Shown here one piece after another: positions 1 to 59,319 of a DNA stretch of 59,319 nucleotides. A program made the translations under genes and the position numbers. Under the pieces are notes generated by a model that saw nothing but the letters and a program-made list of their open reading frames with translations, searched no databases and was not told the DNA's origin. The first letter of the stretch is position 1, and every line of letters begins with the position of its first letter. Origin of the DNA: Accumulibacter sp. (GTDB lineage: Bacteria; Pseudomonadota; Gammaproteobacteria; Burkholderiales; Rhodocyclaceae); contig NZ_JAMTDQ010000095.1 in the NCBI RefSeq assembly GCF_023806635.1, positions 1 to 59,319 of the forward strand, in the 5' to 3' direction.

Positions 1-41
1 ACCACCACCAGACCAAGAACCCACACCTATCGGTTGTCTCG

Positions 42-54
42 TTTTTAAAGAGCT
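42..54 (-). promoter_or_regulatory. boxA-like rRNA antitermination element
   Basis: Read on the minus strand this is AGCTCTTTAAAAA, close to the bacterial boxA consensus TGCTCTTTAA(A/C)A, which loads the Nus antitermination complex on rRNA leaders. It lies about 60 bases downstream of a strong promoter. The sequence that follows towards the window edge resembles a betaproteobacterial 16S leader, so a 16S rRNA gene probably begins just off the left end. Confidence 0.7.
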
Positions 55-108
55 GCGGACCAGCCTGAAGGCCGGACTGCGGTGCTGCCCGAGCAGCAAG
101 AGGGGCGC

Positions 109-136
109 ATTATACAGGCGTTTCCGAGCCGGTCAA
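109..136 (-). promoter_or_regulatory. rRNA operon promoter (sigma70)
   Basis: On the minus strand a TTGACC -35 box (131-136) and a perfect TATAAT -10 box (109-114) are separated by 16 bp. They are followed by the GC-rich discriminator gcgcccc typical of stringently controlled rRNA promoters. Transcription runs out of the left end through the boxA element. Confidence 0.75.
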
Positions 137-164
137 CACCCTGGCGAAGAAATCGCCAGGGTGT
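136..164 (-). terminator. 12-bp perfect hairpin insulating the rRNA promoter
   Basis: acaccctggcga (136-147) and tcgccagggtgt (153-164) form a perfect 12-bp stem with a 5-nt loop. There is no U tract on either strand. It lies between the end of the leftward sulfatase unit and the rRNA promoter, touching the -35 box, so a terminator or insulator role is the simplest reading. A protein-binding palindrome is the alternative. The stretch 165-291 holds nothing else I recognise. Confidence 0.5.
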
Positions 165-291
165 GGCGTGACGACCACCGCCGGCGCCCCACCGCGGACA
201 CTGGCACCGCAGCGAACAGCGCGGGCGTGACGAACACCGGGACAGGCCGACAGCTCTAGTCGAGGCCCATGCGGCCCTCGGCTGGCCCGCC

Positions 292-699
292 TCACGGCCC
301 GGGCAGGCGGTGGAAGCGCACCGGATAGGTCTGCCGTGCCACGGCTTGGAAGTACTCGCCGTCCAGCGTATCGCTCGCTGGGTTGTAGAGCAGGGTATAG
401 GCCGAGCCGGCGTAGCCGCCGGCACGCAGCTCGAACTGGAGCTTGAGCGTCCTGCCCTCCAGAGCCGCCTGCGCCTTCTCGAAAGGGAGCGGGCGCGGGT
501 TGGCATAACTCGCCGCGACGCGGCCGCCGGCATCGACCCCGCGGATGTAGATCGTGTAGCCGCCGTCGGGTCGCACCCAGCGGCCCTCGAGCACCGCGTA
601 GGGTGAGCCGACGGTCTGCGCCGCGGCCGGCTGCAGCGACGCCGCCAGCACCAGCCCCAGGGACAGGTGGCGAAAGGCGCGGCGGCGCTGCGGAGTCAT
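292..699 (-). CDS. small secreted protein of unknown function
   Basis: This 135-aa protein is not assigned to a family. It has a signal peptide (arginines at 5-7, hydrophobic segment to about residue 27, cleavage after AAA/QT). The mature part of about 108 residues contains short patches such as LEGRWVRPDGGY and YTLLYNPASDTLDGEY. These suggest a small beta-rich periplasmic domain of the kind that binds or reports on a ligand, but this is inference. It starts 19 bp after the stop of the arylsulfatase on the same strand, so the two are probably co-transcribed and this protein may assist the sulfatase in the periplasm. Confidence 0.75.
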   Translation of the reverse strand: MTPQRRRAFRHLSLGLVLAASLQPAAAQTVGSPYAVLEGRWVRPDGGYTIYIRGVDAGGRVAASYANPRPLPFEKAQAALEGRTLKLQFELRAGGYAGSAYTLLYNPASDTLDGEYFQAVARQTYPVRFHRLPGP

Positions 700-718
700 T
701 CTCTGACGCGCCGGCCGG

Positions 719-3229
719 TCAGTCCCTGTTCTTCATCGCTGCCTGGAGCCGCGCGATGTCGGCGGGCGAGAGCTGCGGCCGGTCGATGTTGATCGTCAGC
801 CTGTTCAGCTTGGCTGTCAGCGGGAAGGGCGGCTTGTAGTCGGCGTCATTGACGCCGGTCAGCGTGTCGGAGCCGACGTCGAAGCTCTCGTCCCACTGCA
901 GGATCATCGGCAGCGTCTTGGGCATGGTCTTGGTGGCCACAACCTTGCCGTCCACCTTCAGGGTGCCGGTGCCGGGCCGGCCGAGGCCGCTGAAGTCGTT
1001 GAACGCCAGCGTGCCGGCGCCCAGCCCGTCGTACCTGAAGTCGAACTCGAGCGTGTGACGACCGGGCGTCAGCACATCCGGACCTTCCCACCTGATACGT
1101 TCCAGGTCCACCAGGTTCCACAGCCACACCGGCTTGCCCTTGAGGATGTAGAAGCCGTAGCCTGCGAAGCGACCGCCGGAGGTGACGATCATGCCGTCGC
1201 CGCCGCCGCCCTGCGGGATCTCGATGTCGGCGCTGAAGTTGTACGACGCATTCAGGATGAACGGCGAGTCGCCCTGCGGCAGCCCGGTCATCGGCCGCGT
1301 ATAGACGAACTCGCTGCGCCCGGCGGTGATGTTCGGCCGCGGCGCGACGATGCGCGCTGCCACCGAGGCGTCCAGCGGCAGGACCTGGTGCTTCTTCGCC
1401 TCGGCGAGGAAGGCCGCGCGCATCTGCCTGACCTTCTGCGGGTACCTGGCGGCCACGTCCTCCTGCTGGTTCCAGCTCTCGTTCAGGTTGTAGAGCTGGA
1501 AGACCTGGTTGTTCAGCGGGTCGGGATTGGCCGGGCCAAAGGCCTGCCAGGGCGCGCGGTTGACCTTGGTGGACAGCAGCCAGCCGTCGTCGTACAGCGC
1601 CCACTGGCCCATCATCTCGAAGTACTGCACCTTGTGGCGCGACTTCACCTTGGCGTTGCTGGCGTCGAAGGTGTAGAGGAAGCTCGTGCCTTCGATCGGC
1701 GCCTGCTTGATGCCGTCGACCATCACCGGTGCCTTCAGGCCGGCGGCCTCGAGGATGGTCGGCACGACGTCGATGACATGCACGAACTGCTCGCGCAGCG
1801 CGCCCTTGTCCTTGATGCGCGCCGGCCACGACACCACCATGTTCTGGTTGATGCCGCCCAGCCGCGAGGCGTTCTGCTTGAACCAGTCGAAGGGGGTGTC
1901 GAAGGCCCACGACCAGCCGGCCGACATGTGGTTGTAGGTGTACTGCGTGCCCCAGACGTCGTAGAACTTCAACTGCACGTCGGCCGGCAGCTCGTTCAGG
2001 CCGTTGAAGAAGGCCACCTCATTCGGCGTGCCCAGCGGCCCGCCTTCGGCGCTGGTGCCGTTGTCGCCGTTGATGTAGATGATCAGTGTGTTGTCGAGGC
2101 GGCCGGCCTGCTCGAAGGCCTGCACCACGCGGCCGATCTCGTAGTCGCTGTATGCGGCATAGGCGGCGAAGATCTCGACCTGGCGGATGAAGAGCTTCTT
2201 CTCCTCCGCCGACAACTGGTCCCATGGCTTGAGGATCTGGGTCGGCCACGGCGTCAGCTGCAGATCCTTCGGGATCACGCCGAGCTTCTTCTGGTTCTCG
2301 AAGATGCGCTCGCGCAGCTTCTCGTAACCGTCGTCGAACAGCTTCATCGCCTGGATCTTCTGCACCCACTCCCTGGTCGGGTGGTGCGGAGCATGCGTCG
2401 CGCCCGGCGCGTACTTGATGAAGATCGGCTTCGCCGGGTCGATCTGATGCATGCGCGAGATGTAGTCGATCGCGTCGTCGGCCATGCCGGTGATCAGGTT
2501 CCAGGTGCCTTCCTGGCCCTTGAACGGATAGATCTGCGTCGTGTTGCGGAACAGGTTCGGCTCCCACTGGTTGGCGTCGCCGCCGACGAAGCCGTAGAAG
2601 TACTCGAAGCCCATGCCGATGGGCCACTGGTCGAAGGGCCCGGCCTGGCTCGCCTGGAAGGCCGGCACGTTGTGGTCCTTGCCGAACCAGGCGGTGGCGT
2701 AGCCATTGTCCTTCAACATGCGGCCAATCGTCGCCTTGTCGCGACCGATGATGCTGTTGTAGCCGGGGAAGCCGGTGGACTGCTCGGAGATCACGCCGAA
2801 CCCGGCCGAGTGGTGGTTGCGCCCGGTGATCAGCGCGGCCCGCGTCGGCGAGCACAGCGCGGTGGAAAAGACTCGGTTGTAGCGCAGGCCTTCCTGCGCG
2901 ATGCGGTCCATCGTCGGCGTCGGGATCACGCCGCCGAAGGTGCTCGGCACGCCAAAGCCGGCGTCGTCGGTGATGATCAACAGCACGTTCGGCGCGCCCT
3001 TCGGTGGCACGATGCGCGGCGCCCACCAGTACTTGGACTGCAGCGCGTCGTCCCGGATCACGCCACCGAAGCTCGGGTCGGGAGCCGGCAGCTGCCGGTT
3101 GCTGACCGTCGTGGTGGCGCCGGGCGAACCCAGCACGCCGGTGACCTGCTGCGCCGCCGTCGGACTGACGGCGAACAGGGCGATGAGCGACACGAACGAA
3201 GCACAGAGCCAGTTGCGAATCCCTTGCAT
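719..3229 (-). CDS. periplasmic arylsulfatase (FGly type I sulfatase)
   Basis: This 836-aa protein hydrolyses sulfate esters in the alkaline phosphatase / sulfatase superfamily. It has a signal peptide (residues 1-27), the metal-binding pair DD at 88-89 in IITDDAGFG, and the sulfatase signature CSPTRAALITGRN with the formylglycine cysteine at about 126. The C-terminal 250 residues add a beta-rich part found in long AslA-like arylsulfatases. I chose the ATG at 3229 because GGGAGG sits 6-7 nt upstream and the signal peptide follows at once; the frame stays open upstream without coding support. A TATAGT -10 box lies at 3260-3265. A divergent AraC-type gene begins about 160 bp away and is the likely regulator. 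No formylglycine-generating enzyme is in the window. Natural substrate unknown. Confidence 0.93.
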   Translation of the reverse strand: MQGIRNWLCASFVSLIALFAVSPTAAQQVTGVLGSPGATTTVSNRQLPAPDPSFGGVIRDDALQSKYWWAPRIVPPKGAPNVLLIITDDAGFGVPSTFGGVIPTPTMDRIAQEGLRYNRVFSTALCSPTRAALITGRNHHSAGFGVISEQSTGFPGYNSIIGRDKATIGRMLKDNGYATAWFGKDHNVPAFQASQAGPFDQWPIGMGFEYFYGFVGGDANQWEPNLFRNTTQIYPFKGQEGTWNLITGMADDAIDYISRMHQIDPAKPIFIKYAPGATHAPHHPTREWVQKIQAMKLFDDGYEKLRERIFENQKKLGVIPKDLQLTPWPTQILKPWDQLSAEEKKLFIRQVEIFAAYAAYSDYEIGRVVQAFEQAGRLDNTLIIYINGDNGTSAEGGPLGTPNEVAFFNGLNELPADVQLKFYDVWGTQYTYNHMSAGWSWAFDTPFDWFKQNASRLGGINQNMVVSWPARIKDKGALREQFVHVIDVVPTILEAAGLKAPVMVDGIKQAPIEGTSFLYTFDASNAKVKSRHKVQYFEMMGQWALYDDGWLLSTKVNRAPWQAFGPANPDPLNNQVFQLYNLNESWNQQEDVAARYPQKVRQMRAAFLAEAKKHQVLPLDASVAARIVAPRPNITAGRSEFVYTRPMTGLPQGDSPFILNASYNFSADIEIPQGGGGDGMIVTSGGRFAGYGFYILKGKPVWLWNLVDLERIRWEGPDVLTPGRHTLEFDFRYDGLGAGTLAFNDFSGLGRPGTGTLKVDGKVVATKTMPKTLPMILQWDESFDVGSDTLTGVNDADYKPPFPLTAKLNRLTINIDRPQLSPADIARLQAAMKNRD

Positions 3230-3390
3230 GGTGACCTCCCGGCGATGAATCTTCGCGGCACTATAGCAGGGCCGCATCCTGTGATACCTTGCCGATTCGG
3301 ACATTCTTCTGCGAACGGGTGGGATCCTCGGGTCGTGAGGACACTGGCGACCGGGGAGGCGAGCAGTTCGAGCGGCGACGGAGCAGGCAT

Positions 3391-4464
3391 GTGAAGCAGT
3401 ACGACAGTTCGCCACCGGGGTCGTGGCATGCACTGGCGACGAGCGGCCCAGGCGAGGTGCGCGTCGGCCCACTGCGCGCGATCCCGGATCTGCTCGCCGA
3501 GCTGGGAGTCAATCCGTCGGAGGCTTTCGCGGCCGCGGGCTTTGATCCACGGATCCTGGCCGATGCGGATGGCCGCGCGCCGATCGAGTCGCTTGGGCGG
3601 CTGCTCGATGCCTGCGTCAGGCTGACGCGCTGCCCGCACTTCGGGCTGCTGATCGGCGAGCGCTTCGATCTGTCCGCTTTCGGCACGCTCGGCGAGTTGC
3701 TCCGCCATTGCGCCACTGTCGGCGACGCGGTGCACCACCTGATCCTGCACCTGCACCTGCATGATCGCGCTGCGGCCCCCTTGTTGCTCAACCTCAAGCC
3801 AGGGATCGTCGTTCTCGGTTATTCGGTCTACGACCACGGTACGCCGGCTCTGGCCCAGGTCCAGGATACGGCGATCGCCATCGCCAACCGGATCATGAGC
3901 GAACTGTGCGGCCCGCAGTGGCGCCCGCTGCGCGTGCAGTTCGCGCACCGCCCGCCGGACAGCCCGGCGGCCCATCGCCGGCACTTCCGGGCGGACGTGG
4001 CTTTCGACGCGGAAGTCTGCGGAGTCGTCTTCGCTTCGACCTGGCTCGAACGGACGATCGCGGGTGCCGACGCGACACGCCGCGAGTTTCTGGCGCGAAC
4101 GATCCGCGCAGCGCACGCCCATGCGCCACTGAGTGTCGCCGAACAGGTGCAGTATGTCCTGCCACAGCTGGTACTCAGCGGCCTGCCGTCGGCGGGAGCC
4201 GTCGCCAGGCTGTTCGCGATGCACGAGCGCACGCTGCGGCGGCGCCTCGAGCGGGAGGGTGCCAGCCTGCAGCTGCTGATCCGACGGACGCGCTTCGACC
4301 TGGCGCGGCAGCTTCTGCAGAACACCGACCTGACCGTGACGGCGATCGCCACGGCATTGCACTACGACGACCCGAACGCGTTCTCGCGGGCGTTCCGCAG
4401 TTGGGCAAGCCTGAGTCCGCGGCAGTGGCGCGCGCGCGCAGCAGCACGCGACCCACTGTGCTGA
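3391..4464 (+). CDS. AraC-family transcriptional regulator
   Basis: This 357-aa DNA-binding regulator has an N-terminal arabinose-binding-like domain of the PF12625 kind, beginning with IPDLLAELGVNPSEAFAAAG, and a C-terminal double helix-turn-helix (LSGLPSAGAVARLFAMHERTL, then LTVTAIATALHYDDPNAFSRAFR). The architecture matches OruR/ArgR-like AraC members of about 340 residues. The GTG at 3391 has a GGAG 8 nt upstream and gives a normal family length; an in-frame start at 3289 would add 34 unconvincing residues. It is divergent from the arylsulfatase, so control of that gene is likely but inferred. Its 3' end overlaps the next gene by 7 nt. Confidence 0.85.
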   Translation: MKQYDSSPPGSWHALATSGPGEVRVGPLRAIPDLLAELGVNPSEAFAAAGFDPRILADADGRAPIESLGRLLDACVRLTRCPHFGLLIGERFDLSAFGTLGELLRHCATVGDAVHHLILHLHLHDRAAAPLLLNLKPGIVVLGYSVYDHGTPALAQVQDTAIAIANRIMSELCGPQWRPLRVQFAHRPPDSPAAHRRHFRADVAFDAEVCGVVFASTWLERTIAGADATRREFLARTIRAAHAHAPLSVAEQVQYVLPQLVLSGLPSAGAVARLFAMHERTLRRRLEREGASLQLLIRRTRFDLARQLLQNTDLTVTAIATALHYDDPNAFSRAFRSWASLSPRQWRARAAARDPLC

Positions 4465-5579
4465 GCGATCGCCCGGCCGACGGATCGCTGCCGGCACAGG
4501 CGGGCGCGATCCGATCAACAGCCATCCTGCGCCGCCTCTATCCGCTGCTGGCGTTCCTCGGCGGCTTCACCTGGGATGCGCTGACGATCGGCCAGCGCAT
4601 CCGCGTCGTCGACTTCTGGCGCCTGGGGATGTTCCTCGTCGGCGCGGCGTTGCTCGCGCTCTGGCTGGCCCGTCGCGAGGCGCTTGGCCTGGCGCCGCCG
4701 GCGCCCGGCGCGACGCTGCGCGGGCGGCTCGCCTCGCTGGCGTGGCAAGCCCCCTACCTGCTGCTGCAGTTCTTCTTCGGTGGCATCTTCTCGGCCCTGT
4801 TCATTCTCTATTTCAAGAGCTCCGGACACCTCGGCACCTGGCTGACAGCGTCGGTCCTCGCCGCGCTGCTGGTCGGCAACGAGTTCGCCGGCAACCGCTA
4901 CGGACGACGCTTCACGCTGACCTGGACCCTGTTCGCGCTGAACGCGATCCTGCTCTGCAATTTCGCGCTGCCGCATGCCCTCGGCAGCCTGCACCCCCTG
5001 TGGTTCTACGCGTCAACGGTCGCCGGCGTCACGCTGACGCACATCCTGCGCTGGCTCGCTGCCGGCCGACCCGGCCGCATCGGGCCCGCCTGGGCACTGG
5101 CCCTGGTCCTGATGCTGGCTTTTCGCCTCGACATGATCGCCCCGGTGCCGCTCGTCAAACGGCAAATGGCAGTGGGACAGGATTTCGTCCAGACGCCCAG
5201 GCGCTATTCCCTGCAGGTGGAACGGGCGGCATGGTGGCAGTGGTGGCGGGACCAGGCGAACGTCGTTCATGTGCCGGAAGGCGGGCGGCTGTACGGACTG
5301 TCGGCGGTGTTCGCACCACCCGGGGTGACGGCGGATCTCGAGCACCGCTGGGAGCTTCGCGACCCGGACGGCTGGCGGCTCGTGTACCGTCGGCCGTTCA
5401 CGACCACCGGCGGGCGCGATCGAGGCTTTCGCGGCTACTCCTGGGTTCTGAACCCGCCGCCGGGCGACTGGCGCTTCATCGTCGCCACGCAGGACGGCCG
5501 CACGATCGACATCCTGCGGCTGCAGGTCGAGCGTGGCACGCCGGCGGCGAGCGAAGTGGTCGTCCGGGAGATCGATTGA
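4458..5579 (+). CDS. DUF2914-domain multi-pass membrane protein
   Basis: This 373-aa protein has about eight hydrophobic segments over residues 20-230 (for example FLVGAALLALWLA, WALALVLMLAF). A soluble C-terminal domain of the DUF2914 type follows, with HRWELRDPDGWRLVYRRPF, GFRGYSW and PPGDWRFIVATQDGRTI. Function is unknown; DUF2914 domains are probably periplasmic beta-sandwiches. The reading frame is open far upstream, but that part is only the shadow of the AraC gene. The GTG at 4458 overlaps the regulator's stop by 7 nt and is followed by the conserved RLYPLLAFLGGFTWDALT start region of the family. Translational coupling to the regulator is likely. The exact start is less certain than the call. 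Confidence 0.8.
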   Translation: MLSDRPADGSLPAQAGAIRSTAILRRLYPLLAFLGGFTWDALTIGQRIRVVDFWRLGMFLVGAALLALWLARREALGLAPPAPGATLRGRLASLAWQAPYLLLQFFFGGIFSALFILYFKSSGHLGTWLTASVLAALLVGNEFAGNRYGRRFTLTWTLFALNAILLCNFALPHALGSLHPLWFYASTVAGVTLTHILRWLAAGRPGRIGPAWALALVLMLAFRLDMIAPVPLVKRQMAVGQDFVQTPRRYSLQVERAAWWQWWRDQANVVHVPEGGRLYGLSAVFAPPGVTADLEHRWELRDPDGWRLVYRRPFTTTGGRDRGFRGYSWVLNPPPGDWRFIVATQDGRTIDILRLQVERGTPAASEVVVREID

Positions 5580-5637
5580 GCGATCCCGCCAGGCATGCAG
5601 CCGCAGGACGTCGATCGCTCGCACGAGAACGCCGGCA

Positions 5638-6303
5638 TCAAGCACAATGGCCGCGGAAAACGGTGATCAGTTGCCAGACCGCGAAGCCGAGCAGGAAGGT
5701 ACCGGCGGTCCGGTTGATCGCCTGCAGGGCACGCGAGCCGATTCGCTGGCGGATGCCGGCAATTGCCGAGGCAAGCGCCAGCCACCACAGCGCCGAGCCG
5801 CAGAATACGCCGAGCACCATGATCACTGCCGCGCTACCGGTCGTCGCCGCGCTGCCGCCGATCGTCGCGAAGACGGCGATGAACGACAGGATGGTCATCG
5901 GATTTGTCAAGGTCAAGGCAAAGACCGTGGCAAAGGCGCGCCAGGCGCCGACGCCATCGGCGGCTCCTTCCTCCTGCGCGAGCGGCGCCGTGCGGTACAG
6001 CCGGACGCCCATCCAGCCGAGAAAGAGCGCACCGCCGATGGCGAGTGGCAGAGCGAGCGTGACGAAGAACTGCGTCACCGCTGCCAGGCCGAAGGCGCCG
6101 ACGGCGCCGTAGACGCCATCGGCGGCGGCCGCTCCGAGGCCACTGACAAAACCGATGCGGGCACCATGGGCCAGCGTGCGCTGAATGCAGAGCAGACCGA
6201 TCGGCCCGACCGGTGCGGCGATCGAGAGACCGATCAGTCCTGCCTTGAGAAAGAGGAAGCCATCCACTGCGAGCAGCCGGGAAAGGTATCGGGAAGGCTT
6301 CAT
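5638..6303 (-). CDS. LysE/RhtB-family amino-acid exporter
   Basis: This 221-aa inner-membrane exporter has the N-terminal LysE signature FLKAGLIGLSIAAPVGPIGLLCIQRTL and five to six hydrophobic segments. The NPMTILSFIAVFA stretch is characteristic of the family, which exports basic or neutral amino acids or homoserine. The start is ambiguous: ATG 6303 is used here, GTG 6267 would give the shortest family-like N-terminus, and ATGs at 6351 and 6360 are further choices. The gene is divergent from an Lrp/AsnC regulator about 100 bp away, the classic exporter/regulator pairing, which suggests induction by the exported amino acid. Confidence 0.87.
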   Translation of the reverse strand: MKPSRYLSRLLAVDGFLFLKAGLIGLSIAAPVGPIGLLCIQRTLAHGARIGFVSGLGAAAADGVYGAVGAFGLAAVTQFFVTLALPLAIGGALFLGWMGVRLYRTAPLAQEEGAADGVGAWRAFATVFALTLTNPMTILSFIAVFATIGGSAATTGSAAVIMVLGVFCGSALWWLALASAIAGIRQRIGSRALQAINRTAGTFLLGFAVWQLITVFRGHCA

Positions 6304-6401
6304 TCTGGCAGGGCGCGAAGAGCATTTGAATGGAGGAATCAAGGAAAACATGCCCTCCATGCTTCACAATTCAGGTTGAAGCCACAACCAGCCTGCAAAT
6401 C

Positions 6402-6860
6402 ATGGAACTCGACGCGAAAGCCTGGAAGATTCTCGCCGCCGTGCAGCGTGACGGGCGAATCTCGCTGAAGGCGCTGGCCGCCGAGGTGGGTCTGTCACTG
6501 CCGGCGGTTTCCGAACGGCTGAAGCGACTCGAGGAAGCCCGCGTGGTGACCGGCTACCGTGCCGCGGTCGATGTCGCCGCGCTCGGCTACGGCGTACTGG
6601 CGATGATCGCGATGACCACCCCGCCAGCCGACAAGGCTCGCCTTCTCGCCCGCCTCGAAATGCTGCCGGAAGTGACCGAGTGCCTGCACGTCACCGGCCA
6701 GGACTCGTACCTGCTGCGCGTCGTCGCGCGCGACATCGCGCACCTCGAGCAGCTGGTGGGAAGCATCAACCACTACGGCGAGACGCGCACCTCGATCGTC
6801 ATGTCGGCACCGATCCCGCTGCGTCCCGTTGCGCCGCCGAAGGGCCCGCTGGCTTCCTGA
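6402..6860 (+). CDS. Lrp/AsnC-family transcriptional regulator
   Basis: This 152-aa protein has the usual Lrp length. It has an N-terminal winged helix-turn-helix (DAKAWKILAAVQRDGRIS through LSLPAVSERLKRLEEA) and a C-terminal RAM ligand-sensing domain (MLPEVTECLHVTGQDSYLLRVV). It probably controls the divergent LysE exporter in response to an amino acid. The ATG at 6402 gives the canonical start MELDAKAWKIL; the open frame upstream has no coding character. Its last 88 bp overlap, antisense, the end of comF. Confidence 0.9.
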   Translation: MELDAKAWKILAAVQRDGRISLKALAAEVGLSLPAVSERLKRLEEARVVTGYRAAVDVAALGYGVLAMIAMTTPPADKARLLARLEMLPEVTECLHVTGQDSYLLRVVARDIAHLEQLVGSINHYGETRTSIVMSAPIPLRPVAPPKGPLAS

Positions 6861-7567
6861 CCCGGTGGCAGCGCACGGGCAAGCGCGACGACGTTCACCT
6901 GTGCCGCACCGTGCAGCTTGAGGGTGCGCGCCAGTTCATCGACGGAGGCGCCGGTGGTCATCACATCGTCGATCAGCAACAGTCGGCGGCCGCTGAAGTC
7001 GGTCGCGCAGTCGAAGGCACCACGGACGTTCCTCGCCCGTTCGCGCCATGGCAGATCGGCCTGGCCGGCCGTGTGACGGATGCGCCGGCAACTGTGGTTG
7101 TCGATCGGGATCCGCCGCACCTCGCCGAAGGCACGCGCCAGCTCGCCTGCCTGATTGAAACCACGTTCGCGCAGCCGCAGCCGATGCAGCGGCATCGGGA
7201 TGATCAGGTCGGCGTCGATCCGCTCCGGCAGCGCTGCCAGCCGCTGCCCGAACCAGCCGCCGAGGGCGAGCCGGTGGCCATACTTGAACGACTGCACCAG
7301 CTTGTCGAGCGGGAAAGCATAGCGGTAGAGCGCGGTCGTCGCGTCGTAGTGGGGCGGATGGCCGAGACAGCGACCACAGATCTCGCCAAGTGGCGTCGGC
7401 AGTGCGCAGCGCGGACAGCGCGCTGCCGGCAGGCGTGGCAGATCGTGCTCGCAGGCCTCGCAGAGCAGATTCGTGCCGCTGTCCGCGGCGCACAGCAGGC
7501 AATCCTGGGTCAGCAGCGCCTCGTACGAGGCCCGGAGCAGGGCCTTGGATTGCTTTAAGATTGACAT
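6773..7567 (-). CDS. comF: ComF-family phosphoribosyltransferase-like protein
   Basis: This 264-aa protein has two cysteine clusters in the N-terminal zinc-ribbon part (CLLC and CEAC, then CPRC and CGRC). A type I phosphoribosyltransferase domain ends in the PRPP-binding loop LLLIDDVMTTGAS. ComF proteins take part in DNA uptake or DNA processing, with an ill-defined enzymatic role. The conserved domain ends near VVALARAL; about 30 further residues extend over the opposite-strand lrp gene and look like run-on sequence. The start codon at 7567 overlaps the -35 box of the divergent bioB promoter. Confidence 0.88.
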   Translation of the reverse strand: MSILKQSKALLRASYEALLTQDCLLCAADSGTNLLCEACEHDLPRLPAARCPRCALPTPLGEICGRCLGHPPHYDATTALYRYAFPLDKLVQSFKYGHRLALGGWFGQRLAALPERIDADLIIPMPLHRLRLRERGFNQAGELARAFGEVRRIPIDNHSCRRIRHTAGQADLPWRERARNVRGAFDCATDFSGRRLLLIDDVMTTGASVDELARTLKLHGAAQVNVVALARALPPGQEASGPFGGATGRSGIGADMTIEVRVSP

Positions 7568-7589
7568 CCTGCAGGGGCTCGTAAAGAAT
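7561..7589 (+). promoter_or_regulatory. putative bioBC promoter
   Basis: A perfect TTGACA (7561-7566) is followed after 17 bp by AAGAAT (7584-7589), placing a start site about 40 bp before bioB. The -10 is weak (4 of 6), so an activator or another -10 cannot be excluded. Confidence 0.45.
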
Positions 7590-7635
7590 TCGCGCTGTCC
7601 GCCCTCATATCACTCCCACTCCAGGTTCACCCATC

Positions 7636-8631
7636 ATGAATGCCATCCCGCAAGCCGCCGCGCGCCCGCGCGAGGAAACCGCCGCAACCGGCAAAGCCGC
7701 CGCCCGCTGGACGGTCGCCGAGGTCGAAGCCCTTTACCAGTTGCCTTTCATGGATCTGATGCATCGGGCGCAGCAGGTGCACCGGGAGAACTTCGACGCC
7801 AACGAGATTCAACGCTCGACGCTGCTCTCCGTCAAGACCGGCGGCTGTTCCGAAGACTGTGGCTACTGCTCGCAGGCGGCCCGCTACGACACGGATACCG
7901 AGCGCGAGGCGATGCTGCCGCTCGACGAGGTGATCGCCGCGGCGCAGGCGGCGAAGGACAAGGGAGCGTCGCGCTTCTGCATGGGCGCTGCCTGGCGGGG
8001 CCCGAAGGACAAGGATCTGGCGAAGGTCAGCGAGATGATCCGTGCCGTCAAGGGACTGGGGCTGCAGACCTGCGTCACGCTCGGGATGCTCAAGGATGGT
8101 CAGGCCGAGGAACTCAAGGAAGCCGGACTCGACTACTACAACCACAACCTCGACACCGATGCCTCATTCTATGGCCAGGTGATCACCACGCACCGGCACG
8201 CCGACCGGATCGACACGCTGGGCCAGGTGCGCGAAGCCGGCATCAAGGTGTGCTCGGGCGGCATCATCGGCATGGGCGAATCACGCCGCAACCGCGCAGC
8301 GCTGATCGTCCAGCTCGCCAATCTCGATCCACCGCCGGAATCGGTGCCGATCAACAACCTCGTACCGATCCCGGGAACGCCGCTGGCCAACGTCGCACCC
8401 ATCGACGGCTTCGAGTTCGTGCGCACCATCGCCGCAGCACGCATCACCATGCCGACGAGTTTCGTCCGGCTGTCGGCCGGGCGGCAGGAGATGAGCGATG
8501 AACTGCAGGCGCTGTGCTTCCTCGCCGGCGCCAACTCGATCTTCTACGGCGACAGGCTCCTGACCACCGGCAACCCGGAAGCCGACCACGACGAGGCTCT
8601 GTTCGAGAAGCTCGGGTTGCGGCCGATCTAG
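7636..8631 (+). CDS. bioB: biotin synthase
   Basis: This 331-aa radical SAM enzyme inserts sulfur into dethiobiotin in the last step of biotin synthesis. The radical SAM 4Fe-4S motif is CSEDCGYC (C71, C75, C78). [13 protein letters not shown] carries conserved substrate-side residues, and the TIM-barrel length matches the family. It starts bioBC, with 6 bp to bioC. Confidence 0.97.
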
Positions 8632-8637
8632 TTCGCG

Positions 8638-9528
8638 ATGGGCGTGGCACCGGCGCCGTTCGTCGATCAGCGCCAGGTGCGGCGCAACTTCGCCCGCGCC
8701 GCTGCGACCTATGACGAGGTCGCCGTGCTGCAGCGCGAAGTGGGCAGCCGCATGCTCGAGCGGCTCGACTATGTGCGCATCGAGCCGCAGCGCATCCTCG
8801 ACCTCGGCTGTGGCACTGGCGCCAGCCTGACGGCGCTGCACGAACGCTACCCGGCGGCAACGGTGATCGGCGCCGACCTCAGCGAAGCGATGTTGCGCGC
8901 CGGCAAGGCACAACGCACCCGTCTGCGCTGGCTGCTGCCCTTCCTGCGTGGCAACCGGCCACCGCTGCTCGCTGCCGAGGCGGCAGTGCTGCCTTTCGCC
9001 GCACGCGCCTTCGGCCTGCTGTGGACCAACCTGATGCTGCACTGGGTCGTCGACCCGCTGCCGGCACTGCGCGAGATGCATCGCGTCCTCGCGGTCGACG
9101 GCCTGCTGATGTTCTCGACCTTCGGCCCGGACACGCTGCGGGAACTGCGCACGAGCTTCAGCGACGGTCAACCGCACACGCAGCGCTTCGTCGACATGCA
9201 CGACTACGGCGACATGCTCGTCGAATGCGGTTTCAGCGACCCGGTGATGGATGCCGAAATGCTGACGATCACCTACGCCAGCTTCGACGACCTCATCGCC
9301 GACCTGCGCCGCAGCGGCTCAAGCTGCGCCATGCATGGCCGACGGCAGGGGCTGATGGGACGCACGGCATGGGCGGCTGCGCGCGCGGCCTACGACAGGC
9401 TGGCACGCGAAGGACGCCTGCCGGCAACTCTCGAGGTGGTCTACGGCCACGCCTGGAAAGGCGAGCCGCGGAAGACCGCCGACGGAAGGACGATCGTCCG
9501 CTTCGAGCCACGACAGCGAGACCGCTGA
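8638..9528 (+). CDS. bioC: malonyl-ACP O-methyltransferase BioC
   Basis: This 296-aa class I SAM methyltransferase masks the malonyl carboxyl group to start pimeloyl synthesis for biotin. The N-terminal DQRQVRRNFARAAATYDEVAVLQREV is diagnostic of BioC. The SAM-binding motif ILDLGCGTG lies at about 53-61, and LLWTNLMLHWV is the usual post-II segment. It lies directly after bioB, which fixes the pathway assignment. The length is somewhat above the E. coli protein (about 250). Confidence 0.93.
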   Translation: MGVAPAPFVDQRQVRRNFARAAATYDEVAVLQREVGSRMLERLDYVRIEPQRILDLGCGTGASLTALHERYPAATVIGADLSEAMLRAGKAQRTRLRWLLPFLRGNRPPLLAAEAAVLPFAARAFGLLWTNLMLHWVVDPLPALREMHRVLAVDGLLMFSTFGPDTLRELRTSFSDGQPHTQRFVDMHDYGDMLVECGFSDPVMDAEMLTITYASFDDLIADLRRSGSSCAMHGRRQGLMGRTAWAAARAAYDRLAREGRLPATLEVVYGHAWKGEPRKTADGRTIVRFEPRQRDR

Positions 9529-9567
9529 GCCGGCGAGGCATGGCTCCGGGGAGCGCTGCCCGCCGGC
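9529..9567. terminator. bidirectional terminator candidate between bioC and ilvN
   Basis: gccggcg (9529-9535) plus ggca (9537-9540) pair with tgcc (9557-9560) plus cgccggc (9561-9567). This gives an 11-bp stem with one bulged base in the gap between convergent genes. There is no clear U tract. Confidence 0.45.
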
Positions 9568-9576
9568 CAGCAGTCC

Positions 9577-9885
9577 TCAGCGGAAGAACTCCTCGAGGCG
9601 GATGAAGACCTCGTGCTCGGCGCCATGGCGGCGGACCGCGAGCACGTCCTCGAGCTTCTCGACCTGCTTCACCATCTGCTCCAGTCGCTCGTCCTCATTC
9701 ACCAGCAGCCAGATGCGACTGGTCTGACCGTTGCCCACCGGCATCACGAGGATCGCCTCGACGTTGTAGGCACGGCGGGAAAACAGGCCGACGACGTGCG
9801 ACATGACGCCGGCGTGGTTATTGACGTCCAGCTCGAGCACCGCGCGCGCCAGCGCCTGATTCTCGGTTCTTGTCAGCGAGTTCAT
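9577..9885 (-). CDS. ilvN: acetolactate synthase I small (regulatory) subunit
   Basis: This 102-aa ACT-domain subunit confers valine feedback control on acetohydroxyacid synthase I. AVLELDVNNHAGVMSHVVGL, RRAYNVEAI and TSRIWLLVNEDERLEQMVKQ align well with E. coli IlvN, which is of similar size; it is much shorter than IlvH-type subunits. It begins 3 bp after ilvB, with GGAGG inside the ilvB 3' end. Confidence 0.93.
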   Translation of the reverse strand: MNSLTRTENQALARAVLELDVNNHAGVMSHVVGLFSRRAYNVEAILVMPVGNGQTSRIWLLVNEDERLEQMVKQVEKLEDVLAVRRHGAEHEVFIRLEEFFR

Positions 9886-9888
9886 CGT

Positions 9889-11571
9889 TCAGCCTCCGAT
9901 CATGTCCTTGTTGGCGGCGCCCGGCGGCACCATCGGCAACACCTGCTCACGCATCTCGATGCCGGCGTGGATCAGCATCGGACCGGGCTTGCGCAGCGCG
10001 GCAGCGAGCGCCGCCCGCGGATCGGCGGCGGCATCGAGGTCGATCGCCGCGACTCCGAAAGCCTCGGCGACGCGGACGAAATCGGGCATGCCCTTGAACT
10101 TCGAGGCGTAGATGCGCTCGCCGTAGAACAGCGTCTGCTGCTGGAAGACCAGGCCGAGCGACGCGTTGTTCATCAGCACGATCTTGACATTGACTCCCTC
10201 CTCGGCGGCGGTGACGAGTTCCTGGATGTTCATCAGGATGCTGCCATCGCCGCTGAAGCAGACCACCGTACGCTGCGGCTCGGCAAGCGCGGCGCCGATC
10301 GCCGCCGGCATGCCGAAGCCCATCGTCCCCAGCCCGCCCGAGGTCAGCCACTGGCGCGGCCGGCGCAGCGGGTACGCCTGCGCCACCCACATCTGGTGCT
10401 GCCCGACGTCGGTGGTGATCGTCGCTTCGTCGTCGAGGCAATCGGCGACGGCACGGATCAACCCGTAGGGCGTCCGCGGATCGTCGATGCCCGGCGTGCG
10501 CAGCGGGTGCTCGGCTTTCAGACAGGCGACGCGCGCCAGCCAGTCCACGCGCAGCGCGCCGTCGACCACCGGCAACAGCAACTGCAGCACGGCACCGACA
10601 TCACCGGCAATCCCGACATGCGCGGTCTTGATCTTGTCGAGCTCCGACGGGTCGATGTCGATATGGACGATCTTCGCCTGCGGGCAGAAGCCCGCCACCT
10701 TGCCGGTTGCGCGGTCGTCGAAGCGGGCCCCGACGGCGATCAGCAGGTCGCACTCGTCGAGCGCCAGGTTGGTGCACCGGGCGCCGTGCATGCCGAGCAT
10801 GCCGAGCGAGAGCGGGTGATCGACCGGCATCGCGCCGAGCGCCATCAGCGTCATCACCGTCGGCAGGCTGGCCTTCTCGGCGAGCGCGACGGCGGCAGCG
10901 GCGGCGCCCGAATGGACGACACCGCCACCGAGATAGAGGATCGGCCGGGCGGCCTCGTTGATCATCGCCGCCGCCTCGGCGACGAGATCGGTTGCCGGCG
11001 GCGGCAGCGCATCGGCGCTGCCCGGCGCGGGCCACTCGGCGACCTCGATCACCTGGTTCTGCACGTCCTTCGGAATATCGACGAGTACCGGACCGGGCCG
11101 GCCGGAGGCGGCGATGCGGAAGGCGCGCGGGATGACCTGCAGCAGTTCCTCCGCCGAACCGACGAGGAAGTTGTGCTTGGTGATCGGGATGCTCAGACCG
11201 TAGGTGTCGACCTCCTGGAAAGCGTCGGTACCGATCATCGCCCGTGGTACCTGGCCGGTGATCGCCACCAGCGGGATCGAATCGAGCTTCGCATCGGCGA
11301 TTGCCGTCAGCAGGTTGGTCGCCCCCGGGCCGGACGACGCCATGCAGACCGCCGGCAGTCCGGTGGCACGGGCCATGCCCTGCGCCATGAAGCCGCCGCC
11401 CTGCTCATGCCGGGCGAGGACATGATGGATCCGCTGCGACGCGGAAAGCGCATCGTAGATCGGCAGGATGGCACCGCCGGGTATCCCGGCCAGCGTGCGG
11501 ACGCCCTGTCGTTCGAGAAGACGGACGACGATCTGGGCACCGCTGAGGGATTCTGGGGCTTCTCTGCTCAA
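9889..11571 (-). CDS. ilvB: acetolactate synthase I large (catalytic) subunit
   Basis: This 560-aa ThDP- and FAD-dependent enzyme condenses pyruvate for branched-chain amino-acid synthesis. It shows RHEQGGGFMAQGMAR with the ThDP glutamate, SSGPGATNL, IGTDAFQEVDTYG, and the ThDP/Mg motif GDGSILMN...NNASLG. It is closer to the E. coli IlvB isozyme than to IlvI or IlvG. I prefer the TTG at 11571: AGGAGA stands 5 nt upstream and the length equals IlvB; a GTG at 11604 would add 11 residues. It is preceded by an attenuator and a Val-rich leader peptide. Confidence 0.93.
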   Translation of the reverse strand: MSREAPESLSGAQIVVRLLERQGVRTLAGIPGGAILPIYDALSASQRIHHVLARHEQGGGFMAQGMARATGLPAVCMASSGPGATNLLTAIADAKLDSIPLVAITGQVPRAMIGTDAFQEVDTYGLSIPITKHNFLVGSAEELLQVIPRAFRIAASGRPGPVLVDIPKDVQNQVIEVAEWPAPGSADALPPPATDLVAEAAAMINEAARPILYLGGGVVHSGAAAAAVALAEKASLPTVMTLMALGAMPVDHPLSLGMLGMHGARCTNLALDECDLLIAVGARFDDRATGKVAGFCPQAKIVHIDIDPSELDKIKTAHVGIAGDVGAVLQLLLPVVDGALRVDWLARVACLKAEHPLRTPGIDDPRTPYGLIRAVADCLDDEATITTDVGQHQMWVAQAYPLRRPRQWLTSGGLGTMGFGMPAAIGAALAEPQRTVVCFSGDGSILMNIQELVTAAEEGVNVKIVLMNNASLGLVFQQQTLFYGERIYASKFKGMPDFVRVAEAFGVAAIDLDAAADPRAALAAALRKPGPMLIHAGIEMREQVLPMVPPGAANKDMIGG

Positions 11572-11630
11572 GGCAATCTCCTGGAAAAAGGCGCCCCTGG
11601 ACACGGCGGACGCTGGACCGCATAAAGGCG

Positions 11631-11663
11631 AAACCCCCGCTCGGCTTTCACCGGCGGGGGTTT
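11631..11663 (-). terminator. attenuator hairpin of the ilvBN leader
   Basis: On the transcribed strand aaacccccgc and gcgggggttt form a perfect 10-bp GC-rich stem with a 13-nt loop. A T-rich tail (tttcgccttt) follows. It lies between the stop of the leader peptide (11690) and ilvB, where a transcription attenuator is expected. Confidence 0.75.
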
Positions 11664-11689
11664 CTGGAATCTGTCGTCGTCTTCGCGAC

Positions 11690-11833
11690 CTAGCTTCTCT
11701 CGACCCTCGACGGTGTGCCGGGTCCTACGCCAACCAGGCGTACTACAGCGACTGCGGGCACACCAGCGGCAGCCAACCGCGTGGCCGTGGCCACCGCCGG
11801 TCGATGTGTTGCTGGCCTGGCACAACGGAGCAT
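11690..11833 (-). CDS. ivbL: ilvBN leader peptide (IvbL-like), Val/Leu-rich
   Basis: This 47-codon open frame has an ATG at 11833 and a TAG just before the attenuator. Its distal half reads [19 protein letters not shown], with seven valines and one leucine in 19 codons. This is the same logic as E. coli IvbL, where ribosome stalling at Val/Leu codons prevents the terminator from forming. A promoter lies about 37 bp upstream. The exact start is uncertain because internal GTGs exist; the Val cluster, stop position and hairpin support the call. Confidence 0.65.
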   Translation of the reverse strand: MLRCARPATHRPAVATATRLAAAGVPAVAVVRLVGVGPGTPSRVERS

Positions 11834-11869
11834 TGCCGCGAGATCCTGAAGTCGTCGAACGAAGGCCAC

Positions 11870-11898
11870 ATTAGAACCGAGCGCGGCGAGAAACGCAA
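11870..11898 (-). promoter_or_regulatory. ilvBN promoter
   Basis: On the minus strand TTGCGT (11893-11898), 17 bp and TCTAAT (11870-11875) form a reasonable sigma70 promoter. It starts the leader RNA about 30 bp before the leader peptide. The rest of the 11834-12149 gap holds this promoter and that of the next sulfatase; I see no other gene there. Confidence 0.55.
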
Positions 11899-12068
11899 CC
11901 CCGATCGCACCCGATCCCCGCTGACCGCAGTGGCCTGGCGGGGAGAGCACGCGGGATGCATGGCGGATGTGGAGTCCATGAAGGGTTGGTCTACGGGTGG
12001 CTGGATCCGCCGCTTGAACCGGTCCTCCGCCCTCTTCCTCGTGCTCTCGCAATCAGACTGATCCACGC

Positions 12069-12096
12069 TTGACGCTGATGCATCGGCCGCTATACA
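12069..12096 (+). promoter_or_regulatory. promoter of the second arylsulfatase
   Basis: TTGACG (12069-12074), a 16-bp spacer and TATACA (12091-12096) lie about 54 bp upstream of the start codon. Confidence 0.55.
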
Positions 12097-12149
12097 GTCC
12101 ATGGTGTCCGTTGGATTTCCTATCCTTTGCTCACCTCAGGGAGATGAAG

Positions 12150-13868
12150 ATGAGAAAGAGTCTGTGGGCCATGGCACTGGCCCTGGCGACAGCGGTGCTG
12201 GGCTCGGCACCAGCCACTGCCGCGGCACCGGCGTCGGCCGGCGGCAAGCCCAACATCCTGTTCATCATGGGTGACGACATTGGCTGGATGCAGCCGAGCG
12301 TCTACCACCGTGGGCTGATGGTCGGCGAAACGCCGAACATCGACCGCATCGCTCAGGAAGGCGCCATCTTCATGCACTACTACGCCGAGCAGAGCTGTAC
12401 GGCCGGGCGCAACGCCTTTTTCACCGGCATGCATCCGCTGCGCACCGGCATGATCCCACCGCAGCTTCCCGGCAGCCCAAGCTATCTTCGTCCGGGTACT
12501 CCGGCGCTCGCCAAGTTCCTGCTCGACCTGGGGTACAACACCGGCGAGTTCGGCAAGAACCACCTCGGGGACCATACCGACTCACTGCCGACCGCGCACG
12601 GCTTCCAGGAGTTCTGGGGCTATCTCTACCACCTCGACGCGATGCAGGGCGTCAGCTTCAACGACATCAACGTCTCGCCGACGCAGCAGGGTATCGCTCC
12701 GCCGTGCAGGAACACGCCGGTTCCCGGCCTCGCCGAGGTCCCCGGTGCCGTCGATCCCAAGACAACGACGTGCCTGACGCCGCCGCGTCCGGTCATCTGG
12801 TGCAAGTCCTCCGACGGCACGGCGAAGAACCAGAGGTGCCAGGATCAGGGTCCGCTGACGCTCGATCGCTCGCGAACGGTCGATGAGGAAATCTCGGCGA
12901 AGGTCATCGACTACCTTGACCGCAACGACCCGAAAAAGACCGGCAAGCCCTTCTTCGTCTGGTACAACCCGGCACGCATGCACGTCACGACGATGCTCTC
13001 GCCGAAGTACGAAGCGATGCTGGGCGCCAAGGGCGGCAAGGACTGGGGTATCAACGAGGCCGGCATGAAGCAGATGGACGACAACATCGGCTATGTGCTG
13101 AAGAAGCTGGAGGAGATGGGCCAGCTTGACAACACCATCGTCGTCTTCACGACCGACAACGGCGCCGAGACGATCACCTTCCCGGATGGTGGCACCACAC
13201 CGTTCAAAGGCGGGAAGCTGACGACCTGGGAAGGTGGCATGCGGGCGCCGGCGGTCATGCGCTGGTCGGGCGTCATCAAGCCGGGTACGGTCATGAAGGA
13301 GATGTTCGCTTCGCTGGACTGGTTGCCAACCTTCGTCGACATAGCCGGCGGCGCCAAGGGCAATTCGCTCAACGAGCAGATCATGGCCGGGAAGTACCCC
13401 GGGATCGTCAAGACCAAGCTCGACGGCGTCAACCAGCGCGCGTACCTCGAGGGCAAGTCGGAGCAGTCGGCGCGCGACACCTTCTTCTACTACACGGGCG
13501 CGCGACCGTCTGCCGTCCGCTACAAGAACTGGAAGTTCTACTACACGATGGTGCCGGACACCGCGACCGGCGGCCTGTTCGGAGCGCAGACGTTCCACTG
13601 GACCCAACTCCAGAACATCCTGCGTGATCCATTCGAAACGACGGTCGGTGCCGATGCGAAGTCGTTGCTCGGCTACGGCGGCGCACTTGCTGCACCGAGC
13701 ACAGCCTATCTCTACAACTGGAACATTCTGCCCATCGGCCAGTTGCTGTGGCTGAAGGAGCTGGAGTCCTACGTTCAGTTTCCGCCGATGCAGGATCCGG
13801 CGAGTTACAACCTCGACTCCGTCCTGGCGGAGGTCAAGAAGATGGGCCAGCAGCATCCGGGCCAATAG
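12150..13868 (+). CDS. secreted arylsulfatase, variant CTAGR active-site motif
   Basis: This 572-aa sulfatase has a signal peptide (residues 1-26, AxA at the end), metal-binding GDDIGW (D42, D43), and the nucleophile region EQSCTAGRNAFFTGMHP with the modified cysteine at 83. FTTDNGAET supplies further metal ligands. The motif is C-T-A-G-R, with alanine where the classical FGly motif has proline; C-X-A-X-R is known from some bacterial sulfatases. AGGGAG 6 nt before the ATG at 12150 decides the start over the ATG at 12144. It is much shorter than the sulfatase at the left end and not a recent duplicate of it. It stands alone, with its own promoter. Substrate unknown. Confidence 0.92.
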   Translation: MRKSLWAMALALATAVLGSAPATAAAPASAGGKPNILFIMGDDIGWMQPSVYHRGLMVGETPNIDRIAQEGAIFMHYYAEQSCTAGRNAFFTGMHPLRTGMIPPQLPGSPSYLRPGTPALAKFLLDLGYNTGEFGKNHLGDHTDSLPTAHGFQEFWGYLYHLDAMQGVSFNDINVSPTQQGIAPPCRNTPVPGLAEVPGAVDPKTTTCLTPPRPVIWCKSSDGTAKNQRCQDQGPLTLDRSRTVDEEISAKVIDYLDRNDPKKTGKPFFVWYNPARMHVTTMLSPKYEAMLGAKGGKDWGINEAGMKQMDDNIGYVLKKLEEMGQLDNTIVVFTTDNGAETITFPDGGTTPFKGGKLTTWEGGMRAPAVMRWSGVIKPGTVMKEMFASLDWLPTFVDIAGGAKGNSLNEQIMAGKYPGIVKTKLDGVNQRAYLEGKSEQSARDTFFYYTGARPSAVRYKNWKFYYTMVPDTATGGLFGAQTFHWTQLQNILRDPFETTVGADAKSLLGYGGALAAPSTAYLYNWNILPIGQLLWLKELESYVQFPPMQDPASYNLDSVLAEVKKMGQQHPGQ

Positions 13869-14484
13869 GCTCGATGCAGGGGCAGTGACCGTCAAGCCAA
13901 TCTATCTGTAGGCTCGCCTGAGCAGGCCTCGAAAAGAGTGATGCGGCAGCCGACCCTGCTCCAACGAGGGGAAGGCTGTCAGGACTGGGGAAGCGAGGGA
14001 AACGTTCACCCAGTTGATGCGCTCCGGGGTGCGTCCTGCAACCAGAAGGCTTTCGGCAAGAGCTGTACGGGGGGCGTACAGCTCTTGCCGCTCGGTTGCC
14101 CGACCCGTCTCCCGATGTCTGCCGCCCGTGCGTCTGACCACAGGGCCCTCTATCGCCTCCGCCGAACCGAACACGCGGCGAATGGTCGAAACCGCCACCC
14201 ATCTGGCCGACCCCTTTTTTCCGCGACGGCTGCTGCGCAAGTCGCGCTCGACCGTCCTTTGCACTGGGGCGTCCGCGGGAGATCGACGCGGAATGCCCGG
14301 CTCCCGGTGGCAGCGCCAGCTTGCTGCTCCCGCCGGCGCAGATGGTACGCCGGTGGCAACCGTGACCGGGTCAATGGCCGCGGCCGCTGCTTGATCGGAT
14401 CGGGCTGCCGTGGCACAGTCACCCCGTTGCACCGCATTCACCGTCTGGCGGCGCGGCAGCAAGCTGCCAGGGAGGAAGGAGAAG
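13869..14484. other. 616-bp gap without a supported gene
   Basis: Open frames on both strands here have no start signals or recognisable protein features and I treat them as chance frames in GC-rich DNA. The notable content is the 16-bp hairpin at 14054-14090. A strong GGGAGGAAGGAG ribosome-binding site follows at the right end, for the acetyltransferase. Confidence 0.6.
14054..14090. repeat. perfect 16-bp inverted repeat (hairpin)
   Basis: cggcaagagctgtacg (14054-14069) and cgtacagctcttgccg (14075-14090) are exact reverse complements around a GGGGG loop. There is no U run, and it lies 185 bp past the sulfatase stop. It could be a factor-independent terminator of unusual form, the core of a small RNA, or a transposon-derived end. 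Confidence 0.75.
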
Positions 14485-15015
14485 ATGATCGACGCCCGCC
14501 ACTATCGTGCCGAGGAAGCGCTGCGTGACGGCAGAAAGGTGGTCATCCGTTCGGTCACTCCAGAAGACAAGGCAGCCATGCTCGAGGCCTACCATGGCCT
14601 CGACCCGGCCACCCTGTACATGCGGTTCTTCGCCCCACGCCGCGAGCCGACGGCGAGGGAACTGCGCGATTGGACCGAAGTCGATTTCGTATCGACCATC
14701 CGCCTGGTGGCATGCATCGCCGCCGATGACGGCGACGAGCGCATCATCGGCGGTGCTTCGAGCTTCCGGCTGGCAGGCGCGGAAGCCGCCAGCGCCGAGA
14801 TCTCGTTCACCATCGAGGAAGACTTCCAGGGTCAGGGCCTCGCCGGCAGGTTGCTGCAGCACCTGGCACACATTGCGCGGACGCTGGGAGTCAGGCGCTT
14901 CATCGCCGAGATGCTGCCGGCGAACCAGGCGATGCTGGCGGTTTTCGAGCGCAGCGGCCTGCCGATGGAGAGACGTCGCGTCGCCGGCGTCGTCCACGTC
15001 AGACTGGAACTGTGA
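14485..15015 (+). CDS. GNAT-family N-acetyltransferase
   Basis: This 176-aa protein has the GNAT fold: VTPEDKAAMLEAYHGLDPATLYMRFF at the N-terminus, then the acetyl-CoA loop EDFQGQGLAGRLLQHLAHIA (Q/RxxGxG/A) and the late strand LPANQAMLAVFERSGL. It resembles the acetyltransferase domains attached to acyl-CoA synthetase-like Pat proteins, but stands alone. It may acetylate a protein or a small amine; the substrate cannot be told. ATG 14485 has a near-ideal GGGAGGAAGGAG upstream. It is convergent with the amidoligase cluster. Confidence 0.88.
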   Translation: MIDARHYRAEEALRDGRKVVIRSVTPEDKAAMLEAYHGLDPATLYMRFFAPRREPTARELRDWTEVDFVSTIRLVACIAADDGDERIIGGASSFRLAGAEAASAEISFTIEEDFQGQGLAGRLLQHLAHIARTLGVRRFIAEMLPANQAMLAVFERSGLPMERRRVAGVVHVRLEL

Positions 15016-15076
15016 GCGCCGGGTCGTTGCCGGCGGCAGTGCGACGCGCACCACGGCTGCGGCCGGCAGGCACCGG

Positions 15077-16069
15077 TCAGCGTGGCGCCGGACCTTCGCC
15101 GCCGGCTTCGGCGAGCGGCGTCACGGTGACGGCGACTTCCAGATCGTGTGCTTCACCGCCCAGGATGACACCTCGCAGTGGTGAGACATCGGCAAAATCA
15201 CGCCCCCAGGCGAGGGTGATGTGCTGCGCGTCGGGCAACAGGTTGTTCGTCGGGTCGAAATCGACCCAGCGCCCGCCCTCCAGTTCGGGGCAGTAGACCG
15301 AAACCCAGGCGTGCGAGGCGTCCGCTCCGACCATCCGGGGCTGCCCGGGCGGCGGATGGGTGAGCAGGTAGCCGCTGACGTAACGTGCGGCAAGACCCTG
15401 CGAGCGCAGGCAGGAAAGCATCAGGTGGGCGAAATCCTGGCAGACCCCTCGCTTTTCCGCCAGCACCTCGAGAACCGGTGTCGCCACCGTCGTCGCTTCG
15501 GGATCGAACTCGAATTCATGGTAGATGCGGCTCATCAGGGCCTGCACCGCCTCCAGCACCGGGCGTCGGGGGGTGAAGCAGCTTCTCGCATAGGCAGCGA
15601 ACTCGTGCTTCACCCGCACATGCGGTGATTCGAACTGGTAGCACGCTGCGTCGAGCAGGACCGGCCGCACGCCGTAGGCCAGCGCATCGCGTACGCGCTC
15701 CCAGGCCGGCGAGGCACTCAGGTAACCGGGCGCGCGCGGCGAAGCGACCGCCGCCTCCCTGGCGCCGGCAAGTACCGCTGCCGCTTCCCGCGGCAGGTGC
15801 GGCGCCACCTCGACCGTGCTCTCGGCATGCACCTCGAGCGTGTCGTGCGGGAATTCGAGCGCGAGTTCGCGCACCGAGTTGCCGAAGCAGTCGTGCCGCT
15901 CGCGCTCGGCGGTGGGCTGCGGCGAAACACCGATCCGGTGCTCGAGACAGCGTTGCCAGCTGCAATCGCGCGGCGTCAGGTGCAGCAGCTGGCGTGACAG
16001 GGACACCGGGCTCTCGTAGCGGTATCTGGTCTCGTGCAGGACGTGGTAGCGGGCCGGTGGCGGGGTCAC
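15077..16069 (-). CDS. transglutaminase-like cysteine peptidase-fold protein
   Basis: This 330-aa protein has an N-terminal beta domain (ARYHVLHETRYRYESPVSLSRQLLHLTPR) and a transglutaminase core with the Cys-His-Asp triad: KRGVCQDFAHLM (Cys), ASHAWVSVYCP (His) and GRWVDFDPTNN (Asp). Such proteins act as peptidases or amide-forming or amide-breaking enzymes and recur beside CP ATP-grasp/alpha-E proteins. The GTG at 16069 is 5 bp after the stop of the upstream gene, so coupling is likely. Third member of the amidoligase set here. Confidence 0.9.
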   Translation of the reverse strand: MTPPPARYHVLHETRYRYESPVSLSRQLLHLTPRDCSWQRCLEHRIGVSPQPTAERERHDCFGNSVRELALEFPHDTLEVHAESTVEVAPHLPREAAAVLAGAREAAVASPRAPGYLSASPAWERVRDALAYGVRPVLLDAACYQFESPHVRVKHEFAAYARSCFTPRRPVLEAVQALMSRIYHEFEFDPEATTVATPVLEVLAEKRGVCQDFAHLMLSCLRSQGLAARYVSGYLLTHPPPGQPRMVGADASHAWVSVYCPELEGGRWVDFDPTNNLLPDAQHITLAWGRDFADVSPLRGVILGGEAHDLEVAVTVTPLAEAGGEGPAPR

Positions 16070-16074
16070 GATGA

Positions 16075-18621
16075 TCAGGAAGCGAAGGTCTGCCGGCTGA
16101 CATCGCCGACGTGACTGAAGAAACGCATCTCGAGACGATCGGAGAGCGCCGCGGCAGCGAGCGATATGTCGCCGAGAAGCAGCGCCAGGTCGAGGCAGGG
16201 ATCGCAGACGCGACACTGGCTGAAGCTCAGTCCCTCGAAGCGGCCAAGGTCGAAACCCTGCAGCGCTGCGCGCGCCGAGCGCATGCTCTCGTCGTGCGGG
16301 CCGCCGAGCAGGCGGCTCAGGTTGTCGAGGTAGCGGACGAGGATCTGCAACTGGAACGACACCGAATGCGGATTGCCCTCGTCGAAGACGATCAGGTCGA
16401 TGGTCGGCAACACCTGCGGCTGCGTCATGTAGCGCGAACGGTAGGTGATGATGCTGTCGCTCAGCTCGAGCAGCCACTCCAGACTGCCGGCGGCCCGCGT
16501 CGACTCGAGCCGCAGGAAGCCGGCGACCATGTTGGCAAGGAACATCAGCCGTTCGATGCGGCGGCCGATGATCAGGAAACGCCAGCCATCGTCGCGCGTC
16601 ATATTGTCCATCGCGAAACCGGCGAGCGACGACGAGGTGAGGAGCACCTCGTCGAGGAACGCGAGCGCATCGCTCGGTGCCAGCGGCAGCGACTCGCCAG
16701 CGGCGCCGTAACGCTGCAACCTCTGCTGCAGGCGATTGATCGCATGCCAGTTGTCGAGCGAGAAGCGTTCACGCACCTGCGTCGCCACCCAGAGCAGGCG
16801 GCGAATGTCGCCGGCCAGACCCTCACCCCACTCCTGGCTGCAGACGGCGCGCAGCAGTTCCGCTTCGCGCGATGGCGGCGGTTCGGCAGCATCGACCTTG
16901 CCGCTAGCCTGGTCTGCGGTCGGCAGCACCTGCAGGATGCGGGCGAGATCACAGACGGCGCCGAGCGCGTTCTGCGCGTCGCCACCGGCATCGATCAGTC
17001 GCGCCAGGGCAACGCGCAGCACACGCGATGTCTTGTCGCAGCGTTCGGCATAACGGCCGAACCAGTAGAGACTCTCGACGACGCGCGACGACAGGTTGCG
17101 CCCCCCACGGACGAGGTCCGCCTTGCCGACGGAGTGCTTGAGCAGGCTGAAGGTATTGACTGCCTGCTCGGTGAGCACCCAGGTGTCCTTGCTCGAACCG
17201 CCGCGCTGCATCGAGATGATGCGCGCGTTGGAAACCGCGGCGACGCGCGTCAGGCCGCCCGGCATGACGACGTGGCCGGCCGGCGTCGCCGCGACGAAGA
17301 CGCGCAGGCCGACTCCGCGCGGCAGCAGCGCGCGCTCGTGGCTCTCGTGCCACGCCGGCGCCTGCGAGAAGTTGACGAGTTCTTGGGCGACATAGGCCTG
17401 TGGTCTGGCGCGCAGGCGAGCGATCATCTCCTGCCGCTGGCTGCCCTTCAGTTCGTTGCCGAAGAGCGGGTCGAAGCGCTGCGAGGGGTAGGATCCCTTG
17501 ATCACCAGATCGTCGAGGTGCTCGATGGTGAACTCGAGGGCCGTCCGTTCGCCACACCACCAGGTGGCAACCGAAGGCATCAGCAGCTTCTCGCCGAGCA
17601 GCCTCTCACTGATCGCCGGCAGGAAGCCGGGCAGCGCCGGCGACTCGAGAAGGCCACTGCCGAGTGCATTGGCAACCAGCACGTTGCCGGCACGCACCGC
17701 CTGCAACAGGCCGGGGACACCCAGCGCCGAGTCGCTGCGCAATTCGAGCGGATCGCAGAAGTCGTCGTCGAGACGCCGCAGGATGGCATGGACGCGGCGC
17801 AGGCCGCTGAGCGTGCGCAGGTAGACGCGCTCGCCGCGTACCGTCAGATCGTGCCCCTCGACCAATGGGTAGCCGAGGTAGCGCGCCAGGTACGCGTGTT
17901 CGAAGTAGGTCTCGTTGTACGGTCCCGGGGTCAGCAGGACGACCAGCGCCGTCTCGCCGGTAGTTGGCGCCCAGTACGCCAGGCTGTCCTGCAGGTCACG
18001 AAAGAACGACGCGAGATGCTGCACGTGCAGGTCGCGAAACTGCTCGGGAAAGACCCGGCCGACGATCGTCCGGTTCTCGAGGGCATAGCCGGCGCCCGAA
18101 GGCGCCTGCGTGCGGTCGGCGATCACCCACCAGCGGCCATCGGGCGAGCGCGCCAGATCCGCGGCATAGAAGTGCAGATGGATGTCGCCGGGTGGCCGCA
18201 GGCCGCGGCAGGGCCAGAGATAGTTCTTGTGCCCGAAGATCAGTGCCGGCGGCAGGCTGCCGTCATGGAGCAGGGTCTGCGGACCATACAGGTCCTGCAG
18301 TACGGCATTCAGCAGTCGTGCCCGCTGGGTGACCGCTGCCGAGAGCTTCTGCCACTCGCCGGGTGACAGGATCAGCGGCAGCGGATCGAGTTCCCAGGGA
18401 CGATCGGCGCCCTTGGGATCGGCGTAGACGTTGTAGGTGACGCCGTTCTCGAGGATGCGCCGCCGCACGTAGTCGAGCCGATGGCGCATCTGCTCCGGCG
18501 TTGCCGCATCGAGCTGCGTGACGAAAGACTGCCACGACGGCCGCACGCTGCCGTCTTCGGCGAGCATTTCGTCGAAGCGGTCGGACTTCTTCGGGTAGAA
18601 CGAAACGAGCGATGGCGGCAT
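16075..18621 (-). CDS. circularly permuted ATP-grasp / alpha-E fusion protein
   Basis: This 848-aa fusion has two parts. Residues about 1-480 are a circularly permuted type 2 ATP-grasp (DUF404/DUF407; YPKKSDRFDEMLAEDG, VTYNVYADPKGADRPWELDPLP, LTPGPYNETYFEHAYLAR, ALEFTIEHLDDLVIKGSYPS). Residues about 500-830 are an alpha-E (DUF403) helical domain (LSSRVVESLYWFGRYAERCD). In many bacteria these are separate adjacent genes, so the fusion itself is informative. CP ATP-grasps of this kind are predicted to join amino acids to peptides or proteins with ATP. Transglutaminases stand 38 bp upstream and 5 bp downstream. No substrate peptide gene was recognised nearby. Confidence 0.93.
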   Translation of the reverse strand: MPPSLVSFYPKKSDRFDEMLAEDGSVRPSWQSFVTQLDAATPEQMRHRLDYVRRRILENGVTYNVYADPKGADRPWELDPLPLILSPGEWQKLSAAVTQRARLLNAVLQDLYGPQTLLHDGSLPPALIFGHKNYLWPCRGLRPPGDIHLHFYAADLARSPDGRWWVIADRTQAPSGAGYALENRTIVGRVFPEQFRDLHVQHLASFFRDLQDSLAYWAPTTGETALVVLLTPGPYNETYFEHAYLARYLGYPLVEGHDLTVRGERVYLRTLSGLRRVHAILRRLDDDFCDPLELRSDSALGVPGLLQAVRAGNVLVANALGSGLLESPALPGFLPAISERLLGEKLLMPSVATWWCGERTALEFTIEHLDDLVIKGSYPSQRFDPLFGNELKGSQRQEMIARLRARPQAYVAQELVNFSQAPAWHESHERALLPRGVGLRVFVAATPAGHVVMPGGLTRVAAVSNARIISMQRGGSSKDTWVLTEQAVNTFSLLKHSVGKADLVRGGRNLSSRVVESLYWFGRYAERCDKTSRVLRVALARLIDAGGDAQNALGAVCDLARILQVLPTADQASGKVDAAEPPPSREAELLRAVCSQEWGEGLAGDIRRLLWVATQVRERFSLDNWHAINRLQQRLQRYGAAGESLPLAPSDALAFLDEVLLTSSSLAGFAMDNMTRDDGWRFLIIGRRIERLMFLANMVAGFLRLESTRAAGSLEWLLELSDSIITYRSRYMTQPQVLPTIDLIVFDEGNPHSVSFQLQILVRYLDNLSRLLGGPHDESMRSARAALQGFDLGRFEGLSFSQCRVCDPCLDLALLLGDISLAAAALSDRLEMRFFSHVGDVSRQTFAS

Positions 18622-18659
18622 GCAAACGAGGCGCGGCGATGACGCCGCGCCAGGGAGGA

Positions 18660-21600
18660 TCAGGATCGCCGCAAGTCTAGCGTAAACGGAAAGCCGACAT
18701 TCGCCGGAACCGGCTGCAGGTCGATCGCGCCGGGCGTGTGACCGAAGGGGATGAAACGCGCCAGGCGGCGACCTTCGGCCTCATTGGCGTTGACCGGATA
18801 GCGATCGGGATTGCGTCCGCCAGGGTGCTCGACGTGGTACTGGCAGCCCGCGAGCGAGTGCTTCATCCAGGTATCGACGAGGTCGAAGATCAGCGGCGCA
18901 TGCACGCCGATCGTCGGATGCAGCGCCGACGGCGGATTCCACGCGCGGTAGCGGACGCCGGCAACGAATTCGCCAATCCGGCCGGTCGAACGCATCGGCA
19001 GTGCCTGGCCATTGCAACTGACGACATAGCGATCGCCGGCCATTCCCGTGACCTTGACCTGCAGGCGCTCGAGCGATGAGTCGACATAGCGCACGGTGCC
19101 GCCGATGCTGCCCTCTTCACCCATGACATGCCACGGTTCCAGTGCGTGCCGCAACTCGAGTTCGATGCCGAGGGCGTTGATCCTGCCATGCAGCGGGAAG
19201 CGGAACTCGAAATGCGGTGCAAACCAATCGTCCTGCAACGCGTAGCCGGCAGCACGCAGCTCGGCGAGGACGTCGGCGAAGTCCTGCTGGACGAAATGCG
19301 GCAGCATGAAGCGGTCGTGCAGCTCGGTGCCCCAGCGCACCAGGCGATCCGGAGCGTACGGCGAGCGCCAGAAGCGGGCGATCAGGGCGCGCAGCAGCAA
19401 CTGCTGGGCGAGCGACATGCGTGCGTGCGGCGGCATCTCGAAGGCACGCATCTCGAGCAGCCCGAGGCGGCCATTCGGCCCGTCCGGCGAATACAGCTTG
19501 TCGATGCAGAACTCGGCGCGATGCGTGTTGCCCGTCGAGTCGATCAGCAGGTTGCGCAGGACGCGGTCGACGACCCACGGCGCGACACACTCGCCGTCGC
19601 CACTGCCGGCCGGGAACTGGCTGAAGGCGATCTCGAGTTCATAGACCGAGTCGTTGCGCGCCTCATCGACGCGCGGCGACTGGCTGGTCGGCCCGATGAA
19701 CAGGCCGGAGAAAAGGTACGACAGCGACGGATGATTGTGCCAGTAGCTGATCAGGCTGCGCAGCAGGTCGGGGCGGCGAAGAAACGGCGAGTCGAGCACC
19801 TGCGCGCCGCCGAAGACGAAGTGGTTGCCACCGCCGGTGCCGGTGTGCCGCCCGTCGAGCATGAACTTCTCGGTACACAGTCGGGACAGGCGCGCTGCTT
19901 CGTAGAGATGCGTCGTCCGCTCGACGAGTTCGGGCCAGCTGGCGGACGGCTGGATATTGACCTCGATCACGCCCGGGTCGGGAGTGACGCGGAAACTGGC
20001 GAGACGGGGATCGGTCGGCGGTTCATAACCTTCGATGATGATCGGCGTCGCGAGCGCCTCAGCGGTCGCCTCCAGCGCAGCGACGAGTTCGAGGTAGTCG
20101 TCGAGCGCCTCGGTCGGCGGCATGAACAGGTAGAGAACGCCGTGACGGGCCTGCGCCGAGATCGCGGTACGGACGACGTCCGCCGCCGCGTCCTGACGCC
20201 AGGCGCCCGCTTCCGCACTGGCGGCATGTCCGATTGCCTCGGAGACGTGCTGCATTGCGCGCTCGGCGAAGCGATCGCCACTGATCGCCGCCTCTTCGGC
20301 ACCCAGTCCCTGGCTGTGGCTGACGGCGAACTGGGCGCGGATCTCGGCATGCTGGCGCAGCGGTGGAAAGGCCTGTGTCGGATCGGGCGTGTGGATGTAG
20401 GGATAGTGCTCCTTGCGCACCCACGGCTGCGAATCGAGTGGCAGACGGTAGCCGATCGGCGAGTCACCGGGGATCAGGTGGCAGCGACCGCCACGCAGGA
20501 ACCATGGTCCGCTCTGCCAGCCACCTGTCGCCGCGCGCCTGATCGGCAGCACGTGGCCGACGACATGGTCGAGGCCCTGGCGGAAGACGCGCAACAGACG
20601 CTCGCGTTCGAGTGGATCGTCGAGCCTGGAATCGAACGGGTCGACGTTTGCCGGCAAGCGGTGTTCGCGCCAGAGGTAATAGTAGACGTCCTCGTAGGCG
20701 GCAAAGACATGCTGCCGATCGATCCGCAGCCGCGCTGCGAGGGCTTCCAGGAAGCGACCGCCGAGCGCCGCGTCAGCGCCGTGGTCGCGACCTTCATCGG
20801 CGTAGAGCGCCGGGTTGTTCCATACCGGCTGGCCGTCACGCCGCCAGAAGCAGTTCAGCGACCAGCGCGGCAACTGCTCGCCGGGATACCACTTGCCCTG
20901 ACCAAAGTGCTGCAGGCCATGCGGAGCATACTTCTCGCGCAGACGCTGGTAGACCTCCGCCGCGCGCAGGCGCTTGCTCGGTCCGAGGGCGTCGGTGTTC
21001 CACTCGGCGCCGTCGTGGTCGTCGATCGAGACGAAGGTCGGCTCGCCGCCCATCGTCAGGCGAACGTCGCCACGCGCGAGCTCGGTGTCGATCTGCTCGC
21101 CGAGTTGGTCGATCGCCAGCCACTGCGCGTCGCTGTAGGGCAGCGTCACACGCGGCGCTTCCCAGCAGCGCTCGATCCGCATGTGGTGCTCGAAGTCGCA
21201 TTCGCACTCTTCGCTGAAGCCGGTGATCGGTGCGGCCGAAGACGGTTGCGGCGAGCAGGCGAGCGGAATGTGTCCCTCGCCGGCGAACAGGCCCGAGGTC
21301 GGGTCGAGGCCGATCCAGCCGGCACCGGGCAGGTACACCTCACACCAGGCGTGCAGGTCGGTGAAATCGCGATCGGTTCCCGAAGGACCGTCGAGCGACT
21401 TGACGTCGGGCACGAGCTGGATCAGGTAACCGGAAACGAAACGGGCAGCCAGCCCGAGATGGCGCAGCAACTGCACCAGCAACCACGCTGAATCGCGGCA
21501 CGAGCCGCGGCCCAGCGCCAGCGTCTCCTCCGGCGTCTGGACGCCGGGTTCGAGGCGGATGACGTAGTCGACGACGCCCTGAACCTGCCGATTCAGGTCG

Positions 21601-22037
21601 ACGAGAAAGTCGACGCTGCCGCGTGGCGTGCGCGGAACGTTCGCCAGCAGTTCGGCGAACAGCGGCGTCGGCGGCAGGCGGTGGAGGTACGGCTCGAGTT
21701 CCTCCTGCTGCCAATCCTCGTAGGCGAAGGGAAAGCTCGTCGCATGCGGCTCGGGAAAGAAATCGAAGGGATTGATCACCGACATGCTGGCGACGAGATC
21801 GACTTCGACGCAGAACTCGCGCGTCTTCTCGGGAAACACCAGGCGGGCGAGATGGTTTGCCTGCGGATCCTGCTGCCAGTTGATGAAGTGCTGCGCCGGG
21901 GTGATCTTCAGCGAATAGCTGAGGATCGGCGTCCGCGAATGCGGCGCCGGGCGCAGACGGACGACCTGTGGCGAGAGCGAGACCGGTCGGTCATAGCGAT
22001 AGCGGGTCAGATGGTTGAGGGCGACATGGATGGACAC
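18660..22037 (-). CDS. transglutaminase / DUF2126 large protein
   Basis: In this 1125-aa protein, residues about 1-300 form a transglutaminase module (LTRYRYDRPVSLSPQVVRLRP; GRGSCRDSAWLLVQLLRHLG with the Cys; FTDLHAWCEVYLPGAGW with the His; GLDPTSGLF with the Asp). The remaining 800 residues are a DUF2126 region (LTMGGEPTFVSIDDHDGAEWN, GKWYPGEQLPRW, HTGTGGGNHFVFGGA). DUF2126 is predicted to be related to gamma-glutamylcysteine ligase / glutamine synthetase-like amidoligases. GTG 22037 is preceded by GGAG. It opens the three-gene amidoligase set and starts 56 bp after glnD. Confidence 0.92.
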   Translation of the reverse strand: MSIHVALNHLTRYRYDRPVSLSPQVVRLRPAPHSRTPILSYSLKITPAQHFINWQQDPQANHLARLVFPEKTREFCVEVDLVASMSVINPFDFFPEPHATSFPFAYEDWQQEELEPYLHRLPPTPLFAELLANVPRTPRGSVDFLVDLNRQVQGVVDYVIRLEPGVQTPEETLALGRGSCRDSAWLLVQLLRHLGLAARFVSGYLIQLVPDVKSLDGPSGTDRDFTDLHAWCEVYLPGAGWIGLDPTSGLFAGEGHIPLACSPQPSSAAPITGFSEECECDFEHHMRIERCWEAPRVTLPYSDAQWLAIDQLGEQIDTELARGDVRLTMGGEPTFVSIDDHDGAEWNTDALGPSKRLRAAEVYQRLREKYAPHGLQHFGQGKWYPGEQLPRWSLNCFWRRDGQPVWNNPALYADEGRDHGADAALGGRFLEALAARLRIDRQHVFAAYEDVYYYLWREHRLPANVDPFDSRLDDPLERERLLRVFRQGLDHVVGHVLPIRRAATGGWQSGPWFLRGGRCHLIPGDSPIGYRLPLDSQPWVRKEHYPYIHTPDPTQAFPPLRQHAEIRAQFAVSHSQGLGAEEAAISGDRFAERAMQHVSEAIGHAASAEAGAWRQDAAADVVRTAISAQARHGVLYLFMPPTEALDDYLELVAALEATAEALATPIIIEGYEPPTDPRLASFRVTPDPGVIEVNIQPSASWPELVERTTHLYEAARLSRLCTEKFMLDGRHTGTGGGNHFVFGGAQVLDSPFLRRPDLLRSLISYWHNHPSLSYLFSGLFIGPTSQSPRVDEARNDSVYELEIAFSQFPAGSGDGECVAPWVVDRVLRNLLIDSTGNTHRAEFCIDKLYSPDGPNGRLGLLEMRAFEMPPHARMSLAQQLLLRALIARFWRSPYAPDRLVRWGTELHDRFMLPHFVQQDFADVLAELRAAGYALQDDWFAPHFEFRFPLHGRINALGIELELRHALEPWHVMGEEGSIGGTVRYVDSSLERLQVKVTGMAGDRYVVSCNGQALPMRSTGRIGEFVAGVRYRAWNPPSALHPTIGVHAPLIFDLVDTWMKHSLAGCQYHVEHPGGRNPDRYPVNANEAEGRRLARFIPFGHTPGAIDLQPVPANVGFPFTLDLRRS

Positions 22038-22093
22038 GTTCAGCTCCAGGGGTGGGTAATCGGCTTGCCGCTGCAGGATGAGGCGCTGTCGGC

Positions 22094-24694
22094 TCAGAGC
22101 TGCAGCTGTTTGAGCAGGTCGGCCTCGAGCCTGACGCGATTGGCGCTCTGCTCGAGATGGCCGCCACTGATCAGGAAGGTATCCTCGACGCGTTCGCCGA
22201 GGGTGGCGATCTTTGCCGTGTGCAGGCTGGCGCCGTGCCCGGCGAGTTCCCTGGCGACGATGAACAGCAGGCCAGGCCGGTCGGCAGCGACCACCGTGAG
22301 GACGAAGAGCCGGCCGCTGTCGTCGGCATCGAGGCTGACCACCGGCCTGATGCTGACCTGCGGCTGCAGCGGGAAATACCTCACCTGCCGCGGCATGCGC
22401 CCGTTCGCCGGTGCCTCGGGCGGCAGGCGGTGGGCCAACCGGTCGCCGAGTTCGTGTTCGATGTAGCTGATCATCGCCCGGTCGCAGTCGCGGTCGCTGA
22501 CGTCGAGCAGGACGAAGGTGTCGAGGGCATAGGCATGCGCGCTGGTGTGGATGCGGGCATCGACGATGCTGTAGCCGGCACGGCTGAAGAAGCCGACCAT
22601 GTGCAGGAAAAGCTCGGCCTCGTCATGCGTGTAGACCATCACTTCGATGCCGGCGCCGCGCGGGTTGAGACGGGCATGGACGACCGGCTGGGAACTGTCG
22701 ACACGGTCGTGCAGGGCAGACGCATGCCAGGCGATCTCCTCCGGCGACTGGCGCAGGAAGTACACCGTATCGAGCTGTTGCCACAGCCTTTCGTGCGCTC
22801 CTTCAGGCAGCGCCAGGTAACGCATCAGTCGCATCGCCTCGCGTTGCCGCTGGGCGATCACACCCCGGCTCATCAGGGTCTCGCCGTTCGAGAGCAGACT
22901 GCGCCGGGTGGTGTCGAACAACTGTTCGAGCAACTGCGCCTTCCAGCTGTTCCACACCTTCGGGCTGGTACCGCGGATATCGGCGACCGTCAGCAGGTAG
23001 AGGGCGATCAGGTGTCGCTCGTCACCGACGACGGCGGCAAATGCCGCCACGACGCCCGGATCGGCGACATCCTGTTTCTGCGCCACGCGCGACATCAGCA
23101 GGTGATGGCGGACGAGCCAGACGATCAGTTCGGCATCTTCGGCCGCAAGACCATGCTCGTCGCAGAACTCGCGCGCGTCGACGGCACCGAGTTCCGAATG
23201 GTCGCCACCGCGCCCCTTGGCGATGTCGTGGAACAGCGCGGCGATATAGAGCAGCCAGGGCTTGCCGAGGTCGCTGATCAGGCGGCTGCACAGCGGATAC
23301 TCGTGTGCGAAGTCGTCCATCGTGAAGCGGCGCAGGTTGCGCAGAACCTGCACGCTGTGCTGGTCGACCGTGTAGACGTGAAACAGGTCGTGCTGCATCT
23401 GGCCGACGATGCGCCCGAAGCACGGCAGGTAGCGGCCAAGGACACCGAACTGGTTCATCAGGCGAAACACCTGGACGAGGCCGCGTTCGTGCTGCAGGAT
23501 CCGCAGGAAAAGCGAACGGTTCTCCGGGCGCCGGCGGAAATCGTCGTCCACCAGCTTGCGCGCCCGCCAGAGCGCCCGCTGCGCCCTTGCGCTCATGCCC
23601 TTGAGCTCGGGATGCCCCTGCAGCAGCAAGAAGGCCTCGAGGATCGCCGATGGCTGGTCGACGAACACCTCTTCGTGGACGACATCGAGGAACTCGTGCA
23701 GGTTCTGGAAACGCTCGTTGATCGCCAGCGGCGGCTCGTCGGGCGGTGGCAGGAGGGTCGCCGCGAGGTTCTGCAGCAGGATGCCGCAAACCTGCGTGAC
23801 CGTCTTCGCCCGCCGGTAGTAGCGCTGCATCAGTTGCTCGCTCGGAAGCTGCGTCGCGCTGCCGGTGCAGCCCAGCTTCGCGGCCAGCGCAATCTGGTAT
23901 TCGAACAGCAGCCGGTCTTCGCGACGTCCGGCGTGCAGGTGGAGCCGCGTGCGCAGGTGACGCAGGAAGTCTTCGCACTCGACCAGCAACCTGGCCTCGT
24001 CCGCGGTGATGAAGCCCCCGTGCACGAGGTCGTGCCAGGACTCGCCGAAACCGGCAGCCTTGGCGATCCAGAGGACGAGCTGCAGGTCACGCAGCCCACC
24101 CGGCCCATCCTTGCAGTTCGCCTCGAGACTGTTCGGCGTATCGCTGAAGCGACGATGGCGGTCTTCCTGCTCGATCCGCTTCGTCTGCAGGAAGGCAACG
24201 GCGTCGATGCTGTCGGCCAGGATCGAGCGGAAGCCGGCGAACAGACGCTGGTCACCGATGAGCAGTCGGGATTCGATCATCGCCGTCTGCACGGTGGCGT
24301 CGCCGGCGGCCTCTTCCAGGCATTGCTCGACGGTGCGCACGCTGTGCCCGGTCTCCAGTCCGATGTCCCAAAGCAGGCAGACCAGCCGTTCGAGACGCTC
24401 GGCCAGCGGCCCATCGGCCTCTGCCGGCAACAGGACGAGGAGGTCGATGTCCGATGCCGGGTAAAGCTCACCGCGGCCATAGCCGCCAACCGCGACGAGG
24501 GCGAGCGATGCCGGTATGGCCAGCGCTTCCCAGGCATCGCGCAGCACCGCGTCAGTCAGCCGGCAGCGGTCGCGCAGGAGGACCGCGGCATCGGCGGTGG
24601 CGGCGAAGGACTCCTCGAGGGCCTTTTGCCCCTCCAGCAGCCTGGCCTTGAGGTCGGCGACGAGCAGCTGCCGCGCCGGCGTCTGCCGACTCAT
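22094..24694 (-). CDS. glnD: [protein-PII] uridylyltransferase / uridylyl-removing enzyme
   Basis: This 866-aa bifunctional nitrogen sensor uridylylates PII when glutamine is low and deuridylylates it when glutamine is high. Domains in order: nucleotidyltransferase [17 protein letters not shown] (70-86), helical linker, HD hydrolase ([19 protein letters not shown]), and two C-terminal ACT domains ([40 protein letters not shown]). The frame stays open upstream, but the ATG at 24694 matches the family start and overlaps the stop of the small upstream gene as ATGA. The amidoligase genes follow on the same strand. Confidence 0.96.
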
Positions 24695-25023
24695 CGTCGG
24701 GTGACGAGGGGCGCGAGCCGCCTGGAAGACCAAGCGGACGACAGCAGTCCGGACCACAGCCAGTGCCGCGACCACCAGGACCAGCTTTCGAGGCCACCCC
24801 GCAGCATGCGCCAGGGCCACGACACCACCACCTGCGGTCGCCAGCGCTCGATCTCGAGCAGCTCCTGCAGCGTCGCCAGGGACGCGCCCCAGTAGGCGGA
24901 CGAATCCGTCTCGCCGACCATTTCTTCGGCGCGCAGGATCGCTGCGCGCCACAGGACCTCGGCGCGCGCTTCGCTGACTCGTGCCCGGCTGGCGAGCCAG
25001 GGAAGAAGCATCGGTGTTCTCAT
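24691..25023 (-). CDS. small Trp-rich protein, translationally coupled to glnD
   Basis: This 110-aa protein is not recognised as a named family. The N-terminal half is helical and charged ([36 protein letters not shown] is one amphipathic run at residues 9-44). The C-terminal half is rich in tryptophan and arginine (nine W in all), with a weakly hydrophobic stretch around residues 77-95 that could be a membrane or docking helix. Its TGA overlaps the glnD ATG (ATGA), strong evidence that it is translated. A helix-forming palindrome (cccggcgc/gcgccggg, 25049-25067) sits just upstream of its start. Confidence 0.6.
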
Positions 25024-25821
25024 CGGCGTTGCTCCACTCTGCGTTTGGCCCGGCGCTGCGCGCCGGGAAGCAAAAATCCGGCGGCCACACGGTGCCACAC
25101 CTCACCCGTCCACCTGGCGCGACAGGGGTCTTGGCCTGCTCGTCTAGCAAGATCCATGCGAGCAGCGATCGCGACTGGGCGTGCGGTTGTCGCTCCCCGG
25201 CCCGGCGATCCTGCCTGCCGCTTCGCGGCCCGAGTCGTCGGTGGCTTCACGGGTTGCCGGGAGATGCCGTGCTGCGGCCGAGGACACGGTAGCCGGGAGC
25301 TTCGGCCTGCGGTCGCAAGGACCCTCTTCGTTGCGGGGCATGGCGGCACAACGACGGTGCGTCGACCCGGCATGGGGCCCCAGGACTGGGCATTGGCTGG
25401 CGACAAGAGCGGCTGGGCGGCTGCCGGCAACGGCAGCCCTGGGGCAACGGACTGTTCGCGGTCGACGGTCCACAAGGCACCGCGATCCTTCGTCCTGTCC
25501 AGCACGGCCGCGGCGCCGGCGGTTCGCTCATGAGTCCGCAGCGACCAGCCGGTCACTGCGCGAGGCTCTCTCGCCGCACCGCAAGCGGCGTTGGGTGTCT
25601 GCGCTTGCAGCCAGGTACGCGTCTTGCTTTGCTGTTGGCTGTGGCAGCGCCGCGACGGTCTGCCATGCCTGCAAGCACGATCCGCTCCGCGGGCTGGTGA
25701 CAGGCGGCATGATGACGGAGCGTCGCCGCGCCACGGCGTCCCTGGAATGGGCACCGGCGCGTGCTGAACGCTGCCTGCCAGGAGCCAGCGACGAGGTTCG
25801 TGCACACTCGGGAGGAACGAC
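25024..25821. other. about 800-bp gap without a supported gene
   Basis: Divergent intergenic region between the glnD operon and the citrate synthase homologue. Open frames exist on both strands (up to about 270 codons), but none has a ribosome-binding site plus recognisable protein character. One 8-bp perfect hairpin lies at 25049-25067 (loop tgc). I see no tRNA, insertion sequence or repeat. A decayed gene or a structured RNA cannot be excluded. Confidence 0.5.
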
Positions 25822-27123
25822 ATGGGAAGCGGGATACCGGTAGCGATCTTCAAGGTGGATGCCGAGCCGGCGGTCGAACTGCCGCTGCTGCGCTCGACTC
25901 AGGGCAGCACGTGCCTGGACATTCGCAGTCTAGGCGCCAGCAGCGGTTGCTTCGCGTACGACTCCGGCTACGGCTCGACCGCCTGTTGTCGGTCGGGGAT
26001 CAGTCTGGTCGACGCCGAAAGCGGCGAGTTTCTCTATCGGGGCTACCCGCTCGAGCAACTGGCCGAGCAGTGTGACTACCTCGAGGTCGCCTACCTGCTG
26101 CGCAACGGCGAGTTGCCCGACTTGCACCAACGCGCCTCCTTCGCAGAGGCGATCGGGCGTCAGGCGGCGCTGCACGAGCAGATGGTGAAGCTCTATGAGG
26201 GCTTTCGCCGCGATGCCCGGCCGATGGCGGTGATGGTCGGTGTCGTCGGCGCCCTGTCGGCATTCGATCACGCGGCCGGCGAGTTCAACGCGCCCGAACA
26301 GCGACAGCTTCGCTTCGAGCAGGTCGTCGCCCGGCTGCCGACGATCGTCGCCATGGCCTACAAGTATTCGATCGGACAACCGTTCATGAAACCGCGCCGG
26401 GACCTTTCCTACGGCGCCAACTTCCTTCACATGCTGTTCGCGACGCCGCGCGAGGAGTACGTTCCGAATCCCGTGCTCGCCCGCGCCGTCGACCGGATGC
26501 TGACGCTGCACGCCGACTGCGGGCTCGATGCCGCGAGTGCGACGGTGCGCATGGCCGGTTCTTCGGGAGCCAACCCCTACGCCTGCCTGTCGGCAGGAAT
26601 CGCCTGTCTGTCGGGGAAGGCGCTTGGCGGATCCGGTGAGGCATGCCTGGCGATGCTCGCCGGCATCGGCGACGCCGCCCGCGCCGGCGAGCTCGTCGCG
26701 CGGGCGCGCGAGTTGCCCGCAGGCGCGAGGTTGCCCGGCTTCGGCGGCGGCGGCGCTTGCGGAGCGCACGACCCGCGCCTGCCGGTGATGCGCGAGACCT
26801 GCCACGAAGTCCTGCGCGAAACCGGCCTGGTGGACGGTCGCTTCGGCAGGCTGGTGCGGGCGGTCGAAGGCGTCGCGCTCGAGGATCGCGTTCTCGTCGA
26901 GCGCAGTCTGCAACCGGACACCGAGTTCTACTGCGCGGTGGCGCAACACGCACTCGGAATTCCATCGTCGATGTTCGCCTGCACGCTGGCGATGGCACGG
27001 GCCGCTGGCTGGATGGCGCATTGGGAAGAGATGCTGACCGACCCGGAGTACCGCATCGCGCGCCCACGACAGCTCTATGCCGGACCGTTGCGGCGGCCGC
27101 TGGCGGCGGCGCCGGCAAGCTGA
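25822..27123 (+). CDS. citrate synthase homologue with substituted catalytic residues
   Basis: This 433-aa protein has the length and sequence of type II (GltA-like) citrate synthases from end to end: STQGSTCLDIRSLG, YKYSIGQPF, DLSYGANFLHMLFATP, RMAGSSGANPYACLSAGIA, DPRLPVMRETCHEVL, GIPSSMFACTLAMARAAGWMAHW, ARPRQLYAG. The active-site positions do not match. Against E. coli GltA, His229 corresponds to Cys233, His264 to Leu268 (GKALGGSGEA for GPAHGGANEA), His305 to Gly309 (GFGGGGACGAHDPR for GFGHRVYKNYDPR) and Asp362 to Glu368. Arginines 319 and 415-type sites are kept. The protein is therefore probably not a working citrate synthase. Start ATG 25822 has GGAGG 7 nt upstream and the frame is intact, arguing against a simple pseudogene. 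Confidence 0.85.
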   Translation: MGSGIPVAIFKVDAEPAVELPLLRSTQGSTCLDIRSLGASSGCFAYDSGYGSTACCRSGISLVDAESGEFLYRGYPLEQLAEQCDYLEVAYLLRNGELPDLHQRASFAEAIGRQAALHEQMVKLYEGFRRDARPMAVMVGVVGALSAFDHAAGEFNAPEQRQLRFEQVVARLPTIVAMAYKYSIGQPFMKPRRDLSYGANFLHMLFATPREEYVPNPVLARAVDRMLTLHADCGLDAASATVRMAGSSGANPYACLSAGIACLSGKALGGSGEACLAMLAGIGDAARAGELVARARELPAGARLPGFGGGGACGAHDPRLPVMRETCHEVLRETGLVDGRFGRLVRAVEGVALEDRVLVERSLQPDTEFYCAVAQHALGIPSSMFACTLAMARAAGWMAHWEEMLTDPEYRIARPRQLYAGPLRRPLAAAPAS

Positions 27124-27288
27124 CCGCTTCGCCGGCAAGGGCACCACGATCGGCGCTGGCGCCAGCGCAGCGGCATCGCGGCCTGCCGGCTGGCCGCTCG
27201 TTGACCAGCAGACTGCTCGCGGCGCATAATCCGCAGCAGTTGCAGGGTGACCGTTGCGTCACCCGGTGGCGGTCGCCGGGGGATGGCC

Positions 27289-27975
27289 ATGTTTCGTTGC
27301 AGACGCTGGATCTCGCTCTGGCTGGCGTTGATCGTCCTTGTGGCGCATCCGGTCAGGGCTGCGAGCCTCGCCGAAGGGTTTTCCCGCCTGCCGGCAGGCG
27401 CCGTGGTTCTGCTGATGCCGCTGGACATCGAGCTCTTCTCGGTCAGCGCCGGCGGAATTCTCGAACCGCAGGCCGAGTGGACCGAAAAGGCGCACGCCAA
27501 CCTCAGGCAGGCCTTCCTGACCCGCAGCAGCGCGCTGCAGATCAACTTCATACCGCTGCCGGGTGAAGCCGATGACGTCGTCGAGCGACTGAACCGCCTG
27601 CATGGCGCGGTCGGCCAAGCGATCGCCCTGCACCACCGCGGTGCCTTCGCGTTGCCGACCAAGGAGGGCAGGCTCGACTGGTCGCTCGGCGAGGAGGCGG
27701 CGCTGATGCGCGAGCGCACCGGCGCCGACTACGCGCTCTTCGCCTTCGTCCGTGACAGTTACGCGAGCAACGAACGGGTTGCCATGATGGTCGTCGGTCT
27801 CCTGCTGGGCGTCGGCCTCGGCGGCGGCATGCAGGTGGGCTACGCTTCGCTGGTCGATCTGGCGACCGGACAGGTGGTCTGGTTCAACACCCTGCTGCGG
27901 GCTTCGGGCGACCTGCGCGAGCCGGAAAAGGCACGTGAATCGTGCGACGCGCTGCTCGACAAGTTCCCGGAGTAG
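27289..27975 (+). CDS. secreted or envelope protein of unknown function
   Basis: This 228-aa protein has a signal peptide (CRRWISLWLALIVLVAHPVRAA). The mature part includes GAVVLLMPLDIELFSVSAGG, a segment EEAALMRERTGADYALFAFVRDS, and a hydrophobic glycine-rich run MMVVGLLLGVGLGGGMQVGY near residue 165-185. This is followed by SLVDLATGQVVWFN, wording usual for outer-membrane-associated proteins that sense or build an assembly. No family name. The start is ATG 27289 or 27283, both just after GGGGG. It is 5 bp before the M48 protease gene, so it belongs to a three-gene unit. Confidence 0.72.
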   Translation: MFRCRRWISLWLALIVLVAHPVRAASLAEGFSRLPAGAVVLLMPLDIELFSVSAGGILEPQAEWTEKAHANLRQAFLTRSSALQINFIPLPGEADDVVERLNRLHGAVGQAIALHHRGAFALPTKEGRLDWSLGEEAALMRERTGADYALFAFVRDSYASNERVAMMVVGLLLGVGLGGGMQVGYASLVDLATGQVVWFNTLLRASGDLREPEKARESCDALLDKFPE

Positions 27976-27980
27976 GATCC

Positions 27981-29159
27981 GTGGAGCGGCGTCGGTTCGT
28001 CAGCGGTTGCGCCTGCTGCGGGCTGCTGGCCAGCGCATCGACGCTGCTCGCCGCCAGCCAGGCCGTGTTGCCGGCACGCCTCGACCGGCCAGGGCCAGGC
28101 AGCGACGAGGGCGGGCTCTGGTCGCTGCTGGCACGCGAAGAGGAACGCCTGCAGCGAAGCCGCTTCCTGCTGCGCGACGAAGCCCTCAACGCCTACGTGT
28201 CCGGACTCGCGTGCCGTCTCGGCGGCGACCATTGCCCTGATATCCGCGTGTATATCGTTCGCTCGCCCTTCTTCAACGCCTCGATGGCACCAAACGGCAT
28301 GTTGCAGGTGTGGACCGGCCTGCTGCTGCGGATGGACAACGAAGCGCAACTGGCGGCCGTCCTCGGTCACGAGATCGGTCACTACGTCGGCCGCCACGGC
28401 CTCGAGCAGTTGCGCGACGCCAAGTCGCGCACCGCTCTCGGCCAGTTTCTCGGCATGGCGTTCGGTGCCGCCGGTGTCGGCGCGGCCGGTTCGCTCGCTC
28501 AACTGGCCCTGCTTGCAGGCATGTTCGCCTACTCGCGCGAGCACGAACGTGAGGCGGATCGGATCGGCCAGGAACTCGTCGCCGCCGCCGGCTACCCGCC
28601 GATCGAAGCGGCTAAGGTCTGGCAACAACTGGTTGCCGAACTCAAGGCGGAAGAGGAGTGGTCGGGGAACGCCGGCAGCCGCAGTGTCTTCTTCGCCAGC
28701 CACCCGGATCCGGAGGAGCGCAGCCAGCTGATGGCGAGTCGGGCAGCGACGATGAACGGTGACCGCGGCGACGTGGCGAGCGCCCCCTACGCACGGCAGA
28801 TCCGTGGCCACCGCCGGCAGTGGCTGGAAGACGAGCTGCGCCGGCGCAAGGCGGGCGAGACGATTGCACTCTGCGAGCGCCTGCTGCGACAGTCCGATGA
28901 CGGCGAAACCCGTTTCTTCCTGGGCGAGGCCTACCGGCTGCGCTCCGGCGACGGCGACGGAACTCGCGCGCTTGCCGAGTATGAGCTTGCCGAGTCGCAC
29001 GCCGACTGCCCGCCGGAGATGTACCGTTCGCGCGGGCTGTTGCAGCGGCAGGCTGGCGAGACGGCAGCCGCGAGCGCTTCGTTCAGCCGCTACCTGGCGC
29101 TGCGCCCCGCTGCCGACGACGCCGAAATGATCCGTAGCTATCTGCAGGAGGGACGCTGA
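27981..29159 (+). CDS. M48-family zinc metalloprotease with TPR-like tail
   Basis: In this 392-aa protein the zinc site is HEIGH (H130, E131, H134) with the third ligand in EREADRIG (E191). The surrounding sequence (NASMAPNGMLQVWTGLLLRMDNEAQLAAVLGHEIGH) is typical of periplasmic M48 peptidases such as BepA/LoiP. The N-terminus VERRRFVSGCACCGLLASAS has a twin-arginine-like RRRF followed by a hydrophobic stretch, so Tat export is possible. The C-terminal 110 residues (LCERLLRQSDDGETRFFLGEAY; YRSRGLLQRQAGETAAASASF) look like tetratricopeptide helices. A role in outer-membrane quality control is inferred. GTG 27981 is 5 bp after the previous stop. Confidence 0.88.
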   Translation: MERRRFVSGCACCGLLASASTLLAASQAVLPARLDRPGPGSDEGGLWSLLAREEERLQRSRFLLRDEALNAYVSGLACRLGGDHCPDIRVYIVRSPFFNASMAPNGMLQVWTGLLLRMDNEAQLAAVLGHEIGHYVGRHGLEQLRDAKSRTALGQFLGMAFGAAGVGAAGSLAQLALLAGMFAYSREHEREADRIGQELVAAAGYPPIEAAKVWQQLVAELKAEEEWSGNAGSRSVFFASHPDPEERSQLMASRAATMNGDRGDVASAPYARQIRGHRRQWLEDELRRRKAGETIALCERLLRQSDDGETRFFLGEAYRLRSGDGDGTRALAEYELAESHADCPPEMYRSRGLLQRQAGETAAASASFSRYLALRPAADDAEMIRSYLQEGR

Positions 29160-29160
29160 G

Positions 29161-29733
29161 ATGTCGCGCTGGCTGCTGCTTCTGCTGCTGACGCTGCTCG
29201 CCGGTTGTGCCGGCATGGCGAAGGTCGGTCCGGGCGAGGTGACGGTGCGGGATTCCCTCGCGGTGACCCTCGACGGCGCCTGGAACCAGTATGCGATCGG
29301 CCTGACACGCAAGAGCGAAGTGTGGACCCTCGACGGTCTGCCGCTCGACCGCCTCGTCTTCTTCGTCGGCATCGCCGACGGCGAGGCGCTGGCCGAACTT
29401 GGGCAGCGCAAGGACCGTCAGATTCCGAAGTTCCGGGCAGGCATGCAGGCGCACGAGGTCGTCGAGATGTACGAGGTCTTCGCCACCCACGACGGCAGCT
29501 CGTTCCAGCGCCTGAAGCTGGCTCCGGCTCCCTTTGCCGGTGGCGACGGCTTCCGTTTCGAGTTCTCGCGCGTGCGCAAGGGGGATGAACTCGATATGCG
29601 CGGCATCGGTTACGGTGCAATACGTGCTGGCAAGCTCTATCTGCTGATATTCGAGGCGGCGAGCAGCCATTACTATGCGCGGAACGTCGGCCGCTTCGAA
29701 GCGGTGGTGCAGTCGGTACGCATCCGCGGCTGA
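29161..29733 (+). CDS. lipoprotein of unknown function
   Basis: This 190-aa protein has lipobox LLAGC with the lipidated cysteine at 16 after a leucine-rich signal sequence. The mature domain is beta-rich (WNQYAIGLTRKSEVWTLDGLPLDRLVFFVGI, FRFEFSRVRKGDELDMRGIGYGAI, HYYARNVGRFEAVVQSVRI). Its start is one base after the stop of the M48 protease, so it is certainly co-translated with it. The three envelope proteins 27289-29733 probably act together. Confidence 0.82.
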   Translation: MSRWLLLLLLTLLAGCAGMAKVGPGEVTVRDSLAVTLDGAWNQYAIGLTRKSEVWTLDGLPLDRLVFFVGIADGEALAELGQRKDRQIPKFRAGMQAHEVVEMYEVFATHDGSSFQRLKLAPAPFAGGDGFRFEFSRVRKGDELDMRGIGYGAIRAGKLYLLIFEAASSHYYARNVGRFEAVVQSVRIRG

Positions 29734-29808
29734 AGCACCGCCCTGGCCAGCGCTGACGGGTCGGCACTTGACCGGAGCGGTCGGCTCTGCGTCGTGACCA
29801 CAGGGAGA

Positions 29809-30966
29809 ATGGCCTTGCACATCGTCGTCGCTCCGGATTCCTTCAAGGGCAGCCTGCCGGCGAGCGACGTCGCTGTGGCCATGGAGCGCGGCATTCGGCT
29901 GGTGTTTCCCGCCGCCGATGTGCGACTGGTGCCGATCGCCGATGGCGGCGAGGGTACGGTCGCCGCGCTGGTCGCCGCCACCGGCGGTACGCTGCGCCAG
30001 ACGCGCGTCAGCGGGCCCTTGCACGAGCCGGTGCTGGCGCAATGGGGCGTACTCGGCGACGGAAGGACGGCGGTCATCGAGATGGCGGCCGCATCGGGGC
30101 TCACCCTGTTGCCACCCGCGCAGCGCGATCCCTGCCGGACGACGAGCTTCGGCACCGGCGAACTGATCCGCGCCGCACTCGACTGCGGACTGCGCCGGAT
30201 CATCGTCGGGCTCGGCGGCAGCGCGACCAACGATGGTGGGGCCGGCATGGCACGCGCTCTCGGGGCACGCTTCAGCGATGAGGCTGGCCGCGAGCTGCCC
30301 GACGGCGGCGCGGCGCTGGCGCGGCTCGAGCGGGTCGACATCGCGGGCCTCGACCGGAGATTGCAGGAGACCGGGATCATCGTCGCCTGCGACGTCGACA
30401 ACCCGCTCTGCGGGCCGCGCGGCGCTTCGGCCACCTTCGCCCCGCAGAAGGGAGCGAGTGCCACCGCAGTCGGCGCGCTCGATTCCGCTCTCGCTCGCTA
30501 CGCCGGGCACGTTCGCCGGGCGACCGGTCGCGACGTCGGCGGGTTGCCGGGTGCCGGAGCCGCCGGCGGGCTCGGCGCCGGGCTGCTCTTCTTCACACCG
30601 GCGAAACTCCGGCCGGGGGTCGACATCGTCCTCGAAGCGGTGGGCTTCGCCGAGATCGTCAGGCACGCCGACTTCGTCGTCACCGGCGAGGGCCGCACCG
30701 ACTTCCAGACGGCCTTCGGCAAGGCGCCGATCGGCGTCGCCAGGCTCGCCCGGCGATTCGGCGTTCCCGTGTTCTGCGTCTCGGGTGCTCTCGGTGAAGG
30801 TGCGGACGATGTCCTGGAGCAGGGAATCGACGCGACGATGAGCATCTGCGAGCGGCCGATGCCGCTCGACGAATGCATGCGAACGGCCGGGCCGCTGATC
30901 GAATCGGCGACGGCCCGCCTGTGCCGCATCATCCGCGCCAGCCGGCAGGGCCGCGGGTGCGCCTGA
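29809..30966 (+). CDS. glycerate kinase
   Basis: This 385-aa member of the GarK/GlxK family phosphorylates D-glycerate to 2-phosphoglycerate (or 3-phosphoglycerate). HIVVAPDSFKGSL at the N-terminus, PIADGGEGTVAAL, VGLGGSATNDGGAGMARALG, GLPGAGAAGGLGAGLLFF and DFVVTGEGRTDFQTAFGKAP are the family blocks in order. The start is uncertain: ATG 29809 has its AGGGAG only 1-2 nt away. The TTG at 29815 has the same box at 7 nt and would give the canonical N-terminus M-HIVVAPDSFKGS. GTG 29794 is a third choice. Confidence 0.93.
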   Translation: MALHIVVAPDSFKGSLPASDVAVAMERGIRLVFPAADVRLVPIADGGEGTVAALVAATGGTLRQTRVSGPLHEPVLAQWGVLGDGRTAVIEMAAASGLTLLPPAQRDPCRTTSFGTGELIRAALDCGLRRIIVGLGGSATNDGGAGMARALGARFSDEAGRELPDGGAALARLERVDIAGLDRRLQETGIIVACDVDNPLCGPRGASATFAPQKGASATAVGALDSALARYAGHVRRATGRDVGGLPGAGAAGGLGAGLLFFTPAKLRPGVDIVLEAVGFAEIVRHADFVVTGEGRTDFQTAFGKAPIGVARLARRFGVPVFCVSGALGEGADDVLEQGIDATMSICERPMPLDECMRTAGPLIESATARLCRIIRASRQGRGCA

Positions 30967-31034
30967 AAGCGGCGCGGCGAACGCGGGGGGCGGCCTGGCT
31001 CAGCGCCGTGACAAGCTGCGCCGAGGGCAGCGCC

Positions 31035-31346
31035 TCAGCCGAAGTGGCATACGTAATCGAGGGTTTCGAGAGTCTCGATGTCGAAACTCGAGTTGGCGGG
31101 CACCGCGAAGCGCTCACCACCCGAGTAGTTCCGCCACTCGCTCTCACCGGCAAGGCGGATGCGGCAGCGGCCGGCGTTGAGTTCCATCACCTCGGACGCG
31201 GCCGTGTTGAAGGTCAGCGACGAGGGAAAGATGACACCGATCGTCTTGCGCGTGCCGTCCGCAAGCAGCAGCGTATGGCTGACGCACTTGCCGTCGAAAT
31301 AGATGTTGGCCTTCTTGACCACCGAGACGTTGTCGAACTGCGACAT
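31035..31346 (-). CDS. ppnP: pyrimidine/purine nucleoside phosphorylase PpnP
   Basis: This 103-aa small cupin-like protein (formerly DUF1255, YaiE) cleaves several nucleosides with phosphate. [43 protein letters not shown] and [19 protein letters not shown] are nearly the family consensus, and the length matches. ATG 31346 is preceded by AAGGAAA. It is convergent with the glycerate kinase and is the last ordinary gene before the BREX region. Confidence 0.95.
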
Positions 31347-32040
31347 GGTTTTCCTTTCGATTCTCCGGCAGACGGCGACAGGGACAACGGCAACGCCAGG
31401 CCCGCTGCCGGATTCCTCATCACCGCTGCGTGCTGCGCCAGCAGCCGGCGTTGTTCCACACCATCCGCCAGCGCCTGGCGGCCGCGGCGAGCAGGCGCAT
31501 TCTGCCACAGCGGGGAAGCGGGCGGGAGGAGAAACTGGGCGGCGAAGTGGTCGATGCAGCGTCCCGAAAGCGATGTGCGGACGGACCCGTGCTGACCGCC
31601 GGCCGCTGGGCGCGCATCCTCCGTCGACGGTTTCGCGGCTGGCCGGTGTGTCGCGAGTCCCTTCCACGTGCAGGAGCGCTGCCAGAGTTCATCCGGTGCC
31701 GGAAGCTGGTCGCGCGCGAGTTGGCTTTCGATCTGCCCGGCGTGGCTGGTGCGGTCGCGAGAGAGGAAGCCGTCGCCGTTGCTGCTGAACACGCACCGCA
31801 GACCCGGCGTCTCGCAGTGCTCGATGATGATCGAGCGCCATCGAGAGCAGCGGCGGGGCAACGAGAATACCGATTGCGCGCGGTTGCTTCTCGCCGCTGA
31901 CGCTTCGCTGTCAGCGTCGCAGTTGCCTGGCCCCGCAGCGAAGGCAAGGGATTCCTGAAAGTGATAGAGTCTGCGGCCAACCGCTTGGAATGGGAGCCAG
32001 GCGGGCAGGAAGCGACACAAATTGGACGTGAGCCGCAGCG
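31347..32040. other. 694-bp gap upstream of the BREX operon
   Basis: This gap separates ppnP from brxA. Open frames on both strands lack ribosome-binding sites and protein motifs. It must contain the BREX promoter and the left boundary of the defence region, but I cannot pick a convincing promoter (a weak gatagag element lies near 31968). I see no regulator gene of the BrxR/WYL type, no integrase and no copy of the mnmE 3' end that would mark an attachment site. Confidence 0.5.
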
Positions 32041-32829
32041 ATGACCCGGAAAGCATTTCTCGCAAGCCGATCTGACCGCCTGGGATTCTCAACCGGCGGT
32101 GCGATCAGTTCCCGCACGGCCATGCTGGCTGAATTCGAGGCCCTTGCTGCTGCCGTGCCACCTGATGCCGGGGCGCACGCCTACCGCCAAGCCATCGTCA
32201 ACGACAACGTTCTCCACAAGGCCACCGCTGCCAACCGCGAAAAGACCTTCAAGTTTCTGCGCCGTCTCTACGCCCTCGATCCGGCGACCTGCCTGTTCCG
32301 CGAGCTGCGTCGCCTGCATCGCTTTGCAGCCTGTGATTCCCGGCTCCTGGTGGGTCTGCTGGCCATGGCACGGGAGCCGATCTTGCGGGAATGTCTCGGC
32401 AGCGTGCTGGCAGTTCCCATTGGCGAGAGCATCGGTCGACAGCATTTTGAAGACTGGATGCGTCGTCATGCGCCCGGCCAGTATTCCGAATCCATGTTCG
32501 TCAGCTTCAGCCACAACCTCTATGGTTCCTTCCATCAGTTCGGCTATCTCGGCGAATCGGTCGGCAGCGCGCGCAGTCGGATCCACCCCAAGGTCGGTAT
32601 CGCATCGACTACCTACGCCGCCTTCCTCGATTGGCTGCACGGCATGAGCGGCGTCTCGCTGCTGCAGGGCCCTTATTCGAGGGCGCTCGATGTCGGCACC
32701 GATGAGCACATTGCCGTGCTCACTGCGGCAGGCCGTCAAGGCCTGCTCAGGGCCGCCTATTCGGGCGGCGTGCTCGATCTGGCCTTTCCCGGCTTCCTGA
32801 AACCTGATGAAGCGAGGCTCACGGCATGA
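32041..32829 (+). CDS. brxA: BREX type 1 protein BrxA (DUF1819)
   Basis: This 262-aa first gene of the BREX locus is a DUF1819 protein: FSTGGAISSRTAMLAEFEALAA, NVLHKATAANREKTFKFLRRLYALDP, LLVGLLAMAREPILRECLGSVL, FSHNLYGSFHQFGYL. BrxA is a small helical DNA-binding protein needed in some BREX systems. The assignment leans on the operon context as much as on the sequence. The ATG at 32041 is the first in frame and has only a weak ribosome-binding site; ATG 32122 is possible. Its stop overlaps the brxB start (ATGA). Confidence 0.9.
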   Translation: MTRKAFLASRSDRLGFSTGGAISSRTAMLAEFEALAAAVPPDAGAHAYRQAIVNDNVLHKATAANREKTFKFLRRLYALDPATCLFRELRRLHRFAACDSRLLVGLLAMAREPILRECLGSVLAVPIGESIGRQHFEDWMRRHAPGQYSESMFVSFSHNLYGSFHQFGYLGESVGSARSRIHPKVGIASTTYAAFLDWLHGMSGVSLLQGPYSRALDVGTDEHIAVLTAAGRQGLLRAAYSGGVLDLAFPGFLKPDEARLTA

Positions 32830-33380
32830 ACCTGGCGCAGACCATACTTGAACGCCTCAAGGAACACCTCGCCTTGCCATGGCCGGACAACGTCTCTCCC
32901 CGCGAACGCGTCGTGATGGTGGTCTATCCCCCCAGCGACGAGCGCAAGCTGCGCCGCCTGATCGAAACCGGCGAGTTCGCCAGCGAGATCAGGACCACCG
33001 GCCACGGCTGGACCGAATATGACCTGGCGACTGAGTTCTCTGCCTGGCTGGCGGACTACGAATACCGCGACCGCTACCTCAGTCGTCCCGAGCGGCTCTG
33101 GGACGATGGCGGCAATGTGCGTGGCCTGGAGGAATACCTGGTGAACAGGATCGCCGACATCACCCGCAGCCTGACCGTCAATGACGTGCTGGCCCTGGTC
33201 GGCAGTGGCGGCCTGTTTGGCCTGCACAGTGTCTCGACTCTGATCGAGCACATCGAGAGCCACATTCCGGGTCGGCTGGTGATCTTCTTTCCCGGCGAGC
33301 ACGACGCCAGGAGCAACAGTTATCGCCTGCTCGGCGCCAAGGACGGCTGGGGCTACCTCGCCGTTCCCATCACCTGCTAG
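32826..33380 (+). CDS. brxB: BREX type 1 protein BrxB (DUF1788)
   Basis: This 184-aa protein has DUF1788 features: RVVMVVYPPSDERKLRRLIE, TTGHGWTEYDLATEFSAWLA and LIEHIESHIPGRLVIFFPGEHDARSNSYRLL. BrxB is essential for BREX defence in tested systems, and its biochemical role is unknown. It is coupled to brxA by ATGA and followed after 6 bp by brxC. Confidence 0.93.
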   Translation: MNLAQTILERLKEHLALPWPDNVSPRERVVMVVYPPSDERKLRRLIETGEFASEIRTTGHGWTEYDLATEFSAWLADYEYRDRYLSRPERLWDDGGNVRGLEEYLVNRIADITRSLTVNDVLALVGSGGLFGLHSVSTLIEHIESHIPGRLVIFFPGEHDARSNSYRLLGAKDGWGYLAVPITC

Positions 33381-33386
33381 TTGCCG

Positions 33387-36300
33387 ATGACATCCACGAC
33401 GGACACCACGATGAAGAACCGCGACGTATTCGACAAGGACATCGACGCCTTCTCCCTCGAAAACCAGGGGGTCGCCAAGGTCGATGAGGCACTTGACGAG
33501 CAGCAACGGCAAACCCTGCGCTTCGAACTGGAGACCTTCGTCTGCAGGGGCCACTATGAAGAAGGCCTGCATCGCATTCTCGACTCCTTCGCCGACACCC
33601 TGCGCAGAAGGCACGAATCGCCCCCCGCCTGGGTCTCCGGCTTCTTCGGCAGCGGCAAGTCGCACCTGGTCAAGATGGCCCGTGCGCTGTGGACGAACGA
33701 ACCCTTCGCCGATGGTCGCACGCCGCGCGACATCGCCCGGCTCCCCTCCTCGGTTGCGGACACCCTCAAGGAAATCGACACCCTGGCACGCCAGCGCAAG
33801 ACCACCCTGCGCGCTGCCGCCGGCACCCTGAGCCAGGGCGAAGGCGACAGCATCCGCAAGGCCGTGCTCAGCATCGTCTTCAAGGCCGTCGGCCTGCCTT
33901 CAAGGTTCGACGAAGCCAGGGCCCTGATGTGGCTTCGCGACGAGCGTATCGATGCGGAGGTGAATGCCACCCTCGCCGCGAAGAGTCGCAGCCTGGTGGG
34001 GGAGATCAAGAATCTCTATGTCTCGACCCATCTCCAGGACGCCATCCTGAAGGCCAAGCCGAGCCTGGCACGCGATGCGATTGAATTGGGCGATACCCTG
34101 GAAATGCAGTTCGCCACCAAGGGCGACATCACGCAAGACGACTTTCTGGCCTATTTCGGCAAGGCCGTCAGCCGCGACGGCGAGATGCCCATCTTCCTGC
34201 TGGTGCTCGACGAACTCCAGCAATACATCGCCGATAGCGCGGATCGCGCCATGCGCGTGCAGGAAGTCATCGAGAGCCTGAGCAAGCACTTCGATGGTCG
34301 CGTGCTGCTCATCGCCACCGGCCAGAGCGCCCTGACCGGCACTCCCGTGCTCTCCAAGTTGTTGGGGCGCTTTGCCGTGCAGGTGCAACTCGCCGATTCC
34401 GATGTCGAGGAAGTTCTGCGCGAAACCGTGCTGAAGAAGAAAGCCAGCAGCAGCCAGCCGCTCAAGGAACTGTTCGGCCCGGCGGGCTGCCTGGGCGAGA
34501 TCGCTGCGCATCTGCAGGGCAGCACTTTCGCGCATCGGCGCGACGATGAAGGGCTTCTTGGCCCCAGCTACCCGCTGCTGCCCACCCGGCAACGGCTTTG
34601 GGAGCGCGTCCTCGCCACCACCGACGCCAGCGGCACCGGCGTGCAGTTGCGCTCGCAGTTGCGCCTCGCCTTCGATGCCGTGCGCAAGAGCAAGGATGCG
34701 CAACTCGGGCACATCGTCGGCGGCGACTTCATCTACGACGAAATCCGCATGCGCCTGCGCCAGTCCAGCCAGATCAGCGCCGAGACCGCCAACGCCATCG
34801 ACAAGCTCGACGGCGCCAGGGACGAACGTTCGCGGCTCAAGGCCCGCGCCCTCAAGGCCGTCTTCCTGCTGACCCGCGTCAGCAGCAACTCGGCCCAGGA
34901 TACCGGCCTGCACACGGATGCCCAGACCATCGCCGATGTCCTGGTCGATGACCTGACCCAACACAGTTCTGCCCTGCGCGGCGATGTCGCTGTCGTACTC
35001 GAAGAGCTGGTCGCGAAAGACCGCCTGCTGATGAAGGTGTCGGCAGGAGGCCTCGAAGAGTACCGCCTGCAAACCAAGGAAAGCGCCGACTGGTTTGCCT
35101 ACCAAAGGGGCGAGGAAGAGGCTCTGCGCAGCGACCCATCGGCCTACGAAAGCAAGATCCGCGAGCAACTCATGCAACGGGCCGCTGAGCAGATACGCAA
35201 GCTGGCCATACCGCAGGGCGTCAGCCGCGAGATTCGCCGCCTCAAGATTCACAGCGATCCGATCGCCGCCCCCAGGGTCGAGGGCGACGTGCCCGTCTGG
35301 CTCCGTTCCGACCTGGATGGCACCCAGGCCAAAGAAGTCTTGGTGGATGCAACGCGTGCCGGGATCAACTCGGCCATCGTCTTCGCCCACGTCGCCCTGC
35401 CGCGCAAGGACGAACTGGTGCGCGCCATCATCACCCGCGAAGCCGCCGAGCGCACCCTCGGCCATTTTGGCGAGGCGCAGACCCCGGAAGGCCTGGAGGC
35501 GCGCAATGCTCTGGCCAAGCAGAAGCGCGACGCCGAGTCTCGCGCCGATGAACTGATCAAGCTGGCGCTTGAGCAAGGCCAAGTCGTCCAGGGCGGCGGC
35601 CAGGTCGTCGATGAGGGCAGCACCCTCGATGCCCGGCTCAAGAAGGCCGGTACCGACGCCACAACCCGGCTGTTCCGCAAGTTCGCCATGGTCGATGCCC
35701 CCGGCTGGGGCAAGGCGCTGGAAGACGCTCAGCGCGGCCTGACCAGCGCGCTGGAGAAGGTCGGCCATGCCGGCGCTCCGCAAACCCATCCGGGAGCACA
35801 AGAGATTCTCGCCTTCATCGGACCGGGCGCCGCCAAGGGCAACAAGCTGCGCGAGCGCTTCATGGCTGAACCCTACGGCTGGTCGCAGGATGCCGTCGAT
35901 GCACTGCTCGCCACGCTGTTCCATGTCGGCCAGTTGCGCATCATCAATGCCAGCGGCGCACCCTGGCCCCCCGGCAGGTTCATCGTCCGCGATGTCACCG
36001 CCAGTACCTTCTCCCGCGAGACTGCGCCGCTATCCAACGACGAGAAACGCGCCATCGCCCGGCTGGTCAAGTGCAAGCCCGACGAAGCCGAAGCGTGCGC
36101 GTCCGAGTTTGTCACCAAGCTCAAGGACGCGCTGACCCGTGCCACGGGCGCCGCGCCGCGTCCAGAAGCGCGGCCCAACGAACTGATCGACGAACTCTCG
36201 GCCACCTCCGGCCGCGATCTGGTCAAACGTCTCGCTGAAGAAGAAAAGGCCGCCGCCGACTTGCTCGCTGCCCTCGAAGCCCAAGCCAGCAAGATCGCCC

Positions 36301-36878
36301 AACGCGAACCGCAGTGGCAGCAACTCAATGACCTGCTCGGCTACATGAAAGGGCGCGCCGAAGCCGCCGCGCTCACCACCGAACGCGATGCCATCCGCGG
36401 CGGCCGCCTGCTGCTCGACGATCCGGACAAAGTCGAGCCGCTCGTCCATCGCGCCGCCGATGCCCTCCGTGCCGTCATGAACAAGAATTTCGGCGCCTAC
36501 CGCAGCGAATACGAACGGTGTACCCAGGAACTCGAAGAGGCGCCCCAGTGGGGCAAACTGGCGCCGGAAGATCGCGCTGCCATCCTGCGCGATATCCAGC
36601 TATCCGCCCCGGAAGACACCCCCAAGCTCGGCACCCTGGCCGAATTGCTCGACTCGCTGGCGGCCTGCTCGCCGCAGCGTTGGGCGGAGAAACGCGACGC
36701 CCTCGGCGGCCAACTGAGCCGTGCCTTTACCCTGGCCGCCCAGAAGCTCGAACCCAAGGCGCAGCCCGTAAGCGCACCGCACCGCATCCTGTACAACGAG
36801 GCCGACCTCGATGCCTGGCTGGCCGAGGTTCGACAAACCGTGCTGGCGAAGCTGTCCGACGGGCCGGTGCAGCTTTGA
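33387..36878 (+). CDS. brxC: BREX type 1 ATPase BrxC
   Basis: This 1163-aa large P-loop ATPase (about 1200 aa in the family) has Walker A GFFGSGKSH at residues 85-93 and a Walker B-like IFLLVLDELQQYIAD near residue 270. LIATGQSALTGTPVLSKLLGRF follows, and the C-terminal third is a coiled-coil-rich region with many Glu/Lys/Ala. BrxC is thought to power or assemble the host-DNA-marking and phage-blocking complex. The ATG at 33387 is preferred over a TTG at 33381; ATG 33411 (MKNRDVF) would resemble the start of other BrxC proteins. About 90 bp of AT-rich regulatory DNA follows the stop, unlike the tight junctions elsewhere in the operon. Confidence 0.94.
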   Translation: MTSTTDTTMKNRDVFDKDIDAFSLENQGVAKVDEALDEQQRQTLRFELETFVCRGHYEEGLHRILDSFADTLRRRHESPPAWVSGFFGSGKSHLVKMARALWTNEPFADGRTPRDIARLPSSVADTLKEIDTLARQRKTTLRAAAGTLSQGEGDSIRKAVLSIVFKAVGLPSRFDEARALMWLRDERIDAEVNATLAAKSRSLVGEIKNLYVSTHLQDAILKAKPSLARDAIELGDTLEMQFATKGDITQDDFLAYFGKAVSRDGEMPIFLLVLDELQQYIADSADRAMRVQEVIESLSKHFDGRVLLIATGQSALTGTPVLSKLLGRFAVQVQLADSDVEEVLRETVLKKKASSSQPLKELFGPAGCLGEIAAHLQGSTFAHRRDDEGLLGPSYPLLPTRQRLWERVLATTDASGTGVQLRSQLRLAFDAVRKSKDAQLGHIVGGDFIYDEIRMRLRQSSQISAETANAIDKLDGARDERSRLKARALKAVFLLTRVSSNSAQDTGLHTDAQTIADVLVDDLTQHSSALRGDVAVVLEELVAKDRLLMKVSAGGLEEYRLQTKESADWFAYQRGEEEALRSDPSAYESKIREQLMQRAAEQIRKLAIPQGVSREIRRLKIHSDPIAAPRVEGDVPVWLRSDLDGTQAKEVLVDATRAGINSAIVFAHVALPRKDELVRAIITREAAERTLGHFGEAQTPEGLEARNALAKQKRDAESRADELIKLALEQGQVVQGGGQVVDEGSTLDARLKKAGTDATTRLFRKFAMVDAPGWGKALEDAQRGLTSALEKVGHAGAPQTHPGAQEILAFIGPGAAKGNKLRERFMAEPYGWSQDAVDALLATLFHVGQLRIINASGAPWPPGRFIVRDVTASTFSRETAPLSNDEKRAIARLVKCKPDEAEACASEFVTKLKDALTRATGAAPRPEARPNELIDELSATSGRDLVKRLAEEEKAAADLLAALEAQASKIAQREPQWQQLNDLLGYMKGRAEAAALTTERDAIRGGRLLLDDPDKVEPLVHRAADALRAVMNKNFGAYRSEYERCTQELEEAPQWGKLAPEDRAAILRDIQLSAPEDTPKLGTLAELLDSLAACSPQRWAEKRDALGGQLSRAFTLAAQKLEPKAQPVSAPHRILYNEADLDAWLAEVRQTVLAKLSDGPVQL

Positions 36879-36880
36879 TG

Positions 36881-36962
36881 TTGCGCTACAGTGCAAATAA
36901 TGATTCACAAGTATTGCATCATGGTGCAATATACAAAATCATCATCTTGCATTATGGTGCAA
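36881..36962 (+). promoter_or_regulatory. three operator-like palindromes at 33-bp period
   Basis: Three 16-bp sites share the pattern TTGC-N-cat/tat-ggTGCAA: ttgcgctacagtgcaa (36881-36896), ttgcatcatggtgcaa (36914-36929) and ttgcattatggtgcaa (36947-36962). Each is an imperfect dyad with TTGCA/TGCAA ends. Their starts are exactly 33 bp apart (about three helical turns) and the last ends 4 bp before the next start codon. The stretch is much more AT-rich than the flanking genes. It fits an autoregulated promoter bound by the adjacent HTH protein. Confidence 0.65.
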
Positions 36963-36966
36963 TGTC

Positions 36967-37437
36967 ATGAAAGCCCACTTCTCTGATCTCAAGCTGCGCC
37001 AACTCGACGCGTCCCTGACCACCTGGCGCAACGCCAAACTGCCGCCACGCCCAACCTCTGGCTGGATCAAGGCCATCCGCGAGGGCCTGGGCATGGCCGC
37101 GACGCATCTCGCCGCCCGGCTGGGCGTCACCACCTCCACCGTCACCCGGCTGGAGACCTCCGAGGCCGACGACACCATCAGCCTGGCCACCTTGCGCCGT
37201 GCCGCCGAAGCCCTGGGCTGCGAGTTGCAGTACGCCCTGGTGCCCAAGCAGAGCCTGGCCGATACCCTGGAAGGCCGCGCCCTGACGCTGGCACGCCAGC
37301 AAATGGCCACGGTGACGCACACCATGGCGCTGGAAGCCCAAGCCACCTCGCGCGACACCGTCGAGGCGCAGACCCGCGCCCTGGCCGAAAGTCTGCTCAA
37401 AGGCTCTCGCCGTTCCTTGTGGCGGGAGGCCAAGTAG
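36967..37437 (+). CDS. mobile mystery protein A (XRE-family HTH regulator)
   Basis: This 156-aa protein belongs to the family named mobile mystery protein A. The helix-turn-helix lies at about residues 38-72 (GLGMAATHLAARLGVTTSTV, then TISLATLRRAAEALGCELQY). The C-terminal half is helical (LEGRALTLARQQMATVTHTMALEAQ). It always travels with mobile mystery protein B, a Fic protein, and probably is its repressor or antitoxin. Its start lies 4 bp after the third operator palindrome, which suggests autoregulation. It is inserted between brxC and pglX. Confidence 0.85.
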   Translation: MKAHFSDLKLRQLDASLTTWRNAKLPPRPTSGWIKAIREGLGMAATHLAARLGVTTSTVTRLETSEADDTISLATLRRAAEALGCELQYALVPKQSLADTLEGRALTLARQQMATVTHTMALEAQATSRDTVEAQTRALAESLLKGSRRSLWREAK

Positions 37438-37439
37438 GC

Positions 37440-38027
37440 ATGGTGTCCATCAACCTCGACTATCCCCCCGGCGCCACGCCGCTGGATGGCGACGAACTCA
37501 CCAGCATGATTCCCGGCCACATCACCACCCAGGGCGAGTTGAACGAGTGGGAGCAACTCAACATCGTCCAGGGCGAGCAGTGGGCCAGGAAGCAGCGCAA
37601 GGACATCCTTACCGAGTCCTTTGTCCGCCAGTTGCACCAGCAGATCTTCGGCGAAACCTGGAAGTGGGCGGGCGAGTTCCGCAAGTCCGACAAGAACATC
37701 GGCGTCGACTGGCTCAAGATCGGCGTCGAACTCAAGAAGCTGCTGGATGACACGCACTACCAGGTCGAGCACGGCAGCTTCCCGGCGGATGAGATCGCCA
37801 TCCGCTTCCATCATCGCCTGGTCGCCATCCATCCCTTCCCCAACGGCAATGGCCGCCATGCGCGCCTGATGGCCGACCTGCTCATCGAGCGCCTTGGCAA
37901 GCCGCGTTTCACCTGGGGCAGTCAGAGCTTGGTGGATGCCAGTGCCACCCGGCAAGCCTATATCGCCGCCCTGCAAGCCGCAGACCGGCGCGACATCGCG
38001 CCCTTGCTCGCCTTTGCCCGTAGTTGA
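37440..38027 (+). CDS. mobile mystery protein B (Fic-domain protein)
   Basis: This 195-aa protein has the Fic motif HPFPNGNGRHAR beginning at residue 131 (HxFxxGNGRxxR), which is complete. It predicts AMP- or other nucleotide transfer to a protein hydroxyl. The N-terminal segment PPGATPLDGDELTSMIPGHITTQGELNEWEQ is the family hallmark. I do not see a clean (S/T)xxxE(G/N) inhibitory motif within this chain, so inhibition may come from protein A. It starts 2 bp after protein A. A toxin-like or regulatory role inside the BREX operon is inferred. Confidence 0.87.
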   Translation: MVSINLDYPPGATPLDGDELTSMIPGHITTQGELNEWEQLNIVQGEQWARKQRKDILTESFVRQLHQQIFGETWKWAGEFRKSDKNIGVDWLKIGVELKKLLDDTHYQVEHGSFPADEIAIRFHHRLVAIHPFPNGNGRHARLMADLLIERLGKPRFTWGSQSLVDASATRQAYIAALQAADRRDIAPLLAFARS

Positions 38028-38034
38028 GGACGAC

Positions 38035-41000
38035 ATGAAGCAAACCCTCTCCCGCGGCCACCGCAAGATCCTCGAAGCCACCGTCGCCCAGGCGCGCGCT
38101 ACCGCTGAAGCGGGTGCCGAAAAGGCCCTCAAGGCGCTGGCCGTTGGTGCAAAGGAAGCCCCCGGCCACGCCAGCGATGCCCAGAAAAAGCTGCGCGTCC
38201 GCCTGCGCGCGCATGGCCGGGCGCTCGGCGACCTGCTGCACCCCGACGACACGCAAGCCATCGACCACCTCGTCACCGAGATCGCCTACGAGCACTGGCA
38301 CCGCATGCTCTTCGCGCGCTTCCTCGCCGAAAGCGATCTGCTCATGCACCCGGATGGCTACCCGGTCAGCCTGGCCGACTGCAAGGAAGATGCGGAGAGT
38401 TTCGACCCCCCGGCGCGCAGTGAATGGGAAGTCGCCGGTCGCTACGCCGCGCGCATGCTGCCCAACGTTTTCCGTCCCGACAGCCCGGCGCTGGCGATCC
38501 AGATGCCGCTGGAAACCGAGCAGGCGCTCGAAGCCCTGCTCGCCAAGCTACCCGCCACCGTCTTCCAAGCCGACGACAGCCTGGGCTGGAGCTACCAGTT
38601 CTGGCAGGCGCCGAAGAAGGAAGAAGTGCAGCGGCAGATGAAGCAGGCCGGCACCAAGGTCGGTGCCGACGAACTGCCCGCCGTGACCCAGCTCTTCACC
38701 GAGCAGTACATGGTCGCCTTCCTGCTCGAGAACGCGCTGGGCGGCTGGTGGCACCGCTGCCACCCGCACATGGCCTTGCCGGTGGAGATGCCCTACCTGC
38801 GCTTTCTTCCCTCTCCCTCCGGGAGAGGGGCTGGGGGCGAGGGCGTTTCCATGCCCAAACATCACGACATCCCGTCCGAGCATATCGCCTTCGCCCGCCA
38901 GCTTCGCGCCACACAAACCGACGCCGAAGACCTGATCTGGTCGTTGCTTCGCAATCGCCGTCTGGCCGATGCCAAGTTTCGTCGTCAGCATCCACTCGGA
39001 CCCTACGTCGTTGATTTCTACTGCCACGAAAAGCGGCTGGCCATCGAGCTTGATGGCGGGCAGCACAGTGAAGAAGCAGCCAAGGCACATGATGCCCGTC
39101 GCGATGACTACCTGGCTGGCCACGGGATTCGCGTCCTTCGCTTCTGGAACAATCAGGTACTGGCAGAAACGGAGTCTGTGCAAGAGGTTATTTGGCAGGC
39201 GCTGCACGATGACTGCGCCCTCACCCCAACCCCTCTCCCGAAGGGAGAGGGGCTCTACGGCGCCGTCCCGCCAGCAGCGACTTCTCTCCCTCACATCGGG
39301 CGAGAGTCCGGAGGCAAGCATGCAGTTCTCCCCTCTCCCCCCGGGAGAGGGGCCGGGGGTGAGGGCGAACCCGTCGCCGGAACTTTCCCGGCCTGGCCCG
39401 ATACCCTGTCCCAGTTCAAGCTGCTCGACCCCTGCGCCGGTTCCGGCCACTTCCTCGTCTCGGCCTTCCACTACCTGGTGCCGCTGCGCCGAGCCACCGA
39501 ACAGCTCTCGGTGCGCGATGCTGTCGACCGCGTGCTCGCCGACAACCTGCACGGCCTCGAACTCGATGCCCGTTGCGTCGAGATCGCTGCCTTCGCGCTG
39601 GCGCTAGCCGCCTGGCGTTATCCCGACCTAGACTCCCCTCTCCCCCCGGGAGAGGGGCCGGGGGTGAGGGCAAAACCCATCGGCTACCGCCCCCTGCCGC
39701 GCCTCAACATCGCCTGCGTCGGCGTCGCGCCGCGCAGCAGACGCGCCGACTGGCTCAAGCTCGCCGGCGGCGACGAACGACTCGAAGGCGGCATGGCCGC
39801 GCTCTACGCCCTGTTCCAGAAAGCCCCGGAACTCGGCAGCCTCATCGACCCGATGGCCGCCACGCGCGGCGATCTGCTCGATGCGCATTGGCAAGAACTC
39901 GAATCGCGGCTGGAGCAGGCTTTACTCCCCTCTCCCAGCGGGAGAGGGGCCGGGGGTGAGGGCGCAGGCGACGATCAGGACATCGAAGCCCGTGTCGCCG
40001 CGCAGGGCATGGTGCACGCCTCGCGTATCCTGACGCGCAAGTATCACCTGGTCATCACCAACCCGCCTTACCTCGGCGCGGGGCAGCACGGCCCGGTGCT
40101 CAAGGATTTCTGCGAGGAACACTACAAGGCCGCCAAGGGTGATCTCGCCAACGTGTTTCTGGAGCGCAGCCTCAAGCTCTGCGCGCCGGGCAGTGCGGTG
40201 TCATTTGTGATGCCGCAGAACTGGCTGTTTCTCAAGAGCTACCAGAAACAGCGCGAGCACCTGCTCAAGTTCGCCACCTGGAACCTGCTGGCGCGGTTGG
40301 GGGCGGGCGCTTTCGAGACCATCATTGGCGAGGTGGTCAACGCCGTCCTGCTGACACTCACCCACGCCCGTCCCGCCGAGGATCACCCCCTGGGCGGCGT
40401 CGACGCCAGCGCGCCGAAGACGCCGGAGGACAAGGCGACGCTGCTGCGCGAGGGCGAGGTGGTGACGGTAGGGCAGATGGGGCAGTTGAGAAATCCCGAT
40501 GCCAGAATCACCTTCGAAGCAGCTATGGATTTAGCTCTGCTCGCGCAGGCTGCTGAAGGTGTTCATGGCTTCGGAAGCAAGGATTCACCACGATTCTTCC
40601 GGCAATTCTGGGAATTGAACGGCTTCGAAACAGACTGGCAATTAATGCAAACCACCGTAGAGAAAACCGGCCTTTGGGGCGGCTATGAGCAGGCGGTGTA
40701 TTGGCAACAAGGAAAGGGAATTCTCGCAGAAATGGGCAAGGCTGGTCTTGCAATACCGGCAGGGAAAAGTGCCTGGGGTAAATTGGGGGTGGCTGTCAGT
40801 CAGATGCGAAACTTGCCTTGTGCCTTACATCTTGGAGAGATATTCGACAAGAATGTGGCTGTGGTATTGCCGAACGATTCAAAGCATCTACCGGCGATCT
40901 GGTGTTTTTGCTCGTCTTCAAAGTACAACGAAGCAGTTCGCAAAATTGATCAGAAGGTCAACGTAACGAACACTACCTTGGTCAAGGTGCCCTTCGACCT

Positions 41001-42018
41001 CACCTACTGGCAACTAGTCGCCGCCGAACGCTACCCCCACGGCCTGCCCAAACCCTATTCCGACGACCCGACGCAGTGGATTTTCCACGGCCACCCGAAA
41101 CCGGCCAGCGATCCGCTGCAAGTCGCCATTGCCCGTCTGCTCGGCTACCGCTGGCCTGCGGAAAGCGCCCTCACCCCCGGCCCCTCTCCCGCGAGGGGGC
41201 GAGGGGAGCAATACATGGAACTCTCGGACGAGGCACGCGCCTGGATCAAGCGCTGCGGCGAACTCGACGCGCTCACCGACGACGATGGCATCGTTTGCCT
41301 GCCCGCCGTGCGCGGCGAAGCGGCGGCGGAATCGCGGCTGCGCGCCTTGCTGGCCAAAGCCTTCGGCAGCGACTGGTCGGCGGCACGCGAAAGTCAGTTG
41401 CTGCGCGACGCGGGCTGCGACGGCCTGCCGCTGGCGCAATGGCTGCGCGACAAGTTCTTCGAGGAGCACGTCGCGCGCTTCCAGAAGCGCCCCTTCATCT
41501 GGCACGTCTGGGACGGCCACAAGGAAGGCTTCGCGGCGCTGGTGAACTACCACCTGCTGACGCGCGAGAAGCTCAACACCCTGATCAACCTCTATCTGGG
41601 CGACTGGATCACCCAGCAAAAACGTGCCGTCGATGCCGGTAACTCGGATGCCACGCTCAAGCTCGCCAAGGCCGAGGCACTGAAGGCGCAACTCGAAGCC
41701 ATCCTGGCAGGCGAACCGCCCTACGACATCTTCGTGCGCTGGAAGCCGCTGCACCTGCAGCCGCTCGGCTGGGACCTCGACCTCAACGACGGCGTGCGCA
41801 TGAACATCCGCCCCTTCGTCGAGGCCGGCGTGCTGCGCATCCCCCGCGCCAAGCTCGGCATCAAATGGGACGCGGATCGCGGCAAGGATGTCGCCTCCGC
41901 CCCTTGGTTCAAGCTCGGTCCGACCTACAATCAGCCAGAAGGCACACGCATCAACGACCACCACACCACGCTGGCTGAGAAGAAAGAGGCGCGGGAGAAA
42001 CTTAAGGTGAAAGCATGA
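38035..42018 (+). CDS. pglX: BREX type 1 adenine methyltransferase PglX with DUF559 insertion
   Basis: This 1327-aa N6-adenine methyltransferase marks host DNA and is required for phage exclusion. Motif I is LLDPCAGSGHF (463-473), and catalytic NPPY begins at N676 (VITNPPYLGAG). The conserved N-terminal helical part is residues 1-258. Between MPYLRF and AGTFPAWP, residues about 259-445 are extra: a DUF559 domain (start M273; FRRQHPLGPYVVDFYCHEKR, AIELDGGQHSEEA, GIRVLRFWNNQV) bounded by palindromic elements. Three more elements sit at residues about 534-546, 631-643 and 1045-1058. All keep the frame open. The likely target-recognition region (residues about 815-990) uses AT-richer codons than its surroundings, as if exchanged. 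The family is normally about 1200 aa, so the excess equals the insertions. ATG 38035 has GAGG upstream; the stop overlaps the next ATG. Confidence 0.93.
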   Translation: MKQTLSRGHRKILEATVAQARATAEAGAEKALKALAVGAKEAPGHASDAQKKLRVRLRAHGRALGDLLHPDDTQAIDHLVTEIAYEHWHRMLFARFLAESDLLMHPDGYPVSLADCKEDAESFDPPARSEWEVAGRYAARMLPNVFRPDSPALAIQMPLETEQALEALLAKLPATVFQADDSLGWSYQFWQAPKKEEVQRQMKQAGTKVGADELPAVTQLFTEQYMVAFLLENALGGWWHRCHPHMALPVEMPYLRFLPSPSGRGAGGEGVSMPKHHDIPSEHIAFARQLRATQTDAEDLIWSLLRNRRLADAKFRRQHPLGPYVVDFYCHEKRLAIELDGGQHSEEAAKAHDARRDDYLAGHGIRVLRFWNNQVLAETESVQEVIWQALHDDCALTPTPLPKGEGLYGAVPPAATSLPHIGRESGGKHAVLPSPPGRGAGGEGEPVAGTFPAWPDTLSQFKLLDPCAGSGHFLVSAFHYLVPLRRATEQLSVRDAVDRVLADNLHGLELDARCVEIAAFALALAAWRYPDLDSPLPPGEGPGVRAKPIGYRPLPRLNIACVGVAPRSRRADWLKLAGGDERLEGGMAALYALFQKAPELGSLIDPMAATRGDLLDAHWQELESRLEQALLPSPSGRGAGGEGAGDDQDIEARVAAQGMVHASRILTRKYHLVITNPPYLGAGQHGPVLKDFCEEHYKAAKGDLANVFLERSLKLCAPGSAVSFVMPQNWLFLKSYQKQREHLLKFATWNLLARLGAGAFETIIGEVVNAVLLTLTHARPAEDHPLGGVDASAPKTPEDKATLLREGEVVTVGQMGQLRNPDARITFEAAMDLALLAQAAEGVHGFGSKDSPRFFRQFWELNGFETDWQLMQTTVEKTGLWGGYEQAVYWQQGKGILAEMGKAGLAIPAGKSAWGKLGVAVSQMRNLPCALHLGEIFDKNVAVVLPNDSKHLPAIWCFCSSSKYNEAVRKIDQKVNVTNTTLVKVPFDLTYWQLVAAERYPHGLPKPYSDDPTQWIFHGHPKPASDPLQVAIARLLGYRWPAESALTPGPSPARGRGEQYMELSDEARAWIKRCGELDALTDDDGIVCLPAVRGEAAAESRLRALLAKAFGSDWSAARESQLLRDAGCDGLPLAQWLRDKFFEEHVARFQKRPFIWHVWDGHKEGFAALVNYHLLTREKLNTLINLYLGDWITQQKRAVDAGNSDATLKLAKAEALKAQLEAILAGEPPYDIFVRWKPLHLQPLGWDLDLNDGVRMNIRPFVEAGVLRIPRAKLGIKWDADRGKDVASAPWFKLGPTYNQPEGTRINDHHTTLAEKKEAREKLKVKA
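38809..38845 (+). repeat. palindromic element R1 inside pglX (forward)
   Basis: Core ccctctccc/gggagaggg with a 3-bp centre, followed by the arm ctgggggcgagggcg. Translated in frame as PSPSGRGAGGEG. Its gaggg lies 7 nt before the ATG at 38851 of the DUF559 unit and could act as a ribosome-binding site. Confidence 0.85.
38851..39219 (+). other. DUF559 (Vsr-like nuclease fold) unit inserted in pglX
   Basis: About 120 codons from an internal ATG encode a complete DUF559 domain: SEHIAFARQLRATQTDAEDL, LWSLLRNRR-type helix, FRRQHPLGPYVVDFYC, LAIELDGGQH and LRFWNNQVLAETESVQEVIW. The family has the PD-(D/E)XK/Vsr-like fold; the acidic residues in VDFYC and IELDGGQH are present. There is no stop codon, so it runs on into pglX. 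It lies between inverted copies R1 and R2 of the palindrome. Confidence 0.85.
39217..39253 (-). repeat. palindromic element R2 inside pglX (inverted)
   Basis: Reverse orientation relative to R1: the long arm precedes the ccctctcccgaagggagaggg core. Translated as ALTPTPLPKGEGL. It closes the DUF559 unit on the right. A degenerate relative (ctctccctcacatcgggcg) occurs near 39283-39302. Confidence 0.8.
39328..39367 (+). repeat. palindromic element R3 inside pglX (forward)
   Basis: Forward copy with core ctctccccccgggagag and arm gggccgggggtgagggc. Translated as LPSPPGRGAGGEGE. Identical to R4 over 39 bases. It marks the right end of the inserted block, after which normal pglX sequence resumes with AGTFPAWP. 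Confidence 0.85.
39633..39671 (+). repeat. palindromic element R4 inside pglX (forward, other frame)
   Basis: Same 39-base sequence as R3 but read in a different frame, giving DSPLPPGEGPGVRAKP. It lies between AAWRYPDL and IGYRPLPRLN in the methyltransferase part. Confidence 0.85.
39925..39964 (+). repeat. palindromic element R5 inside pglX (forward)
   Basis: Variant core ctctcccagcgggagag with the same arm as R3 and R4. Translated as LPSPSGRGAGGEGAG, about 95 bases before the NPPY codons. Confidence 0.85.
41166..41208 (-). repeat. palindromic element R6 inside pglX (inverted)
   Basis: Inverted copy with a slightly different core (ccctctcccgcgaggggg). Translated as ALTPGPSPARGRGE in the C-terminal part of PglX. 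Confidence 0.8.
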
Positions 42019-43187
42019 AACGACTGACTCTGAAGAACGTCGGCCAGGTCAAGGAAGCCGACCTGCATTTCGGCGACCTCACCGTTCTGGTAGGTCCCCA
42101 GGCCAGCGGCAAGAGCATCAGCCTGCAATGGCTCAAGCTGCTCGCCGACACCGGCCTGATTCAGCGCCAGATGAAGACCTATGGTCTGGATTACGACGGC
42201 AGCCTCAAGCAGTTTCTCGACGTCTATTTCGGCGAGGGCATGCAGTCGATCTGGAAGGAACACAGTGCCATCCAGTTAGATGGCAAGGCGCTGAATACAG
42301 AATGGCGCATCGGCCGCTTGCAGCCGGAAAAACCGGAGTCGGCGTTCTTTATTCCCGCCCAGCGCGTGATTGCCCTGACCAGCGGCTGGCCCAGGCCGTT
42401 TCAGGGCTACAGCGTCGGCGATCCTTACACCGTGCGTGCCTTCAGCGAGGGTTTGCGCCTCTTGATGGAGCGCGAATTCACGGGGTCGGGTCCGCTGTTC
42501 CCCAAGTCTAATCGCCTCAAGAGCGACTACCGCAAGCTGTTGCAGCAGAGTGTCTTCGCCAACTTTTCTCTGTCCGTGGATAAGGTGCAGGCGCAGAAAC
42601 GCCTGGTCCTTCAGGCCGATGAGAAGCCGCTTCCCTACATGGTCTGGTCGGCCGGGCAGCGTGAATTCGTGCCGCTGCTGTTGGGACTTTACTGGCTGAT
42701 GCCGCCGGCTAAGGTGGCACGCCGGGGCGGAATCGAATGGGTGGTGATCGAAGAACTGGAAATGGGTCTGCATCCGCGCGCGATTTCCGTCGTGTTGCTT
42801 CTGGTACTCGAACTGATGTCGCGTGGCTACAAGGTGTGCCTATCAACCCACTCGCCGCAAGTGCTCGAACTGGTTTGGGCGTTGGAGGTGTTACGAAAGC
42901 ACAAAGGGAGCGCCGACGATCTGCTCAACCTCTTCGATGCGCCGCACAGCGCCGGTTTGCGCGAGATGGCGAGAGCGGCGCTCGGCAAGACCTCCAAGGT
43001 CTATTACTTCGATCCGGCGGGAACGGCGAAGGACATCACCGATCTCGACCCCTCTTCCGCCGAAGCGCAGGAGGCTAGTTGGGGCGGCCTGCTGGAATTC
43101 AGCGCCCGAGCCAACGAGACCGTGGCCAAGGCAGTGGCCAACTCGCCCGAGTTCGCGTCCGGCGATCTATTCGTGGAAAGCAAATGA
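42015..43187 (+). CDS. ABC/SMC-type AAA ATPase accessory to BREX
   Basis: This 390-aa protein has Walker A VGPQASGKS at residues 27-35, a signature-like VWSAGQREFVPLLLGL, Walker B WVVIEELEMGLHP and H-loop LSTHSPQVLEL, all in the order of OLD/RecF-like AAA_15/AAA_21 ATPases. It lacks the Toprim domain of OLD. Its start overlaps the pglX stop (ATGA), and its own stop overlaps the next gene the same way, so it is translated as part of the BREX operon. It is not one of the six core type 1 genes. It probably forms a two-gene effector or control module with the following small protein. Confidence 0.85.
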   Translation: MKRLTLKNVGQVKEADLHFGDLTVLVGPQASGKSISLQWLKLLADTGLIQRQMKTYGLDYDGSLKQFLDVYFGEGMQSIWKEHSAIQLDGKALNTEWRIGRLQPEKPESAFFIPAQRVIALTSGWPRPFQGYSVGDPYTVRAFSEGLRLLMEREFTGSGPLFPKSNRLKSDYRKLLQQSVFANFSLSVDKVQAQKRLVLQADEKPLPYMVWSAGQREFVPLLLGLYWLMPPAKVARRGGIEWVVIEELEMGLHPRAISVVLLLVLELMSRGYKVCLSTHSPQVLELVWALEVLRKHKGSADDLLNLFDAPHSAGLREMARAALGKTSKVYYFDPAGTAKDITDLDPSSAEAQEASWGGLLEFSARANETVAKAVANSPEFASGDLFVESK

Positions 43188-43630
43188 GCTTTGCCGCGGA
43201 TGTAAAGGCGACTCCGCATCTCGATGGAGCGTTTTGCAAAGGTTTAGGTGCTTTGTTGGCAGTCGACCGGGCGCGTGTCACAAAGGCAGCATCGACAAGA
43301 CTCCCGGGTAGCGTGAATGTGGATGCAGCCTTGCGAGCCAGTCAACCCGATGCCGCCCGCTGGGATTACGTTGTCGGAAAGCGGCAGGGAAATCGCGAGC
43401 ATCTGCACTGGATTGAGGTACACCCCGCTGGTTCTACTGGGAATATCAACGAGGTTGCGGCCAAGCTCGATTGGCTTGCAGAGTGGATGAGAGCGACCCC
43501 GCTTGCGGCCTATCCGAAGCAGATCGTGTGGATCGCCAGCGGCAAGTCGGCCTTCAATCAACGTAGTCCACAATTGCGCGCCCTGGCCAATCGGGGCTTG
43601 CGCTATGGCGGTAACCATCTGAGCCTGTGA
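43184..43630 (+). CDS. small protein paired with the ATPase, unknown (possible nuclease-like)
   Basis: This 148-aa protein is not recognised as a named family. Notable features: AARWDYVVGKRQGNREHLHWIEVHPAG is one block at residues about 57-83, in which D61 and the E-V-H of WIEVHPA could be the acidic pair of a degenerate PD-(D/E)XK core. NINEVAAKLDWLAEWM forms a helix and KQIVWIASGKSAFN a strand-turn. Coupled by ATGA to the ATPase and 2 bp before pglZ. ATPase-plus-small-partner arrangements are frequent in defence systems, so an effector or its inhibitor are both plausible; neither is shown. Confidence 0.7.
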   Translation: MSFAADVKATPHLDGAFCKGLGALLAVDRARVTKAASTRLPGSVNVDAALRASQPDAARWDYVVGKRQGNREHLHWIEVHPAGSTGNINEVAAKLDWLAEWMRATPLAAYPKQIVWIASGKSAFNQRSPQLRALANRGLRYGGNHLSL

Positions 43631-43632
43631 CC

Positions 43633-45972
43633 ATGAAAGCGCAAACTGTTCTCGAAGCCTTGACCATTCGCCTGAAGGAGCAGACAAAGCGTTTCAACCC
43701 GGCGCTGGAATCTGCCCCCGTCGCCATCCTCTGGACGGACGAAAGACGCGAGTGGGAACCCGTGCTGCCCAGGATCAAGGAAGCGCTACCGGAGTTGTTT
43801 GCGCTGGGCGCCTATGAACCCGACCAGCGTAGCGGCCCCGGCGTCTGGCTGCGCATGGTGGCCGATGGCCAGGCTGGTTCGGTCGACCCCGAGAGGACAG
43901 CCATTCTCTATCTGCCTGGCGTAGGCAACGGCCAACTGCGCACCGACCTGCGCGGCCTGAAGGGCGATCCGCAACTCGCACCGCTCGCCGAACTGCAATA
44001 CCGGGGCTGCTTCTGGCGACAGGAAAACGGCAAGGACTGGACGCTGCGCGCCTTTCTCGAATCCCGGCGCGGTGGCCTGGGGCTGCAGGTTTCGGCCAGC
44101 CAGGAAGCGGCACAGGCGCTCAAGGCGGCGATGGGCAAGCTGCTGATGCAGAATCTGCCCGCCCTCGATGCCATGGCCATCGACGAGCGCACTCTCAACG
44201 ACCTGATCAACCCGGCACCCGACGAAACCGTGCTGCGCTGGCTGACCGCGCCGGAAGCGACCCGAGCCGAACATGGCACCTCGTGGGAGAGTTTCGCGGC
44301 CAACGCGAAGAAGCGTTTCGGCGTCGATCTGGCGAAGGGACCGATGGAGGTCGCGCAGCGCATACTCGCCAGCAAGTCCGGCGAGGCGGCGCACCCGCTG
44401 TGGGAGAAGTATGTTGCCCACTGGCACAGCTATCCCGATGCCTACGAGGTGTTCCGGGGCATCGCGCCGCCCGACCTGTTGCAGGGGGCGGAACGCTATC
44501 CGCGTGAGAACGACGCCGATGAAAGGCGCCTGGCCGACGAGTTGCTGAAGGCCGCCAGCCTGGAGCCGGTGGCCGCTGCCCAGGCGGTGCTGGCCGCCGA
44601 AAGCAGGCACGCCGCGCGGCGGGAAGCGCTGTGGGCACGGCAGGGCCACGCCCCCCTGGCCACAGCCTTGGCCGACCTCGCACTCATCGCCAAGGCCTTT
44701 CTTGAGCCAGTGGCGGGGGGGAAGCCCGCCGAGGCGGCCCGACGCTATGCGGAGAACGGCTGGCGTGTCGATGCCGCCGCTCGTGGTGCCATGGCGATGG
44801 CCCAGCAGGCGGAGCTGGAAAAGCCGATCCACGCCGTGTTGGTCGCCCTTTACCGCCGCTGGCTGGAAAAGCAGGCCGAAGGTTTTCAGTGGATGGTGAA
44901 GAAGGACGGCTATCCGACCTGGAACCTGCCGGCGGTGGCCGATGGCACGGTGGTACTGTTCGTCGATGGCCTGCGCTTCGATCTGGCACGCGAACTGGAG
45001 GCCACGCTGCACAAGGACAACGGCTTGACGGTCGGGCTGGAACCCGGCTTCACCAGCATTCCCTCGGTGACCAGCAGCGGCAAGGTCTGGGTCTCTCCCG
45101 CCCGCAAGCTCGCCGATGGCGGCAATGGCGGTGACTTCGCGCCCAGGCTGCAACTGGGGAAAACCGAGGGCGCCTACACGGCAGCCAAGCTGCGCAAGGC
45201 GATGGAGCCGGAGGGCGTCGCCGTTGTCGATACCGAGAATCCGAGCCTCGCCTACGGCAGGGGCTGGGCGGAGTTTCCCGGCGACATCGATAGCGACGGC
45301 CATGCCAAGGGCCGGAAACTGGCGCGTGCCATTCCGGCCCACCTCGACGATCTGGCCAAGGCCATCCGTCGCCTGCTGAATGCCGGCTGGAAGCAGGTCT
45401 GGGTGGTGACCGACCACGGCTGGTTGCTGCTGCCGGACGGCCTGCCCAAGGCCGAACTTCCCGCCAGGCTGACCGAAACGAAGTGGGGCCGCTGCGCGGT
45501 GCTCAAGGATGCGGCGGCGGACGCCGACTGGCTGGTGTTGCCGTGGAGCTTCGACCCCGCCGTGCGCGTGGCGCTGGCTCCCGGCATCTCGGCGTTTTCC
45601 AGTGGCCGCGAATACGACCATGGTGGCTTGAGCTTGCAGGAGTCGGTGGTGCCCTTCCTGCGCGTCCAGCGCCATGGACCGGTCGCCGGGCAGCCGAGGC
45701 TGGTCGCGGTGAGTTGGAACATCCGCAGGACGATCTGCACGGTGAGGGCGAACGATGCCGCCGGTCTGACCGTCAGCATTGAACGGCTGGGGTCGACAAT
45801 CGGCGATGGGGAAGCCATCGACAACGACGGCAAGGGCCGCGTGGTGTTGGAGGAAGTGGATGACTTGATCGGCGAGCAGATCGCCGTGGTGCTGCGGAGC
45901 GACGGCCAGAAGGTGGCCGAGGAACGCTTGAATTTTGGAGAGGCGTGGGAAGGGAGCGCGAATGCAGCTTGA
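43633..45972 (+). CDS. pglZ: BREX type 1 protein PglZ (alkaline-phosphatase superfamily)
   Basis: This 779-aa hallmark BREX protein has a PglZ domain with metal-binding blocks TVVLFVDGLRFDLARELE (around residue 440), PSVTSSGKVWVSPARKL and WVVTDHGWLLLP (around 595). It probably hydrolyses phosphate or phosphodiester bonds; PglZ proteins of this superfamily have been proposed as nucleases. The ATG at 43633 is chosen; a GTG at 43627 would overlap the previous stop. The C-terminus overlaps brxL by 11 bp. Confidence 0.93.
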   Translation: MKAQTVLEALTIRLKEQTKRFNPALESAPVAILWTDERREWEPVLPRIKEALPELFALGAYEPDQRSGPGVWLRMVADGQAGSVDPERTAILYLPGVGNGQLRTDLRGLKGDPQLAPLAELQYRGCFWRQENGKDWTLRAFLESRRGGLGLQVSASQEAAQALKAAMGKLLMQNLPALDAMAIDERTLNDLINPAPDETVLRWLTAPEATRAEHGTSWESFAANAKKRFGVDLAKGPMEVAQRILASKSGEAAHPLWEKYVAHWHSYPDAYEVFRGIAPPDLLQGAERYPRENDADERRLADELLKAASLEPVAAAQAVLAAESRHAARREALWARQGHAPLATALADLALIAKAFLEPVAGGKPAEAARRYAENGWRVDAAARGAMAMAQQAELEKPIHAVLVALYRRWLEKQAEGFQWMVKKDGYPTWNLPAVADGTVVLFVDGLRFDLARELEATLHKDNGLTVGLEPGFTSIPSVTSSGKVWVSPARKLADGGNGGDFAPRLQLGKTEGAYTAAKLRKAMEPEGVAVVDTENPSLAYGRGWAEFPGDIDSDGHAKGRKLARAIPAHLDDLAKAIRRLLNAGWKQVWVVTDHGWLLLPDGLPKAELPARLTETKWGRCAVLKDAAADADWLVLPWSFDPAVRVALAPGISAFSSGREYDHGGLSLQESVVPFLRVQRHGPVAGQPRLVAVSWNIRRTICTVRANDAAGLTVSIERLGSTIGDGEAIDNDGKGRVVLEEVDDLIGEQIAVVLRSDGQKVAEERLNFGEAWEGSANAA

Positions 45973-48007
45973 TGCCCTGGACCGCAAGGCCGCCGAAGCC
46001 TTCGATGGCTACATCGTCCGCAAGGACCTGGTACGCCAGTTTTCGCGCCAGTTTCCGGTGCCTACCTATGTGGTCGAGTTCATGCTGGGCCGCTACTGCG
46101 CCACGATCGACGAGAGCGAGATTCAGGAGGGGCTGGCCATCGTCCAGCGCCAGCTTTCCGAGCGCACGGTACGCGCCGGCAACGAAGAACTGATCAAGTC
46201 TGTCGCCCGTGAAAAGGGCCAGGTGCGCATCATCGACATCATCACCGCGCGGCTGGACGCCAGGACCGATTCCTATGTCGCCGAGCTGCCCTCGCTCAAG
46301 CTGCGTGACGTGCGCATCTCGGCGGCACTGGTCACCGAGCACCAGCGGATGCTGACCGGCGGTTTCTATGCCGAGGTGACGCTGGGCTACGACGCCACCA
46401 TCGCCCAGGAGAAGAACGGCAGGCCCTTCGGCATCGACGGCCTGCGTGCCATCCAGCTTTCGCAGCGCGACGTACTCGACAAGATGGCCGCTGCGCGGGC
46501 CAAGCTGACGACGGCGGAGTGGAAGGACTTCCTGCTGCGCTCCATCGGCCTGGAACCGGCGCAACTGCCCGAGCGCAACAAGGACGCGATCCTGCTGCGC
46601 ATGATTCCCTTCGTCGAACGCAATTACAACCTGGTCGAGATCGGCCCGCGCGGCACCGGCAAGTCGCACCTGTTCCAGCAGGTCTCTCCCTACGCGCATC
46701 TGGTCTCCGGCGGCAAGGCCACCGTGGCGCGCATGTTCGTCAATAACGCCAACGGCCAGCGCGGCCTGGTCTGCCAGTACGACGTGGTGTGCTTCGACGA
46801 GGTGTCGGGCATCTCCTTCGACCAGAAGGACGGCGTGAACATCATGAAGGGCTACATGGAGTCGGGCGAGTTCTCGCGCGGCAAGGAAAGCATCCGCGCC
46901 GATGGCTCCATCGTCATGGTGGGCAACTTCGATGTCGATGTCGAACACCAGCAGCGCATTGGTCACCTGTTCCAGCCGCTGCCGCCAGAAATGCGCGACG
47001 ACACCGCCTTCATGGATCGCATCCATTGCTACCTGCCAGGATGGGACGTGCCCAAGCTCAAGCCGGACATCTTCACCGATCACTTCGGCCTGGTCAGCGA
47101 TTTTCTCTCCGAGTGCTTCACTCAGTTGCGGAACCAGAGTCGGCTGGCCACATTGCAAAACCGCGTTTTCTTCGGCGGGGCGCTGTCGGGCCGCGACATC
47201 AACAGCGTCAACAAAACCGTCAGCGGCTTGTTGAAGCTTCTCTATCCCGGCCAGGATGCTCAGGTCAGCGAGGAAGACCTTGAATGGGCCGTGCGCCTGG
47301 CCTTGGAAGTGCGTCGGCGCGTCAAGGAACAACAGAAGCGCATCGGCGCTGCCGAGTTCCGCAACACGCTCTTCAGCTATACCCTGGGCGCGGAAGGCGT
47401 CGAGAAATTCGTCTCGACGCCGGAACTGCAAAGTCAGGGCGGCATCGGTGACGAGCCGCTCGAAGCCGGACAAATCTGGACGCTCTCGCCGGGTGGCCAG
47501 GATGAGCATCCCGGCCTGTTCCGCCTCGAAGTGACCGAAGGGCCAGGCAGTGGCGTGCGCGTGCTCAACAAGCCGGTGCCGCAAGCCTTCCAGGAATCCA
47601 TCCGCTGCGCCGAGCAGAACCTCTACGCCAGAGCCAAGCAACTGGTCGGCGACCGCGATCCGCGCGCCCATGAGTTTTCCGTGCAGTTGCGCGGCTTTGA
47701 TGCCGCGAAGAGCGGTGCCAAGACCGGCGTGGCTTCATTGATCGCGCTGTGCAGTGCCCTGCTGCGCAAGTCGGTTCGTGGCGGTTTGGTTGTCGTCGGC
47801 GAGGTCACGCTGGGTGGCACCATCGAGCCGATCCACAACGCCGTCAGCCTGGCCGAACTCGCGGTCGAGAAGGGGGCGAACTCCTTGTTGTTGCCGGTTT
47901 CCTGCCGCCGCCAGTTGTTCGACCTGTCCGACGACATGGCGACCCGGCTGGATGTGGAGTTCTACCAGGATGCCAGGGATGCGCTGTTGAAGGCGCTGGT
48001 GGATTGA
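45962..48007 (+). CDS. brxL: BREX type 1 Lon-like ATPase BrxL
   Basis: This 681-aa protein has an N-terminal DUF4357-like/BrxL domain (AFDGYIVRKDLVRQFSRQFPVPTYVVEFMLGRYCA), an AAA+ core with Walker A IGPRGTGKSHLFQQ and Walker B VVCFDEVSGISFD, then a Lon-protease-like fold (LVVVGEVTLGGTIEPIHNAVSLAELAVEKGA). Where Lon has its catalytic-serine motif GPSAG this protein reads SGAKTG, so proteolysis is doubtful. BrxL is a DNA-binding ring ATPase. The ATG at 45962 has AGGGAG upstream and overlaps pglZ. Last core BREX gene; a 100-bp gap separates it from convergent mnmE. Confidence 0.93.
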   Translation: MQLDALDRKAAEAFDGYIVRKDLVRQFSRQFPVPTYVVEFMLGRYCATIDESEIQEGLAIVQRQLSERTVRAGNEELIKSVAREKGQVRIIDIITARLDARTDSYVAELPSLKLRDVRISAALVTEHQRMLTGGFYAEVTLGYDATIAQEKNGRPFGIDGLRAIQLSQRDVLDKMAAARAKLTTAEWKDFLLRSIGLEPAQLPERNKDAILLRMIPFVERNYNLVEIGPRGTGKSHLFQQVSPYAHLVSGGKATVARMFVNNANGQRGLVCQYDVVCFDEVSGISFDQKDGVNIMKGYMESGEFSRGKESIRADGSIVMVGNFDVDVEHQQRIGHLFQPLPPEMRDDTAFMDRIHCYLPGWDVPKLKPDIFTDHFGLVSDFLSECFTQLRNQSRLATLQNRVFFGGALSGRDINSVNKTVSGLLKLLYPGQDAQVSEEDLEWAVRLALEVRRRVKEQQKRIGAAEFRNTLFSYTLGAEGVEKFVSTPELQSQGGIGDEPLEAGQIWTLSPGGQDEHPGLFRLEVTEGPGSGVRVLNKPVPQAFQESIRCAEQNLYARAKQLVGDRDPRAHEFSVQLRGFDAAKSGAKTGVASLIALCSALLRKSVRGGLVVVGEVTLGGTIEPIHNAVSLAELAVEKGANSLLLPVSCRRQLFDLSDDMATRLDVEFYQDARDALLKALVD

Positions 48008-48020
48008 GCAACGGGACATC

Positions 48021-48107
48021 ATGAAGAAGGTCGGGAAGATCATTGGCGGATCCGCCAAACTCTTTCAGGTGGTTAGCTGTACGTTGCGGGGCTCTGCGGA
48101 AGGCTCG
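48021..48107 (+). pseudogene. possible truncated gene start at the BREX/mnmE junction
   Basis: Fourteen bases after brxL an ATG opens a frame MKKVGKIIGGSAKLFQVV, which reads like a genuine N-terminus. After about 25 codons it continues only as antisense of mnmE. It may be the stump of a further BREX-island gene cut by the island boundary, or chance. A 16-nt palindrome TTGGCGGATCCGCCAA (48043-48058) lies inside it and could be the brxL terminator. Confidence 0.3.
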
Positions 48108-49484
48108 CTACTTGCCGATGCAGAAGCGGCCGAAGATCTCGCCGAGAAGCTCGTCGCTGCTGTACTCGCCGGTGATCGCCACGAGCGAGCGCTGTGCCAG
48201 GCGCAGCTCCTCGGCCAGGAGTTCCAGCCGTGGCAGTTGTGCCTGCGCCAGGGCGACATGCTCACGCGCACCCACGAGCGCCTGCAGATGGCGCTCGCGG
48301 GCGATGAAGACGTCCTCGGCCGGCTGCCAACCGGCGATTCGCAGCAGCTCGAGGCGCAGCAGCTCGACGCCTTCGCCGGAGCGGGCGGAAAGCGAGATGA
48401 TCACGCCATCGTCCCGCTGGCGGCGTTCCGGGCGCGCCGGGACGAGGTCGATCTTGTTGAAGACGGTCAATCGTGTCGGATGCGCGGGCAGGCGGGCGAG
48501 GATCTCGCGCTCGGCAGCGCCGACACCCTGACGCGCATCGGCAAGGAGGAGGACGACGTCGGCGCGTTCTAGCTCGCGCCAGGTGCGCTCGATGCCGATC
48601 TTCTCGATCTGGTCTTCGGTCTCGCGCAGTCCGGCGGTATCGATGATGTGCAGCGGTACCCCCTGGAGCTGCAGCGTGCCGCGAACGAGGTCGCGTGTCG
48701 TACCCGGCACAGGGGTGACGATCGCCAGGTCGTCCCCGGCGAGGCAGTTCAGCAGGCTCGACTTGCCGACATTCGGCTGGCCGGCGAGGACGACATGCAG
48801 GCCGGCCTGCAGCAGACGGCCTTGCCGGGCGCGCTCGAAGACCCGGTTGAGACGCGCCTGCAGGCGGTCGAGGCGGCCATGGGCGTCGGCGGCCTCGAGA
48901 AAATCGATCTCCTCGTCGGGAAAGTCGAGCGTCGCCTCGACGAGTGCCCGCAGTTCGACGAGTTGGTCAACAAGCTGGCCCACCTCGCGCGAGAACTCGC
49001 CCTGCAGGGAACGCAGGGCACTGCGGGCGGCGGCGGTCGTCGCCGCATCGATCAGGTCGACGACGGCTTCAGCCTGCGCGAGGTCGATCTTGCCGTTGAG
49101 GTAGGCGCGGCGGCTGAACTCACCCGGTTCGGCGAGTCGGGCGCCGAGCTCGAGGCAGCGGCCGAGAAGCATTTGCAGGACGACCGGACCACCGTGCCCG
49201 TGCAGCTCGAGCACATCCTCGGCGGTGAAGGAATGCGGCGCTGGAAAGTGGAGCAGCAGACCGCGGTCGATCAGCGTACCGTCGGCGGCACGGAAGTCGG
49301 AGACGGTCGCATGCCGCGGCGCCGGTCGCTTGCCGCTCAGGCGATGCGCGAAGTCCAGCAGGCCCGCGCCGGACACCCGAATCACGCCGATGCCGCCACG
49401 GCCACTGGCCGTGCCAATGGCGGCTATGGTGTCGCTGGCTCCTGCCCGCTCAGGCCTTGCTGTCGTTGGCGGCCTTTCCGCCAC
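48108..49484 (-). CDS. mnmE: tRNA uridine-5-carboxymethylaminomethyl modification GTPase
   Basis: This 458-aa protein forms, with MnmG, cmnm5U34 in tRNA wobble positions. It has N-terminal formyl-THF-binding domain [22 protein letters not shown]1 [13 protein letters not shown]2/G3 PGTTRD and DTAGLRET, G4 NKIDLV and the C-terminal catalytic FCIGK. GTG 49484 lies inside the last 35 bp of yidC, and no better in-frame start exists close by. Its 3' end faces the BREX island. Confidence 0.96.
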
Positions 49485-51165
49485 TCTCGATCATCCGCGT
49501 GATCTGCCATTGCTGGGCAATCGACAGGATGTTGTTCACCACCCAGTAGAGCACCAGGCCGGACGGGAACCAGAAGAACATGATGCCGAAGATGTACGGC
49601 ATCATCAGCATGACCCTGGCCTGGATCGGATCCGGCGGTGTCGGGTTGAGCTTGGTCTGCAGGATCATGGAGGCAACCATGATGATCGGCAACAGGCCGA
49701 TCGGCATGTCGATGACCGGAATCACGCCGAACAGCGTATCCGGTGCCGAGAGATCCTTGATCCAGAGAATCCAGGGCGCGTCGCGGATTTCGACGGCACC
49801 GAGAAGGGCCCAGTAGAGGGCGATGAAGACCGGGATCTGGACGAGAATCGGCAGGCAGCCGCCGAGTGGGTTGATCTTCTCGCGCTTGTAGAGCGCCATC
49901 ATCTCCTGGTTGAGCTTCTGGCGGTCGTCACCGTAGCGCTCCTTGAGTTGCATCAGCCGTGGCGTCACCGTCTTCATCTTGGCCATCGACTTGTAGCTGG
50001 CGGCCGACAGCGGAAAGAACAGCAGCTTGATGATGATCGTCAGGATGACTATCGCCCAACCCCAGTTGCCTACCACCTTGTAGATCGCCTCGAGACACCA
50101 GAAGATCGGCGCGGCGATGACCGTCAACCAGCCATAGTCGACGACCAGCGGCAGTCCCTGCGCACCGATGCCGCCGTCGGCCTTTGGTTTCGCCAGTTGG
50201 TCGAGCGTCGTCTGGATCTGCGGTCCGGCGTAGAGCGGCACTTCGAGAGCCACCTTGGTGCCTGGAGCGGCCACCGGCACCGGGACGATGACGCCGGCGG
50301 CAACTGCCGGCTTCTGGCTGTTCTCCAGTTTGCGCATGTAGAACTCACGCGGCAAACCGGGCTCGGGAATCCAGGCACTGGCAAAGTAGTGCTGGATCAT
50401 CGCGATCCAGCCGTTGTCCGCCTTGTTCGCAAACTTGGCCTTGCCGGCCTCGATATCGGCGAAGGTGACCTTCTGGAACTTGTCCTGCTCGGTGTAGACC
50501 GCAGGACCGGTAAAGGTCGAAACCATCGAGCTCTCGCCGTCGGGCGCCTTGACGTCGCGCTGCAGTTGGTAATAGGCGTGTGCGACGAGTTCCTTGCCGC
50601 CGGCGTTCTCGATTTCCTGTTTCAGCCCGATCAGGTAGCTGCCGCGCTTGAACGTGTAGGTCTTGGCGACCCGGACGCCGTTGGCCGCCTCCGCTTCGAG
50701 GCGCAGCACCACTTCCTGCGCATCCGCGGAAAGCTCACGAAGACCCGGTACCACCGAGAAGCGCGTCTTGTGATTCGGCAGACCGTCGCCGATCAGACCA
50801 CTCTGCGCGTAGTACTGGTGCTTCGGCTCGAAGAGCGCGAAGACGCGCTCCTTATGGACGCTGTCGCGATAGTCCTTGAGTTGCAGGCGGACGATGTCGC
50901 CGCCCTGAAGGGAAATCTCGGCCGTGAAGAGGTCCGTGCTGATGGTCACCGTCTCGGCTTTCTCGGAGACCGCGCCAGCGACCGGTGCCGGTGGCTCCGG
51001 CAGCGGCGTGTGCAAGCTGCCGCTGGGCTTCGGGGCCGGCGCTTCGGTCGTGCCAGCCGCCGCAACCGGTGGCGCTTTCGGCGAATTGTGCTTCTGCCAC
51101 GCATCCCACAGCATGACCAGCGAGAAAGAGAAGATGAGCAGCAGCAGGAGGCGTCGGTGGTCCAT
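49450..51165 (-). CDS. yidC: membrane protein insertase YidC
   Basis: This 571-aa protein inserts and folds inner-membrane proteins alone or with SecYEG. It has an N-terminal anchor [21 protein letters not shown], a large periplasmic beta domain ([20 protein letters not shown] to about residue 340), then five conserved transmembrane segments including [20 protein letters not shown] and [21 protein letters not shown] with the usual hydrophilic-groove arginine region. Lies in the standard rpmH-rnpA-yidD-yidC-mnmE order. Confidence 0.97.
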
Positions 51166-51190
51166 GAAAACCTACTTGTTCAGTCGTTGG

Positions 51191-51400
51191 TCAGGGTACC
51201 GGATCGAAACCGCCCGGATTCCAGGGGTGACAACGTGACAGCCGACGCAGTGCGAGGCCCACGCCGCGGCAGGCACCATGACGCCGTACCGCCTCGGCTG
51301 CGTACTGCGAACAACTGGGAAAGAAGCGGCAGCGTTGCCCGAGCATGGGGCTGACCGCGTAGCGGTAGAAGGCTATCAGCGCAAGCAGAAGATGTTTCAT
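51191..51400 (-). CDS. yidD: membrane protein insertion efficiency factor YidD
   Basis: This 69-aa protein has [21 protein letters not shown], the family signature with conserved cysteines, and [12 protein letters not shown] at the C-terminus. A small peripheral membrane protein helping YidC. ATG 51400 overlies the end region of rnpA (4 bp after its stop); the longer open frame upstream is a shadow of rnpA. Confidence 0.95.
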
Positions 51401-51404
51401 CGGC

Positions 51405-51803
51405 TCATGGTCGGGGTGAAGCGAGCTTGCAGAGAAGGCGGCGTATTTCCTTGGCCATGGCCTTCCGGTCGAGAGGCGCCGGCCTGACCGCCAGGCGCAG
51501 GACGAGGTCATGCGAACACAGGTCGACCCGCAGCAGGCGGAATTCTTCCCTTGCCAGCCGTCGCAGCAGATTCCGGTCGACGGAGCGGCGCAGAAAACGC
51601 TTGGCGACGACCAGACCGAGCCGCGCTCCGGCACCTTCGACAGCCTGCCGGGGACGATAATGTAGCAGGAAATGGCGGCTCTTCAGTGCCCTGCGGAAAG
51701 CGAAAACGGATGAGTACTCATCCGTCCTGAGGAGCCGGCAGGTCCTTGGAAAAGCCGCCGCGCGCGTCTGGCCCTCACACGCCGCTTGCGGCCGGTGGCT
51801 CAA
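51405..51803 (-). CDS. rnpA: ribonuclease P protein component
   Basis: This 132-aa protein subunit of RNase P is needed for tRNA 5' maturation. It contains [21 protein letters not shown] and the RNR motif region [28 protein letters not shown]. The only workable start is the TTG at 51803, which overlaps the rpmH stop as TTGA. This gives an N-terminal extension of about 15 residues relative to E. coli RnpA. No ATG or GTG in frame lies between TTG and the conserved core. Confidence 0.9.
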
Positions 51804-51934
51804 ACCCCAAGGCGATGGCGACCCTTGGCGCGGCGGGCGCGAATCACGCCACGTCCACCACGAGTGGACATGCGGACAAGGAAGCCATGTGTCCGCTTGC
51901 GGCGAACGACTGACGGCTGATAGGTACGTTTCAT
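51800..51934 (-). CDS. rpmH: 50S ribosomal protein L34
   Basis: This 44-aa protein reads [18 protein letters not shown] at the start and ends GRHRLGV, which is close to the universal L34 sequence and length. First gene of the leftward unit; a promoter lies about 40 bp upstream. Confidence 0.97.
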
Positions 51935-51972
51935 GGCTAAGCCCTTGAAGTGAAAGCCGGAAAAAAGTCGCG

Positions 51973-52002
51973 ATTAGACAGCTTCGGGGCAACCCTTGTC
52001 AA
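51973..52002 (-). promoter_or_regulatory. rpmH promoter
   Basis: On the minus strand a perfect TTGACA (51997-52002) with an 18-bp spacer and TCTAAT (51973-51978). It drives rpmH-rnpA-yidD-yidC. Confidence 0.6.
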
Positions 52003-52022
52003 GGCCATATTTTTTCCGGAGC

Positions 52023-52053
52023 TGTGGATAACTTCCCCGCAACGGGTTAGAAT
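52023..52053 (+). promoter_or_regulatory. DnaA box overlapping the dnaA promoter
   Basis: tgtggataa (52023-52031) is a perfect DnaA box (TTATCCACA on the other strand). It overlaps the likely -35 TGGATA (52025-52030), which is 17 bp before TAGAAT (52048-52053). DnaA would thus repress its own gene. Only this one perfect box was noticed between rpmH and dnaA; the rest of the 51935-52249 gap holds the two divergent promoters and leaders. Confidence 0.6.
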
Positions 52054-52249
52054 CTGCACCTTGCGGGTTCTGACAGGAGCGGCAGCGGGCCATCGGGGGA
52101 AGGTCGGCATCGCTTGGACAGGTACTGTCGTGGCCGCCAACCATCCCGGGCAACGCCAGCGATGCTTCTGATTCCATGGGAAAAGCCACTGTTTTTCGTA
52201 GCGGACCAGGGTTTGGTCTGGCACGCGGACGTTGTCACGATGATCGCCG

Positions 52250-53650
52250 ATGAGTAGTTTCTGGGCCTCGTGTCTGAGTCAGTTCGAGCAGGAACTACCG
52301 CCTCAGCAGTTCAACACCTGGATCCGTCCGCTTCGTCTCGAGGGCGAGGAAGAGGTGGCCAACGGCCTGCGCTTGCTGGCGCCCAACGGATTCATCCTCA
52401 AGTGGGTCAAGGAGCGGTACCTGGCGCGCATCGAGGCGCTTGGCAGCGAGTATTTCGCACTGCCGGTCAGTATCACGCTCAGCTTGGCGGAGCGACGGAG
52501 CACGACCAGCGAAGCTTCAGCCGCTGCCGCCGAGAGGGGAGAAGCTGCGCGAACCGTTGCCGCGACGGGCTCTGCGGCTGCCTCGATCGCAGTCGGCAGT
52601 AGCGAGCGAGACTGCTCCGGCTACGAGAAGACACGTCTGATCGCTGGTTTCACCTTCGACAACCTGGTCGTCGGCAAGGCCAACGACCTGGCCCGCGCCG
52701 CTGCGCATCGCGTCGCCGACAGCCCTGGAGGCAGCAGCTACAACCCTTTGTTCATCTATGGCGGTGCCGGGCTCGGCAAGACGCACCTGATCCACGCGAT
52801 CGGCAATGCGATCCTGCAACAGCGTCCGAACAAGGTCGTGCGCTACGTCCACGCCGAAGACTACTATTCCGACGTCGTCCGCGCCTATCAGCAGAAGTCC
52901 TTTGATGTCTTCAAGCGGTATTACCGTTCGCTCGACGTCCTGCTGCTCGACGACGTTCAGTTCTTCAACGGCAAGAACCGAACACAGGAAGAGTTCTTCT
53001 ACGTTTTCAATGCCTTGAGCGAATCCAAGAAACAGATCGTGATCAGTTGTGACACCTACCCGAAGAACATTTCCGGTCTCGAGGACCGCCTCGTGACGCG
53101 TTTCGACTGGGGCCTGACGGTACAGATCGAACCGCCGGAGACCGAGATGCGGGTGGCGATCCTGAAGAAGAAGGCGGAGCAGGAAAAGGTGGCGCTCGAC
53201 GACGAAGTGGCGTTCTACATTGCCAAACACCTGCGCTCGAACGTCCGCGAACTTGAGGGAGCCCTGAAGAAGGTCCTTGCCTACTCCGCGTTTCATGGCC
53301 AACAGATCGCTCTCGAACTTGCCAAGGAGGCGCTGAAGGACGTCATCGGTTCGGTCAACAGACAGATCACGATCGAAGGAATCCAGAAGACGGTCGCAGA
53401 GTACTTCAAGATCAAGGTGGCCGACCTCTTCTCGAAGAAGCGGACACGCGTCGTGGTGCGACCGCGACAGATCGCGATGTGGCTGGCTAAGAACCTGACA
53501 TCGCTGAGCTATCCGGCGATCGGCGAGCACTTCGGCGGCCGCGACCACACGACCGTGCTGCACGCGGTACGCACGATCGATCAGTTGCGCATCAAGGATG
53601 AGGCTTTGAACCACGATGTGCACGTGCTCGAGCAGGTGCTCAAGGGGTGA
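52250..53650 (+). CDS. dnaA: chromosomal replication initiator protein DnaA
   Basis: This 466-aa protein has domain I ([25 protein letters not shown]), a variable Ala/Ser-rich linker to about residue 125, AAA+ domain with [15 protein letters not shown] and [14 protein letters not shown], and the DNA-binding signature in [17 protein letters not shown]. Opens the dnaA-dnaN-gyrB series. Confidence 0.98.
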
Positions 53651-53864
53651 TCGGGGCAGGGGAAAAGTCGGTGGGCAATCGACTGGCTGAGGGTGGACAA
53701 CCGCTGACGAAGCGTCCCGGAAGCAAGTTCTCCTTTTTTCCCCACAGCTTCATACCGCCCTTCTACACCCTTCCTCAGAGCGGCTAAAGTGATGAATTGA
53801 ATGATGTAAATGAGGATATCAACAGAGTTGTTCGAACCTTGTTCTTTATAGGATTGAGATATAT
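53651..53864. other. dnaA-dnaN intergenic region, candidate origin part
   Basis: This 214-bp gap has a T-rich stretch ccttttttccccac (about 53732-53745) and a clearly AT-rich end (about 53785-53864) unlike the genome average, a reasonable DNA-unwinding region. Only weak DnaA-box relatives are visible (ggtggacaa near 53691). It must also hold the dnaN promoter (tttata-like -10 near 53844). Whether oriC is here or upstream of dnaA cannot be settled by reading. Confidence 0.4.
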
Positions 53865-57534
<3,670 letters not shown>

Positions 57535-57535
<1 letters not shown>

Positions 57536-57558
57536 TCGACGCCGCGATCGCGGTCGAT
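57535..57558. terminator. terminator candidate between gyrB and pyrF
   Basis: Directly at the gyrB stop, atcga...ccgcg pairs with cgcgg...tcgat (10 bp with a two-base bulge and a very tight centre). Position between convergent genes fits; the structure is not ideal and lacks a U tract. Confidence 0.3.
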
Positions 57559-57598
57559 ACCGACGCGACGGTCTGCGGCGGTCGGTTACAGAGCCCGC

Positions 57599-58438
57599 TC
57601 ATGGCGAGGCCGCCAGACATGCCGAAGGCCGATGGCGGTTGATGGCGTCGCGGGTTTCGCGGGCAACGGTGCGCGCTGCGGCAGCGTAGTCTTCGCCGCA
57701 GCTGGCGTAAAGAATGGCGCGCGACGAATTGATCATCAGTCCGCCGCCATCGCCGTTGCAGCCCGCACGGACGGTGGCTTCGATATCGCCGCCCTGCGCG
57801 CCGACGCCGGGAACGAGGAGCGGCATGTTGCCGGTCAGCTCGCGGACGCGGGCAATCTCGCGCGGGAAGGTGGCACCGACGACGAGGCCGCACTGACCGC
57901 CCTCGTTCCACTCGTCACTGACCAGGCGGGCAAGCCGCTCGTAGAGTTTCTCTCCGCCGACATCGAGAAATTGCAGGTCGCTCCCGCCCGGATTCGACGT
58001 GCGGCAGAGCAGGATGACGCCCTTGTCGCGATACGCCAAGTATGGAGCGACGGAGTCGCGTCCGAGGTAGGGATTGATCGTGACCGCGTCAGCCTGGTAG
58101 CGGTCGAAGGCTTCGATCGCGTACTGTTCGGCGGTGCTGCCGATGTCTCCCCGCTTTGCATCGAGGATCACGGGTACGCCAGGATGACGTGAGTGGATGT
58201 GGGCCACCAGTTCTTCGAGCTGCTCTTCGGCACGGCAGGCGGAGAAATAGGCGATCTGTGGCTTGAAGCAACAGACCAGGTCGGCCGTCGCGTCGACGAT
58301 CGCACGGCAGAACTTGAGGATCGCGTCCGCCCGGCCCTTGAGATGCGCGGGCAGGCGTGCAGGGTCGGGATCGAGGCCGACGCAAAGGAGACTGTTGCGC
58401 TCGTACCAGGCCGAGGTGAGTGCATGCATGAAGTTCAT
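57599..58438 (-). CDS. pyrF: orotidine 5'-phosphate decarboxylase (type 2)
   Basis: This 279-aa enzyme makes UMP from OMP. The catalytic block is [12 protein letters not shown] (D93, K95, D98). [24 protein letters not shown] and [16 protein letters not shown] are typical of the longer type 2 enzymes. Convergent with gyrB. Confidence 0.96.
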
Positions 58439-58590
58439 CGTCGAATGGCGGCAGGAAAAGAAGTCATTCTACGGTCAATTGCACCTGTGGGATGTGGGCA
58501 GCAACGGCTTGCGCGGCACGTGGAGCAGGAAGCGCCGTGCGGACGGGCGAGATCTTTGGAAGGTTTTTCGCCGTCGGAGGTGGCGTACAG

Positions 58591-59193
58591 GTGAAGAGAA
58601 TCACAGCGGAGGAATACCAGCGGCTGCGAGCGGGTGCCGAGGTGCTGGAAGCCGACAGCTTTGGCGACAAGGTCCTGCGCCTGGCGGACGGGACGATCCT
58701 CAAGCTCTTTCGTCGCAAGCGGCTGTTGTCTTCAGCGGCATGGTATCCGTATGCACGGCGTTTTGCCGACAACGCCGTGGCCATCAGGCGGCGGGGAATA
58801 GCGGTGCCCGAGATCATCGATATCATGCGCATACCGTCGCTCGCCCGTGACGCGGTCCACTACCAGCCATTGCCGGGGGTGAGCCTGCGGCAACTTCTGC
58901 GGGCGGGAATGGACGTGGACACGAGGCAGAAGCTGCGGACCGCGTTTACCCGTTTCGTCATCGAGCTGCATGACAAGGGAGTCTACTTCCGCTCTTTGCA
59001 CTTGGGAAACGTCCTTCATCTGCCCGATGGCAGCTTTGGCCTCATCGACATCGCCGATGCCCGCTTGCGACCATGGCGCCTGAGTCGGCATCTGCGGCGC
59101 CGCAATCTTCGACTGTTGCTCGCGGCCGCCGGCGAAAGCGAGTTGGTGGACACGGCAGCGGTGCTCGCGGGCTGCCGCACCGAAGCCTCTTGA
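58591..59193 (+). CDS. small protein-kinase-fold protein (LPS-kinase/toluene-tolerance-like)
   Basis: This 200-aa protein keeps a kinase-like core: lysine in GTILKLFRRKR, then the catalytic-loop equivalent GVYFRSLHLGNVLHLPDGS and metal-binding LIDIADARLRPW in place of DFG. This resembles the WaaP/Kdo-kinase-like enzymes that phosphorylate lipopolysaccharide core sugars. The aspartate normally found in the catalytic loop (HxD) appears as S-L-H, so activity is uncertain. The GTG at 58591, with GGAGG 10 nt upstream, is preferred to an in-frame start at 58492. Divergent from pyrF. Confidence 0.75.
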   Translation: MKRITAEEYQRLRAGAEVLEADSFGDKVLRLADGTILKLFRRKRLLSSAAWYPYARRFADNAVAIRRRGIAVPEIIDIMRIPSLARDAVHYQPLPGVSLRQLLRAGMDVDTRQKLRTAFTRFVIELHDKGVYFRSLHLGNVLHLPDGSFGLIDIADARLRPWRLSRHLRRRNLRLLLAAAGESELVDTAAVLAGCRTEAS

Positions 59194-59220
59194 GACGCCG
59201 TGAGACGCAGCGCGGTTGTC

Positions 59221-59249
59221 TTTACAACGCCTTGCACGAACCCTATAAT
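59221..59249 (+). promoter_or_regulatory. tRNA-Ala promoter
   Basis: TTTACA (59221-59226), a 17-bp spacer and a perfect TATAAT (59244-59249), 17 bp before the tRNA 5' end. Confidence 0.7.
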
Positions 59250-59266
59250 CGCCGCTTCTTTCGAGC

Positions 59267-59319
<53 letters not shown>

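Follow-up and report, generated by a model that had tools for sequence, protein, structure and literature searches.

Organization of the pglX locus

The DNA stretch analyzed here, referred to as the window, is 59,319 nucleotides long and contains a BREX cluster composed of BrxA, BrxB, BrxC, PglX, an ATPase, PglZ and BrxL. The coordinates of the genes and repeats are collected in Table 1. As stated in the preliminary description of this DNA, the pglX gene is a single open frame that carries a whole DUF559 domain. Pfam assigns PF04480 to PglX residues 284-390 with an E value of 6.9e-37, and the best PADLOC PglX profile is split into two stretches, the larger of which corresponds to residues 445-1324. 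The inserted stretch is located between the sequences MPYLRF and AGTFPAWP and covers residues 258-447, or about 190 residues. Eleven residues are invariant across 35 aligned DUF559 proteins, window included, and all of them are intact in the window copy. The internal ATG of the DUF559 frame was also described correctly: a GAGGG belonging to the tail of a palindrome ends 7 nt upstream of it (38839-38853). A GnGAGGG sequence is found 5-15 nt upstream of a start candidate in 23 of 143 units, a raw, uncontrolled count. Two further frames located between brxC and pglX (36967-38027) resemble, by eye, a helix-turn-helix protein and a Fic/Doc-like protein.

Table 1. Genes and palindromic units of the pglX region (window coordinates)
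Feature	Position	Strand	Description
brxA, brxB, brxC	32041..36878	+	Host BREX context; brxA 32041-32829, brxB 32826-33380, brxC 33381-36878
pglX with in-frame insertions	38035..42018	+	1,327 aa; single open frame; Eco57I/N6 methylase domains; PADLOC PglX PDLC02528
R1	38809..38844	+	Palindrome (at 38809) and purine-rich tail; left end of DUF559 unit, tail inward
DUF559 frame from internal ATG	38851..39260	+	Pfam match about 38884-39204; fold by model and PDB match
R2	39217..39252	-	Inverted palindrome (at 39231) and tail; right end of DUF559 unit, tail inward
R3	39330..39366	+	Further palindrome unit (palindrome at 39331) at close of inserted stretch
R4	39635..39671	+	Single palindrome insertion (palindrome at 39636), missing from relatives
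R5	39927..39964	+	Single palindrome unit (palindrome at 39928) in a poorly conserved pglX stretch
R6	41165..41206	-	Degenerate inverted palindrome unit
ATPase, pglZ, brxL	42015..48007	+	Host BREX context; ATPase of PADLOC type PDC-M56A 42015-43187, pglZ 43627-45972, brxL 45935-48007

Palindromic units inside pglX

The exact palindrome CCCTCTCCC-N3-GGGAGAGGG is present five times in the window, once in each of the units R1 to R5, the chance expectation being 0.15 with up to 3 mismatches allowed. A 23-nt block that includes the tail is found at 38821, 39343, 39648 and 39940 on the forward strand and at 41168 on the reverse strand, the latter within R6, for an expected number of 0.01. R1, R3, R4 and R5 are oriented alike and R2 and R6 are inverted. 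The window units display three blocks in line, namely a pyrimidine arm, a purine arm and a third block, and no GTAG tag was seen at the repeat in the window sequence. The bounding of the DUF559 unit by inverted palindromes, as originally proposed, was verified with exact copies at both ends, R1 and R2, whose tails point inward. R3, formerly taken as the closure of a single block, comes 77 nt after R2 and is, as are R4 to R6, a further unit in the same gene; the palindromes of R4 and R5 and the degenerate R6 are additions to the three repeats noted initially. By eye, a decayed sequence resembling a palindrome, possibly an eroded unit, can be made out in the 77 nt between R2 and R3 (39253-39329).

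The strict palindrome was searched for in the entire 4.47 Mb genome and all of its 5 copies lie within pglX. The tail block, which is present in 5 exact copies in pglX, has one exact lookalike elsewhere (contig C57) and two others with two mismatches. A native origin of the repeats was rejected, no strict copy being found beyond pglX. The gene and its repeats are probably of outside origin because the strict palindrome is absent from the rest of the genome, and the repeats are probably foreign to it as far as the strict-palindrome and tail-block patterns tell. The assembly is a draft of 119 contigs, read here as assembly alone, and an artefact or a chance arrangement was considered on these grounds. 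The probability of either is negligible: the insert leaves the frame open and is flanked on either side by PglX homology, the palindrome is expected only 0.15 times in the window, and like arrangements occur in unrelated genomes, as detailed below.

The empty site in PglX relatives

Twelve PglX relatives were aligned, consisting of the best 7 on plasmid-collection records and the best 5 from the same order, in which 33 of 300 genomes gave a match. Two of the twelve do not span the insertion point, and residues 258-447 are missing in the protein alignment from all ten that do. This comparison had been recommended in the preliminary description, with a DUF559 domain common to most PglX homologs named as the contrary case, which was not encountered among these ten. 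The two nearest relatives in the order are 61% and 58% identical, the latter coming from the same family; their sequences at the site are MPYLRMTADGTPAAGP and LEYLRTLEDGTPAAGKF, respectively, in place of MPYLRF, the roughly 190 residues and AGTFPAWP of the window. R4 is likewise an insertion with respect to these relatives. As judged by the protein alignment, the DUF559 block in pglX is an insertion. Its nucleotide boundaries are blurred at 58-61% identity to the nearest relatives, and no target-site duplication was seen in pglX, where the boundaries are so blurred, nor at the acyltransferase-lpd site and the two E. coli BoxC sites described below.

The palindromes had been regarded as pre-existing landing sites for the nuclease unit. 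This idea was dropped, as the protein alignment of the empty relatives has no space for a palindrome and the rest of the genome is devoid of strict copies. The palindromes behave as the ends of the DUF559 unit, which is itself part of a widespread association between DUF559 and palindromes.

Palindromes beside DUF559 genes in other phyla

The genome collection was scanned with the window domain, yielding 65 related loci, 64 of which have full flanks. Hairpins with perfect, pyrimidine- or purine-rich arms were then recorded within 160 nt of DUF559. Both flanks of the domain carry such hairpins in 35 of the 64 loci; among 3,834 positions drawn at random from these loci, 3 do so. A 7-mer common to the upstream hairpin and the downstream one was found in 24 of these 64 loci and at 0 of the 3,834 random positions. 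A second, independent set consisted of the 30 loci that matched PF04480 best in a draw of 299 genomes of the phylum. A hairpin occurs on either side in 28 of these 30 loci (48 of 724 random positions) and hairpins occur on both sides in 12 (7 of 724). The third set comprised 40 further copies from nine multi-copy genomes, 34 of which were located by motif and 6 were not. The corresponding values for the 34 located copies are 23 against 21 of 174 for either side and 15 against 0 of 174 for both sides.

The arms vary by lineage (CCCTCTCCC, CCTTCTCCC, TCCCTCCC, CCTCCCTT and others). In Bacteroidetes, arms of the CCCCTAAAGGGG types are arranged as inverted repeats across the DUF559 gene; the Bacteroidetes motif matched 5 of the 22 genomes tried, all from ArgB-type loci, and 0 of 6 other Bacteroidetes-type loci. 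The window unit is one case of a general association, in which DUF559 relatives of many phyla are flanked by pyrimidine/purine palindromes.

Unit integrity and enzyme-palindrome covariation

A total of 153 loci were searched with an HMM, which identified DUF559 in 152. Enough flank was available in 151 of them and, after removal of 5 identical proteins, 146 units were compared by aligning each upstream flank to the reverse complement of every downstream flank. Relative to mismatched pairings, the inverted-repeat pairing of the two flanks of the same unit ranked in the 99th percentile or higher for 69 of the 146 units and in the 95th or higher for 100; it was unbeaten in 57. In the multi-copy genomes, a unit's own pairing beat every sibling pairing in 30 of 37 cases. 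For the window unit, three other downstream flanks outscored its own. In the controls, the 99th percentile was reached by 36 units in direct orientation, which is permitted by the self-complementary nature of the hairpins, and by 2 in the reversed control.

A hairpin as defined for the covariation analysis is present in 102 of the 152 units, about a third being without one. Protein similarity is correlated with hairpin similarity within genomes (stratified Mantel r 0.74, p 0.001, 35 pairs from 5 genomes), and the same correlation is observed across 30 loci consisting of the window and the first-set loci with a hairpin (r 0.44, p 0.0015). This covariation is consistent with specific recognition, or with the joint descent of enzyme and palindrome as one block. 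In the protein tree, the nearest copies to the window DUF559 are those in valyl-tRNA synthetase, asparagine synthetase and HsdM, with support that is not strong. Three sibling pairs of DUF559 genes gave no DNA match with blastn, and no recent duplication of the gene is apparent in these three pairs.

Dispersed palindromes and doublets

A strong DUF559 match (E up to 1e-20) was obtained in 77 of the 299 genomes, the window genome included. At least two copies of the first motif, CCCTCTCCC-N2-8-GGGAGAGGG, are present in 52 of these 77 genomes against 16 of the 222 others, and 2,515 of its 2,938 copies reside in the 77. Within families, the Mantel-Haenszel odds ratio is 44.8 for at least 2 copies (p 1.3e-9, 16 families holding both kinds of genomes), 9.0 for at least 1 copy and 25.0 for at least 5 copies. 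The exceptions among the 299 genomes are 21 with strong DUF559 without the first motif and 13 with at least five palindromes without strong DUF559. A second motif, ATCTCCCCC-N2-8-GGGGGAGAT, was predicted from the DUF559 flanks of one other genus. Eight genomes of that genus hold 84, 183, 76, 115, 137, 0, 1 and 30 copies of it, and eight DUF559 genomes rich in the first motif hold none. Two other DUF559 genomes of the family have 3 and 4 copies, three further exceptions have 0, and three genomes of the family without strong DUF559 have 0, 14 and 0. The second motif accounts for 6 of the 21 exceptions, with at least 30 copies each; G507, G509, G563, G454 and G500 have 0 or 1.

These distributions bear on the possibility that another machinery spreads the palindromes, the DUF559 genes being passengers that tolerate or prefer palindrome-rich places. 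The 13 palindrome-bearing genomes without strong DUF559 and the lack of recent duplication of the enzyme genes in the pairs tested could be accommodated in this manner. Such an explanation is quite unlikely given that the palindrome type is specific to the enzyme lineage even within one genome, that the flanks of a unit pair together and that both motifs track the enzyme between genomes.

Many of the listed copies of the second motif occur as inverted doublets with a distance of 88-91 nt. Eighteen doublets, taken from two genomes, were compared: identity is 94-95% at the ends, 55% in the spacer (34% after shuffling) and 36-44% in the outer flanks. The tails of the ATCTCCCCC doublets point outward, as opposed to the inward tails of the DUF559 units in the genome concerned and in the window. 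These doublets presumably resemble the RIME elements of rhizobia. The doublets of loci L263-L280 measure about 112 nt between the outer hairpin edges and display conserved outer tails and fast-changing spacers.

The gap between the dihydrolipoamide acyltransferase and lipoamide dehydrogenase (lpd) genes was followed in one genus, in which 58 of 59 genomes matched and 30 loci were fetched. DUF559 with hairpins at both ends (by eye) is present in 6 of the 30 loci and the gap measures 16 nt in 5; in others, traces of the right-hand hairpin were recognized by eye. A locus with a zero-length gap (L181) was left out. As read from these sequences, the unit was gained or lost at this site, and either direction fits.

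In-frame insertions in other genes

Among the 152 units, 38 are located in frames of at least 300 aa (window included). Thirty-two of these frames were scanned, the remaining ones being L019 (same protein as L020), L030, L221, L039, L048 and L057, and 11 scanned frames without a host domain were left uncounted. One locus, L260, was taken from the PF04480 match list of the 299 genomes, outside the 38. An insertion was considered as internal when host domains are found on both sides or when the host profile matches in two separate segments, of which the larger alone has a stated position. Nine internal insertions are supported on this basis: PglX, HsdR (L049, L029 and L260), HsdM (L262 and L031), a type ISP protein (L062), valyl-tRNA synthetase (L018) and asparagine synthetase (L259). 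Seven of the nine hosts are restriction-modification or BREX proteins. This share becomes 11 of 14 upon addition of the cases with one-sided profile support, namely HsdS L043 and L035, the DUF1156 methylases L020 and L021 and the flavoprotein L075. It should be taken as a lead and not as a rate, the cases having been picked for long frames from DUF559-chosen sets. The arrangement, first viewed as special to BREX, is not so, as DUF559 is also found in frame in HsdM, HsdR and HsdS. The asparagine synthetase case originates from a genome in the window's family: its DUF559 is 61% identical over 129 aa and the gene carries arrays of the same palindromes as the window.

A functional fusion, in which defense proteins such as PglX, HsdM, HsdR and HsdS acquired DUF559 as a nuclease domain and retain the palindromes as linkers or scars of this event, would agree with the share of restriction-modification and BREX hosts, with the open frame of pglX and with the 11 intact invariant residues. 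It is nevertheless unlikely. The DUF559 unit is also inserted in asparagine synthetase and valyl-tRNA synthetase and is mostly a separate gene, most PglX relatives are without it, and the cases were selected for long frames. The preliminary description had left the choice between a mobile nuclease unit and a new methyltransferase-nuclease fusion; the mobile unit is the best reading and a fusion is kept as a possible product of the gene.

A number of particular frames were observed. In an Ignavibacteria HsdR (L049:3669-7685), a GIY-YIG domain (residues 251-316) and DUF559 (443-547) place two nuclease domains in one restriction subunit. By eye, the HsdS linker position occupied by DUF559 is apparently identical in L043 and L035, which come from genomes belonging to separate phyla. 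In Chitinophagaceae-type genomes, DUF559 precedes acetylglutamate kinase (ArgB) within one frame in L041, L052, L061 and L065 according to Pfam, with similar joins seen by eye in L039, L048 and L057. It is also fused in frame ahead of PriA, RNase HI and MurB in L050, L067 and L135.

Enzyme fold

The AlphaFold2 model of the window DUF559 has a mean pLDDT of 88.5. Its best match among solved structures is 3hrl, a gonococcal DUF559 protein, followed by the catalytic domain of the homing endonuclease I-Bth0305I (E 6.8e-5 and 7.8e-5, with TM scores by target of 0.73 and 0.76). Further down the list come mitoribosomal chains, with E values from 1e-3 upward, and Vsr, with an E value of 0.02. The Vsr link of YcjD, a DUF559 protein of E. 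coli, was reported in 2005 (PMC1189080, partial text), and VsrA, a Caulobacter protein containing DUF559, causes a DNA damage response upon loss of methylation (PMC12907096, partial text). DUF559 could accordingly be regarded as a Vsr-like repair enzyme, the palindromes being regulatory or substrate sites devoid of movement, and the fold of the model and the VsrA response are in line with such a role. This is very unlikely, as a repair enzyme needs neither a gene located between inverted repeats, nor in-frame entry into unrelated genes, nor absence at orthologous sites. No palindrome association is mentioned in the available portions of these two sources.

A candidate mobile element

We estimate at about 0.7 the probability that the insert in pglX represents a copy of a short mobile element of wide distribution, made of a DUF559 nuclease gene ended by inverted copies of its cognate palindrome. 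From the insertion, the pairing of the flanks, the covariation and the dispersal with the enzyme, we infer that the nuclease may drive the movement. By likeness to RAYT/REPIN and homing systems, the process can be pictured as follows. The nuclease would recognize its own palindrome, as a hairpin, cruciform or triplex, and would nick or cut at the palindrome or at the target. Repair would copy the unit, or a gene-less doublet, to a new place. Insertions sparing the function of the host protein would survive in frame, as in pglX, from which a fused or separately started nuclease may still be produced. The lack of target duplication and of recent copies in the tested pairs argues against high activity of the element. 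RAYT genes, too, are old and present in few copies although their repeats spread, so that old, unduplicated DUF559 genes are compatible with the mobile-element reading.

REPINs are dispersed palindromes that form inverted doublets with conserved ends and a variable spacer, and the partner gene is flanked by repeats. The DUF559 system resembles REP/REPIN and RAYT in its short dispersed palindromes, in the repeats flanking a partner gene and, for the 18 doublets of the second motif, which are not the repeats of the window, in the inverted doublets with conserved ends and variable spacer. It differs by its partner, a DUF559 nuclease of Vsr fold instead of a Y1 HUH transposase, and by the lack of GTAG in the window units. 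The EDxHD homing endonuclease I-Bth0305I shares the catalytic fold and an in-frame insertion missing in relatives; that family has a long DNA-binding region (PMC3943268, partial text), whereas DUF559 is one small domain bounded by palindromes. Rickettsia palindromic elements are likewise found in frame in many genes, a likeness in working, kinship aside; they encode short peptides, whereas the window unit encodes a nuclease (PMC10969869, partial text).

No transposase of known class was matched by Pfam in the window unit, no self-splicing (Hint) domain was matched in PglX or in the scanned host proteins, and no intron or intein was seen at the DUF559 insertion. Because the test for the enzyme defining REPIN/RAYT systems, transposons and inteins was negative, the unit is proposed as an element of a new kind, possibly a small mobile one that would account for repeats hitherto unexplained. 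The pairing of DUF559 with palindromes was not found described in the literature searched, most subscription journals lying outside the reach of the search. Should the nuclease prove to be a passenger, the claim to a new kind of element falls. If the nuclease moves the unit, the latter would constitute a mobile-element machinery without transposase or recombinase and one route by which nuclease domains enter restriction-modification and BREX proteins. DUF559, a common protein family of unknown function, would thereby gain a candidate role.

YcjD and the BoxC repeats of E. coli

BoxC/PIT repeats have been known since the 1990s. Like the window units, these intrastrand triplex motifs consist of a pyrimidine arm, a purine arm and a third block, and E. 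coli BoxC adjoins ycjD, located between sapF and fabI. The record of strain KE47 (4.94 Mb, labelled plasmid) contains 11 strict BoxC matches, two of which lie behind the DUF559 match of ycjD, with starts at distances of 10 nt and 216 nt; no hairpin of BoxC type was noted upstream of the gene. Of 5,426 genomes, 3,333 cover 80% or more of a stretch containing ycjD, and ycjD replaces the eef operon in phylogroups A, B1 and C (PMC12817139, partial text). In vitro, BoxC folds into stable triplexes, and no mobility-giving activity was found near the BoxC/PIT repeats by Holder et al. (2015) (PMC4666352, partial text). The present case differs in that DUF559 is the proposed partner of the repeats and the triplex is only conjectured.

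We lean, with some reserve, toward the broader view that DUF559 proteins, including E. coli YcjD, are the missing mobilizers of BoxC/PIT-type repeats. The corresponding class of elements would have a lone Vsr/EDxHD-type nuclease and no transposase, would co-evolve with its terminal palindrome, yield doublets and enter genes in frame, most often those for restriction-modification and BREX. The pairing with DUF559 provides BoxC/PIT with a testable mobilizer candidate, available in the K-12 strain of E. coli through its ycjD gene. Two E. coli BoxC sites were tried as clean empty sites and rejected: both are polymorphic, the other alleles hold different, partly REP-like sequence (by eye), and no clean footprint was found at either. 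The BoxC pattern has 0 matches in the gonococcal record. By eye, the gonococcal DUF559 is flanked by hairpins related to BoxC.
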